DNA of 64,000 nt from Primulina eburnea (lineage: Eukaryota > Streptophyta > Magnoliopsida > Lamiales > Gesneriaceae): contig NC_133103.1 in assembly GCF_022965805.1 (NCBI RefSeq), positions 34,443,281 to 34,507,280 of the forward strand. The letters run 5' to 3'. Position 1 is the first letter of the stretch, and the number at the start of each line of letters is the position of its first letter. The notes under the pieces are model-generated. The model was not told where the DNA came from. It made no database searches and saw only the letters and a list, made by a program, of their open reading frames with translations. Below are positions 1 to 64,000 of the stretch, piece after piece. The position numbers were made by a program, and so were the translations under genes.

Positions 1-905
1 GCATTATGATATGCGAAGCCAATATCTTGAAAAAAATATGGATCCATTATAGCAATATCATGTTTTACAAAATGTGGGCATGTCTTCTGCAACACAAATA
101 GTTCGTACATGCTCTCTTGTATGTGATGCACATGATGGAAGTATTTTATATATATAACATATAATTAGAACATAAATAAAACACAAAATCCTACTTATGC
201 TTTGATCGAGCCAGTGCCTCGGATTAAGAATGTTTGTAAATCACGACTTTTCATATGATCCATACACACCTGCTTTAAATAGAGCATGTAATCTACTTAT
301 TTCTTTAGTAACGGTTGGCAATACTTTCTTAATGGAAACACATTGCACTTGGGCAAATGAACCATTATAAGGACCAGTATAACCAAGTGCTGTCAAAGTA
401 GGTGGCTCAGGTATTTGTATGTATGGAGAGCGACAAAATTTAGACTTCGTACTCTTTCGAGCATCTATATATGGAAAGCTGGTGTTTCAGATACTAATGC
501 ATATCTTGAAATCATAATTCCAAAAAAATTAGATTAAAGTAAAACACATACAATTTTGAACTATGAAGGATGGTGTGATTTCTTGTGGTAATGGCTTATC
601 AATGCGTACTCCAGTCTAGAAAACCTAATTGGTTTATCATTCACAACAAACAACATTTCATCATCATCTGTTACATACACTTGTCTCATCACCAAAACCA
701 TAAAATTTGATTAGATAAATTATAATCTGCAGCATACTTAATAAGATTTCCAAATTGTGTTTTTTCAACCATGAAGTCTATGTCCTGCTCATTCAAGCCA
801 TCTAATAAAATTTCACTCACTTTTAAATATTTGGAATGTATAGTAAATTTGCAACTAAAATATTTATGTTCTGATAGTTGAGATTGAGGATTAAACTGAA
901 AAAAA
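1..905 (-). pseudogene. DUF1985-like gene fragment, broken or spliced
   Basis: The minus strand holds several coding-like blocks separated by AT-rich, intron-like sequence. About 905-725 encodes a segment with LLDGLNEQDIDFMVEKTQFG. About 690-575 encodes VYVTDDDEMLFVVNDKPIRF. About 480-205 encodes a proline-rich stretch ending in a stop (PYIQIPEPPTLTALGYTGPY lies in it). About 140-1 encodes a stretch with MDPYFFQDIGFAYHN and runs off the window. The first two blocks resemble the plant DUF1985 domain, where a 'T.FG.L' stretch precedes an 'F.VNGKPIRF..EFAL' stretch; DUF1985 genes often also carry a Ulp1-like protease and are often spread by transposons. No single frame joins the blocks and no convincing start is visible, so this is either a spliced gene continuing to the left or a relic. 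I cannot assign a function. Confidence 0.45.
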
Positions 906-2393
906 AATTAAGATATCTAGTAATATCAATTAGTTAAATACTCAACTATGTTGAAATTCTTAAAATTTATAGAGCAATATGAAAAATAAATTTTTTTTTT
1001 ATAAAATAAATGAACAAACCCAAATCTTTTGTGCAATCATCTATGATATTCTTTCTTCTATCAACGACAAGTTTCAAAGAGAAGAGATCTTGATCGAGAA
1101 AAAAAAAATCAACTTCAAAATTGGTGCAGGGAATGAAATATTTGATATTAAAAGATCAAGTTGAAGGTTTAGGAAATTCACCACCTGTGAGATTTCAATT
1201 AATCCATAAAAAACAAAATGAAAAACAGAATAACCATCTATCACCTATATATTACCAGTTTCGATGATTCAAAGGTAAGACTTGAGAGCGAAGATCGTTG
1301 AAAAGTCAAATATTCGAAGGTAAAAAGCACAATTAATCAAAATTATCTAATAAATACTGCAATATAAAATCAAAATAAATTACATAATAAACTTAGATAA
1401 TCTATGTCGGAGGATGGCGAGGGGAGACCAGAACGTGTTTGATAGGTGTGTATAATATTTGATAATGTTCTTAGCCTGATATTGCTGTTGTGAACCGAAA
1501 CACTGGTTTGTGAAAGTTATTCTTACACCCAACTTTCTTCATTTTTTTAATAGTTGATTGTATCCACTTTTGATAAATATGCACACACAAAAATCACATG
1601 ATAGGACAATGATTTAGAAATTGATAAAAGTTTAGAGAAAATAAACTTCTCCTCTCAATACAACTAACATGTGCGACAAAGCGGAAGTCCAGTGACGTGC
1701 TCGTCGGCGACTAGGGATCCTTTGGTGTTCTCCTCTATAGCTATGGAAGCCAATCTTGCACAACTTTCTCTGTGATTTTTGAAACGGGAAAAGAAAAACC
1801 AGAAACAAAGAAGAAAATGTGATTGTGAAAGAGAATGGGAGAACCGGAATTTTAATTAGTAGAGAAGTCCCAAAAATAGCTCATTTAATGATATATTTGG
1901 TTAATTATTATTTAAAATAACAATTTTAAAAAAGACAAATATATTGTTTACGGAAAAAAACTATTTTCTTAAATGAAAGTTTATTGAGTTCTATGTATCT
2001 AAATCTTCCTCTAGATTAAGCTCATAACAAGCAAATGAAGTTAAGACAATTGCATAATAAAATATTCGTTTGAAATAATTTGAATATGTACTCATATCTA
2101 TTTTCGTAAGGTGGATTAATTTAATATATTATTAAAATAAAATTAATATGTTTAGCATAAAAATACTATATTTTTTCATAAATTTATTCGGATTGAAAAT
2201 TTGTTTCATAAATTTGATATATGAGACATTTCACATGTGTTAATTTATTTAATATAAATAACTTTGTAATAAATTTTATATATCAATTTTGATATATTAC
2301 ACATATATCGTATTTACTTATGAACACACAGGTAATATATAACTAGCTACTTTGCATACATGGTACGTGTGTGTACAGTTTTTTTTATAATAA
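906..2393. other. AT-rich non-coding stretch
   Basis: No supported gene. The region is AT-rich, with poly-A/T runs and only short open frames without recognisable protein features. A less AT-rich patch at about 1681-1800 could be an upstream exon or 5' UTR of the minus-strand fragment, but no start codon or domain supports that. Confidence 0.4.
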
Positions 2394-2535
2394 TGTAATG
2401 CCCGAGAATTAATCACTGTTAGTCAAGGATTATTGACTTATAATTTAACGTGATTACGAAGGGGCCAACTGAGACACGACTTAAGATAATCTGTGGTCAT
2501 TTATTTTGAATTTCAGAATGTATTGTCGAAGAAAC

Positions 2536-2747
2536 ACCGCACCCGCACTCATGGTTAGACCGCACCCGCGGTCGATGTCCAGCAGGGTAGCAATTTTTGG
2601 AAAACTGAGACCGCACCTACGGTGAGAAACAAGACCGCACCCGCGGTGCAAACAAGACTGCACCCGCGGTCGTGCAATTTCAGCAAATAGATAAGACTGC
2701 CGAAGCATGAGCGCACCCGCGGTCTCACACCTACCGCACCCGCGGTG
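2536..2747 (+). promoter_or_regulatory. CpG-rich dyad array in U3 of B
   Basis: About seven copies of a motif close to GACCGCACCCGCGGTC (6-bp arms, 4-bp spacer) lie 20-50 bp apart in otherwise AT-rich DNA. The array ends about 50 bp upstream of a TATA-like box, the position of an upstream activating or silencing region. A regulatory role is inferred from position and dyad symmetry only. Confidence 0.6.
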
Positions 2748-2796
2748 CGATGTGTTGTGCGAAAAATGGAGACACCTCTTAGCATGCATGCACGAG

Positions 2797-2803
2797 TATA
2801 TAG
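2797..2803 (+). promoter_or_regulatory. TATA-like box of LTR B
   Basis: TATATAG lies about 50 bp downstream of the dyad array and upstream of the block conserved between LTR families. The same layout recurs in the other LTRs of the window. Confidence 0.5.
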
Positions 2804-4150
2804 CCTGGAATCCCTTCGAAAAAGCATTGAACAATCTGAAAAAGGGTCTGAAGAAGAAAGGGGAAAATCCTTACGCTTTCTGCGAGAAATCCGTCCGTCT
2901 GATTTTGAATTCGACTTCGGTATCGAGTTCCTAGCAACGTAGGCTACAACTGGACGTAAGTTTTACTACGTTTTGACATGTTTTGAAATTATGATATTGT
3001 CAGAATTGAATGGGATTCATATATGATGTTCTTGACATGTTAGACAGCGTAGAATCGAAGTCAGATTAAGAAACGAAGTGAATATGGAATTATTATGAAT
3101 TTCGGAAGGAAATTGACTAGAGTTTATATCAGATTTGTATAGTGGTTGATTGTAAACGTTTGGAATTGACATAGACTGATATAGTATTATCAGTATCGCA
3201 AGATTGTACTGTTGTACTGTCAGAATTTGATAAAACAAAGATGTTTTGATTGATTAGAATATTGATACAGAATATTGATATTATCATTGCCAGATTGAAC
3301 AGTGACAGACTTTGAATCCAGACTTTGATTGTATCAGATCGACAGCAAGAAAGGTATAAATAAATGTTGATTCGGGATTGCACAACTCGAGTTAGGTTTG
3401 ACTGGAGTTTCCCTAAATCACATACTTTATTTTATTGCATTGATATTTGCAGATTATCAGATTGATATGTTAATCTATTGACTTAGAACAGAGTCAGAGT
3501 CCGAGTCTAGGGCAGATCAGCCTAGCTAGGGCAGAACCGCCGAGTCTTTCTCAGAACCGATAAGACTCTAGACTTACGGTGTATCGATGAACTTTAGATG
3601 TAGATCGACGTCTATCGTAGACACTCGATACAGAATACCAGAGTCTAAATTAGATTGGGATCCCTAGATTTGAGATAAGATAAGATTAGATCACGAGTCA
3701 TTGATTCATGTAGTCAGACTAGATACATGTTTTGATGTTTGTTTATGCTTTTATATATGTTTTATATGATTGCATTTAATACATTGTTTATACTGGGATA
3801 TTTATATCTCACCGGAGTTATCCGGCTGTTGTCTTGTTTGTATGTGTGAATGACAACAGGTGGGACAGGTACAGGGTCACAGAGGTGAAGACAGATCGAG
3901 ATTAGAGTGGTGATTCCGGACTTGGACTAGAGATAGGGTTTAAACACTTGATAGTTAGGTGTTGAACCTGAGATGTAAATTATTGTATGATGTTTGAGAT
4001 TTATACTTTTATACTGATATGTATAGGGGTTTGATTCCATTACCTTCCGCATTTTTTTTAAAAAAAAATTTAGACCCTGATTACTATAATTGATTAATTA
4101 GTCCCAATGATGATTAAGAACTTGATTAGCGTCCGGGTCCCCACAACAGG

Positions 4151-4162
4151 TGGTATCAGAGC
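4151..4162 (+). other. Primer-binding site of B (tRNA-Met type)
   Basis: TGGTATCAGAGC, the standard plant retrotransposon site complementary to the 3' end of initiator tRNA-Met, lies 5 bp after the LTR end. Confidence 0.85.
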
Positions 4163-4404
4163 GATAGATCCTTTTGATTGAGATAGAAGAGGCGAGTGAG
4201 TGGGGTAGAATATGTTTTCTTTCCTGCTTTTGGATGCTAGCATGTCTTACTGCTTTATTACATTTTACTTGTTTATCTGATTTGATATAGTAATATGTTT
4301 TATTGAGATTGGATCAGTACTGATTCTAGATCAGCAGTAAGATGATCAGAGGAGGATTGAAACAGAATTTTGGTATTTGTTGCTAATCTATTTTATTATC
4401 AGAT

Positions 4405-5553
4405 ATGCCTCCGAGACGAGTACCAGAACAGGGAAGTACATCCAATCCTACAATGGATGTCACATCGACTCCAATGGAAACGTTACTGAAACGATTTCAG
4501 TCATTTCATCCGCCAACCTTGAAAGGCACAGAGAACGCTGTAGAGTGTGAGAGTTGGCTTGATGATATTGAGATGTTGTTCGAATCCTTGGAGTATACAG
4601 ATGAGAAGAGGGTGAAATTAATTGGACACCAGTTACACGACGTTGGCAAGGACTGGTGGATTACGAGGAAGAGAGCCATGGAGCATAAAGGTACGAATAT
4701 TACCTGGAATATATTTAGAACTGAATTTTATCAACGATTCTTTCCGGTGTCGTACCGGAAGGAAAAGAGGGCGGAGTTTGCCAACCTCAAGCAGGGACAG
4801 ATGAACATAGAGGAGTACGTGTCAAAGTTCTCCTCTTTGCTGAAATTTGCTCCACATGTGGCTGATAGCGAAGAAGCTACTGCTGACCAGTTCATCAATG
4901 GCCTGAACCCCGACATTTTCACATTGGTGAACACAGGGCGACCGAATAATTTTACTGACGCTCTGAACAGAGCTAAGGGAGCAGAAGTCGGTCTGATGAG
5001 ACAGAAAGGGGCTTCATTTGTGCCTCCAGCACCGAGACCACAGCAACCACCTCCCAGATTTGAGGGTGGCGGCAGTAGTGGAGGAAAGAAAGAATTTTTG
5101 AAAGCCAGGGAAAAACAATTCAAGAAATCTGGCAGTAGTTCTTCCAGCTCCGGTGGTTCCAGACAGAGCCAGAGTTACACTGGAGTGTATTGCAAGACTT
5201 GCGGAGGAAGACATGCTACTGAGCATTGCCAGGGAGTGACTGGTAGTTGCAATTTCTGTAAACAACCGGGACACTTTGCTAAAGTGTGTCCACAGAAAGG
5301 TTTGCAGAGAGCACAGGGGGCCGAGTCAGCGGGATCAGCAGCACAGACTGAGAGACGATCAGCTGCTGTTCATACATTCCAGCCAGCGCCAGCTCAGTCA
5401 CAGCAGAGGCCAGGAGGAAACCAGACAGTTGGTCAGCCTCCGAGACAGCAGGCCAGAGTCTTCGCTTTGACAGAGGAGCAGGCCCAGGAAGCACCAGATG
5501 ACGTTGTGGAAGGTATCACTCCACCAACCTGGTGTGGAGAGTCCTATGAGTAA
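4405..5553 (+). pseudogene. gag: Gag of element B, cut before protease
   Basis: The frame starts at ATG 4405 (MPPRRVPEQG), the usual start of this gypsy gag family. It contains the retrotransposon gag domain (roughly residues 40-190, with WLDDIEMLFESLEY and EEYVSKFSSLLKFAP), a basic Ser-rich linker, and two cysteine motifs: CKTCGGRHATEHC and a classical CX2CX4HX4C knuckle, CNFCKQPGHFAKVC. This is the structural protein that packages element RNA. After [15 protein letters not shown] the frame leaves the family sequence (about 5507) and stops at 5553 in unrelated DNA, so the normal fusion to pol is lost. The gag part itself has no internal stop. Confidence 0.85.
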
Positions 5554-5644
5554 CGATGCCTATGGAAAGCCCGTGAGGGAAGAGTTCCAGAGGGGCTAAG
5601 GCCCATAGAGCAGAGCCCAAGATCGGGATAGCCTTGGGTCGTTA
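5512..5644 (-). repeat. LTR-like scrap between B and E3
   Basis: About 130 bp matching neither neighbour. Read on the minus strand it begins TGTAACGACCC, a common start for plant gypsy LTRs, so it may be the 5' tip of another LTR truncated on the other side. There is no second copy in the window to confirm this. Confidence 0.3.
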
Positions 5645-6450
5645 CAGATTGTGTATTGAGTTATTCACTGATACAGCGTATTCGATATTGTCATTTCAGA
5701 TTTGATATGGACAGATTTGAATACAGGTCATCGTCTTCGTCAGACAGGGACGACAAAGGTATAATTCATGTGGTATTTGGGAAGACATAACTCAAATCAG
5801 ATCTCATTTGAGTTTCCCAACTAAATCACATACTAGACTTATTGTTTATCTTTTGATATGATTATGATTTGTTTATAGACTTTATATTCAAATCTTTTGA
5901 AATGAACATGCTTTGTTTATAGATTTATATGCATTGCATTTCATATAGGAGAGTCTTGACAGACAGTCATACCTCTAGACGTTCGATGTATCGTTACATA
6001 GGAGCAGACACCCTCCGACTGTAGATTATTCAATACAGATATGACCTAAGTCTAGGAATAAGACGTACGTTACCCCGATTGGGAGAGTAGGTAACAGACA
6101 TTGACGTCTTATTCACACCGGGATCCCTAGAGTCAGCATGGAGTCGAGTCTAGACATGATTTGACTAGAACAGCATGTGTTTATGAATGTGGTTTCATAG
6201 ACTATGAAACCCATGTTTATTGCTTTCAGTTATGATAGCATGTTATATGATTTGATTTAAATTGAATGTTTATTTGAATTGAACTGCATGCTTATTTTGA
6301 TTTGATTTCATAGATTATGAAATCTATTATCTTTGAATATGTTTATGATAGCATGTTTTACGATTTAGATTGTTTCTATACATGTTTACCATGTTTTATA
6401 CTGGGATTTATTCTCACCGGAGTTATCTGGCTGTTGTCTTGTTTTGTATG
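5645..6450 (+). repeat. E3 5' LTR, first segment
   Basis: Homologous to about 30583-31066 plus 35446-35778 of the 3' LTR. The first roughly 930 bp of the LTR (U3 with the dyad array) are missing. The last five bases, GTATG (6446-6450), are the TSD of element A. Confidence 0.85.
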
Positions 6451-8435
6451 TGTGGGGACCCGGGCTCTAATTCTTTTCTTTGGGATTAAAACGAATCATT
6501 AATATAAAAGTGGGTCAAATTTTTGCTTTTACATTAAATCAAATGAAAGCTAACATAAGAAGTCTCTATGTTATTCAACAACATATTATACAAACATAAG
6601 ATACAATATGTCTTGTTCTATCCATATTCGACAACTAGTAATTAAATACAGTACATGCCAAAAGTACAACTACTAGTTCTTCTGCTATGCCCGAGATCAC
6701 CACGCTATGTCCATCTCTCATCCTCTGCGTGACTCAGATCCTGCCCCACCTGTTGTTATGCACACATACAGACATAACAACAGCCGGAAAACCGGTGAGA
6801 ACAAATCCCAGTATAAACATGTATACATGCATATAATCAATTAAACATGAAACATGCTATCATGAATGACATCATATGCACATGCAATGCAATACGAATC
6901 AAAACATGTCTGGACTCGACTCGACTAGAACTCTAGGGATCCCGGTGTGAATAAGACGTCACTACCTACCCTCCAATCGGGGTAATGTACGTCTCATTCC
7001 TAGACTTCGGTCTGAGCTGTATCAACGGCGGCTATAAGAGTAATACCTACTCCTATGCTGAGATACACCGAAACGTCTAGCTATTTGACAATGCCTGTCA
7101 AAGACTCTCCTATCTTAGATGCAATGAATATCAATATGTAAACAACGTATAATCATATTCATATCTGAATATCACACTGATCATACATGCTTGAATACAA
7201 TTCTGAAATCAAAGCATAAACATGTTAAAAGATTGAATATAATGCTATACACAATTCATAAACATGTTACAATATATCTAATAATACTCGTATGTGATTT
7301 TGGTTGGGAAACTCAAATAATATCTTATTTGAGTTACATCTCCCCAAACAAAACATGACTTATACCTTCTTTTGTTAAACCTTTATCGATGTCGAGGTCT
7401 CGATGTCGAAGTGAGGTAAGATGAATCTGAAATGGAATGTTGATACACAATTTATCAATTACTAATCCAAATCAACACCTATCCACTCTCAATACTTGAT
7501 CTTGATACAATTTGACGGCATAACGACGTAATTCTCGACACCGGTCAAATCAATACAATATAATCAACACGAAACTATATCCTCAATTCATAATCATCAC
7601 AATATCCAAGTCAAGATCTCAAAATCTGCATATACTTCATTCTATACATGCTGAAAATCGTAATAATAGCATACGATATCCGTTCTTCGATCCGGTTGTA
7701 TTTCTACGGTGTCAATAACCACAAGAACACATTCTAAAGCTTAAACCATAATTCTCCCAACATATATATTTCAAAAAATGCTGGAATTGAAGAAAACTTA
7801 CATCACCTTGTAGCTAATAAAGAGAGGAGTTCAAAACCGAAGTCGGATTTGAATTTGGATGCTTAAATCTTACAAAAGCAAACTTTGAAAGTGAAAGAGA
7901 ATTTGGAAGCTTTCCTTCCTCTGAATTCTCGGACCTTCTGCTGAAACTGAAGCAAGAATCGAGACAATGCTATATATACTTTGCATGATTTGATACACAT
8001 GGCTCACCCTTTGAAGCACACGTCTCGCGCATATGCGCGGCATTACTCGCGCATGTGCGCCGAATCTACTGTCTCGGCAGATTTAGCACTCGCGCATATG
8101 CGCCACTAAACTCGTGCATATGCGCCAATGGTTCTGGACGCTCCGCGCATATGCGCCACTACTCTCGCGCATATGCGCCAAAGCTGCTGTACATGTCGCG
8201 CATATGCGCCACTCTTTCCGCGCATATGCGCCAATGCTACTGGAATTCTCATGCATATGCGCGCATTCCTTCGCGCATATGCGCCATAGCTTCGGCCTTA
8301 ATCATTCTTTTGACTATCTTTCACATCTTTATTATGCATTTCCCTTTCTTTTCTAGTCCAATGAAATACATCTACAATCATCTTAATTATCAACAAATCC
8401 ATCTGATTATGATAACTAAATCTTCGAGCCTTACA
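6451..8435 (-). repeat. 3' LTR of element A
   Basis: On the minus strand it runs from TGTAAGGCTC (at 8435) to GGTCCCCACA (at 6451). It contains the GCGCATATGCGC array (8025-8285) and a TATA-like box at 7971-7978. Confidence 0.95.
8025..8285 (-). promoter_or_regulatory. GCGCATATGCGC palindrome array (3' LTR of A)
   Basis: Ten near-perfect copies of the 12-bp palindrome GCGCATATGCGC, usually followed by CA, are spaced about 20-40 bp apart, about 45 bp upstream (minus strand) of TATATATA at 7971-7978. A perfect palindrome repeated ten times in a promoter suggests binding sites for a dimeric factor or a CpG methylation target; neither is shown by the sequence alone. Confidence 0.65.
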
Positions 8436-8451
8436 TTTCTCCCCCTCTAAG
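8436..8451 (-). other. Polypurine tract of A
   Basis: The minus strand reads CTTAGAGGGGGAGAAA directly before the 3' LTR, the expected plus-strand primer for reverse transcription. Confidence 0.85.
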
Positions 8452-8536
8452 ATATGATTTCGCCCTCGAAATCGCACATCATTCTATGAATGAAAGCATC
8501 AAAAGTAATAATATCAAAGTTAGATCAATACTTACA

Positions 8537-11500
8537 TTATTGAAATAATTCGGGGTGTTTCTGTCGCATGTTGGCTTCTGTTTCCCATGTCGCTTCCTCA
8601 ATGCCATGACGATTCCACTGAACTTTCACGAGTGGAATATTCTTCGTTCTGAGCTTCTTTTCTTTCCAATCAAGAATCTGTATCGGTTGTTCCATATAGC
8701 TCAGTGTCTGATCAAGTTCAGCTTCGTCAGGTTGAATGACATGAGAAATATCTGGCATATATCTTCGTAACATCGATACATGAAATACGTCATGTATTCC
8801 GGATAGAGAAGGAGGAAGTGCAAGTCGATAAGCTCGATCGCCAATCTTCTCAAGAATCTCGTAAGGACCAATGTATCGAGGAGATAGTTTCCCGCGTTTG
8901 CCAAATCGAACCACGCCTCTGAATGGAGAAATCTTTAAGAATACTCTATCTCCCGCCTCAAATACTAACGATCTACGTCTGATATTGGCATACTTTGCTT
9001 GTCGATCTTGTGCTGTCTTCATCCTCTTCTGAATGAGTTTCACCTTCTCTGTCATGTCACGAATCATATCTGGCCCAAGTTCTGGTACCTCTGAAACGTC
9101 ATCCCAGTATAGCGGAGATCTGCACTTCTTGCCATACAAAGCTTCAAACGGTGCCATCTCAATACTCGTCTGATAGCTATTATTGTAAGAGAATTCGCAA
9201 AGAGGTAGGGAATCTTGCCAACCAATGCCAAAATCTAGCACGACGGCTCTCAACATATCCTCTAATGTCTGGATAGTCCGTTCTGACTGTCCGTCTGTCT
9301 GAGGATGGTAAGCAGTACTCAGGTGTAATGTCGTACCTAAGGCCTGCTGTAAACTGTGCCAGAAGTGTGAAGTGAATCGTGGATCACGATCTGACACGAT
9401 AGACTTCGGCACTCCATGTAATCTGACTATCTCTCGAACATATATCTCCGCCATCTGATCGTGTCTGTAAGTCATTCGGTACGGGATGAAACAAGCTGAT
9501 TTGGTCAATCTGTCGATAACGACCCAAATCGCATCACAGCCTCGGGAAGATCGGGGTAACTTCGTCACAAAATCCATGGAAATGTGATCCCATTTCCATT
9601 CCGGAATAGACAAACTCTGAAGTAACCCTCCGGGCTTCTTCCTCTCGGCCTTCACCTGTTGGCAGTTCAAGCATTTAGACACATACTCTGCGATGTCTGA
9701 CTTCATCTGCTTCCACCAGAACTGGGTCTTCAGATCATTGTACATCTTCCTGCCACCAGGATGAATGCTGAACCGACTACAATGTGCCTCGGACATAATC
9801 TGATGCTTCAAATCTGAAACATCTGGCACAACAAGACGGTTATTGACGTACAAGATATGCTCACGCACCTGATATTCTGACAAATGCCCTGATCTGACCA
9901 TTTGAATTGATCTTTGTACATTCTGATCGGTCCTTTGTGCTTCTTTGATCCTCCTGATCACGTCCGGCTCAACTTGAATAGCAGCAAGCCGTAGTGGCCT
10001 CTTATCTGTATCAAATGCTAATCCCGAGAGACAGCAACTTTCAACTAACTTTGTAACACCTATCGTCGATAAGGACAAGGCACATACCTTTCGACTCAAG
10101 GCATCTGCTGCTGCGTTTGACTTCCCTGGATAATATTTGATTTCACAGTCAAAGTCTTTCAGAAGATCTAGCCATCTACGCTGTCTCATATTCAGTTCTG
10201 ATTGAGAGAATAGGTACTTTAGGCTTTTGTGATCGGAGAATATCTCAAATTTCTCGCCATAGAGATAATGACGCCAAATCTTTAATGCAAATACGATAGC
10301 CGCCAATTCCAGATCATGAATGGGGTATCGGATCTCGTGTGGCTTCAATTGTCTCGAGGCGTATGCGATCACATGGCCTCGCTGCATAAGAACACATCCC
10401 AAACCTCTATGAGAAGCATCACAATATACAACGAAATCATCCGTACCTGAGGGTATCGTCAGTACTGGAGCACTGGTCAGCCTTTTCTTCAACTCTAGAA
10501 AGCTAGACTCGCACTCCTCTGACCAAACAAATGGTGCATTCTTTTGCGTCAATTGAGTTATTGGCTTTGCAATACTGGAGAAATCTTTAATAAATCTTCT
10601 GTAGTATCCGGCTAAGCCCATGAAACTGCGTATTTCTGGTACAGAAGTCGGTCTCGACCAACTGATCACAGCTTCCACTTTACTCGGATCAACAGAAATA
10701 CCATCTCCAGAAATAATATGCCCCAAGAATACAACTCGGTTCAGCCAAAACTCACACTTTGACAATTTAGCATACAATCTCTCATTTCTCAGTGTCTGCA
10801 ACACAATCCTGAGATATTCTGCATGCTCATTCCTATTCTTCGAATACACCAAAATGTCATCAATGAAGACAATTACAAATTCATCTAAATACCTCTGATA
10901 CACTTGGTTCATCAAGCCCATAAATACCGCAGGAGCATTGGTTAAACCAAAAGGCATGACAATAAATTCGTAATGTCCATACCTGGTTCGAAATGCTGTC
11001 TTCGGTATATCTACATCTCGAACTCTGAGCTGATGATACCCGGAACGTAAATCAATCTTCGAATACACAGAGGATCCCTGCAACTGATCAAATAAATCAT
11101 CAATCCTAGGCAAATGATATTTATTCTTGATCGTTGCCTTGTTCAGTTGCCTATAATCTATACACAATCGCATCGAACCGTCTTTCTTCCGCACAAACAG
11201 CACCGGAGCGCCCCAAGGAGATACACTAGGTCTGATATATCCCTTGGCCAGAAGATCTTCTAATTGTGCTTTCAATTCTTTTAGTTCGATGGGTGCCATC
11301 CTATACGGAGCTCTCGAAATAGGGACGGTACCTGGTGTAAGATCAATACTAAAGTCTACCTCACGAACTGGAGGTAATCCTGGGATCTCATCTGGAAAAA
11401 TATCTGCAAATTCCCGTACTACTGGCAGATCCGCCAATGCCGGGCTCGACTTCTGCATATCTACAGCATAAATAAAGAAACCATCTGCTCCTCTTTGCAA

Positions 11501-13072
11501 TAACCTGTTCATAGTCAGAGCCGAAATCAAGGGAATCCGAGATCTGGAACCCTTCCCGTAGAATTTCCACTCGTCTGTCATCTCGGGTCTGAATCTGACA
11601 ATCTTATGGAAACAATCTACAGTGGCTCTGTACTTTGTTAGCATGTCAATACCGACTATACAATCAAAATCAGCTAGACCCAATACTATACAATCTAGGT
11701 CGATCTCATGCCCCTCAAACTGTAGAATGCAATGTCTAACCGTAGTTACAGATATCAATCCACTTCCTAACGGAGAAGTAATAGACACGACATCTAGTAA
11801 CGACTCAACAGGCAGAGAATGCAACAATGCAAATCGTTCTGATATGAATGTATGCGATGCACCCGTATCTATCAATATATAAGCAGGATAACCGCAAAGG
11901 AAACAGTTACCTGCAATGACATCATCTGGGGCATCCTGTGCTTGCTCTTCAGTCAAGGCAAACACCTGAGCCTGTTGTCTCTGAGGCTGACTCCCTGGCT
12001 GGCCACCTCTGGCTCAAGGCTGGGTCTGTGCTGGTGGCGGCTGAAATGAGTGAACAGATGAAGCTTGCCTCTCAGGCTGAGTCACGGAGGCAGACGATCC
12101 TGCAGCCTGAAATCTCGATGCACCACTCCTCTGAGGACAGACCTTGGCATAATGCCCCTGTTGTTTGCATACGTTACACCTTCCCACTACACCTTGACAT
12201 TGTTCTGTGGCATGCTTACCTCCACAAGTACTGCAATATCCACTTGCCACCTCTAGACTTTGGCCAAAACCTCTCTGTCTTGACCCGCTGGAGCTCGAAG
12301 AACTGCTCCCTGCCCTCTTAAACTGTTTACCCTTTGCTTTCAACTGATCTTTGCGTCCGCTACTGCTACCACCACTTTCGAGTCGAGGAGGATGTTGTGC
12401 TGGAGGTAGTGGCGGTCTTGGACTCGGAGCCACATACGGAGCACTCCGTTGCCTAAGCAATCCTGCTTCAGCTCCTTTGGCACGATTCAATGCATCCGAG
12501 AAATTATCGGGTCTCCCAGTATTAACCAACGTAAAGATATCTGGATTCAGGCCATTTATAAACTGATCTGCCATGGCCTCATCATTTCCTGAAACATGGG
12601 GTGCAAAACGAAGCAGAGAGGAAAATTTGGCAACGTACTCCTCAATGTTTAATTGCCCTTGCCTCAGATTGGCAAATTCAGCACCTTTATCTTTACGGTA
12701 GGAGATGGGAAAGAACCGTAAATAGAACTCCGTCTTGAATCCCTTCCAAGTAATCTAGGTACCCCGCTGCTCTAAAGCTCTTCTAATGTTCAACCACCAA
12801 TTCTTGGCTATATCTTGCAATTGATGGCCAATTAGCTTTATTCTCTTCTCGTCACTGTACTCCAAAGAGTCGAATAGCATTTCAATGTCCTCAAGCCAAC
12901 TTTCGCACTCGATGGCATTCTCGGTACCTTTTAAGGTGGGAGGTCGAAAGGATTGGAATCGCTTCAGCAACGTCTCCATAGGGGTCGCTGTAACATTCAT
13001 AGGATCTCCGGATGTGCTCCCCTGTTCTTGCGCTGCTGGTTGTAAAGGTACGGCTGCTCTTCTAGGAGGCAT
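8537..13072 (-). pseudogene. gag-pol: Gag-pol polyprotein of A, two nonsense codons
   Basis: One frame runs from ATG 13072 (MPPRRAAVPL) to the stop at 8537, 1511 codons, with in-frame stops at 12755-12757 (TAG, in gag after EQRGT) and 12014-12016 (TGA, in the linker before protease). Visible parts in order: gag with knuckles CSTCGGKHATEQC and CNVCKQQGHYAKVC; protease IDTGASHTF; reverse transcriptase with [11 protein letters not shown]; RNase H with [10 protein letters not shown] and SDHKSLKYL; integrase with an HHCC finger ([10 protein letters not shown]... CLNCQQ) and a DDE core ([26 protein letters not shown]); and a C-terminal chromodomain-like end ([19 protein letters not shown]) typical of Tekay chromoviruses, which helps target integration to chromatin. 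The long segment 11965-8537 is fully open. Readthrough or help in trans would be needed. Confidence 0.92.
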
Positions 13073-13305
13073 ATCTAATGAACCAACGGATTAGTAAACA
13101 AGATATACTACTGTCTCAGCCATCCTCTAGTCAGTTACCTCTGATCTAGAATCAGTTCTGATTCAGTTTATCACATGCTGAAAGAAATCAAATAACAACA
13201 ACATGTAATAAGGAAAGCAATAATCATGCTGGCACGTCATTAAGCAAGGAAGAAGACTCGATCTACCCCGCTCATTCTATCTTATCTTACTTTAAAGGAA
13301 CTATC

Positions 13306-13317
13306 GCTCTGATACCA
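13306..13317 (-). other. Primer-binding site of A
   Basis: The minus strand reads TGGTATCAGAGC (initiator tRNA-Met type), five bases from the inner LTR end at 13323. Confidence 0.9.
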
Positions 13318-13322
13318 CCTGT

Positions 13323-15307
13323 TGTGGGGACCCGGGCTCTAATTCTTTTCTTTGGGATTAAAACGAATCATTAATATAAAAGTGGGTCAAATTTTTGCTT
13401 TTACATTAAATCAAATGAAAGCTAACATAAGAAGTCTCTATGTTATTCAACAACATATTATACAAACATAAGATACAATATGTCTTGTTCTATCCATATT
13501 CGACAACTAGTAATTAAATACAGTACATGCCAAAAGTACAACTACTAGTTCTTCTGCTATGCCCGAGATCACCACGCTATGTCCATCTCTCATCCTATGC
13601 GTGACCCAGATCCTGCCCCACCTGTTGTTATGCACACATACAGACATAACAACAGCCGGAAAACCGGTGAGAACAAATCCCAGTATAAACATGTATACAT
13701 GCATATAATCAATTAAACATGAAACATGCTATCATGAATGACATCATATGCACATGCAATGCAATGCGAATCAAACCATGTCTGGACTCGACTCGACTAG
13801 AACTCTAGGGATCCCGGTGTGAATAAGACGTCACTACCTACCCTCCAATCGGGGTAATGTACGTCTCATTCCTAGACTTCGGTCTGAGCTGTATCAACGG
13901 CGGCAATAAGAGTAATACCTACTCCTATGCTGAGATACACCGAAACGTCTAGCTATTTGACAATGCCTGTCAAAGACTCTCCTATCTTAGATGCAATGAA
14001 TATCAATATGTAAACAACGTATAATCATATTCATATCTGAATATCACACTGATCATACATGCTTGAATACAATTCTGAAATCAAAGCATAAACATGTTAA
14101 AAGATTGAATATAATGCTATACACAATTCATAAACATGTTACAATATATCTAATAATACTCGTATGTGATTTTGGTTGGGAAACTCAAATAATATCTTAT
14201 TTGAGTTACATCTCCCCAAACAAAACATGACTTATACCTTCTTTTGTTAAACCTTTATCGATGTCGAGGTCTCGATGTCGAAGTGAGGTAAGATGAATCT
14301 GAAATGGAATGTTGATACACAATTTATCAATTACTAATCCAAATCAACACCTATCCACTCTCAATACTTGATCTTGATACAATTTGACGGCATAACGACG
14401 TAATTCTCGACACCGGTCAAATCAATACAATATAATCAACACGAAACTATATCCTCAATTCATAATCATCACAATATCCAAGTCAAGATCTCAAAATCTG
14501 CATATACTTCATTCTATACATGCTGAAAATCGTAATAATAGCATACGATATCCGTTCTTCGATCCGGTTGTATTTCTACGGTGTCAATAACCACAAGAAC
14601 ACATTCTAAAGCTTAAACCATAATTCTCCCAACATATATATTTCAAAACATGCTGGAATTGAAGAAAACTTACATCACCTTGTAGCTAATAAAGAGAGGA
14701 GTTCAAAACCGAAGTCGGATTTGAATTTGGATGCTTAAATCTTACAAAAGCAAACTTTGAAAGTGAAAGAGAATTTGGAAGCTTTCCCTCCTCTGAATTC
14801 TCGGACCTTCTGCTGAAACTGAAGCAAGAATCGAGACAATGCTATATATACTTTGCATGATTTGATACACATGGCTCACCCTTTGAAGCACACGTCTCGC
14901 GCATATGCGCGGCATTACTCGCGCATGTGCGCCGAATCTACTGTCTCGGCAGATTTAGCACTCGCGCATATGCGCCACTAAACTCGTGCATATGCGCCAA
15001 TGGTTCTGGACGCTCCGCGCATATGCGCCACTACTCTCGCGCATATGCGCCAAAGCTGCTGTACATGTCGCGCATATGCGCCACTCTTTCCGCGCATATG
15101 CGCCAATGCTACTGGAATTCTCATGCATATGCGCGCATTCCTTCGCGCATATGCGCCATAGCTTCGGCCTTACTCATTCTTTTGACTATCTTTCACATCT
15201 TTATTATGCATTTCCCTTTCTTTTCTAGTCCAATGAAATACATCTACAATCATCTTAATTATCAACAAATCCATCTGATTATGATAACTAAATCTTCGAG
15301 CCTTACA
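13323..15307 (-). repeat. 5' LTR of element A
   Basis: Same length as the left copy (1985 bp) with about eight substitutions by hand comparison. The palindrome array is at 14897-15157 with the same ten copies. Followed by the TSD GTATG (15308-15312). Confidence 0.95.
14897..15157 (-). promoter_or_regulatory. GCGCATATGCGC palindrome array (5' LTR of A)
   Basis: The same ten-copy array as at 8025-8285, here in the LTR that would drive the element, upstream of a TATATATA box at about 14843-14850. Confidence 0.65.
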
Positions 15308-15312
15308 GTATG

Positions 15313-15594
15313 TGTGCATGACAACAGGTGGGGCTGGATCGGGGTCAAGAGGATGAGGAGAGAAGAAGAGTTAGCGTGGTGATTCCGGACTTACTGTAGA
15401 TTTGGTTTATTACTTGAACGTAGTAACCGAACCTTAGACTTAGATTGTACAGTATTGTACTTTTATACTGAAATGTATTTTATACTGAGATGTATATTAT
15501 TTAGATTCCATTACCTTCCGCATTTACATTTTAAAAAGAAAAATTTTTAGACCCTGTTTATCAGAACTGATAATTAAATCCCTACGATGATTAA
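15313..15594 (+). repeat. E3 5' LTR, second segment
   Basis: Continues the E3 LTR after element A and matches about 35779-36052 of the 3' LTR. It ends with ATTAA (15590-15594), the TSD of the Athila insertion. Confidence 0.85.
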
Positions 15595-17164
15595 TGATAA
15601 ACATAAAAATTGTACATTAATTAAATGTTTTATAATATAAATATATAGTTTTTGTTTTATTAAATTTTTAAATATTATATGTTTTATAATAAATTGTATA
15701 AAATATAAGTTGTTGTGTAATTATAAGTTTTTACTATTTTTACAGGTTCGATAAAACAAGAATAACCTTGGCGTTGCAAATGGGATTAAGATGATTCTTG
15801 GACCTGTAGAAAGTTGATGTTAATATCTACAATATTGGTGGCAAGCATGAGATAAAAATCCTCTCACAATTGGGATCAAATTAAGCAACAATTAAAGTTA
15901 CCGAAGGAGTGGCAGTTTTACCATGCTCTAGTATTTTGACCATATCTCTCAAACTACTTGGTCAAATATTCTGAAAAAAATACCACAACTAGACAACTTA
16001 ATTATCCACATGTTTCATTTTATGTGAAGAAGAAAATTCGGAGAAGATGCTTGTCAAAAGTGATGTGCAATATAATATTAATTTCTTGGAACACCAATGA
16101 AGACTTATGTGTAAAAAATAATATTTTATTTGTGGTTGTCTCCCCAAATTTGGCTATAAATAGGGGTGCATTGTAATGTATTGAGATATCCCTCATTCTA
16201 TGAACAAATCTTTGAGTTCATAATATTTCTCTCTATATTTTTCTTTTATTTCTTCATTTAAATATAATTAGCATGTTAATTTCATATTCAAAGTTTTACA
16301 CTTTGAATAATGAATAGCTAACTTCCTAAAGTTGAGATGATAAGGTGAAGCTCTTGGCATGATAATAAGGTTATTATAAGGTAAGAATCTATGTTTTATA
16401 TTATTTAATCATTATTTATTGTTTATGTTATATTTATTTCTTTAAGCATTTTTATACCCTACTTATAAGTGGGAGTTTTGATTTATTGTTGCTATATGTT
16501 ACACTAAATTCTTGGAACCATTTAAATGTTAGTTTGGTATTACCAACCATTTAAAATGGATGCCTTGAGTTATTATATATAAATATATTATAATATTAAA
16601 TTCTTGGAACCATTTAAATGTTAGTTTGGTTTTACCAACCATTTAACTTGGATTCCTTGATTTATTATATATGAATATATTATAGTATTAATTTATTGGT
16701 ACCATTTAAATGTTTGTTTGGTTTTACCAACCATTTAAAGTGGGAACCTTGATTTAGTGTTTACAAATATATATAGCACAATAAATACTTGACCACATTT
16801 ATAAGTTTTGGTATATATTATGTACTTATAAGATTATAATTTATAACATAATATAAATATGATTATTTAATATATTGGAACCATTTTATTAAGTGGATTT
16901 CAATATTGTTCGTTAATGTTAACTTTATTAAAATACCAAGAGTGGATCCTTTAATCTCAACTACTAAAATTTAAATTTGAACAATTAAAATTTACCCATT
17001 AAAGATTCAATTAAAATTAAAAAGAAACAAAAACAAAAACAAAAAGACATTGTAGTGGACTTGTAATTACCTTAGCTTCCCTGTGGATACGATATTCGGA
17101 CTCACCGAATTATACTACTTGTGGACAACCTGCTCTTGGGAGTGCAACAATCAAAGTCGCAACA
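15595..17164 (+). repeat. 5' LTR of the Athila element
   Basis: TGATAAACAT to GTCGCAACA, 1570 bp, very AT-rich. It contains three imperfect tandem units around 16500-16760, built on ACCATTTAAATG.TAGTTTGG and related blocks. TATAAATAG at about 16155 could be the promoter box. Confidence 0.93.
16500..16760 (+). repeat. Tandem units in the Athila LTR
   Basis: About three imperfect 90-bp units, each with a TTGG(A/T)ACCATTTAAATG block, a GTTTGG.(A/T)TTACCAACC block and an ATATAAATATATTA-like tail. The same array is in the 3' LTR at about 25190-25450. The function is unknown; each unit contains a short inverted repeat of GGTT/AACC type. Confidence 0.6.
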
Positions 17165-17170
17165 AGTTTT

Positions 17171-17188
17171 TGGCGCCGTTGCCGGGGA
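17171..17188 (+). other. Primer-binding site (tRNA-Asp type)
   Basis: TGGCGCCGTTGCCGGGGA, six bases after the LTR, is the hallmark primer site of Athila/Tat elements. Confidence 0.9.
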
Positions 17189-17353
17189 AGTATAATTTAA
17201 TTTCAAGTCTATTTAATATTGTTTAAAGTTTATTTTTCTTTTTATTGCTTTTGTGTGTTTTTTTTTTTCTTTTTGTTTTGCATTTGCATGAGCATTTGGT
17301 CACGTACACTTAGTGGTCGGCTCATTCGAAATAACCCTTTATTTTTACAAAAC

Positions 17354-20300
17354 ATGGCGGAAGAACCCATCCAAGAAAATGAAGATGAAATTCAATCTCA
17401 ACATGATCATGATAGACGAAGAACACTTAGAGATCACATGAATCCTACACGTACTAGTGCACCTTCATGTCTAGTTTTTCCCCCTGATGCATCTCATTTC
17501 AATTTTAAGCCTGGTATTATCCAACTTTTACCCAACTTTCATGGCTTAGATTCTGAAAATCCATACATGCATTTACGAGAGTTTGAAGAAGTGTGCAACA
17601 CATATAATGATCTAAATTGTAGCATGAACACCATTCGCCTTAAGCTTTTTCCTTTTTCTTTAAAAGATAAAGCTAAAACTTGGCTACAAAATCTTAGATC
17701 GGGATCCATTCGAACTTGGGATGAATTGCAACAACAATTTTTGAAAAAGTTTTTTCCATCTCATAGAACAAATTCTTTCAAAAGGCAAATCATCACTTTC
17801 ACTCAAAAACAAGGAGAAACTTTTTATCAGTGTTGGGATAGATACAAAGAATTGCTTAATCTTTGTCCACATCATGGTTTTGAAATTTGGAGAGTTGTTT
17901 CTCAATTTTATGAAGGCTTAACACCTAAAGATAGGCAAATGGTTGAATTTATGTGTAATGGAACATTTGAAGATAAAGATCCGAACGAGGCAATTGAGTA
18001 TCTCGATTCATTAGCTGAAAATGCTCAAAATTGGGACACTATAGGTACAATCGAACCGTCAAACAAGATTCAATCTCCTACATCTGGTGGAGGTATGTAC
18101 ACTCTCAAAGATGAACATGATCTTCAAGCTAGATTTACCTCTTTGGCAAGAAAAGTTGAGGCACTTGAATTGAAAAAGAATGGTCAATTAAAATCTGTTC
18201 AAGAAATTGTGTGTCACATCTGTGATACAAGTGATCATTTTACAAAAGATTGTCCCACTTTGCCCTCTTTTAAAGAATGTCTCCATGAGCAAGCCAATAT
18301 TTTGAACAATTTCAAAAGGCCAAATTTTGAACCATTTTCTCAAAATTACAATCCAGGTTGGCGAAATCATCCAAATTTTAGTTGGAGGAATGATAATGCT
18401 GCACAATTTCCGCAACCACATTTTCAAAATCAACAAAATTTTCAAAATTATGCACCTTATGTTCCTCCGCCGAAAAGAAATTTGGAAGATACATTGAATT
18501 CTTTCATTGCAAAGCAAGAGTCTATCAATACTCAAACTGCTCAAACCATGACAGACTTGAAAGATACTCTTGCTAAATTTGCATCTGCACTTAATGTTCA
18601 TGAAAAAGGTAAATTTCCTTCACAACCTCTGCCTAATCCCAAGGATCATCATACACAAATTGGAACTTCTGGAACTCAACCGATGGATCAGGTAAAATCT
18701 GTTATTACCCTTCGAAGTGGTAAGGTTGTGGAAAAATCCATTCTTGAACCTTGTGAAGATGATGATAAATCAACTCCAAAGGGTAAGGAAGTGGAACCCA
18801 TAACTTGCGAAGAGGAGGTTCAACAGACAGTGTCACCACCATTCCCTCATGCATTGAAAAATACAAAAAAATCAAATTTGAATTCTGATATATATGATAT
18901 TTTTAAACAAGTAAAAGTTAATATTCCTTTATTAGATGCAATAAAACAGGTACCATCATATGCCAAATTTTTGAAAGACTTGTGCACTGTGAAAAGAAAA
19001 TTGAATGTGAAAAAGAAAGCATTTTTAGCCGAACAAGTAAGTGCAATCATTCAAAATAATAATGCTTTGAAATACAAAGACCCTGGTTGTCCTACTATTT
19101 CGTGTATTATTGGAGAACGAAAGATTAAAAAAGCCTTGCTTGACCTTGGAGCTAGTGTGAATTTACTTCCATATTCAGTTTATCAAGAACTCAATCTAGG
19201 CGAGTTAAAATCTACTTCGGTAACACTTTTACTTGCTGATAGATCTGTTAAAGTGCCAAGAGGTATGGTAGAAGACGTGTTGGTCCAAGTTGATAACTTT
19301 GTATATCCTGTCGATTTCATAGTTTTAGATACACAACCTATTGAAGCTTGTAATGCAATTCCTGTAATTTTAGGTCGTCCATTTTTAGCAACTTCTAATG
19401 CTCTTATAAATTGCAGGAATGGAATAATGAAGTTGTCATTTGGTAACATGACCTTGGAGCTCAATGTTTTTAATCTTTGTAAGCAACCACATGACAAAGG
19501 AGATGAAAGTGAAGATGAAAATCTTATTGAAACTCTTGTGGAAGAAAACATTCAAGAAGGGAGTACTCGTGATCAATTAGATATTTGTTCAATTGAAACT
19601 GTTAAAGAAAATATTGAAATTGATCTTGACGATTTTTTCAGGTATCACTCGTTACCAGGATCAGAGAAAGAATTTGATGAAAAATATGAGAACAAAGACG
19701 AACCACCAGTATTGGAGTTAAAACCCTTGCCAGAAGAATTGAAGTATGCATTTCTTGGAGAAGATGAAACATATCCGGTGGTAATTTCTTCCAAACTCTC
19801 AAGTAATCAAGAAGGTAAATTAGTTGATATGCTTAAAAGACATAAAAATGCAATTGGTTGGACACTAAAAGATCTTAAGGGCATTAATCCACTAATTTGC
19901 ACACACAAAATTCACTTAGAAGAAAATGCAAAAACATCTCAACAACCACAAAGGAGATTAAATCCACACATGAAAGATGTTGTGAAAACTGAAGTTCTCA
20001 AACTACTTGATGTTGGAATTATCTACCCTATTTCAGATAGTAAGTGGGTAAGCCCAACACAAGTAGTTCCAAAAAAATCTGGCATCACAGTGATAAAAAA
20101 TGAAAAAGGTGAATTGTTAACAAGTCGAGTCCCATCTAGTTGGCGGATGTGTATTGATTATAGAAAATTAAATGACGCCACTAGAAAAGATCATTTTCCA
20201 TTACCATTTTTGGATCAAATTTTAGAAAGAGTAGCAGGTCATCCCTACTACTGTTTTCTTGACGGATATTCAGGCTATTATCAAATTCCCATTGCACTCG

Positions 20301-21532
20301 AAGATCAAGAAAAAACTACATTCACATGTCCTTTTGGAACATTTGCATTCAGAAGGATGCCATTTGGTTTATGCAATGCCCCAGCAACATTTCAAAGATG
20401 TATGCTAAGCATTTTCTGCGACATGGTTGAAAATTGTTTGGAAATTTTTATGGATGATTTAACTGTTTTTGGGAATACATTTGATAATTGTCTTGAAAAT
20501 TTGGAAAAAGTTTTAAAAAGATGCGAGGAAAAAGGTCTTATTTTAAATTGGGAAAAATGTCATTACATGATTACTTCTGGAATTGTTTTGGGACATGTCG
20601 TGTCATCTCATGGAATTGAAGTCGATAAAGCAAAAGTTGATGTCATTGCCAATTTACCCCCTCCAAAAACCATTAAAGAAATTCGCTCATTTTTGGGACA
20701 TGCTGGATTTTATAGGAGGTTTATAAAGGACTTTAGTTTAATCTCTAAACCCATTTGTAACCTCTTAACAAAAGACAGTGCATTTGAGTGGACTCAAGAA
20801 TGTCAAAATGCTTTTGATAAAATCATTCGACATTTAACATCAGCTCCTATCATGCAACCTCCTGATTGGTCTTTACCATTTGAAATCATGTGCGATGCGA
20901 GTGATTATGCAGTCGGTGCAATATTGGGTCAAAGAAGAAACGGTAAGCCTTATGTGATATATTATGCAAGTAGAACTTTAAACAATGCTCAAATGAATTA
21001 CTCCACAACTGAAAAAGAGCTACTTGCTGTAATATTTGCATTAGATATATTTCGTTCTTATTTGATTGGATCAACAACTATCGTGTTTACTGATCATTCT
21101 GCTATTAGATATTTGTTGACCAAACAGGATGCAAAGCCACGACTGATACGATGGATTTTGTTGCTCCAAGAATTTGACATTGTAATCAAAGATAAAAAAG
21201 GAACCGAGAATGTCGTAGCCGATCATTTATCGAGACTAGTAACAGGATCATCTTTTGAAATGACACCAATTAACGATAATTTTCCTGATGAACATCTATT
21301 TTCAGTTACTACTACACCTTGGTTTGCTAACATAGTAAATTTTCTTGTGACAGGAAAAATGCCACCGCAATGGAGTTCCCAAGATAAAAGAAAATTTTTG
21401 AATGAGGTAAAAAACTTTTATTGGGATGATCCGTATCTGTTCAAGTATTGTCCGGATCAAATTTTTCGACGTTGCATACCCGACAATGAGGTTTTCTTAA
21501 TCTTTTTATTTTCCCGGTTAAATGGCGGATAA
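17354..21532 (+). CDS. gag-pol: Athila gag-pro-RT-RNase H polyprotein, no integrase
   Basis: I choose ATG 17354 (MAEEPIQENE) as start; an in-frame ATG at 17288 would add 22 residues. The frame is open for about 1392 residues. Gag occupies the first third (PDASHFNFKPGIIQLLPNFH, DWL-type core) with a zinc knuckle CHICDTSDHFTKDC near residue 286. Protease shows the Athila-type LLDLGASVNLLPYSVY near 594. RT has WRMCIDYRKLN, MPFGLCNAPATFQRCM and the catalytic FMDDLTVFG near 1030. RNase H has CDASDYAVGA and FTDHSAIRYLL up to about 1294. The integrase N-terminus starts (FLNEVKNFYWDDPYLFKYC, RRCIPDNEV) but the family sequence ends near 21490 and the frame closes 14 codons later, so the HHCC finger and DDE core are absent. 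The rest looks functional. Confidence 0.92.
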   Translation: MAEEPIQENEDEIQSQHDHDRRRTLRDHMNPTRTSAPSCLVFPPDASHFNFKPGIIQLLPNFHGLDSENPYMHLREFEEVCNTYNDLNCSMNTIRLKLFPFSLKDKAKTWLQNLRSGSIRTWDELQQQFLKKFFPSHRTNSFKRQIITFTQKQGETFYQCWDRYKELLNLCPHHGFEIWRVVSQFYEGLTPKDRQMVEFMCNGTFEDKDPNEAIEYLDSLAENAQNWDTIGTIEPSNKIQSPTSGGGMYTLKDEHDLQARFTSLARKVEALELKKNGQLKSVQEIVCHICDTSDHFTKDCPTLPSFKECLHEQANILNNFKRPNFEPFSQNYNPGWRNHPNFSWRNDNAAQFPQPHFQNQQNFQNYAPYVPPPKRNLEDTLNSFIAKQESINTQTAQTMTDLKDTLAKFASALNVHEKGKFPSQPLPNPKDHHTQIGTSGTQPMDQVKSVITLRSGKVVEKSILEPCEDDDKSTPKGKEVEPITCEEEVQQTVSPPFPHALKNTKKSNLNSDIYDIFKQVKVNIPLLDAIKQVPSYAKFLKDLCTVKRKLNVKKKAFLAEQVSAIIQNNNALKYKDPGCPTISCIIGERKIKKALLDLGASVNLLPYSVYQELNLGELKSTSVTLLLADRSVKVPRGMVEDVLVQVDNFVYPVDFIVLDTQPIEACNAIPVILGRPFLATSNALINCRNGIMKLSFGNMTLELNVFNLCKQPHDKGDESEDENLIETLVEENIQEGSTRDQLDICSIETVKENIEIDLDDFFRYHSLPGSEKEFDEKYENKDEPPVLELKPLPEELKYAFLGEDETYPVVISSKLSSNQEGKLVDMLKRHKNAIGWTLKDLKGINPLICTHKIHLEENAKTSQQPQRRLNPHMKDVVKTEVLKLLDVGIIYPISDSKWVSPTQVVPKKSGITVIKNEKGELLTSRVPSSWRMCIDYRKLNDATRKDHFPLPFLDQILERVAGHPYYCFLDGYSGYYQIPIALEDQEKTTFTCPFGTFAFRRMPFGLCNAPATFQRCMLSIFCDMVENCLEIFMDDLTVFGNTFDNCLENLEKVLKRCEEKGLILNWEKCHYMITSGIVLGHVVSSHGIEVDKAKVDVIANLPPPKTIKEIRSFLGHAGFYRRFIKDFSLISKPICNLLTKDSAFEWTQECQNAFDKIIRHLTSAPIMQPPDWSLPFEIMCDASDYAVGAILGQRRNGKPYVIYYASRTLNNAQMNYSTTEKELLAVIFALDIFRSYLIGSTTIVFTDHSAIRYLLTKQDAKPRLIRWILLLQEFDIVIKDKKGTENVVADHLSRLVTGSSFEMTPINDNFPDEHLFSVTTTPWFANIVNFLVTGKMPPQWSSQDKRKFLNEVKNFYWDDPYLFKYCPDQIFRRCIPDNEVFLIFLFSRLNGG

Positions 21533-21627
21533 CGGTACTCCGTGACTCTCATAGTCGGTTAAATCAGTTTCCCACAATTGCTGATACAAAAATTTAAAAA
21601 AAAAAAATCATTTCTTTTCTTTTCAAA
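21490..21627 (+). other. Junction/leader before the Cys-rich ORF
   Basis: Replaces the integrase. It contains CGGTTAAAT twice (about 21513 and 21555), a seven-codon mini-ORF (ATG at about 21519) and an A/T-rich run, then a pyrimidine stretch and ATGG in a favourable start context. It could be the remains of the acquired RNA's leader; nothing proves this. Confidence 0.4.
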
Positions 21628-22173
21628 ATGGATGAAATTCTCTCAAAAATTTGTAAATATTTTCCCTCTGTTTCTGAAAATGTTCTAAGAAAAATTTATG
21701 CAGGAAGGTGTGAAAGATTGAGATTACTAATGCAAAAAGGAATTCCAGAAGATATTCGTCTTGTAATAGAAGCTAAGGTCCGATTAGGAGGAGAAGTTCC
21801 ACAATCATTGCTTATTCGGTATTTGCCTGGATTAGGAAAAAGCACTTATGCGAAAAAACGAAGGGCCAAAAGTTTAGGGGTTTGTCATAAGTGTGCAAGA
21901 TGGACTTGTGACAAACGATGCAGATCTTTGGGATGTGTTTCCAATAACAGAGAAGATAAAATTGATTTCATTAAGAATGGGCTGAGTAAGGAGTCTTTAG
22001 ATAACATCTTATTGACTCTTGAGACGCATTCTAGTGGACATGTGCATATTGAACTTCTCCGTTTATGGAAACAATTTCAAGATGAGCGTCATAGTCTTGG
22101 GAATCTGACTAAAAAAGACCCTGTTTGCCAATTTATAAGAAAATTGGATGGGAAGCATATCCTCGACTCATAG
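21628..22173 (+). CDS. Virus-like Cys-rich nucleic-acid-binding protein
   Basis: An intact 181-residue ORF from ATG 21628 (context AAAATGG). The middle holds GKSTYAKKRRAKSLGVCHKC: a Ser-Thr-Tyr-Ala motif, a basic block (residues 76-81) and then cysteines at 86, 89, 94, 98 and 103, giving a CX2C...CX4C arrangement. This order (STYA, basic cluster, Cys finger) is what I know from the carlavirus nucleic-acid-binding protein family (Pfam Carla_C4), small proteins that bind RNA and DNA and in some viruses suppress RNA silencing or act in the nucleus. The viral proteins are usually shorter (about 100-130 residues); here there are about 65 extra N-terminal and 75 extra C-terminal residues that I do not recognise. 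No start-to-stop damage is visible. It could instead be a plant or element gene with a convergent motif. Its position suggests expression from the element's RNA. Confidence 0.6.
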   Translation: MDEILSKICKYFPSVSENVLRKIYAGRCERLRLLMQKGIPEDIRLVIEAKVRLGGEVPQSLLIRYLPGLGKSTYAKKRRAKSLGVCHKCARWTCDKRCRSLGCVSNNREDKIDFIKNGLSKESLDNILLTLETHSSGHVHIELLRLWKQFQDERHSLGNLTKKDPVCQFIRKLDGKHILDS

Positions 22174-22384
22174 AAGGCGTTGAAGCCGTTTCTGGACGTA
22201 AAACCAGAGGAAAATTGTGAGCCACAATCACACTACTGTTTATAAGCATGTGTGTCATTATTTTTTTACTATTTATTCTGTTTACAGCTGTGACCCATAG
22301 TTTTGTCATGATAACATATTACCCCTATAAAATCTCTCATCTTTCTTTCTACTTTCGCAGAAAAAAAAAAAGGAAAGTAAAAAC
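22174..22384 (+). promoter_or_regulatory. Spacer with TATA-like box and splice acceptor before LOG
   Basis: Contains CTATAAAATC at 22325-22334 and a strong acceptor-like tract TTTCTTTCTACTTTCGCAG (22342-22360), 24 bp before the LOG start. Athila env-like genes are thought to be expressed from spliced RNA, so the acceptor could join the LOG ORF to the element's leader; alternatively the TATA-like box gives an independent promoter. Both are inferences from motifs. Confidence 0.45.
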
Positions 22385-23023
22385 ATGACTGGATCCTCTG
22401 CACAAACATTGAAAAATATTTGTGTATTTTGTGGGTCGAGTCCTGGAAAAAATGAAGTGTTTGTAGAAGCAGCGAATAATCTTGGAAAGATATTGGCTGA
22501 GAGAAAAATTCACTTGGTATATGGGGGAGGTAATATTGGGTTAATGGGATCTGTTTCAACATCTGCTCATCTTGGAGGTAGTCAGGTATTGGGTATTATT
22601 CCTATAGCTTTAGCTGAAGGAAATATTACAGGTGTTACGATTGGGGAGGAATTAAAAGTTTCTTCTATGTATGAAAGAATCACTCAAATGATTGAAAATT
22701 CTGATGCTTTTATCGCACTACCAGGTGGTTTTGGTACATTAGAAGAAATTTTTCACACTGTTTCTTGGGCACAACTTAATATCCATAATAAACCCGTGGG
22801 CTTGTTGAATATCAATAATTATTATGACAGTTTGTTGACATTTCTTGATAAAGCTGTGGAACAGAATTTCATTTCAGAAAATTCACGACGGATGCTCATC
22901 TGTGCTTCGACTGCCGATCAATTAATTGATGATTTGGAAGCTTTTGTTCATAAGCCTGATCCGATGATAACAAAGATCAATTGGTCGCAATCAAGCAGTA
23001 AGAAAAGGAAGTTGGATCATTGA
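22385..23023 (+). CDS. LOG-like: LOG-type cytokinin-activating phosphoribohydrolase
   Basis: An intact, intron-free ORF of 212 residues inside the Athila element. LOG enzymes cleave cytokinin riboside 5'-monophosphates to release active cytokinin bases and ribose 5-phosphate, in cytosol and nucleus. Diagnostic motifs are present: ICVFCGSSPGK (12-22), the nucleotide-binding VYGGGNIGLMG (45-55), MYERITQM with the conserved Arg98, and LPGGFGTLEE (112-121), the PGGxGTxxE catalytic motif. The length is typical of plant LOGs (about 210-220). The tail ends SSSKKRKLDH, a possible nuclear localisation signal. Plant LOG genes normally have several introns, so the lack of introns points to capture from spliced RNA. 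It differs from classical LOGs at family positions (for example the RK after MHQ-like residues is RI here), so substrate use is not certain. Confidence 0.85.
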   Translation: MTGSSAQTLKNICVFCGSSPGKNEVFVEAANNLGKILAERKIHLVYGGGNIGLMGSVSTSAHLGGSQVLGIIPIALAEGNITGVTIGEELKVSSMYERITQMIENSDAFIALPGGFGTLEEIFHTVSWAQLNIHNKPVGLLNINNYYDSLLTFLDKAVEQNFISENSRRMLICASTADQLIDDLEAFVHKPDPMITKINWSQSSSKKRKLDH

Positions 23024-24268
23024 TTCAAAAGTCGTGGATTGGTTTGTGTTTGTTTCAGTTTGTTATCTTCAATAAAGTTCCAGGTGATATCTCTTTCATT
23101 ATGTACTCTTTATTAATAGCTATTTTGACATTAGGGACAATGTCATATTCTGATTGGGGGGAGAACACATATAAAAAAAAAAAAACAAATTTAAAAAAAA
23201 AATTAAATATTTTTTTAAAATAAAACCATGTTTATTGTTTGTACCTTAGTAATTTTTTGCAAAAATGTCATACATTACATATTTGAAAGATTTAAATTAG
23301 AACATGCATTAATCTATTTAAGAATGTTTAAATTTTATTTGAAAAAAGGTCATTTTTAATATTCTGATCAATATAAAAATATGATTTATGAAATCTTTTT
23401 GAGTGATTAACCATTGTGATAAAATTAGGTAGTAAAGTATATGGCCCAAGATATACCTTATAAGAGTGCCTAAAATTTTTGAACTCACACATATTTTGTG
23501 AGTGAGTGGAGAGGACTGAGAAAACAGCTTTCGAGCCTTTATTGATCATGAGAGAGACTATCTATTGTTTAGATCTTGAGTTCTTATTTTGAAAAAAAAA
23601 ATATATATTTCCTGAAAAAAAAAAAAAGAAAAAAAAAGAAAAATACAAAAAGAAAGATGTTGAAGATCTATGTAATTTTTAAGTTATATGCTGCGACCCA
23701 TTTTTCTCTCATAAGAATAAAAAAATAAAAAAAAAAATAAAAAAAAAAAAGAGAGAAATACATTGTACAAATTAAATAAATATGTGGTCAAAAAGCATAA
23801 ACTTAGTCTGATTCCATGATGTAAAAAAAAAAAAAAAAATCAGGAAAAAAAAAATATAATAAGAACACCTGGATTTTAAATCAATTGATTTTCTATCTTT
23901 TGATTAGTTTGGCTCGTTTGTCTGTCTGCATTCTGTAAACCATTTTTCTGAGCATTTATCTGTATTCCAACTCCATGAGAGAAATCGTTGCCATAAATTG
24001 AAACATTTATTAACCTGTGAGGATATGGAGTTGAGACTCTTACTAGGAATTTCTGAAGGCCGTGTACATTTAACTACCTAAAATAAGCTTTGAATTAATC
24101 ATCTCAAATTATTTCATAAATTATAATTATGATGATCTTGATATAACTTTGACAGTTTTCAAATTTTATTTAAACACTTAGATAGTTCTGATTACATTTC
24201 TATTTAAATTAATCAATATGTTTTGTATTGCTATTAACGCTTAAATTGCTAGGGACTAGCAATAAGCT
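23024..24268 (+). other. Low-complexity 3' region of the Athila element
   Basis: About 1.2 kb without a supported gene. It begins with a tract around GACAATGTCATATTCTGATT followed by GGGGGGAGAAC (23140-23165), a purine-rich feature commonly seen downstream of coding sequence in Athila/Tat elements. Many A-runs follow (23170-23880). Short ORFs here have no recognisable features. Confidence 0.6.
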
Positions 24269-24280
24269 GGTTGGGAGGTG
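24269..24280 (+). other. Polypurine tract of the Athila element
   Basis: GGTTGGGAGGTG directly precedes the 3' LTR start TGATAAAC. Confidence 0.75.
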
Positions 24281-25850
24281 TGATAAACATAAAAATTGTA
24301 CATTAATTAAATGTTTTATAATATAAATATATAGTTTTTGTTTTATTAAATTTTTAAATATTATATGTTTTATAATAAATTGTATAAAATATAAGTTGTT
24401 GTGTAATTATAAGTTTTTACTATTTTTACAGGTTCGATAAAACAAGAATAACCTTGGCGTTGCAAATGGGATTAAGATGATTCTTGGACCTGTAGAAAGT
24501 TGATGTTAATATCTACAATATTGGTGGCAAGCATGAGATAAAAATCCTCTCACAATTGGGATCAAATTAAGCAACAATTAAAGTTACCGAAGGAGTGGCA
24601 GTTTTACCATGCTCTAGTATTTTGACCATATCTCTCAAACTACTTGGTCAAATATTCTGAAAAAAATACCACAACTAGACAACTTAATTATCCACATGTT
24701 TCATTTTATGTGAAGAAGAAAATTCGGAGAAGATGCTTGTCAAAAGTGATGTGCAATATAATATTAATTTCTTGGAACACCAATGAAGACTTATGTGTAA
24801 AAAATAATATTTTATTTGTGGTTGTCTCCCCAAATTTGGCTATAAATAGGGGTGCATTGTAATGTATTGAGATATCCCTCATTCTATGAACAAATCTTTG
24901 AGTTCATAATATTTCTCTCTATATTTTTCTTTTATTTCTTCATTTAAATATAATTAGCATGTTAATTTCATATTCAAAGTTTTACACTTTGAATAATGAA
25001 TAGCTAACTTCCTAAAGTTGAGATGATAAGGTGAAGCTCTTGGCATGATAATAAGGTTATTATAAGGTAAGAATCTATGTTTTATATTATTTAATCATTA
25101 TTTATTGTTTATGTTATATTTATTTCTTTAAGCATTTTTATACCCTACTTATAAGTGGGAGTTTTGATTTATTGTTGCTATATGTTACACTAAATTCTTG
25201 GAACCATTTAAATGTTAGTTTGGTATTACCAACCATTTAAAATGGATGCCTTGAGTTATTATATATAAATATATTATAATATTAAATTCTTGGAACCATT
25301 TAAATGTTAGTTTGGTTTTACCAACCATTTAACTTGGATTCCTTGATTTATTATATATGAATATATTATAGTATTAATTTATTGGTACCATTTAAATGTT
25401 TGTTTGGTTTTACCAACCATTTAAAGTGGGAACCTTGATTTAGTGTTTACAAATATATATAGCACAATAAATACTTGACCACATTTATAAGTTTTGGTAT
25501 ATATTATGTACTTATAAGATTATAATTTATAACATAATATAAATATGATTATTTAATATATTGGAACCATTTTATTAAGTGGATTTCAATATTGTTCGTT
25601 AATGTTAACTTTATTAAAATACCAAGAGTGGATCCTTTAATCTCAACTACTTAAATTTAAATTTGAACAATTAAAATTTACCCATTAAAGATTCAATTAA
25701 AATTAAAAAGAAACAAAAACAAAAACAAAAAGACATTGTAGTGGACTTGTAATTACCTTAGCTTCCCTGTGGATACGATATTCGGACTCACCGAATTATA
25801 CTACTTGTGGACAACCTGCTCTTGGGAGTGCAACAATCAAAGTCGCAACA
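24281..25850 (+). repeat. 3' LTR of the Athila element
   Basis: 1570 bp, same length as the 5' copy. The only difference I noticed is ACTACTAAAATTT (5' copy) against ACTACTTAAATTT (3' copy). Followed by the TSD ATTAA (25851-25855). Confidence 0.93.
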
Positions 25851-25855
25851 ATTAA

Positions 25856-25883
25856 GAAGATGATTAGCGTCTGGGTCCCCACA
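25856..25883 (+). repeat. E3 5' LTR, last segment
   Basis: GAAGATGATTAGCG through GGGTCCCCACA completes the E3 5' LTR after the Athila insertion and matches 36053-36080. Confidence 0.85.
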
Positions 25884-25888
25884 ACAGG

Positions 25889-25900
25889 TGGTATCAGAGC
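25889..25900 (+). other. Primer-binding site of E3
   Basis: TGGTATCAGAGC, tRNA-Met type, five bases after the LTR. The leader up to 26214 has no gene. Confidence 0.85.
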
Positions 25901-26214
25901 GATAGATCCTTTAGATTGAGATAGTCTGAATTGATAGATCCTTTAGAATGTGATAGAAGAGAATGAGCGGGGTAGATTGAATTTTTCTCCTTGCATATGA
26001 TTGCTAGCATGAGATTTATGTCAATGTTGACTTGCATGATGTGTGCTAGCATGATTTATTACTTTCCCTATTACATGTTGTTTGTTATCTGAGTTGATTG
26101 CAGCATGTAATTGTTAAGCCTGAATCAGAACCGAGTCTGGATCAGAGGTATATGATCAGAGGAGGGCTGAGACAGATTGTATAGATTATGTACTAATCTG
26201 TTTGATTATCAGAT

Positions 26215-27114
26215 ATACCGCCTCGAAGAATTTCAGGAAAGGGCAGTACTTCGTCTGAACAGCTAGATGCATCAGAAACTCAGATAGAAGTAAAGATGAA
26301 AGAATTTCAGTTATTGCAACCGCCGACTCTGAATGGTATCGAGACGTCCGAAGATTGTCAGAACTGGTTTGATGACATAGAAATACTGTTCGATTTACTT
26401 GATTGTATAGATGAGCATAGAGTTAAAATGGTACCTTATCAATTACGAGAAGCCGCCAGGAGTTGGTGGATTACCAGTAGAAGAATGTGGGAACAGAGAG
26501 GTACAGTGATTTCGTGGGAAATATTCAGAATTGAATTTTATCGACGATTTTTCTCAGTCTCATACCGAGAGGATAAGAAAGCAGAGTTTGAGAATTTGAG
26601 CCAAGTTCAGTTGAATATTGATGAATATACCGCCAAATTCTTTACTCTACTGCATTTTGCTCCTCAGATAGCTGGAAATGATGAAGCTATAGTAAATCAG
26701 TTCATCAGAGGGTTGAATTTAGAGGTAGTTGCATTTATGAATCTGCAGCGACCTTACCATTTTGCTGACATCCTGAGTAGAGCAAAGAGAGCTGAGGCGA
26801 GTCTGATTAGACAGCTAGGGAGGTTGTGTGTGAAACAACCCCAGACACAGCAATCCCCTCTCCGATTTGATCGAGGCAGTACGAGTGGAAAGCAAGATTT
26901 GCTGAAAGCTCGGAAGAAGCCATTCAAGAAGTTGGGGAGTGGTTCCTCTAGCTCAAGTGGTTCCAGTCCAAGTCATACTGGAGTGTATTGCAGGAGTTGC
27001 GGAGGGAGACATCCCACCGAGCAAAGCCAGGGAGTGACTGGTAGATGCAATATTTGTGGACAGCCGGGACACTTTGCTAAAGTCTGTCCCCAGAAGCGTT
27101 CCCGAAGATTGTAG
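26215..27114 (+). pseudogene. gag: Gag of E3 with ATA in place of the start codon
   Basis: The frame homologous to the MPPRR start begins with ATA at 26215 instead of ATG. From there 299 codons are open, including the gag core (CQNWFDDIEILFDLLDC, NIDEYTAKFFTLLHFAPQ), a Ser-rich linker and the knuckles CRSCGGRHPTEQS (last Cys replaced by Ser) and CNICGQPGHFAKVC. The frame ends at TAG 27112-27114, right after the second knuckle. The first usable ATG is 26296, which would lose the N-terminus. Gag remains surprisingly open given how decayed pol is. Confidence 0.8.
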
Positions 27115-29639
27115 GGAACAGAGTTCAATTGAAAACACAGATCCAGAATTCACAACAGGTACTATTCTTTATGATTCTATTGCATATGTATTGATATATA
27201 CTAATGAATTTGTTAAGAATATCGTTGACTGAGTTGCATGGAGATATGATGTATCTGTTGGGTTTGTATGTACTTTAGTATTGATGTCCTTGCTTGTTGA
27301 GGAAATGTTGATATCAGAGATTTCTGTATATATTGTATACTACAGTAAGATGAGAATGAAATAGCGATAGATTATGATGTACTTGTGTTTTTTGATTTGA
27401 ACACATTATTTATATTAATATGTTGAACAAGTACAGACATATTGTAGAATTTGTTCCAGAAATAGTAAGATTCAGACCAGAAATGAATGATCAGTGGAGA
27501 TACCACGATAAGGATTCTAGATTTAGAATTCCTTTGATATCTGTATTGTATATGACTCGATTAGTACAGAAAGGAGCATATTGCATCCTTATGTATTCAG
27601 TAGACCTACTGAAATCGAGCCTTGCATTGGCAGATTTGCCAGTGATATACGAGTTGGCTGATATTTGCCTAGATAAGATTTCAGATTTGTGTGATCTCAA
27701 AAAGATAGACTTCAGAAATTGAATGGAGATTAGGTATGGTTTGTATGTTAGATTCAGTACAGAATAATATTGAATACACAGAATAATACATACCGAATTG
27801 AAAGAGTTGAATATCTGAAGAGTGTATTGAATATTCTGAGAACTGTGATGATTGTATACAGAAATTATTCAGATAAGAATTCTGCTTGAAACAGATTGTA
27901 TTCAGAGTATGCGTTATCTGAAATTAGTATACAGATTGACTTTGACACAGTTGCGGTCATGATCAGTGACTGAAAGATATGGAGATCAGAAATATCAGAA
28001 ATGTCAGAAATTTATTGTGTCGGATTGGGCAAATTATCTTATTCGATTATTGCTTTATATCTGCTGAGTATTGTTATTGTTCTAAATCAGTATTCGTGAT
28101 ATCTTATATTGGTTGGGAGCACCTTTTAATTGCAGATGAGATATAGCAGTTGATCAGAATGACCTGAAGATATTTACTAGAACTAGTTGCTTTATGAGTT
28201 CACTGAACTCACTAGATCTGTATAGGATATTGATATTTGTCTCTGATTTGATATTACTGTTGTTTTGAATCCGTATATGCTACATATTATTGTAACCGTT
28301 GAGATTATATACAGTTCAGACCGAATCAGAGCTGAATTCGAGAATTACAACAGTAATTCAGAAATGTGATCAGAATGTTCAGAACTTGAATGTGATAATC
28401 AGAGCAGAACATCGAGCATAATAGCAGATATGTGATTTGTACCGTATAAGAATGATTATCTTGTGATATTAGAATGTTTCAGAATTGTCGACAGAATTTG
28501 ATATTGACAGTCAGAACAGAATACCAGGTAGGTATTTCTTCTTTAATTTATGTTATTAACTGATTTGTGTATGTCAGTAGTTCGGATTTGAAATCACAGA
28601 TAATGTCAGAAATGCACTGTAGTGACTTCAGTTGTCATGTTTGTGACTGAGAATGTATGATATTCGAACAGACAATTTTGATATAGACAGATTAAGTCAG
28701 TTGTGACAGATTTGTACTGAAATTTTGGCATAAAGTGTACTGAATTGTACGAATTGTCAACAAATGAAGACAGAAATCAGAAGATTATTACAGATGTGTA
28801 TGTTTCTGAATAGAAATGGGAGTGCATTTCTATGGCTTTCGTAATGAAACTACCGCCATTTTCTCCAGATTGAAATATGATATGATTGTGATTGACAGAT
28901 TGTTCAATCTATATCTATCAGTTTGTACAAGATGATGTACAAACACGAGCAAATGACACAGATTGATGTCAAAGAAATGATCGGATTGCACAGAATGTGG
29001 CAATAAAATGTATCAGATTGTGATTGTGATTCATTTTGCACATATGGCAGAGTATACCATACGTTATTTCGCAAATTTTTCACCGATTGACGGATAGCCA
29101 GAATGTACTATCCAGATATGGAAGATATCCAGAGAGCGGTAGTGCTGGATATTAGCACTAGTTGACCTGAGGTATTGTTACTTTATGGGTAATTGTGTGG
29201 TGATAGCTATCAAAAGAGTACTGAGATAGTTACAAACGACACATTGTACAGTGAGTACTACAGAGTCCTTATAAAGAAGATTCAGAAAGGAATAAAGATA
29301 GTTCAGAATGGACAGACTTAGGAAACCAACGTCGGATGATGACGATTGATATTTGAAGCTGAAGATGATATATGTCCTTGATTGGGAATAAACAGATTTG
29401 ATAACAGCAGATGATACTGTTATGTGATGAGCTATAGTTTGGTTTATACGGATGTTGTATAACCAACATGGCAAGATTGATTTTGTTAAAAGGATTGGAG
29501 AAGTATTATGACATTATACTTAGTAAATTCTTATTCCAGACTGGAATCAGATACTTGAGTTTTGGTTTAAACTCTGATATGAATTTCTTCTGATATCTCT
29601 GAATTGATTGTTTATGAGTTCGAGGACGAACTCAGATCT
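27115..29639 (+). pseudogene. Collapsed pol remnant of E3
   Basis: About 2.5 kb stands in for roughly 3.7 kb of pol. Recognisable scraps: 27420-27722, the protease end to RT start ([30 protein letters not shown]); about 28750-28790, integrase finger end (CTNCQQMKTE); about 29080-29160, integrase core (a relic of [25 protein letters not shown] sequence, with stops). RT and RNase H are largely deleted or unreadable. Many CAGA-rich stretches and stops in all frames. Confidence 0.7.
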
Positions 29640-29653
29640 AAGAAGGGGAGAAA
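29640..29653 (+). other. Polypurine tract of E3
   Basis: AAGAAGGGGAGAAA directly precedes the 3' LTR start TGTAAGGCCC. Confidence 0.85.
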
Positions 29654-31066
29654 TGTAAGGCCCAAAGAATTATAGAATTGATAAACCAAGATTATTAATA
29701 TTCGTTAACGAGAGACTCGGAAGATATGAGAATACATGACATGCAATGAGGGAAGAAAAGACATGAGAAAATAGAGTTTGCAAGACCGCACCCGCGCCCA
29801 GAACAGGAGTGCACCCGCGGTCATTAAAAATGGAATTTTGAAGGTGAGGCCGAAGCATCACCGCACCCGCGGTGCCAGACATAACTGCACCCGCGGTTTA
29901 TGAACAGAAAGTTGGGAATTTTATAGAAGCCACACCGCACCCGCGGTAAGAACAAGACCGCACCCGCGGTCGTGAATTTCAGAAAATGATAAGCATGCCG
30001 AAGCATGAGCGCACCCGCGCTGCTGAACACACCGCACCCGCGGTCATGCGTATTGCATGAAAAATGATGCCACGTTTCAGAATGTGCATGCAGTATATAT
30101 ATGTTCGAATGACGCGTCTTTCCCTCAGAAAACTCAGAATAAGGCCGAAGATTTTGATAGAAAATCCTTACGCCTTTTAGATTGGCGATTGTGGAAGATC
30201 CGTCCATCAGAATTCAAATCCGACTTTAGTTCTGAGTTACTCTCGACACAAGCTACACAAGGACGTAAGTTTTGTTACGTTTTAAGTTGTTTTGGAAATA
30301 TGATGTTGCTAGAATCGCATACGAATCAGATATGATGTTTCTGCTACCGTAGACATTATAGAATTGAAACATCAGCAGACTGACATCTGATCAGATTTGA
30401 TATTGATTGAGATTGCATTGTTATGTCATTGATATTGATATGCTCTCAGGACATCAGTTCAGTTAGATTGATTAGATTCAGATATGATTTTGATTATATT
30501 GTGATGTCGATGATATGAATTAGATTGTATCTTGTTCAGACATTGATCAGATTATGTACTGATTTGAGTATTGATCAGAACAGATTGTGTATTGAGTTAT
30601 TCACTGATACAGCGTATTCGATATTGTCATTTCAGATTTGATATGGACAGATTTGAATACAGGTCATCGTCTTCGTCAGACAGGGACGACAAAGGTATAA
30701 TTCATGTGATATTTGGGAAGACATAACTCAAATCAGATCTCATTTGAGTTTCCCAACTAAATCACATACTAGACTTATTTTTTATCTTTTGATATGATTA
30801 TGATTTGTTTATAGACTTTATATTCAAATCTTTTGAAATGAACATGCTTTGTTTATAGATTTATATGCATTGCATTTCATATAGGAGAGTCTTGACAGAC
30901 AGTCATACCTCTAGACATTCGGTGTATCGTTACATAGGAGCAGACACCCTCCGACTGTAGATTATTCGATACAGATATGATCGTAGTCTAGGAATAAGAC
31001 GTACGTTACCCCGATTGGGAGAGTAGGTAACAAACAGTGACGTCTTATTCACACCGGGATCCCTAG
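29654..31066 (+). repeat. E3 3' LTR, first part
   Basis: Starts TGTAAGGCCC and is interrupted at 31067. Contains the dyad array (29784-30045), a TATA-like box (30094-30103) and the conserved downstream block (about 30160-30270). The last five bases, CCTAG, are the TSD of the inserted element. Confidence 0.88.
29784..30045 (+). promoter_or_regulatory. CpG-rich dyad array in U3 of E3
   Basis: About eight copies of ACCGCACCCGCGGT-type motifs, the same class as in B, ending about 50 bp upstream of TATATATATG (30094-30103). Spacer phrases such as TGCCGAAGCATGAGCGCA are shared with B. Confidence 0.6.
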
Positions 31067-31862
31067 TGATATGAATCTGGATAGGCACCTTGTGCAAATG
31101 TTTGGGGAAAGATTTAAGTAGCGTTGTTGTTCCGGACTTTCAAGCTTGACTGTGATAAAAGATGATGAATCAAGCATATTCAAGCAAGTGGTGGAGTTCA
31201 ACAAAGAATTGCCAAGGACCAGCGCACCCGTGCTCAAAACAGGGCCGCACCCGCGGTCAAGTTGCCGAAGGCATAGCGCACCCGCGCTCAAAACAGGGCC
31301 GCACCTGCGGTCATGTTTTATAAAAAAAAAATTTTTTTTTTTAAAAAAAAAAATTTTTTCGAAGCCAAAGCGCACCCGCGGTCCAGTCTGCAGCGCACCC
31401 GCGGTCTGCTTCCGTGAAGAATTTTTCTACAACTTTCTTTATGACTTTTATGCACTACTTTTCATGTATTGATTATTATATATTCAATGTATATTGATGA
31501 ACGAAACAATTATTGAATGATATAAGAAAAACTTGAGGTTCTCTCAATTTTCAAAGCTTTTAGCTTTGTTCTTCACAAGAAGAAAACCAAATCAAACTTA
31601 TCAAAGATTTTAATCTTTGTGGCGTTTGTCGATTGTTCTTCGCACGGATTGTCAAAACAAGTTCTTTGAAGGTTCGTACGAAATTCGATTGTTATCATCG
31701 TTGATATTTGTTGCTATGTGTTAATCACTTAGAGGTGAATATCACAAATCTTTACTTGTTTCAAAAGATCGGGACAACATAATAGGTCCTTGTTTGTTAT
31801 TGAATTGAGGGTGCGATTTATATATTCGTTTTTGCCTTTCATTCGTACGAGGATCCGTATCA
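31067..31862 (+). repeat. Left LTR of the non-autonomous element
   Basis: 796 bp, TGATATGAAT to GGATCCGTATCA. Contains the dyad array (31222-31406) with two 52-bp units, A/T homopolymer blocks (31321-31360) and TATATAT at 31477-31483. Confidence 0.88.
31222..31406 (+). promoter_or_regulatory. CpG-rich dyad array in the non-autonomous LTR
   Basis: Motifs GCGCACCCGCGCTC, GCCGCACCCGCGGTC and variants, in a unit of about 52 bp repeated twice plus two further motifs after the A/T block. Same motif class as B and E3 although this LTR belongs to a different family. It lies about 70 bp upstream of the TATA-like box. Confidence 0.55.
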
Positions 31863-31864
31863 TT

Positions 31865-31876
31865 TGGTATCAGAGC
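31865..31876 (+). other. Primer-binding site of the non-autonomous element
   Basis: TGGTATCAGAGC, two bases after the LTR end. The leader 31877-32399 holds repeated GATCTGT(G/T)TT-type phrases and no gene. Confidence 0.85.
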
Positions 31877-32399
31877 TTTGGCTCATTGAAATCAAGTAAG
31901 TATCTTGTTCTTCATTTTCAGATCTGTCTAAAAATCAAATAAAAATATAAATATCCGTTCTGTTATCAGATCTGTGTTATCCTTGTGTTTCTATTGTCAT
32001 ATCTATCAAAAACAAAAACAAAAATTCTTCTTTTATCAGATTTGTGTTATCCTTTTGTTTCTATTTCAGATCTGTTTAAAATCCGTTCTGTTATCAGATC
32101 TGTGTTATTCTATCGTTCTTTGTTTTGTGCAGTCCAAGTGAGACAGTTGCAAGTGTCCTAAAGTTGAATATTGTTAGTTTGATATACAAGTACAAGCTTG
32201 AGCACATCTTAGAGAGAACTATCAAATTCGAGTGAAAACACTTGAGTGCGAGCGTTATTTCTTTGGAGTGATCGGTGAGTATTTTGTAGTGAGAAAAAAA
32301 AAAGATTCGAGTGAATTTTTGATTGGAGTGACCAGTGAGGATTCGTGGTGAGGAAACTTATCTTTTATTGTTTTATACTAACTTTTTATTGCAGGTATA

Positions 32400-34109
32400 A
32401 TGGTTGACGATCGACAATTTCAAACAATGTTAGAAGGGTTGGATAAAATATGTGAGAAGGAGTTTAAGCCTCTACGAAAAAAATATATGGGTTTTGAAAA
32501 AGAGGCGATGCATGATAGGCATGTTGATGAGCGTAGTCGAGGTAGTGGAGTTGAAAGAAGTAGAACATGGCATTTACATCATGATGATGATAGGCGATGT
32601 GAGGAGGATAGAGGAGGTGGTAGGAGATGTAAATCTAGCAAATATGAATATCAAGGTACATTTAAAAGTTCAATTTCTAGTACTTGTGATGTTACATGTT
32701 GTTGGTGTTTAGAAATTGGTCATGATATCAATCATTGTCCACGTGACGAGGTGACCATTATAAAATCGCCAGTTGAGCGTAATTCTCAAAAGGAGGGTGA
32801 TGTTGTGAGTGCGTTTGAATCCCGAATGGAGGATGATGTTGTAGAAGAACCTGAATTTGAGGTTGTGTTTGAGATAGTTGTTGATGATGTTATTCCACTA
32901 GTTGGTGAGTTGAATATTGTTGAACGATATACAACGGAGAATGAATCACTAAGTGGAGAAGAAATGCTTAATTTGTCTACTATGGTGGAGGAAAGTAGAC
33001 AAGGAGAAGTTATTGTACATAAATTTGTTGAGGAACCAAATGTTTCATTGGTTCAATTGAATCCAAGTGTTCTTGAGGATCAATTGAAAATTATTCTTGA
33101 ATTGAGTGAAAAAGAAATTAAAATGGCCGAAAGAAAGAGAGATGAAAAGAGTGAAATGGCCATAGAAAATAAAAAAGAGATAAAAGAAAAAGAGGCCAAA
33201 GAAAAAGAAAAGAAAAATGAATTAAAGGCCCAAAAGAGTAAAAAGAGTGAGGTTGAGACTTATGTATTTTTGAATAAACCCTTTAAAGTACCTTTGTACA
33301 AAGTGGTTTATTATCATTTTGATGATATAGCCGGTTCAATCCCGAGCATTGTTAATTTTTCTTTGCAGGATTTTGGTAGTGTGATGATGAGGAGTCGAGC
33401 AAATGCTGATGGTCTGAGCATGCAATGGGACGACCCATATGATGTCAAGAGAAATCACCGTGAGGTAAGGGTAGTTACCACTGCAACGAATGGGAGGTAT
33501 GATTTGCTTCCTTACTTTAATTTTGTGTTGTGTTGTTTTCAAGATTTTAGAGGAGATGTTGAAAATGATGAGTTTAAGAGAAGTGATCGTATCTTCGCTT
33601 TTGTCTCTAAGTTTTATGGGTGTGAGAATTATGAGAAGTTTCATACATTAAGTTTGGACATTATCGATTTTGATATCTCACGACTTGCTAAATTGGTGGG
33701 AATTGTTGGCTACAAAGATTTTTATGCATTAAACATAAATTATTGTGTTGTGTTAAAAGTTTACATGGATAGTACATCTAGTATGTTCTATTTGCATGAT
33801 ATGAATTTAATTGGTGATGGCTTTGAGAGGTTGATGGTTGGACATGATAATTATTTCATTCATGATGAATTTATGTTTAGAGATAATAAACTATTTGGTC
33901 TAGATTCATTTCAAGATCGACTTGTTCTTGAGACTCATAACTGTGGTTTGATCGTTGATATAATTCATGATTATATGTGTTGGTTGCATATAAAGAGGTA
34001 TGTTAAGTTGTGTAGTAAAAGATGCATTGCATATAGGGAAAAGGCACTTAAGTTTTATTCTTATGTGTGGCATGAAGTAATTCTTATTCCTAGTGAACTA
34101 TGTTTGTGA
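32400..34109 (+). CDS. Collapsed gag/integrase ORF of the non-autonomous element
   Basis: A 569-residue open frame from ATG 32400 (MVDDRQFQTM). Near residue 100 it has a perfect CX2CX4HX4C knuckle, CCWCLEIGHDINHC. An acidic segment follows, then a long Lys/Glu-rich probable coiled coil (about residues 235-285). The end (VLETHNCGLI, WLHIKRYVKLCSKRC) resembles the integrase HHCC finger region of gypsy elements and stops at the place where the integrase core would begin. No protease, RT or RNase H motif is visible. It looks like a gag fused by internal deletion to an integrase N-terminus, preserved as one frame. It may provide an RNA-binding gag, or simply be unspoiled because the copy is young. 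Confidence 0.6.
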   Translation: MVDDRQFQTMLEGLDKICEKEFKPLRKKYMGFEKEAMHDRHVDERSRGSGVERSRTWHLHHDDDRRCEEDRGGGRRCKSSKYEYQGTFKSSISSTCDVTCCWCLEIGHDINHCPRDEVTIIKSPVERNSQKEGDVVSAFESRMEDDVVEEPEFEVVFEIVVDDVIPLVGELNIVERYTTENESLSGEEMLNLSTMVEESRQGEVIVHKFVEEPNVSLVQLNPSVLEDQLKIILELSEKEIKMAERKRDEKSEMAIENKKEIKEKEAKEKEKKNELKAQKSKKSEVETYVFLNKPFKVPLYKVVYYHFDDIAGSIPSIVNFSLQDFGSVMMRSRANADGLSMQWDDPYDVKRNHREVRVVTTATNGRYDLLPYFNFVLCCFQDFRGDVENDEFKRSDRIFAFVSKFYGCENYEKFHTLSLDIIDFDISRLAKLVGIVGYKDFYALNINYCVVLKVYMDSTSSMFYLHDMNLIGDGFERLMVGHDNYFIHDEFMFRDNKLFGLDSFQDRLVLETHNCGLIVDIIHDYMCWLHIKRYVKLCSKRCIAYREKALKFYSYVWHEVILIPSELCL

Positions 34110-34420
34110 ACTTTTGTAGAAATTTTTGTGTTGCTAACTAGGTCTAAGAAGGGGTGGAATCTTATCTTTGTGATAGTTAATGATATCTTATCATTTGGTG
34201 TGATTTTTTATTTGATGTTTGGTGAGGTTGATGAATACATAGGGAAGGCGACCGTGAAGTTGGGGTTTCCAGTGCTAATGGAGCAAATAAATGATAGCGT
34301 CTACAATCTTGAGCTTAAAGGTAAGCATGTTGATAATATCATCCTTGTTATTACTAACTTGCTTCGTTTTTGTGTAGGTAGACAAGATTTGAGGACAAAT
34401 CTTTTTGAAGAAGGGGAGTA
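34110..34420 (+). other. 3' internal region and purine tract of the non-autonomous element
   Basis: A short open stretch ends RQDLRTNLFEEGEYD, like the C-terminal polyprotein ends of gypsy elements whose last codons overlap the polypurine tract (GAAGAAGGGGAG at about 34408-34418). The LTR start TGATATG follows at 34421. Confidence 0.5.
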
Positions 34421-34754
34421 TGATATGAATCTGGCTAGGCACCGTGTGCAAATGTTTGGGGAAAGATTTAAGTAGCGTTGTTGTTCCGGACTTTCAAGCT
34501 TGACTGTGATAAAAGATGATGAATCAAGCATATTCAAGCAAGTGGTGGAGTTCAACAAAGAATTGCCGAAGGACCAGCGCATCCGCGCTCAAAACAGGGC
34601 CGCACCCGCGGTCAAGTAGCCGAAGGCATAGCGCACCCGCGCTCAAAACAGGGCCGCACCCGTGGTCATGTTTAATAAAAAAAAATAAAAATTTTTTTTT
34701 TTAAAAATTTTTTCGAAGTCAGAGCGCACCCGCGGTCCAGTCTGCAGCGCACCC
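34421..34754 (+). repeat. Partial direct right LTR
   Basis: The first 334 bp of the LTR, up to GCAGCGCACCC inside the dyad array, where it switches into the inverted copy. It shares sequence variants (GGCTAGGCACCGTG) with the inverted copy rather than with the left LTR (GGATAGGCACCTTG). Confidence 0.85.
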
Positions 34755-35445
34755 TCAATTCAATAACAAACAAGGATCTATTATGTTGTCCCGATCTTTT
34801 GAAACAAGTAAAGATTTGTGATATTCACCTCTAAGTGATTAACACTTAGCAACAAATATCAACGATGATAACAATCGAATTTCATACGAACCTTCAAAGA
34901 ACTTGTTTTGACAATCCGTGCGAAGAACAATCGACAAACGCCACAAAGATGAAAATCTTTGATAAGTTTGATTTTGTTTTCTTCTTGTGAAGAACAAAGC
35001 TAAAAGCTTTGAAAATTGAGAGAACCTCAAGTTTTTCTTATATCATTCAATAATTGTTTCGTTCATCAATATACATTGAATATATAATAATCAATACATG
35101 AAAAGTAGTGCATAAAAGTCATAAAGAAAGTTGTAGAAAAATTCTTCACGGAAGCAGACCGCGGGTGCGCTGCAGACTGGACCGCGGGTGCGCTCTGGCT
35201 TCGAAAAAATTTTTTTTAAAAAAAAAAAAATTTTTTTTTTTTTATAAAACATGACCGCAAGTGCGGCCTTGTTTTGAGCGCGGGTGCGCTGGTCCTTCGG
35301 CAATTCTTTGTTGAACTCCACCACTTGCTTGAATATGCTTGATTCATCATCTTTTATCACAGTCAAGCTTGAAAGTCCGGAACAACAACGCTACTTAAAT
35401 CTTTCCCCAAACATTTGCACACGGTGCCTAGCCAGATTCATATCA
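34748..35445 (-). repeat. Inverted terminal LTR copy
   Basis: Reverse complement of LTR positions corresponding to 31067-31815, starting in CGCACCCTCAATTC and ending CCAGATTCATATCA at the TSD. It lacks the last 47 bp of the LTR and one 52-bp array unit. Confidence 0.88.
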
Positions 35446-35450
35446 CCTAG

Positions 35451-36080
35451 AGTCAGCATGGAGTCGAGTCTAGACATGATTTGACTAGAACAACATGTGT
35501 TTATGAATGTGGTTTCATAGACTATGAAACCCATGTTTATTGCTTTAAGTTATGATAGCATGTTATATGATTTGATTTAAATTGCATGTTTATCTGAATT
35601 GAATTGCATGCTTATTTTGATTTGATTTCATAGATTATGAAATCTATTATCTTTGAATATGTTTATGATAGCATGTTTTACGATTTAGATTGTTTCTATA
35701 CATGCTTACCATGTTTTATACTGGGATTTATTCTCACCGGAGTTATCCGGCTGTTGTCTTGTTTTGTATGTGTGCATGACAACAGGTGGGGCTGGATCGG
35801 GGTCAAGAGGATGAGGAGAGAAGAAGAGTTAGCGTGGTGATTCCGGACTTACTGTAGATTTGGTTTATTACTTGAACGTAGTAACCGAACCTTAGACTTA
35901 GATTGTACAGTATTGTACTTTTATACTGAAATGTATTTTATACTGAGATGTATATTATTTAGATTCCATTACCCTCCGCATTTACATTTTAAAAAGAAAA
36001 ATTTTTAGACCCTGTTTATCAGAACTGATAATTAAATCCCAACGATGATTAAGAAGATGATTAGCGTCCGGGTCCCCACA
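35451..36080 (+). repeat. E3 3' LTR, second part
   Basis: Resumes the E3 LTR after the insertion (AGAGTCAGCATGGAG onward) and ends GGGTCCCCACA. Closely matches 6133-6450 plus 15313-15594 of the 5' LTR. Confidence 0.88.
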
Positions 36081-36455
36081 ACAAGTGGTATCAGAGCGAT
36101 AGATCCTTTAGATTGAGATAGTCAGAATTGATAGATCCTTTAGAATGGGATAGATGAGAATGAGCGGGGTAGATTGAATTTTTCTCCTTGCATGTAATTG
36201 CTAGCATGAGATTTATGTCAATGTTGACTTGCATGATGTGTGCTAGCATGATTTATTGCTTTCCCTATTACATGTTGTTTGTTATCTGAGTTGATTGCAG
36301 CATGTAATTGTTAAGCCTGAATCAGAACCGAGTCTGGATCAGAGGTATATGATCAGAGGAGGGCTGAGACAGATTGAATAGATTATGTACTAATCTGTTT
36401 GATTAACAGATATACCGCCTCGAAAAATTTCAGGGAAGGGCAGTACTTCGTTTGG
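36081..36455 (+). mobile_element. Second E3-family leader and gag start
   Basis: Directly after the E3 3' LTR comes another primer site (TGGTATCAGAGC, 36086-36097) and leader, nearly identical to 25887-26250. It ends 40 bp into gag, whose start is again ATA (36412). So the LTR serves two internal regions in tandem (internal-LTR-internal). At about 36452, after GGGCAGTACTTCGT, the sequence jumps to an unrelated integrase fragment. Confidence 0.8.
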
Positions 36456-37435
36456 GTTGACATTTCTATGGACGTTATTTTGGGGTTGCCTAGGACTAAG
36501 AAGGGGAGGGGTTATATTTTTGTTGTTGTGTATATATTCTCTAAGATGGCACATTTTATAGCTTGTCATAAAACCGATGATGCTTTAAACATTGAGGATT
36601 TGTTCTTTAGAGAAGTCGTTAGGTTGCATGGCATGCTTAGGACTATTGTTTCTAGTCGCGATGTTAAATTCTTGAGTTACTTTTGGAAGACTTTATAGGC
36701 TAAAACTTGGCACAAAATTGTTGTTTTTTACTACTTGTCATCCTCAAACGGATGGACAAACTGAAGTTGTCAATAGAACTTTGGGAACACTTTTGCGTGC
36801 TATTCTTAAAAAGAACTTGGATTGACATTTCTATGGATTTTATTTTGGGGTTGCCTAGGACTAAGAAGGGGAGGTATTCTATTTTTGTTGTTGTGGATAG
36901 ATTCTCTAAGATGGCACATTTTATAGCTTGTCAAAAAACGATGATGCTTCAAACATTGCGGATTTGTTCTTTAGAGAAGTCGTTAGGTTGCATTGCATGC
37001 CTAGGACTATTGTTTCTGGTCACGATGTTAAATTCTAGAGTTACTTTTGGAAGACTTTATGGGCTAAACTTGGCACAAAATTGTTGTTTTCTACTACTTG
37101 TCATCCTCAAACGGATGGACAAACTGAAGTTTTCAATAGAACTTTGGGAACACTTTTGCGTGCTATTCTTAAAAAGAACTTGGATTGACATTTCGATGGA
37201 CTTTATTTTAGGGTTCCCGAGGACTAAGAAGGGGAGTGATTCTATTTTTGTTGTTGTGGATAGATTCTCTAAGATGGCACATTTTATAGCTTGTCATAAA
37301 ACCGATGATGCTTCAAACATTGCGGATTTGTTTTTTAGAAAAGTCGTTAGACTATTGTTTCTGGTCGCGATGTTAAATTCTTGAGTTACTTTTGGAAGAC
37401 TTTATGGCATAAACTTGGCACAAAATTGTTGTTTT
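36456..37435 (+). repeat. 364-bp tandem repeat of an integrase fragment
   Basis: 2.7 head-to-tail units (36456-36820, 36821-37183, 37184-37435) of a gypsy integrase core piece, each running from [17 protein letters not shown] to [14 protein letters not shown]. Units carry DRFSKMAHF, a DDE-region segment and HPQTDGQTE, with different stops and frameshifts in each. They come from a gypsy family other than B/E3/E4/E5. The third unit is cut by the copia insertion. Confidence 0.85.
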
Positions 37436-39477
37436 TGAAAGCGGACCGGTTACGGTGGCCGGAAGCGCAACGGAAGTCAAAAATTTTTAATTTTCTACAA
37501 AAAATTTCGGCCACCACCATTTTTGTGCAATATTTACAAAACAAATACATACATAGGATGTTTAGGAGATATTACCTATCAACCTCTTAAGGTTGATGTT
37601 TGGCACCAACTTTGTTGTGAACAACAAAGCTCTTCTAAGGAAGAAAAATCTACAAGCTCCTCCTCCTTGCTCCTAAATCAAGCCCACCACAAGCTATGTA
37701 AAACCCCTCTTGATTTGCACTAGAAAATCAAGAGGATTTTTCAATGAGAAGAGAGTGTTCTCCAACAAATTGAAGAACACAAGATGAGAGAAAAATGAGA
37801 GAATATTTTTGCTCAAGTTTCGGCCACCATGAAAGAATATGAGGAGGGAAGATTAGCCTTGAGTGTGTCAAAAAGTGATCCCATGCTTTTTCAATATTTT
37901 ATTCAAAAGTATTCCAAGCCTCTTCACCTCCCAAGCATGCAAACCCTAGCATACTTTGCATGTGGGCTTGTAACTATTACAAGGCCCATGGACTTTTAAT
38001 TGTCCCAAACAATTTTGGGCCCAATTATACTTTACTTGATTTTACTCAAGCCCACTAGTTAAATAATTAATTTCAATTGTGCTCTACAAGGCCCAATTAA
38101 TTCAACAATTGAATAAATATAATTATTTGGACTCTACTAGGCCCACTAGTGTTTAATTAATTCAACACTTGAATTAATTTAATTTAGTCCATAATAATGT
38201 TTGTGAAAATCACAATTTTCAAAAACATTAGTCACTTGGCCAAATTTTTATCTAGGAACACTTCCATAAATTAAAATTTATATTTCTCTCTTAGAAGTCA
38301 TACTTCTATTTTTCTTTACGCTTATAAACACATTTATAAGCTGTTCAACACATTGAACTATTTTACTTCTCATCGGGATTTACAAAGCCAGTACTTGTGT
38401 GGCTCTCAATGGTTCATTGATACAACTAGCCGTGGGTTCACATCTCTATGTGATTCGGACTAAACATGTCCTTATTCGAGCATACCCCAATTGCTCCATT
38501 CTTACTTATCAACTCCTTGATAGTAAGAACGTCAGAACTCAAGTCTGATAGTACCCAACCAATCACGTTAAAAGGCTAGCAGCATCGCTTACGTGATTCC
38601 CTAGGTATCACATGATAGTGCCTGCAAGAACCATTCAATTATGGTTAGCGTACAGTACGGTCCCTTCAACTCATATATCCCGATCGATTCGACAACCATT
38701 GGTTTATCGAGAGTTGTCCATGAATCGATACTATGTGTCATGTAGTAGTTGCATCAATGGTGTAATCTATGAAACCCCTTTCATAATTACAACCATACTC
38801 TGATCAGAGATTTCAACCTACATACACATGATAACACATAGGATATCCATACCCGAAGGTAAGCGGTGAATCCCCGACTACAATGCATCGACTCCTATGT
38901 GTTTCGACAGAACACCCAACCTTGCCACCTGATGACCCCATGAGAGTCGGTAAACAAGTCAAAGTGTAATTCTAGCACATAGAGTCTCAATGTTGTCCCG
39001 GGTCATAAGGACTAATTCTGTACAACCATAAACCAGGACTTTTCCACTCGATAAGTGAGAACCACTTGGATAGTCCTTTTATGGAGGGTTGTTCAGTGCA
39101 CTCTACAAGGAGCACCTATCTGCATGTTCGGACATCACAATGTCCCCTACCAATGAAACATGGTACTCACATCGCAGATACTAGTCTCTAACTCGAGCGG
39201 CCTATATCCTTCTTAGTGGCGGCTGAATCGACTAGGAACCGTTTAGAATATACAGTATTACAAATATGAGTTTCATGATACTCATCATATGAGCATCTCG
39301 TATTCTTTCTACAATTTGTATATTCAAGGGCTTTATCTATGCAACTAGCATGAGTATACAGATAAAGATTTGCCAAAATAATAATTTCAAATATTATTAA
39401 AATAAAGATTGCTTATACATAGAGTTTTATTGTGAACACTCGGCCAACACTTGGCTCGACGGGCACCTACTCTAACA
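37436..39477 (-). repeat. 3' LTR of the copia element
   Basis: 2042 bp. On the minus strand it starts TGTTAGAGTAGGTGCCCG and ends CCGCTTTCA. Small ORFs inside (for example 38612-38803) also occur in the other LTR and are not genes. Confidence 0.9.
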
Positions 39478-39490
39478 ATCTCCCACTTGC
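39478..39490 (-). other. Polypurine tract of the copia element
   Basis: The minus strand reads GCAAGTGGGAGAT immediately before the LTR start TGTTAGAG. Confidence 0.8.
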
Positions 39491-40237
39491 AATAGAGCCA
39501 ACTACCCATATGCTTAAAACCCATTGATTCGCGATGCTTGTCGAATAATGGTCCAGGTAAAGGCCTAATTAGTGGATCAACAACATAATATGCGGAGCCG
39601 ACTTTGTCAATAGACACTTCTCTTCTTTCCACAATCTCTCCAAGGATGTGGTACTTTCTCAATACTAGTTTGGATTTCTGATGAGACCTTGGCTCCTTTG
39701 CTTGAGCTAAAGCTCCCGTGTTGTCACACAACAACGGGACAGGAGAAACTCCATTAGGAATGACGCCCAACTCTTGGACGAAATTCCTTATCCAAACAGC
39801 CTCCCTTGCTGCATCCGATGCAGCAATGTATTCGGCCTCTGTGCTGGAATCCGCAGTATTGTCTTGCTTGGAACTCTTCCAAGAGACAGCAGCACCATTG
39901 AGCATGAATACAAACCTAGAGGTTGACTTCGAGTCATCGATATCGTTTTGGAAGCTAGAGTCGGTATAGCCTTCCAATTTCAGTTCTCCACCCCATAGAC
40001 CAAGAACAATTTATTGGTCCTTCTCAACTACTTGAGGATGTCTTTCACAGCTTTCCAGTGTGGAAGACCAGGGTTCAATTGATATCCTTTCACCACACAT
40101 AGTGCAAACGCCACGTCAGGACGTGTAGATATCATTCCATACATGATATTACCAATTGCCGAAGCATACGGAATGCGTGTCATCGCCACTATCTCTGCAT
40201 CAGTCTTGGGAGACAGACTTGGATAAGGACACGCCAT
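39481..40237 (-). pseudogene. Copia RNase H, frameshifted
   Basis: 40237-40028 gives IPYASAIGNIMYGMISTRPDV, the end of RT and connection. After a break near 40000, 39977 downward gives [40 protein letters not shown] and [12 protein letters not shown], the copia RNase H. The open frame runs past its normal end into the LTR. Not functional as it stands. Confidence 0.85.
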
Positions 40238-40343
40238 GACACATTGGTAGATGTCCTCTCATGGACTCATCCATCGAGAACCGCTTCACGATGGTATCAA
40301 TGTATGTGGACTGGGTGAGACCAAGCCATCTTTTCGATCTATC

Positions 40344-41460
40344 TCAATAGATCTGTATTCCCAATACAAAAGATGCTTCACCCAAGTCCTTCATCGAGAA
40401 CTTACTCGCTAACCATATCTTAGTTGATTGCAACATTCCTACATCATTCCCAATGAGTAGAATGTCATCAACACAAAGCACCAGGAATGTCACAACACTC
40501 CCACTGACCTTCTTATACATACACGGTTCCTCAAGATTCCTAGTAAAACCAAACTCTTTGATCGTACTATCGAATCTGAGGTTCCAACTCCTAGATGCCT
40601 TCTTTAGACCATAAATAGATCTCTGAAGTTTGCATACCATATGCTCACTTCCGACAGATGTAAACCCTTCAGGTTGAGACATGTAAATCACTTTCTTAAA
40701 ATCTCCATTAAGAAAGACTGTCTTAACATCCATCTGCCATATCTCATAGTCATACCATGCAGCTATGGCTAGCAAAATCCTTATGGACTTGAACATTGCG
40801 ACTGGGGAAAAGGTTTCCTCAAAGTCAACTCCTTGTCTTTGAGTACATCTTTTTGCCACCAATCGCGCCTTGAAGGTCAATACCTTCCCATCCGCCCCAA
40901 GTCCCTGTGGGAACAGTTCCCTCAGGTGGATCCACAAGATCCTACACTTGGTTCAAATGCATGGAAATTCAACTCAGATTCCATTGCTTCAAGCCACTTG
41001 GATGAATCGGCATCAGATAATTCTTCCTTGAAGGTCCTTGGATCATATCCATGGTTGGACTCATCATGGCCCTCTTCAAGAAGCTGACCATACCTCATAG
41101 GTGGTCTCGAGACTTTCTCGTATCTGCTAGGAGCTTGTATCTCCTCTCTTGGCTCATCGGGTGTGGGTTCTATAATTGCGGGTTTCTCTCGAACCTCTTC
41201 GAGTTCTATCATCTCCCCTTTTCTATCCAATAGAAATTCCTTTTCCAAAAAGGTAGCATTCCTAGAAACAAACACCTTTGTTTCTTGGGGATGATAGAAA
41301 TGATATCCAACTGAATTCCTTGGATATCCCACAAAGAAACATAAAATAGATTGATAATCCAATTTATCTCCCACTACCTGCTTCACATAAGCAGGGCTCC
41401 CCATATTCTAAGATAAGAATATTTGGGAGGCTTACCCATCCATATCTCATATGGTGTCTG
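40344..41460 (-). pseudogene. Copia integrase C-terminus and reverse transcriptase
   Basis: About 41460-40922 carries the end of integrase (TPYEIWMGKPPKYSYLRIWG, GSPAYVKQVV) and the linker to RT (SDADSSKWLEAMESE). Near 40930 the frame shifts, and 40937-40344 continues with RT: ARLVAKRCTQRQGVDFEETF, WQMDVKTVFLNGD, YGLKKASRSWN and the catalytic LCVDDILLIGND. The frameshift separates the linker from RT. Confidence 0.85.
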
Positions 41461-41869
41461 CCTTTGAATGGACATTTAGTGGAATATCTTTCAATTTTAA
41501 GTTATAGAGATCGTTTTCAAGTTCAACAGTACCAATCAAACATTCATTCATGTAAATGTTGCAAACACCTTTGCAAAATAAACAAGAATATCCATTTTTA
41601 TCACCATAGAAATGGAAACAATGTTTTTAACAAAATTAGGTACAAAACAAAACATCTCTTAAAATTAACTTAAAATCATTGTTCAACAATAAGTAAACAT
41701 CTTCAATAGCCTTGGCAGCAACTCTTGCTCCATTGCCCATCCTCAAGAAGGTCACACCTTCCTTAAGCTTCCTACTTCTTCCCATCACCTGTAACCCATT
41801 ACAGAGATGTGAGTCATAACCGGTATCTAATACCCAAGAAGTAGAGTTAATTGAAATGTTTACTTCAAT
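41461..41869 (-). pseudogene. Copia protease remnant, integrase core deleted
   Basis: After a stop just behind gag, the minus strand gives SWVLDTGYDSHLC, the copia protease active-site region, then decayed sequence (LYNLKLKD). The finger and catalytic core of integrase are missing; the text jumps near 41465 to the integrase C-terminal part. Confidence 0.75.
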
Positions 41870-42736
41870 TTAGAACATACCGTTTCCAGAACTTTTCGGG
41901 GCAAGATATTCTTTGCAATTACGCCTCCAATGTCCAGGCTTCTTGCAGTGATGACATACATCATCAGTCTTGTCAGCCTTAACTGGTCTGGCTGCCTCAA
42001 CGGGATTCGGAGATTGCCTCAACAAGGGCACGTTCTTCTTGGGACGTTGGAAAGAACTCTTCTTTCCATTCCCATGTGGATCAATCTTCGTACCAGATGA
42101 AGAACCCACATAAAGAACCAACTTCTCTTTCTTGATGGTGGATTCAAACGTAACAAGCATATTCACCAACTCCTCAAGGGTCGGCTCTAGCTTGTTCATG
42201 TTGAAGTTCACCACAAAAGGATCAAATGAGCTAGGCAGCGATAGGAGCAACACGTCGGTGGTCAACTCTGAAGGCAAGATCAGATCCATGCCAACGAGCT
42301 TGTCCACGAGCCCAATCACCTTTAGGCCATGCTCATGGACCGAGGCCCCATCTTGCATGCGCAAAGTGATCAGCTCCTTGACGGTAGCATGCCTAAGAGG
42401 ACGTGTTTGCTCACCAAAGAGCTCCTTGAGGTGCAAATGAATGTCAGCAGCACTCTTTGCACCCTCAAAACGCCTCTGCAGCTCATCATTCATAGAAGTC
42501 AGCATATAACACCGGGCTATCAAGTCATGGTCACACCATTCCTTGTATGCCTGCAATTCCTCAGGATTGCAGTCAGTCGGAGCCTCAACAGGGGGCGACT
42601 CAGTCAGTGTATATGCCACCCTTTCCGAATTCAAGACGATTTTTAGGTTTCTTAGCCAAGTGAGGTAATTAGGTCCAGTTAATATGTTTTTGTCGAGTAT
42701 TACGGATATTGGATTGCGAATCGATGACATCGTCAA
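41870..42736 (-). CDS. gag: Copia gag
   Basis: 288 residues from ATG 42736 (MTMSSIRNPI). Contains the UBN2-type gag domain (LTGPNYLTWLRNLKIVLNSE, residues 17-36; DLIARCYMLTSMNDELQRRF) and a zinc knuckle CHHCKKPGHWRRNC near residue 265. It is open throughout but ends in a stop shortly after the knuckle, separated from the protease, so the normal copia polyprotein is broken. Confidence 0.85.
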   Translation of the reverse strand: MTMSSIRNPISVILDKNILTGPNYLTWLRNLKIVLNSERVAYTLTESPPVEAPTDCNPEELQAYKEWCDHDLIARCYMLTSMNDELQRRFEGAKSAADIHLHLKELFGEQTRPLRHATVKELITLRMQDGASVHEHGLKVIGLVDKLVGMDLILPSELTTDVLLLSLPSSFDPFVVNFNMNKLEPTLEELVNMLVTFESTIKKEKLVLYVGSSSGTKIDPHGNGKKSSFQRPKKNVPLLRQSPNPVEAARPVKADKTDDVCHHCKKPGHWRRNCKEYLAPKSSGNGMF

Positions 42737-44547
42737 TTTGTACTGAAAAGTAAAAACAGATAAATGTTGATGACTATTTTAAAATATTTAATAAGATATA
42801 AAGTTTGGACTTTTACTTTATAAATTATCGCTCCCACTGTTTTGACATTTTTCACTACCCTCTAGTGAAAACGGGAAACACTTTCCTCAGTAGGTACGTA
42901 AGGTCCAATTAGCGAATTGTGATCCCGAATAATATCGGCCATCACAATTCCTAAAAGGTAGTTTCCAATTGCATCGCCATACAACCCTCTACGTATACTT
43001 TTGTCTCACGTTTGATTAGGACCCAATAATATGACGTCGTTCATCTTTACGTGTCAAGCCTAACCCATCGATATTGAACCTTAATGGACGGTCGCCATGA
43101 GTTCCCTCAATAATATGAGCCGAAATCATGGGAGTTCCACGTAGTTCACATCACCATGTCAATGGATGTCACAGCTTTCCGGCACCCAGGGCCTCCTCAA
43201 TAATATGAGCCGAGCCCCGAGTACAGGTAGCGTTCATCATGCATCCATTGTCGATGGAAGACAAGGAAATTATAAACAAATTTATAATTCCCCTTTTCGG
43301 ACTTGATATTAATTTTGAATCTAATTCAAAATGAGGGTTTTTAATTTTGAAAGGTCTCATCATTAATTTTATTTTAAAAGCTCGCCATGTTTGATCGTAT
43401 GTTTGCCGGATTCATGCAACTTTGTTATTATCATAATAATAACGCACATACTCATTATTTATAACATATCATGCATATATTATAAATAGAAAACAGTACA
43501 AGGATGATCAATTGCCCCAATACTAATGGCCCGTGTGAGCTAAACACGGGCCTAGGTCCAATCCTAGGGTAAATGCAAGGGATGCAATGCAACTAAATTA
43601 TTACATTAGCATCCAATATTACATGTCTTCGATCTTCATAATCACCAATGCCACCATCTTCCAATCTTGATCTTCCACTATTCTAATATTTACAATTAAA
43701 TATCCATGGCACATAGGGATACATCTCATGGGGTGGGAACGGGCCATAAACCAAGCCCACTTTAAATTGATAATTATTACAATCATTCAACACAAATATC
43801 CTAGCATACACCTAGCAAATTGGGCTTGGGCTTTTGATCATCCTTCATGCATAATATCACATATCATACACCATCAATTAATTATCACTATAATTAATTG
43901 ATCCAATATTATATATCTTGATTCAATCACTAACCGCCACAATTATAAATTAAATTAACAAAGTATACAAACACCTTTGTCTACTTTCAAATTAATTTAT
44001 TTATAATCGAATTTCTTGTAAATCACAATTTACTATAAATAATTAAAGTCCTACTTCAATTATTTATTTTATGAGAAAATATGTGCAACAATTGTAAATT
44101 TAAACTTAAGGGCCCAAAAACCATTTTCACCAAAAAATATTTTGGCCCATTTAAATTTCACAAATTATGTTGGCCATCCAATGGCCCAACATCTCAAGGC
44201 CCATGACACTAAGATTGTCCAAAACACTTTTGGAAACCCTAGCCGTCATCGCCGTCGCCGGAGCTCCGTCGCCGGATTCCGGCAACACAAAAAAATTTTT
44301 TTTTTTTTTTATTTAAAAACCTACAATTTTCGGGCAGCCCCTCGGGCTGCCCTTTGCTGCCCGAAAAATCAAGGGCAGCTCGGGCAGCCCTCGGGCAGCA
44401 ACATGCTGCCCGAAAAATGTTTTTTTTTTTTTTTGTTTTACAAATTTTCGGCCTCCATGATTTTTCCTTGCAAAAATATTTCTCAAGCGGTTAGAAATTG
44501 ATCTCAACATAATATTACGTAAATATTACACAAAAACCGTAACCTTA
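42737..44547 (-). other. Long leader of the copia element
   Basis: About 1.8 kb between primer site and gag with no supported gene. It contains a GC-rich dyad cluster (44328-44418), poly-A/T runs next to it, and the 19-bp segment (43048-43066) that reappears inverted at the right edge of the element. Confidence 0.6.
44328..44418 (-). repeat. GGGCAGC dyad cluster
   Basis: Repeated TCGGGCAGC and GCTGCCCGA in both orientations, flanked on both sides by poly-A/T runs. It could fold into strong hairpins in the leader RNA. No known element is recognised. Confidence 0.55.
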
Positions 44548-44559
44548 GCTCGGATACCA
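44548..44559 (-). other. Primer-binding site of the copia element
   Basis: The minus strand reads TGGTATCCGAGC, one base off the usual TGGTATCAGAGC, two bases from the LTR. Confidence 0.8.
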
Positions 44560-44561
44560 CT

Positions 44562-46589
44562 TGAAAGCGGACCGGTTACGGTGGCCGGAAGCGCAACGGA
44601 AGTCAAAAATTTTTAATTTTCTACAAGAAATTTCGGCCACCACCATTTTTGTGCAATATTTACAAAACAAATACATACATAGGATGTTTAGGAGATATTA
44701 CCTATCAACCTCTTAAGGTTGATGTTTGGCACCAACTTTGTTGTGAACAACAAAGCTCTTCTAAGGAAGAAAAATCTACAAGCTCCTCCTCCTTGCTCCT
44801 AAATCAAGCCCACCACAAGCTATGTAAAACCCCTCTTGATTTGCACTAGAAAATCAAGAGGATTTTTCAATGAGAAGAGAGTGTTCTCCAACAAATTGAA
44901 GAACACAAGATGAGAGAAAAATGAGAGAATATTTTTGCTCAAGTTTCGGCCACCATGAAAGAATATGAGGAGGGAAGATTAGCCTTGGGTGTGTCAAAAA
45001 GTGATCCCATGATTTTTCAATATTTTATTCAAAAGTATTCCAAGCCTCTTCACCTCCCAAGCATGCAAACCCTAGCATACTTTGCATGTGGGCTTGTAAC
45101 TATTACAAAGCCCATGGACTTTTAATTGTCCCAAACAATTTTGGGCCCAATTATACTTTACTTGATTTTACTCAAGCCCACTAGTTAAATAATTAATTCC
45201 AATTGGGCTCTACATGGCCCAATTAATTCAACAATTGAATAAATATAATTATTTGGACTCTACTAGGCCCACTAGTGTTTAATTAATTCAACACTTGAAT
45301 TAATTTAATTTAGTCCATAATAATGTTTGTGAAAATCACAATTTTCAAAAACATTAGTCACTTGGCCAAATTTTAATTTAGGAACACTTCCATAAATTAA
45401 AATTTATATTTCTCTCTTAGAAGTCATACTTCTATTTTTCTTTATGCTTATAAACACATTTATAAGCTGTTCAACACATTGAACTATTTTACTTCTCATC
45501 GGGATTTACAAAGCCAGTACTTGTATGGCCCTCAATGGTTCATTGATACAACTAGCCGTGGGTTCACATCTCTATGTGATTCGGACTAAACATGTCCTTA
45601 TTCGAGCATACCCCAATTGCTCCATTCTTACTTATCAACTCCTTGATAGTAAGAACGTCAGAACTCAAGTCTGATAGTACCCAACCAATCACGTTAAACG
45701 CCTAGCAGCATCGCTTACGTGATTCCCTAGGTATCACATGATAGTGCCTGCAAGAACCATTCAATTATGGTTAGCGTACAGTACGGTCCCTTCAACTCAT
45801 ATATCCCGATCGATTCGACAACCATTGGTTTATCGAGAGTTGTCCATGAATCGATACTATGTGTCATGTAGTAGTTGCATCAATGGTGTAATCTATGAAA
45901 CCCCTTTCATAATTACAACCATACTCTGATCAGAGATTTCAACCTACATACACATGATAACACATAGGATATCCATACCCGAAGGTAAGCGGTGAATCCC
46001 CGACTACAATGCATCGACTCCTATGTGTTTCGACAGAACACCCAACCTTGCCACCTGATGACCCCATGAGAGTCGGTAAACAAGTCAAAGTGTAATTCTA
46101 GCACATAGAGTCTCAATGTTGTCCCGGGTCATAAGGACTAATTCTGTACAACCATAAACCAGGACTTTTCCACTCGATAAGTGAGAACCACTTGGAAAGT
46201 CCTTTTATGGAGGGTTGTTCAGTGCACTCTACAAGGAGCACCTATCTGCATGTTCGGACATCACAATGTCCCCTACCAATGAAACATGGTACTCACATCA
46301 CAGATACTAGTCTCTAACTCGAGCGGCCTATATCCTTCTTAGTGGCGGCTGAATCGACTAGGAACCGTTTAGAATATACAGTATTACAAATATGAGTTTC
46401 ATGATACTCATCATATGAGCATCTCATATTCTTTCTACTATTTGTATATTCAAGGGCTTTATCTATGCAACTAGCATGGGTATACAGATAAAGATTTGCC
46501 AAAATAATAATTTCAAATATTATTAAAATAAAGATTGCTTATACATAGAGTTTTATTGTGAACACTCGGCCAACACTTGGCTCGACGGG
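44562..46589 (-). repeat. 5' LTR of the copia element, end-truncated
   Basis: Matches 37436-39463 closely; the terminal 14 bp (CACCTACTCTAACA in the other copy) are missing, replaced by a filler junction. Confidence 0.9.
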
Positions 46590-46605
46590 TTAGGCTTGAC
46601 ACGTA
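46587..46605. other. Filler-DNA deletion junction
   Basis: GGGTTAGGCTTGACACGTA joins the truncated copia LTR to the truncated E4 LTR. It is an exact inverted copy of 43048-43066 inside the copia leader; GGG is shared with the left side and TA with the right side. Confidence 0.75.
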
Positions 46606-48193
46606 TCAGTATAAAATTATCACTCTGATAAAATATACAATCATACATGCTCAGGTTCAACAACTACAATCAAGTGTTTAAACCCTAGCTCTAGTCCAAG
46701 TCCGGTATCACCACTCTAATCTCAGTCTGTCTTCATCTCTGTGACCCTGTACCTGTCCCACCTGTTGTCATGCACACATACAAACAAGAAAACAGCCGGA
46801 TAACTCCGGTGAGATATAAATATCCCAGTATAAACAATGTATTAAATGCAATCATATAAAACATATATAAAAGCATAAACAAACATCGAAGCATGTATCT
46901 AATCTGACTACTTGAATCAATGACTCGTGATCTACTCTTATCTTATCTCAAATCTAGGGATCCCAATCTAATTTAGACTTTGGTATGCTGTATCGAGTGT
47001 GTCTGAGATAGACGTCGATCTACATCTGAAGCTCGTCGATACACCGTAAGTCTAGAGTCTTATCGGTTCTGAGAAAGACTCGGCGGTTCTGCCCTAGCTA
47101 GGCTGTCTGCCCTAGACTCGGACTCTGACTCTGTTCTAAGTCAATACAATAACATATCAATCTGATAATCTGCAAATATCAATGCAATAAAATAAAGTAT
47201 GTGATTTAGGGAAACTCAAGTCAAACCTAACTCGAGTTGTGCAATCCCGAATCAACATTTATTTATACCTTTCTTGCTGTCTTTCTGAATCTGTCGAAGT
47301 CTCGAATACAAGGTCTGTCAATACTCAATCTGGCAATGACATATCAATATATTCTGTATCAATATTTTAATCAAATCACAACATCTCTGTTTTATCAAAT
47401 TCTGACGGTACAACCGTATAATCTTGCGATACCGGCGATACCAAACCAGTATATACCAGTTCTAATAATTTATAATCAATCCTTGTACAAATCTGATATC
47501 ACATCTCATTCAATTTCATTCTGGAAATCATAACAATTCCATATTCAGTCCGTTTCTTAATCTGACTTCGATTCTACGCTGTCTAACATGTCAAGAACAA
47601 CATATATGACGTGTACTCAATTCTAACAACATCATAATTTCACAACATGTTAAAACGTAGTAAAACTTACGTCCAGTTGTAGCCTACGTTGATAGGAATA
47701 CGGTACCGAAGTCGGATTTAAAATCTAACGGACGGATTGAAATAAAAAGGCGTAAGGATTTTTCTTGAATTCCCTCAGACTCTTTTCCTCATTTCCGAAG
47801 AATTTCGTTGCTTGTATATACATATATATATTCAGACTTGCATGAAAACGAAACGTGTCACTTTTCCTTAACATTCCGCCGGCGCTCGAGCGGTAATAAT
47901 GTACCGCTCGGGCGCGGCCTTCTCTGCCCAAGCACTCTCGATTATAACCCTTGGCGCTCGGGCGGTCAAAAACTACCGCCCGAGCGCCAACTCTTCTGCC
48001 CGAGATGTTTATTTTACAGCAACATTGGCGCTCGGGCGGTCGATCTTTACGGCTCGGGCGCCAACAATTCTGTCTGAGAAGTTATATACGTCATATGCTT
48101 GGTTTAATTCGATCTCGTAATGGCCCGGTTATAATCACATTAGTTTATACTCAATAATCTCCACTTAACATGATATAAAATCTAGGGCATTAC
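46604..48193 (-). repeat. 3' LTR of E4, truncated
   Basis: Matches 61840-63271 and continues beyond it to the LTR start (minus strand TGTAATGCCCTAG, the first T being at 56880 beyond E5). Contains the hairpin array (47881-48062), TATATA boxes (47815-47830) and the block conserved with B, A and E3 (about 47650-47770). Confidence 0.88.
47881..48062 (-). promoter_or_regulatory. GCGCTCGGGCGGT hairpin array (E4 3' LTR)
   Basis: Three inverted pairs of GGCGCTCGGGCGGT and ACCGCTCGGGCGCC-type arms with 5-12-bp loops, about 50 bp upstream (minus strand) of TATATA at 47815-47830. In B the same LTR position holds a different motif. Confidence 0.62.
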
Positions 48194-50213
48194 TGTCACA
48201 CCCTTAGTCTATACTTAGCATAATTACCATAATCAAAATAGGATTTGAATGATATAACTATATTATGAATCAAATCAACAAGGGGCATCACTTTGACGGT
48301 TTGTGAAAATTTTGGCATGATGTCCCTATATTTTGTATACACCAAAACTCAAGCAATACTATTCATACACATTTATAAACATATTCTCATATACCAACAT
48401 ACTTTGTATCATCATACATAACATGGAACTTGTTTCAAACCCTCATATAAAATTTACTACAATACATATGCGGAAGCTATACAATAAGAAGTCCCGGTTC
48501 TTGTCGAGGTAGGGCACGTCACTAGCATCCATTGGCGAACCAGAATCCTAGGCATCTTCACTACCTGATCCTGTAACACATGAGCTACGTGAGTTTATAA
48601 AACTCAATAAGTTGGCACTTGTACGTATCAATATGCTTCGAAGGAACATACATATCAAGTCGTGATCAATAATGAATCTTAAAAACATGTCATACCGTAG
48701 CATATATTCAATGTTCATTTTGTACTTGAGCCTCATTAGTTGACCTGTACTACTGTGCTTGCTTTATTATATAGCTACTACTGTGTTGGACGTCAGGGAG
48801 CAACCTTTGGCAACCCCACGCCCCATGAACATATATTGGCCAATAGCTTTGGTGGACTTAAAACCACCCATGATGTCAACAAGCTCTATATCATGTAAAA
48901 ATCAGTCATTTTCCTTTCATGTTCATGTTCTTGTTCTTGACATAGCACCCATCTTCAATATTCATGAGTTCCTTACATATTTAATACATAACAATGGAAT
49001 ATGGTGCTATGTTTCAACAATAAATATACTAACAATGTACATATATCAATAATCAATGAGAATCATTTGAAATCATAATATTACTCATGTATTACTTCAA
49101 GAACATGCCAACTTACAGTCCAAGCTTAAGAACACTGGTTTGAGACGGTCTTTCACGCTCCTATACTGTCAAATATACCAATAATTCAGTCACTATTGTA
49201 TAAACTAGCTGAAAATCACTCCTATACATGTAGGATAACTAAAAAGGAAGAAAACTTACACCTATATGATGTTCTTGAGGTGGAGTACTAAGATCTATCT
49301 TCAAAATGATGAAGGAAATGAAGAAAGAGAGCTTTGGAGGAAGATTGTAAGTTTTTCTTTCGTGCCTTGCTGTGAAGGAAAGGGGAAAGAACTGATACAA
49401 TGGCTCAGAATTTCGAAACTTATCCTATTTTATACTGGGCGGCGCTCGGGCGGTAGTTTTCTACCGCTCGAGCGCGGAATGTTCTGTCCAAAACGTAAAA
49501 TGTTGGTGCACTGGCGCTCGGGCGGTCATTTATTACCGCTCGGGCGCCACACTCTCGGGAAAAATACTGAACTTGCAATGTACCAGCGCTCGGGCGGTAA
49601 TCTTACCGCTCGGGCGCCACCTGTTCTGCCTCTGCGCACTACTTCGTCAAAGATTGCTCCGGCAACGTCTCTTCCGTTCATAATTTGGAAAAATGGTAAA
49701 CTAGACAATTGTAGCCCTATGTCTTGGCTTGAATCTCCCACTCGTTTCAGGTCATTTGGAGGTCTGAGTAAAACGTTATGCCAATTCTCCTAACATGTGT
49801 CAGTGAAGGAATGACGGTATACACGACACACTTCGGGGCGCTTTTGGCTTGTCCTCCACAATGATTTGGGCAAAACCCAAAACGTGAAAGTTGTAGCATT
49901 ATGTCTTAGCTTTCTAATGGTTATGGCCTCACACAATTTGGATCACTATTCAAATCATTATGCTAAAACCCGTAAAAACTACCATATCTACATCTCATTT
50001 CCTACCAACTTCATAACACTATTTCTATGTACACATCTTACCATCACTATTCTGACATTTATTCATTCTCAATGCACCATAAACAATATAAAAGTCATGT
50101 TCAATCTCAATATTGATACTTCAATCATCACGTGAAATCTAATAAGGTAATTAACTACAAAATAAACGACATAAACGTGTTATAATCATTTGTACGAGTA
50201 ACCGGGCATTACA
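48194..50213 (-). repeat. 3' LTR of E5
   Basis: On the minus strand from TGTAATGCCCGGTTAC (at 50213) to GGGTGTGACA (at 48194). Contains the hairpin array (49441-49619) and TATAAAATAG (49425-49434). Confidence 0.95.
49441..49619 (-). promoter_or_regulatory. GCGCTCGGGCGGT hairpin array (E5 3' LTR)
   Basis: Three inverted pairs, for example GGCGCTCGGGCGGT...ACCGCTCGGGCGCC around 49512-49549. It ends within 10 bp of the TATA-like box TATAAAATAG (minus strand, 49425-49434). Same class as in E4. Confidence 0.62.
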
Positions 50214-50226
50214 ATTCTCCCCTCCT

Positions 50227-53200
50227 TCAAAGAATTTCGTCCTCGAAATTTGACGTACCATATAGTTCGGGATATCTCTGTTGAATCTCGTCTTCTCGCT
50301 CCCAAGTTGCTTCTTCGATTGCATGATTTCGCCATAACAGTTTCACCAAGGGTATTTCCTTGCCTCGTAATACTTTTGATTTCCTATCGAGGATTTGGAC
50401 TGGTCGTTCTTCATACGAGAGATTCGATGCAAGCTCCAATGGTTCGTAATGAAGAACGTGAGAAGGATTAGCCAAATACTTTCGTAGCAAGGAAACGTGA
50501 AAAACATTGTGAACATTTGACAAGTTCGGTGGTAAAGCAATTCGGTAGGCCTTGTCTCCTATTCTTTCCAAGATTTCAAATGGACCGATATATCTTGGAC
50601 TCAATTTTCCTTTCTTACCAAAACGCAAAATGCCCTTCAATGGTGATATCTTCACAAACACATGGTCACCAACCTGAAATTCCAATTGACGACGTCGCAC
50701 ATCAGCATAGCTTTTCTGTCGACTCTGGGCAGTGTGCATTCTTTCTCTGATCTTGGTTACCAATTCAGCTGTCTGTTGTACCAATTCAGGGCCTAATAAT
50801 TTTCTTTCTCCTATTTCATCCCAATGTACTGGAGAGCGACATTTTCTACCATATAATGCAGTATATGGTGCCATTCCAATGCTTGATTGATAACTATTGT
50901 TATATGTAAACTCAGCTAACGGTAGTATACTGTCCCAACTACCTGGAAAGTCAATAGTACATGCCCTCAACATATCTTCTAAGATCTGATTCACTCGTTC
51001 TGATTGTCCATCAGTTTGAGGGTGGAATGCTGTACTAAATGCTAATCGAGTTCCCATAGCATGATGTAAACTTTTCCAAAATGCAGATGTAAATTTTGGA
51101 TCTCTATCTGATACAATGGACAATGGGATACCATGAAGCCTCACTATCTCTTTGATGTATTCTTCAGCATATTGATTCATCGTGTATGTGGTCTTCACCG
51201 GAAGAAAGTGAGCTGATTTTGTAAGTCGATCCACAATAACCCATATAGCATTGAACCCTCTTTGAGTTCTTGGCAAACCAAGAATGAAATCCATCGTGAT
51301 GTGTTCCCATTTCCATTCAGGAATGGGTAGTGGTTTCAAGAGTCCTGCTGGTCTTTGATGTTCAGTTTTGACCTGTTGACAAGTTAGACATTGTGCAACA
51401 AATTGAGCAATGTCCCTTTTCATAACTGGCCACCAAAATAATGGTTTCAAATCCTTGTACATTTTTGTGCCTCCTGGATGGATCGAATATGGAGTAGCAT
51501 GAGCATCAATAAGAATATCAGTTCTGATTGTTCCTTGCTTTGGCACACACAATCTACTACGATATGTCCAAATTCCTTTCTCATTCAATTCAAAGTTCGA
51601 ATGTCCTTTTGCTTCATCTCGCTGCCTCAATTGTTGTAATTCACTGTCTATACTTTGTTCGGCCTTGATTCTATCTGCAAGTGTTGGTCGAACCATGAGA
51701 GATGATAACTGAATTGCAGCTCCCTTTGGAATAACATCAAGCTTCAAGTTCTGCAAATCCCATAAAATCTGCTCTTGTACTTTCATTGCAGCAATAGAAC
51801 TGGACTTTCGACTTAACGCATCTGCAACAACATTGGCTTTACTTGGATGATAATTAATAACACAATCATAATCTTTCACCAATTCCAACCAACGTCGTTG
51901 TCGCATATTCAATTCTTTTTGCGTGAATAAATATTTCAAACTCTTGTGGTCCGTATATATTTCACACCGTTCACCATACAGGTAATGACGCCATATTTTC
52001 AATGCAAATAGCACTGCTGCAAGTTCTAAATCATGTGTGGGATAGTTCTTTTCATATTCCTTTAATTGCCTTGAAGCATAAGCAATCACCTTCCCGTGTT
52101 GCATCAAGACTGCTCCTAAACCTTGTTTCGAAGCATCACTGTACACCACAAAATCTCCTGATCCTTCTGGAATAGCAAGGACCGGTGCTGAAGTCAATTT
52201 TGCCTTTAACTTTTGGAAACTGCGATCACATGCTTCGTCCCATACAAATTTCACATTCTTTCGAGTTAGAGCAGTCAAAGGCAATGCTATCTTAGAAAAT
52301 CCCGCTATAAACCGACGGTAATAACCAGCTAGCCCCAGAAAACTACGTACCTCGGTAACAGTGGTAGGTCGTAGCCAGTTATTAACAGCTTCAATCTTAC
52401 TTGGATCCACTGATATGCCTTCTTTTGAGATAATATGACCCAAGAATGATACTTGTTCAAGCCAAAATTCACATTTCTTCCATTTGGCATATAATTGTTT
52501 ATCCTTCAAAGTCTGCAAAATTAATTGCAAATGTTCTCTATGCTCCTCTACAGTTCGTGAGTAGATGAGAATATCATCTATAAACACAATCACGAACCTG
52601 TCTAGGAATGGCTTAAAAATTCTATTCATTAAATCTATAAATGCAGCTGGTGCATTTGTTAGTCCAAATGGCATTACAAGAAATTCATAATGCCCGTACC
52701 TGGTTCGGAAGGCAGTCTTAGAAATATCATCTGACTTCACTTTTAATTGATGAAAGCCTGATCGTAAATCAATCTTCGAAAAGATAGCAGCTCCTTGTAG
52801 TTGATCAAACAAATCATCAATTCTAGGGAGTGGATACTTATTTTTGATTGTCACTTTGTTCAACTCCCGATAATCAATGCATAGACGAAGGGTACCGTCT
52901 TTCTTCTTCACAAACAAAACAGGTGCACCCCACGGTGAAAATCTCGGTCTAATAAACCCTTTATCAAGCAACTCCTGTAACTGTTCTTTCAGTTCTTTCA
53001 TTTCTGTAGGAGCTAATCGATAAGGAGCTTTGGAGATCGGATGAGTTCCTGTCACAACATCAATTACAAATTCGATCTCTCTATCTGGGGGTAAGCCTGT
53101 TACATCATCAGGAAATACGTCTGGAAATTCACAAACGACATCTGTATCTTTTAGTTCACGAACCGGTGGATCACTAACTAAAACAGATGCTAAATATCCT

Positions 53201-54699
53201 TGACACCCCTTCTGTAATAATTTACAAGCCTTCATACAAGAGATTATCCGAAGAGGTAAGGATATACCTGCACTTGCTACTGTGAATGGTTCAGCTCCTA
53301 CTGGTGCAAACTTGATCATCTTTATGCCACAATCAATAGTAACTCGGTACTTCGAGAGCCAATCCATTCCCAGTATCACATCAAAATCGTTCATTTTCAA
53401 AACAATCAATTCAGCATACATCTGATGACCTTGGACATATATTGGACATCCTCGCACAATCTGATCTGTCTGTAATTCTTGCCCGGAAGGTAAGGCTATG
53501 GCGAGTTGTGTCTCTAGTGTACTTGCTGTAATGCCCAGTCTCTTTACAAATGATTCCGAAATAAAAGAATGCGTGGCTCCTGAATCTAGTAAAACAATAG
53601 CAGTAATACCAGAAATCAAGAACATACCAGTGATCATCGACGTATCCGCATCCACTTCTTCTTTAGTCATAGAGAAAAGGCGTCCCTGTACTTTCTCAGA
53701 ACTTCCTGGACAATTCTTGGCGAGATGCCCTGGCTTTTTGCAACGATAACAGACATTAGAACCTTGCATACATTCCCCGCCATGGAGTTTTCCACATTTA
53801 GGACAAGGTGGTCTGTCCTGTTCTTTACGTGGAGGGGGACCCTTACCACGGGATTCTTCGGGTTTGGTACCTTTACTATCGGTCTTCTTGCCTTGTCCTG
53901 TTGCTTGGCTCCTTTGGAAGTATTGATGCCTTCGTTGTTGCCTGTCTATGTCAATGTCATGTTCATCCTGCTCCGCCAAAAGTGCTCTTTCAACTATCTC
54001 TCCATACGTAGCAACTTTCGACATCCGCACATCTCTTTTAATTTCAGAGCGAAGTCCCCGCATGAAGTGTTCGCCCTTACTTGTGTCATCCTGTGCAATA
54101 TATGGTACGTATTGGACTCCAGCTTCGAATTGTTGTATGTATTCCGTCATTGACATGGTCCCTTGCTTCAAATTCAGGAAGTCACTGGCTTTCTTGGCTC
54201 GTACATCTTTACTGAAATACTTGTTGTAAAACACAGTTTTGAAAGTTTCCCATGTCAATGGTCCAACCGGTAATGCGATCCTTGCACTCTCCCACCATAT
54301 TCTTGCATGTTTTGTTAATAAAAAGACGGCACAAGTTACTTTGTCAACATCTTCCATATGAAGGTAGGAGAAGATGGACTCCAACGACTTAATCCACTCT
54401 TCTGCTACTGCTGGATCGGTGCTTCCCATGAATTCCGGAGGATTCAATCGTCGAAACCGATCATATACGTCTGTCTGAACAGGCACATGTCTGTGTACTA
54501 TGGCTTGAGCTTGTGCCTGTTCATGAGTAGTCCGTTGAATCTCCAGTAACTGCTGGATTTGTTCACCATGGACTTTGGTTTGTTGTTGGAGTAATTGAGC
54601 GAAGTCATCTACAGGTCGTGGTGCACTGCCCTCACCTTCGACTGCTGGGGCCTTGCCCTTAGATGACTCTCCTTCCTGTACTTTACGTTTCGGTGGAAT
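50227..54699 (-). CDS. gag-pol: Gag-pol polyprotein of E5
   Basis: The frame from 54699 to 50227 has no stop (1490 codons). The family start ([15 protein letters not shown]) is preceded by ATT (54697-54699) instead of ATG, and the first ATG is 54486 ([14 protein letters not shown]), just before the gag core, giving 1419 residues. Parts in order: gag ([20 protein letters not shown]), fingers [12 protein letters not shown] and [14 protein letters not shown], protease [14 protein letters not shown] with [11 protein letters not shown], RNase H with [13 protein letters not shown], integrase HHCC ([10 protein letters not shown]... CLTCQQ) and DDE core ([26 protein letters not shown]), chromodomain-like end ([20 protein letters not shown]). 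Potentially active if translation starts at 54486 or at a non-AUG codon. Confidence 0.92.
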
Positions 54700-54834
54700 C
54701 GTCGCCTATCTTAACCTACAAGTAGGATACATAGACATATAACTTAGCATAAACTATGGGATACAAAGATACTTACTTGCCGCGTTCCCCATGTGTGGAT
54801 GAAGTGCAGTGTCTTCCCTGTCGAAGAACCGTGG

Positions 54835-54846
54835 GCTCTGATACTA
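54835..54846 (-). other. Primer-binding site of E5
   Basis: The minus strand reads TAGTATCAGAGC, one base off the usual TGGTATCAGAGC, separated from the LTR (54853) by six bases. Confidence 0.7.
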
Positions 54847-54852
54847 TATAAA

Positions 54853-56874
54853 TGTCACACCCTTAGTCTATACTTAGCATAATTACCATAATCAAAATAG
54901 GATTTGAATGATATAACTATATTATGAATCAAATCAACAAGGGGCATCACTTTGACGGTTTGTGAAAATTTTGGCATGATGTCCCTATATTTTGTATACA
55001 CCAAAACTCAAGCAATACTATTCATACACATTTATAAACATATTCTCATATACCAACATACTTTGTATCATCATACATAACATGGAACTTGTTTCAAACC
55101 CTCATATAAAATTTACTACAATACATATGCGGAAGCTATACAATAAGAAGTCCCGGTTCTTGTCGAGGTAGGGCACGTCACTAGCATCCATTGGCGAACC
55201 GGCATCCTAGGCATCTTCACTACCAGATCCTGTAGCACATGAGCTACGTGAGTTTATAAAACTCAATAAGTTGGCACTTGTACGTATCAATATGCTTCGA
55301 AAGAACATACATATCAAGTCGTGATCAATAATGAATCTTAAAAACATGTCATACCGTAGCATATATTCAATGTTCATTTTGTACTTGAGCCTCATTAGTT
55401 GACCAGTACTACTGTGCTTGCTTTATTATATAGCTACTACTGTGTTGGACGTCAGGGAGCAACCTTTGGCAACCCCACGCCTCATGAACATATATTGGCC
55501 AATAGCTTTGGTGGACTTAAAACCACCCATGATGTCAACAAGCTCTATATCATGTAAAAATCAGTCATTTTCCTTTCATGTTCATGTTCTTGTTCTTGAC
55601 ATAGCACCCATCTTCAATATTCATGAGTTCCTTACATATTTAATACATAACAATGGAATATGGTGCTATGTTTCAACAATAAATATACTAACAATGTACA
55701 TATATCAATAATCAATGAGAATCATTTGAAATCATAATATTACTCATGTATTACTTCAAGAACATGCCAACTTACAGTCCAAGCTTAAGAACACTGGTTT
55801 GAGACGGTCTTTCACGCTCCTATACTGTCAAATATACCAATAATTCAGTCACTATTGTATAAACTAGCTGAAAATCACTCCTATACATGTAGGATAACTA
55901 AAAAGGAAGAAAACTTACACCTATATGATGTTCTTGAGGTAGAGTACTAAGATCTATCTTCAAAATGATGAAGGAAATGAAGAAAGAGGGCTTTGGAGGA
56001 AGATTGTAAGTTTTTCTTTCGTGCCTTGCTGTGAAGGAAAGGGGAAAGAACTGATACAATGGCTCAAAATTTCGAAACTTATCCTATTTTATACTGGGCG
56101 GCGCTCGGGCGGTAGTTTTCTACCGCTCGAGCGCGGAATGTTCTGTCCAAAACGTAAAATTTTGGTGCACTGGCGCTCGGGCGGTCATTTATTACCGCTC
56201 GGGCGCCACACTCTCGGGAAAAATACTGAACTTGCAATGTACCGGCGCTCGGGCGGTAAAATCTTACCGCTCGGGTGCCACCTGTTCTGCCTCTGCGCAC
56301 TACTTCGTCAAAGATTGCTCCGGCAACGTCTCTTCCGTTCATAATTTGGAAAAATGGTAAACTAGACAATTGTAGCCCTATGTCTTGGCTTGAATCTCCC
56401 ACTCGTTTCAGGTCATTTGGAGGTCTGAGTAAAACGTTATGCCAATTCTCCTAACATGTGTCAGTGAAGGAATGACGGTATACACGACACACTTCGGGGC
56501 GCTTTTGGCTTGTCCTCCACAATGATTTGGGCAAAACCCAAAACGTGAAAGTTGTAGCATTATGTCTTAGCTTTCTAATGGTTATGGCCTCACACAATTT
56601 GGATCACTATTCAAATCATTATGCTAAAACCCGTAAAAACTACCATATCTACATCTCATTTCCTACCAACTTCATAACACTATTTCTATGTACACATCTT
56701 ACCATCACTATTCTGACATTTATTCATTCTCAATGCACCATAAACAATATAAAAGTCATGTTCAATCTCAATATTGATACTTCAATCATCACGTGAAATC
56801 TAATAAGGTAATTAACTACAAAATAAACAACATAAACGTGTTATAATCATTTGTACGAGTAACCGGGCATTACA
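54853..56874 (-). repeat. 5' LTR of E5
   Basis: 2022 bp. Hairpin array at 56100-56279 with a 2-bp longer loop in the third pair and one altered arm (GGTGCC). Followed by the TSD ATTAC. Confidence 0.95.
56100..56279 (-). promoter_or_regulatory. Hairpin array (E5 5' LTR)
   Basis: Counterpart of 49441-49619 in the LTR that drives E5. The third pair reads GGCGCTCGGGCGGTAAAATCTTACCGCTCG-type, with its palindrome extended into the loop (TAAAATCTTA). Confidence 0.6.
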
Positions 56875-56880
56875 ATTACA

Positions 56881-56896
56881 TTTCTCCCCCCCTAAG
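56881..56896 (-). other. Polypurine tract of E4
   Basis: The minus strand reads CTTAGGGGGGGAGAAA, next to the E4 LTR terminus separated from its LTR by the E5 insertion. Confidence 0.8.
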
Positions 56897-56978
56897 ATAC
56901 GATTTCGTCCTCGAAATCACAAGCATTTCATTCGTATCAACAAGGAGTATATATACAAAACTGTATAAGAATTTTACA

Positions 56979-59900
56979 TCATCGAAACAACTCTGGGAAT
57001 TCTTGTCTCATATCTGATTCAGTTTCCCAAGTTGCTTCTTCTACACCATGACGAGTCCATTGCACTTTCACAAGTGGAATTATCTTTGTTCTGAGCTGTT
57101 TTTCCTTACGATCAATGATCTGAATCGGTTTTTCAACATAGCTCAATGTCTCATCCAGCTTGGCCTCGTCTGGTTGTATAGCATGTGAAGCATCAGGAAG
57201 GTACTTCCTCAATAATGATATATGAAAGACATCATGTATCCCGGATAATGAAGGCGGTAAGGCGAGTTGATAAGCACGATCTCCTATTTTCTCGAGAATC
57301 TCATAAGGCCCAATGTATCTTGGAGACAGTTTTCCTTTCTTGCCAAACCTGACAACTCCTCTGAAAGGTGAAATCTTCAAAAATACTCGGTCTCCTACGT
57401 CAAATACCAATGGTCTACGTCGAACATTGGCATATTTCGCCTGTCTGTCTTGTGCTGCCTTCATTTTCTTTCTAATTAGCTTCACTTTTTCTGTCATATC
57501 TCTGATCATATCTGGTCCAGTTTCAGGAACTTCAGAGATATCATCCCAATAGAGAGGGGATCTACACTTCTTTCCGTACAACGCTTCAAAAGGAGCCATC
57601 TCAATACTCGTTTTATAGCTGTTGTTGTACGAAAACTCACAAAGAGGCACTGCATCTTGCCAATTAGTGCTAAAATCTAGCACTACTGCTCTCAGCATAT
57701 CTTCCAATGTCTGGATAGTCCGTTCTGACTGTCCGTCGGTCTGTGGATGATATGCGGTACTCAGATGTAACTTCGTACCGAGAGCCTGCTGCAAACTCTG
57801 CCAGAAGTGCGAAGTAAATCGAGGATCACGATCTGATACAATCGACTTCGGCACTCCATGCAACCTGACCACTTCTCTGACATAGATCTCTGCCATCTGG
57901 TCAAATCTGTACGTCATCTTGTACGGAATAAAACATGCGGATTTGGTCAATCTGTCAATCACGACCCAAATCGCATCACAACCTTTGGAGGAACGCGGCA
58001 ATTGCGTCACAAAATCCATGGAAATATGATCCCATTTCCATTCAGGAATGGACAAACTCTGTAATAATCCTCCGGGTTTCTTTCTTTCTGCTTTCACCTG
58101 TTGGCAATTCAGACATTTGGAAACAAATTCGGCAATGTCAGTCTTCATTTGTTTCCACCAGAACTGTCTTTTCAAGTCGTTATAAATCTTTCTGCCACCA
58201 GGATGAATACTGAATCGACTGTTGTGCGCTTCTGACAGTATCTGTCGTCTCAAATCTGAAACATTCGGCACAACCAGACGATTATTCACATACAAAACGT
58301 TATCACGTACCTGATACTCTGATCGATGTCCTGCTCTAACCATCGATACTGATTTCTGTACATTCTGATCACTTTGCTGAGCTGTCTTAATTCTCCCAAT
58401 CAGCTCTTGTTCTACTTGCACCGTATAAAGTCTTAACGGTCTATAATCTGTTTCAAATTCTAATCCAGACAAACAGCAGTCTTCGATCAAATTTGAAACA
58501 CCAATCGTCGATAAGGATAAGGAACATACCTTTCGACTTAATGCATCTGCTGCTGCATTAGACTTTCCTAGATAGTATTTGATTTCACAATCAAAATCTT
58601 TAAGCAAATCAAGCCATCTTCGCTGTCTCATATTCAATTCAGATTGTGAAAACAGATATTTCAAACTCTTACGATCAGAATATATCTCAAACTTTTCACC
58701 ATAAAGATAGTGTCGCCATATCTTTAATGCAAAGACAATGGCTGTCAATTCAAGATCATGAATTGGATAGCGAGTCTCATGTGGTTTAAGCTGTCTTGAG
58801 GCATAAGCGATAACATGCCCTCGTTGCATCAACACACATCCCAACCCTCTATGAGAAGCGTCGCAATAAACCACAAAATCACCAGTACCGGATGGAATAG
58901 TCAACACCGGTGCACTGGTCAACCGCTTCTTCAACTCCAGAAAACTGGTCTCACATTCTTTAGACCAAACAAATGGAGCATTCTTCTGAGTCAGCTGAGT
59001 AATTGGTTTAGCTATACTCGAGAAATCTTTAATGAATCGACGGTAATATCCCGCTAAACCCATAAAACTGCGAATTTCAGGCACTGACGTCGGTCTTGGC
59101 CAAGAAATCACGGCTTCCACTTTACTGGGATCAACTGATATACCATCACCAGATATAATATGACCCAGAAATACTACCTGTCTTAGCCAAAACTCACATT
59201 TCGACAGTTTAGCATATAACTTCTCAGCTCTTAAAATTCGCAACACAGTTCTTAGATGCTCAGCATGCTCACTCATATTCTTTGAATAAATCAAAATATC
59301 ATAGATGAAAATAATCACAAAATCATCGAGATATTTCTGGAAGATACGGTTCAACAATCCCATGAATACAGCTGGAGCATTCGTCAGACCAAACGGCATG
59401 ACAATAAATTCATAGTGTCCATACCTGGTTCTGAATGCTGTCTTTGAGATATCAGAATCTCTGACTCTCAGCTGATGATATCCCGATCTCAAATCGATCT
59501 TGGAATATACTGAAGAACCCTGCAACTGATCGAATAAATCATCTATACGAGGCAAAGGATATTTATTCTTTACCGTTGCCTTCTTCAGTTGTCGATAGTC
59601 GATGCAGAGTCTCATCGAACCATCTTTCTTCCTTACAAACAATACTGGAGCACCCCAAGGAGACACACTCGGTCTGATGTACCCCTTGGCCAGTAAATCT
59701 TCCAGCTGATCCTTCAATTCTTTCAGTTCAACTGGTGCCATTCTGTACGGAGCTCTAGAAATCGGTACTGTACCTGGCCTCAGTTCGATGCTGAAGTCTA
59801 TCTCTCTAACTGGAGGTAATCCTAGGATCTCATCTGGGAAGACGTCAGAAAACTCACGTACCACTGGCACATCTGCCAATGCTGGACTCGACTTCAGTAA

Positions 59901-61460
59901 ATCTACTGAATATACAAGGAATCCTTCTGCTCCTTTCTGTAACAATCGAGTCATAGATACTACGGATATTAAAGGAATTCTCGATCTAGAACCCTTACCG
60001 TAAAATTCTCACTCTTCAGCCATATCTGGTCTGAATCTCACTATCTTGTGGAAACAATCAACTGTCGCTCTGTACTTGGTCAGCATATCAATACCGATAA
60101 TACAGTCAAAATCTGACAATCCAAGTACGATGCAATCTAACTCAATCTCATGCCCGTCATACTGTAGTACACAACGCTTAACAGAATTTACAGATATCAA
60201 TCATATCCCCAAAGGCGAAGATACCGACACTACAGTAGCTAACGACTCTACAGGCAATGCATGACTCAATGCAAATCGTTCAGAAATAAATGTGTGTGAA
60301 GCACCGGTATCAACTAATACGTAAGCAGGATAACCACACAAAGAACAGTTACCTGCCACAACGTCATCTGGTGCTTCCTGGGCCTGCTCCTCTGTCAAAG
60401 CGAAGACTCTAGCCTGCTGTCTCGGAGGCTGACCAACTGTCTGGCTTCCTCCTGGCCTCTGCTGTGACTGAGCTGGCGCTGGCTGAAATGTATGAACAGC
60501 AGCTGGTCGTCTCTCCGTCGGTGCTGCTGATCCAGATGACTCGGCCCCCTGCGATCTTTGGGAACCTCTCTGGGGACACACTTTAGCAAAGTGCCCCGGC
60601 TGTTTACAAACATTGCAACTACCAGTCACTCCCTGGCATTGCTTAGTTGCATGTCTTCCTCTGCAAGTCTTGCAATAAACTCCAGTGTAACTCTGGCTCA
60701 GTCTGGAACCACCGGAGCTGGAAGAACTACTGCCCGATTTCTTGAATTGCTTTCCCCTGGCTTTCAAAAATTCTTTCTTTCCTCCACTACTGCTGCCACT
60801 CTCAAATCTGGGAGGTGGTTGCTGTGGTCTCGGTGCTGGAGGCACAAATGAAGCTCCTTTCTGTCTCATCAGACCGGCTTCTGCTCCCTTGGCTCAGTTC
60901 AGGGCATCAGTAAAATTATCTGGTCGCCCTGTGTTCACCAATGTGAAAATGTCGGGGTTCAGGCCATTAATGAACTGGTCAGCAGTAGCTTCTTCGCTGT
61001 CAGCCACATGTGGAGCAAATTTCAGCAAGGAGGAGAACTTTGACACGTATTCTTCTATGTTCATCTGTCCTTGCTTGAGATTGGCAAACTCCGCCCCCTT
61101 ATCCTTCCGGTACGACACTGGAAAGAATCATTGATAAAATTCAGTTCTAAATATATTCCAGGTAATATTCGTACCTCTATGCTCCATGGCTCTCTTCCTC
61201 GTAATCCACCAGTCCTTGGCAACGTCGCGTAACTGGTGTCCAACTAATTTCACCCTCTTCTCATCCGTATACTCCAAGGATTCGAACAACATCTCTATAT
61301 CATCGAGCCAACTCTCGCACTCTACAGCGTTCTCTGTGCCTTTCAAGGTCGGCGGATGAAATGACTGAAAACGTTTCAATAACGTTTCCATTGGAGTCGG
61401 TGTGACATCCATTGGAGTATTTGATGTACTTCCCTGTTCTGGTACTCGTCTCGGAGGCAT
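56979..61460 (-). pseudogene. gag-pol: Gag-pol of E4, four stops and mutated RT
   Basis: One frame from ATG 61460 (MPPRRVPEQG) to 56979, about 1493 codons, with in-frame stops at 61128-61130, 60894-60896, 60201-60203 and 60009-60011. Parts: gag, knuckles (CKTCRGRHATKQC and CNVCKQPGHFAKVC), protease [13 protein letters not shown], RNase H ([10 protein letters not shown]), integrase ([32 protein letters not shown]) and a chromodomain-like end ([16 protein letters not shown]). The RT catalytic box reads [11 protein letters not shown]: the first catalytic Asp is Tyr (codon 59301-59303), which should abolish activity. The stops resemble C-to-T decay of CGA codons in at least one case. Confidence 0.92.
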
Positions 61461-61703
61461 ATCTAATAATCAAATAGATTAGTAACAGATACAACAATTC
61501 TGTTTCAATCCTCCTCTGATCATCTTACTGCTGGTCTAGAATCAGTACTGATCCAATCTCAATAAAACATATTACTATATCAAATCAGATAAACAAGTAA
61601 CATGTAATAAAGCAGTAAGACATGCTAGCATTCAAAAGCAGGAAAGAAAACCTCAATCTACCCCGCTCACTAGCCTCTTCTATCTCAATCTAAAGGATCC
61701 ATC

Positions 61704-61715
61704 GCTCTGATACCA
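61704..61715 (-). other. Primer-binding site of E4
   Basis: The minus strand reads TGGTATCAGAGC, five bases from the LTR edge at 61721. Confidence 0.85.
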
Positions 61716-61720
61716 CCTGT

Positions 61721-63271
61721 TGTGGGGACCCGGACGCTAATCATGTTCTTAATCGTCATTGGGACTAAATCAATTATAATAAACAGGGTCTAATTTTTTT
61801 TTTTAAATGCGGAAGGTAATGGAATCAAACTACTATACATATCAGTATAAAATTATCACTCTGATAAAATATACAATCATACATGCTCAGGTTCAACAAC
61901 TACAATCAAGTGTTTAAACCATAGCTCTAGTCCAAGTCCGGTATCACCACTCTAATCTCAGTCTGTCTTCATCTCTGTGACCCTGTACCTGTCCCACCTG
62001 TTGTCATGCACACATACAAACAAGACAACAGCCGGATAACTCCGGTGAGATATAAATATCCCATTATAAACAATGTATTAAATGCAATCATAAACAAACA
62101 TCGAAGCATGTATCTAATCTGACTACATGAATCAATGACTCGTGATCTACTCTTATCTTATCTCAAATCTAGGGATCCCAATCTAATTTAGACTTTGGTA
62201 TGCTGTATCGAGTGTGTCTGAGATAGACGTCGATCTACATCTGAAGCTCGTCGATACACCGTAAGTCTAGAGTCTTATCGGTTCTGAGAAAGACTCGGCG
62301 GTTATGCCCTATCTAGGATGTCTGCCCTAGACTCGGACTCTGACTCTGTTCTAAGTCAATACAATAACATATCAATCTGATAATCTGCAAATATCAATGC
62401 AATAAAATAAAGTATGTGATTTAGGGAAACTCAAGTCAAACCTAACTCGAGTTGTGCAATCCCGAATCAACATTTATTTATATCTTTCTTGCTGTCTTTC
62501 TGAATCTGTCGAAGTCTTGAATACAAGGTCTGTCAATTCTCAATCTGGCAATGACATATCAATATATTCTGTATCAATATTCTAATCAAATCACAACATC
62601 TCTGTTTTGTCAAATTCTGACGGTACAACCGTATAATCTTGCGATACCGGCGATACCAAACCAGTATATACCAGTTCTAATAATTTATAATCAATCCTTG
62701 TACAAATCTGATATCACATCTCATTCAATTTCATTCTGGAAATCATAACAATTTCATATTCAGTCCGTTTCTTAATCTGACTTCGATTCTACGCTGTCTA
62801 ACATGTCAAGAACAACATATATGACGTGTACTCAATTCTAACAACATCATAATTTCACAACATGTTAAAATGTAGTAAAACTTACGTCCAGTTGTAGCCT
62901 ACGTTGATAGGAATACGGTACCGAAGTCGGATTTAAAATCTAACGGACGGATTGAAATAAAAAGGCGTAAGGATTTTTCTTGAATTCCCTCAGACTCTTT
63001 TCCTCATTTCTGAAGAATTTCGTTGCTTGTATATACATATATATATTCAGACTTGCATGAAAACGAAACGTGTCACTTTTCCTTAACATTCCGCCGGCGC
63101 TCGAGCGGTAATAATGTACCGCTCGGGCACGGCCTTCTCTGCCCAAGCACTCTCGATTATAACCCTTGGCGCTCGGGCGGTCAAAAACTACCGCCCGGGC
63201 GCCAACTCTTCTGCCCGAGATGTTTATTTTACAGCAACATTGGCGCTCGGGCGGTCGATCTTTACCGCTCG
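61721..63271 (-). repeat. 5' LTR of E4, cut at the array
   Basis: Complete at its inner edge (TGTGGGGACC on the + strand) and cut at 63271 inside the third hairpin pair of the array (63096-63271). It has a roughly 20-bp deletion near 62090 relative to the left copy. Confidence 0.88.
63096..63271 (-). promoter_or_regulatory. Hairpin array of the E4 5' LTR, interrupted
   Basis: Same three-pair layout as 47881-48062; the last right arm stops after ACCGCTCG where a new LTR begins. Confidence 0.58.
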
Positions 63272-64000
63272 TGTGACACCCTGACCCGTAACGATAGAAA
63301 TAATACGCAGCGGAAATAAATTTTATTTTTTTTCTTTAAAATATGGAAGGAGTTTCAAAATACATTTCATAAAAATGTTTACAAAATAAATACATGATCA
63401 TTCAAATGATATACAAAATACAAAATAATCATTCTTATGATCATGTCCCAAAATATTTGCAAAATAATCTTCCTTCCAACGGTGTATGCATATGACCCCC
63501 ATCCACAGTCAACGTCCCGGGCCTCCACTCTGATCTGCATCACATGAAAATAACTGAAATGAGAATAAATCTCAGCAAGTGGAACTCTACATAGCAATGA
63601 TACAATATACTCTGTAAAACATGACTTTGAAATAATAAATACCATCAACTCTGAAACATGAATACTGTAGCAATAACTGTAGCAATAGCAATAGCAATAG
63701 ATAGCAATACGATGGTATTCTCTTTTCTCTGGTTGGATTGATATCAATAGTATCTCTGTCTGTGGTTGCAAATATCCCATCGATATAAATCGATAACTGT
63801 GAGGGATAAAAGCCTATGGTCGATGATCATCTAATTGCATGCAATGCTCTGACTATGATTAATCAATCCAATAAAACATTTGAACTCTGAATATCTTTTA
63901 AAGCCGTCGTTTCGCAATCTCTATCTTTTCTCTTGTATTCCTTTTTTAACAATAGTGAGATATACAATGCCTCCAATAGATAATCAATGAAATCAATACA
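63272..64000 (-). repeat. Partial LTR of another retrotransposon
   Basis: Begins TGTGACACCCTGACCCGTAA, typical of a gypsy LTR terminus and similar to the E5 end TGTCACACCC, and therefore probably in the same (minus) orientation. It continues past the window, so neither the far end nor a TSD can be checked. No gene is visible; a short TAGCAA microsatellite lies at about 63668-63706. Confidence 0.65.

Follow-up and report, generated by a model that had tools for sequence, protein, structure and literature searches.

Plant Gypsy elements are well known to carry extra open reading frames (ORFs) behind pol, few of which have an established role or origin (PMC7264820); examples are already in print (PMC9289625; PMC6317226). 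In Athila, Calypso and Diaspora the region behind pol is env-like or lost, and an apparent retrogene has been noted inside the Populus element Tpb1-1 (PMC1142308). A YgdH (LOG) domain has been reported in Gypsy elements of Citrus sinensis, C. clementina and Populus trichocarpa (PMC9289625, citing Steinbauerova et al. 2011), and Gypsy elements of Phalaenopsis encode an AlkB-type m6A RNA demethylase with activity demonstrated in vitro (PMC9289625). AlkB domains are found in Betaflexiviridae as well; an endogenous betaflexivirus replicase sequence has been reported from cucumber (PMC3136472).

In the element described here, the slot behind pol is filled by a cysteine-rich protein (CRP) and a LOG-family protein, both of which have clear families, unlike most extra Gypsy ORFs. 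The Citrus and Populus elements share with it a LOG-family domain inside a plant Gypsy element and probably belong to the same lineage; the section on them gives the domain only, with no CRP, pocket change, tail or gene order (PMC9289625). The Phalaenopsis elements likewise represent a Gypsy lineage keeping an extra enzyme ORF, and differ in the enzyme, in having one such ORF and in their orchid hosts. Searches of an open-access library turned up no paper that describes a carlavirus-type CRP within a retrotransposon, a CRP-LOG pair, or the pocket swap and tail set out below; the element CRP may already be described in the subscription literature, which lies outside that scope (e.g., Steinbauerova 2011).

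Within the 64-kb stretch of DNA analysed here (the window), the element spans positions 15595-25850, and it is a Ty3/gypsy element, probably of Athila type. Inspection of the long terminal repeats (LTRs) revealed a flanking target site duplication, ATTAA (15590-15594 and 25851-25855), and another copy of the invaded repeat within the window is free of the element and has a single ATTAA at 36048-36052. LTRs with a target site duplication are an Athila/OTA trait. Repeat comparison placed the two 1570-bp LTRs at 15595-17164 and 24281-25850 (these and the other features of the element given below are on the plus strand), each with three repeat units at 92-bp spacing (16413-16772 and 25099-25458). 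They differ by one mismatch in 1570 bp, so the insertion is very young; at usual substitution rates, its age would be tens of thousands of years. A primer binding site, TGGCGCCGTTGCCGGGGA, presumably of the tRNA-Asp type, lies at 17171-17188, and a polypurine tract at 24269-24280. According to the ORF list and a Pfam scan, gag, protease, RT and RNase H share a single open frame (17201-21532), with ATGs at 17288 and 17354. Archaeal-type RNase H marks Tat, not Athila, and none was reported by Pfam in this frame, whose integrase side is deleted. A gag-pol in one ORF is also found in Diaspora, and a tRNA-Asp primer site has been reported for both Diaspora and Calypso (PMC1142308). The ATHILA ORF-1 domain PF03078, which is present in 16% of Athila elements (PMC6317226) and is not a required Athila feature, was not among the Pfam matches of the element's three ORFs.

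The Pfam scan found no integrase domain in the gag-pol frame, and alignment to a related contig (L002, described below) places the junction of the missing integrase at 21485-21510. The copy must therefore have moved with integrase from elsewhere, and it would need that of another element to move. Loss of the integrase through retro-copying of a spliced RNA was considered and dropped, because L002 lacks an AG where the far end of the junction falls. The first-pass annotation had described an LTR element with a target site duplication, a truncated pol and two complete extra ORFs before the 3' LTR that moved along with it; the LTRs, the ATTAA duplication and the integrase gap confirm this, and the element moved as a unit. 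Its suggestion that the pair replaces an env-like gene agrees with the position behind pol and draws on nothing beyond position. The window contains one copy of this element and no tRNA genes, and no Rfam family matched it at the gathering score, further matches lying far below their cut-offs.

The CRP ORF (21628-22173, 181 aa) matches Carla_C4 at 31 bits, compared with a curated Pfam score of 20.9, over just 37 residues. A protein search with the CRP returned 322 proteins at E ≤ 1; the best 120 of the 322 all have E ≤ 1.3e-59 and all carry PF01623. Named hosts among the relatives listed are Xanthoceras, Acer, Populus, Rhamnella and Orobanche, rosids and asterids included. In an alignment of 47 rows out of 121, Carla_C4 was found in 46/47 and Viral_NABP in 45/47, and conservation of Cys86, Cys89, Cys94 and Cys98 is complete or reaches at least 90%. 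In betaflexivirus (carlavirus) CRPs, a basic stretch precedes a zinc-finger-like Cys motif. The element CRP has the same arrangement and differs in being longer and encoded by an LTR retrotransposon. A structure model of poor quality (pLDDT 68.9) was compared with BFVD; the top 11 matches comprise nine named proteins, seven of which are called RNA silencing suppressor, all with E > 0.001 (best match, E 0.011 and TM 0.21/0.26; TM range 0.16-0.29). We take all nine to be plant betaflexivirus proteins. These comparisons support placing the CRP with the carlavirus/betaflexivirus CRPs, as the first-pass annotation had done. A search for related DNA found none for the CRP among viral contigs and plasmid sequences. 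By analogy, the CRP would bind nucleic acid and blunt RNA silencing of the element, a role that we favor slightly. Since RNA viruses share such a CRP, an exchange of genes between them and retrotransposons becomes testable. Two relatives, P0071 and P0073, extend beyond the usual stop with a conserved FKPxLDVKPxEDVSHNHNY; readthrough of the CRP stop, at which this extension might hint, was dropped because the window frame is shifted there.

The sole related plant DNA found in a genome-contig search was L002 (DAIEQH010000041.1, 3330 bp). This contig is filed under a Candidatus Nomurabacteria bin, but it is a plant retrotransposon and hence contamination. It contains, in order, a complete integrase region, a conserved block (TTTCCCGG..TGGCGGATAACGGTACTCCGTGACTC), a CRP ORF and a gaggacaatg..gttgggggg motif. 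No LOG is present in L002, where the motif stands directly after the CRP; the equivalent motif in the window (gacaatgt...gattgggggg, 23136-23161) follows the LOG. Thus, the LOG occupies a slot left empty in other CRP elements, and the CRP-LOG pair is not universal. In a quick CRP tree with many weak forks, L002 groups with rows carrying no LOG information. The CRPs of L002 and the window are identical at 130/180 residues (72%), and the RNase H-linker part of pol at 92/124 residues; CRP and pol thus diverge at roughly equal rates, with the synonymous sites of pol saturated in this comparison. The CRP dN/dS for this one DNA pair, a check that the first-pass annotation had proposed, is 0.20 over codons 1-155 and 0.25 over the whole ORF. 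The low ratio and the pol-like divergence indicate that the CRP moves together with the element and evolves under constraint.

Constraint at this locus also acts at the RNA level. The window and L002 agree in all 23 comparable codons of the stretch 156-181, versus 58/104 in codons 1-155 (0 of 20000 permutations); that is, synonymous sites are frozen there. The near-identity continues past the CRP stop (22093-22231 in all), and a similar non-coding block precedes the CRP (21511-21576, with 27 nt identical in L002). Predicted folding of the 5' block was unremarkable in energy (z 0.65 and 0.75), and that of the 3' block (123 nt) indicated no strong structure (z -0.54 and -2.30; -0.84 and -1.80 for a shorter part). 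The conserved block near the CRP had no exact match among viral contigs. Packaging or splicing control are guesses at the role of these blocks.

The second ORF (22385-23023, 212 aa) was identified by Pfam and residue alignment as a LOG-family phosphoribohydrolase with the LOG fold and PF03641. At least 120 relatives are listed, the best 98% identical, and the named hosts among them (Xanthoceras, Diplodiscus, Reevesia, Populus and Primulina) span rosids and an asterid. Both families thus occur in several plants. A tree of 112 rows unites 77 element-type LOGs in one clade (support 100/97) on a stem of 0.59; the 33 canonical LOGs and At5g11950 fall outside it. The element side of the tree holds the LOG of the window and 76 of the 120 relatives listed. 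The canonical side samples 33 of 120 sequences drawn from a LOG3 query, which leaves other LOG subfamilies thinly represented; the bootstrap had not settled. This topology fits a single capture of a LOG followed by a long life in elements. No LOG relatives were found among plasmids, and the search of viral contigs returned one, L001 (IMGVR_UViG_2784746789_000006), whose LOG-family protein is a distant 45% identical to that of the window.

Expression of the LOG may involve splicing. A 3' splice-site-like sequence (pyrimidine tract plus CAG, 22341-22360) ends 24 nt upstream of the LOG ATG, which suggests a spliced mRNA. It is the sole plus-strand site in the element with at least 13 of 15 pyrimidines before NCAG, a threshold picked after the site had been seen; four acceptor-like sites appear at a laxer 12 of 15. 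An acceptor within the last 40 nt of the spacer arose in 25 of 20000 spacer shuffles, and L002 has one such plus-strand site, upstream of its CRP. The sole strong donor-like site in LTR and leader is AAG/GTAAGAA in the 5' LTR (GT at 16381), and the patterns used found none in the leader. The env-like mRNA of barley Bagy-2 is spliced in this manner (PMC7264820). We give even odds to the LOG being made from a spliced mRNA.

The LOG of this copy retains PGGxGTxxE, with R98 and E121 corresponding to catalytic Arg99 and Glu122 (CgLOG numbering), and shares its fold and catalytic Arg and Glu with canonical plant LOG1/LOG3. It differs from these in its separate clade, its single uninterrupted ORF, its basic tail and its lack of Lys100 and Glu125. 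The proposed prenyl pocket comprises Met96, His97, Lys100, Glu125 and Trp129 (PMC4979012); this copy has Met, Tyr, Ile, His and Trp at those positions, Lys being replaced by I99 and Glu by H124. Of 118 element LOGs, 115, among them this copy, have a hydrophobic residue in place of Lys100 and a substitution of Glu125, and 108 of the 115 keep both catalytic residues (a catalytic residue is lost in 7/118); the counts omit three fused or doubled proteins, P0122, P0123 and P0160, all of which keep Lys100 and Glu125. On a tree built without those columns, the two residues were lost together, with one change each. A C-terminal LxLxL, the motif that defines EAR repressor proteins, is found in 99/121 element LOGs versus 0/120 canonical LOGs, and a basic cluster in the tail in 101/121 versus 0/120. 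In this copy the tail reads KKRKLDH and the LxLxL has been lost; the tree implies 12 changes of the tail. The family thus offers a natural experiment in which catalytic residues were kept, two pocket residues swapped once and a new tail added.

Because pocket residues are replaced and the tail is altered, the first-pass description of a cytokinin-activating enzyme is doubtful: the fold and the catalytic Arg and Glu stand, whereas Lys100 and Glu125 are gone and His97 is Tyr. The sequence features make an altered phosphoribohydrolase, probably nuclear, likelier. Such a protein would quite probably be active as a phosphoribohydrolase, and on balance its substrate would no longer be mainly canonical cytokinin nucleotides; localization to the nucleus via the basic tail would be about as probable as the change of substrate. 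The LxLxL of most relatives, not of this copy, could bind a TOPLESS-type co-repressor, which we consider somewhat doubtful. In CgLOG, alanine at most AMP-binding residues nearly abolished activity (PMC4979012), and the loss of Lys100 could accordingly mean a weak enzyme. If the protein still activated cytokinin, the element would gain by acting on meristem cells; the near-universal pocket replacement, with His97 kept in just 43/115 of the altered proteins, makes this unlikely.

The relatives could instead be ordinary host genes of which the element lately picked up copies, and most of those listed do lie on short or unannotated contigs. However, 28 of the 120 listed LOGs come from Reevesia pubescens, where they are spread over 15 chromosomes and exceed the number expected from a host LOG family, and the long stem separates element LOGs from canonical ones. 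Fusions point the same way: in P0082 (Rhamnella) an integrase C-terminus, 70% identical to L002 over 111 aa, runs into a CRP, and in P0122 (Xanthoceras) a LOG is fused to a gag-pol piece (E 1.7e-9). A host-gene origin of this kind is hence very unlikely. A one-off passive capture without function would suit the single copy in the window, and the near-identical LTRs leave this copy too young for constraint to show within it. This reading is already contradicted: both ORFs have close relatives (P0001, 90%; P0003, 96%; P0121, 98%), both families are broad and the CRP dN/dS is 0.20. In addition, contigs of equal size carry CRP and LOG (sizes 4511 and 8723; 0.17 expected after jitter), with at least two long matches in 236 of 20000 jittered runs; three shorter shared sizes cannot hold both ORFs and reflect chance, which limits this test. 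The pair is thus no one-off, in line with the first-pass annotation, and a functionless capture is highly improbable. Misassembly of unrelated sequences, of which no sign was found, has a negligible probability: LTRs, target site duplication and empty site agree, L002 matches the window in the conserved blocks flanking the CRP, and the equal-size contigs indicate that the CRP-LOG order recurs.

The best explanation as a whole, to which we assign a probability of roughly 60%, is that the element belongs to an old eudicot Ty3/gypsy (Athila-type) lineage, as a copy that lacks integrase and was inserted recently. This lineage would keep a betaflexivirus-family CRP behind pol that blunts silencing, and many of its members would add an altered, LOG-derived enzyme behind the CRP. 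A more ambitious and rather unlikely extension sees a two-gene counter-defence module, in which the CRP would shield the RNA from silencing and a host LOG would have turned into a new enzyme. In a single step this LOG would have lost its cytokinin pocket, and it would have gained a nuclear tail that ends, in most members, in a TOPLESS-binding motif, such that the element might target a modified nucleotide and host transcriptional repression at once. This extension includes CRP exchange with betaflexiviruses, which would, if true, join two mobile-element worlds.

Other repeats surround the element in the window. An LTR element at 6451-15307, with 1985-bp repeats (6451-8435 and 13323-15307) that are 99.6% identical, ends just upstream of the repeat invaded by the CRP/LOG element. 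Direct repeat pairs of about 2 kb at 37435-46589 (99.1% identical) and 48194-56917 (98.6%) are probably LTRs of other elements.
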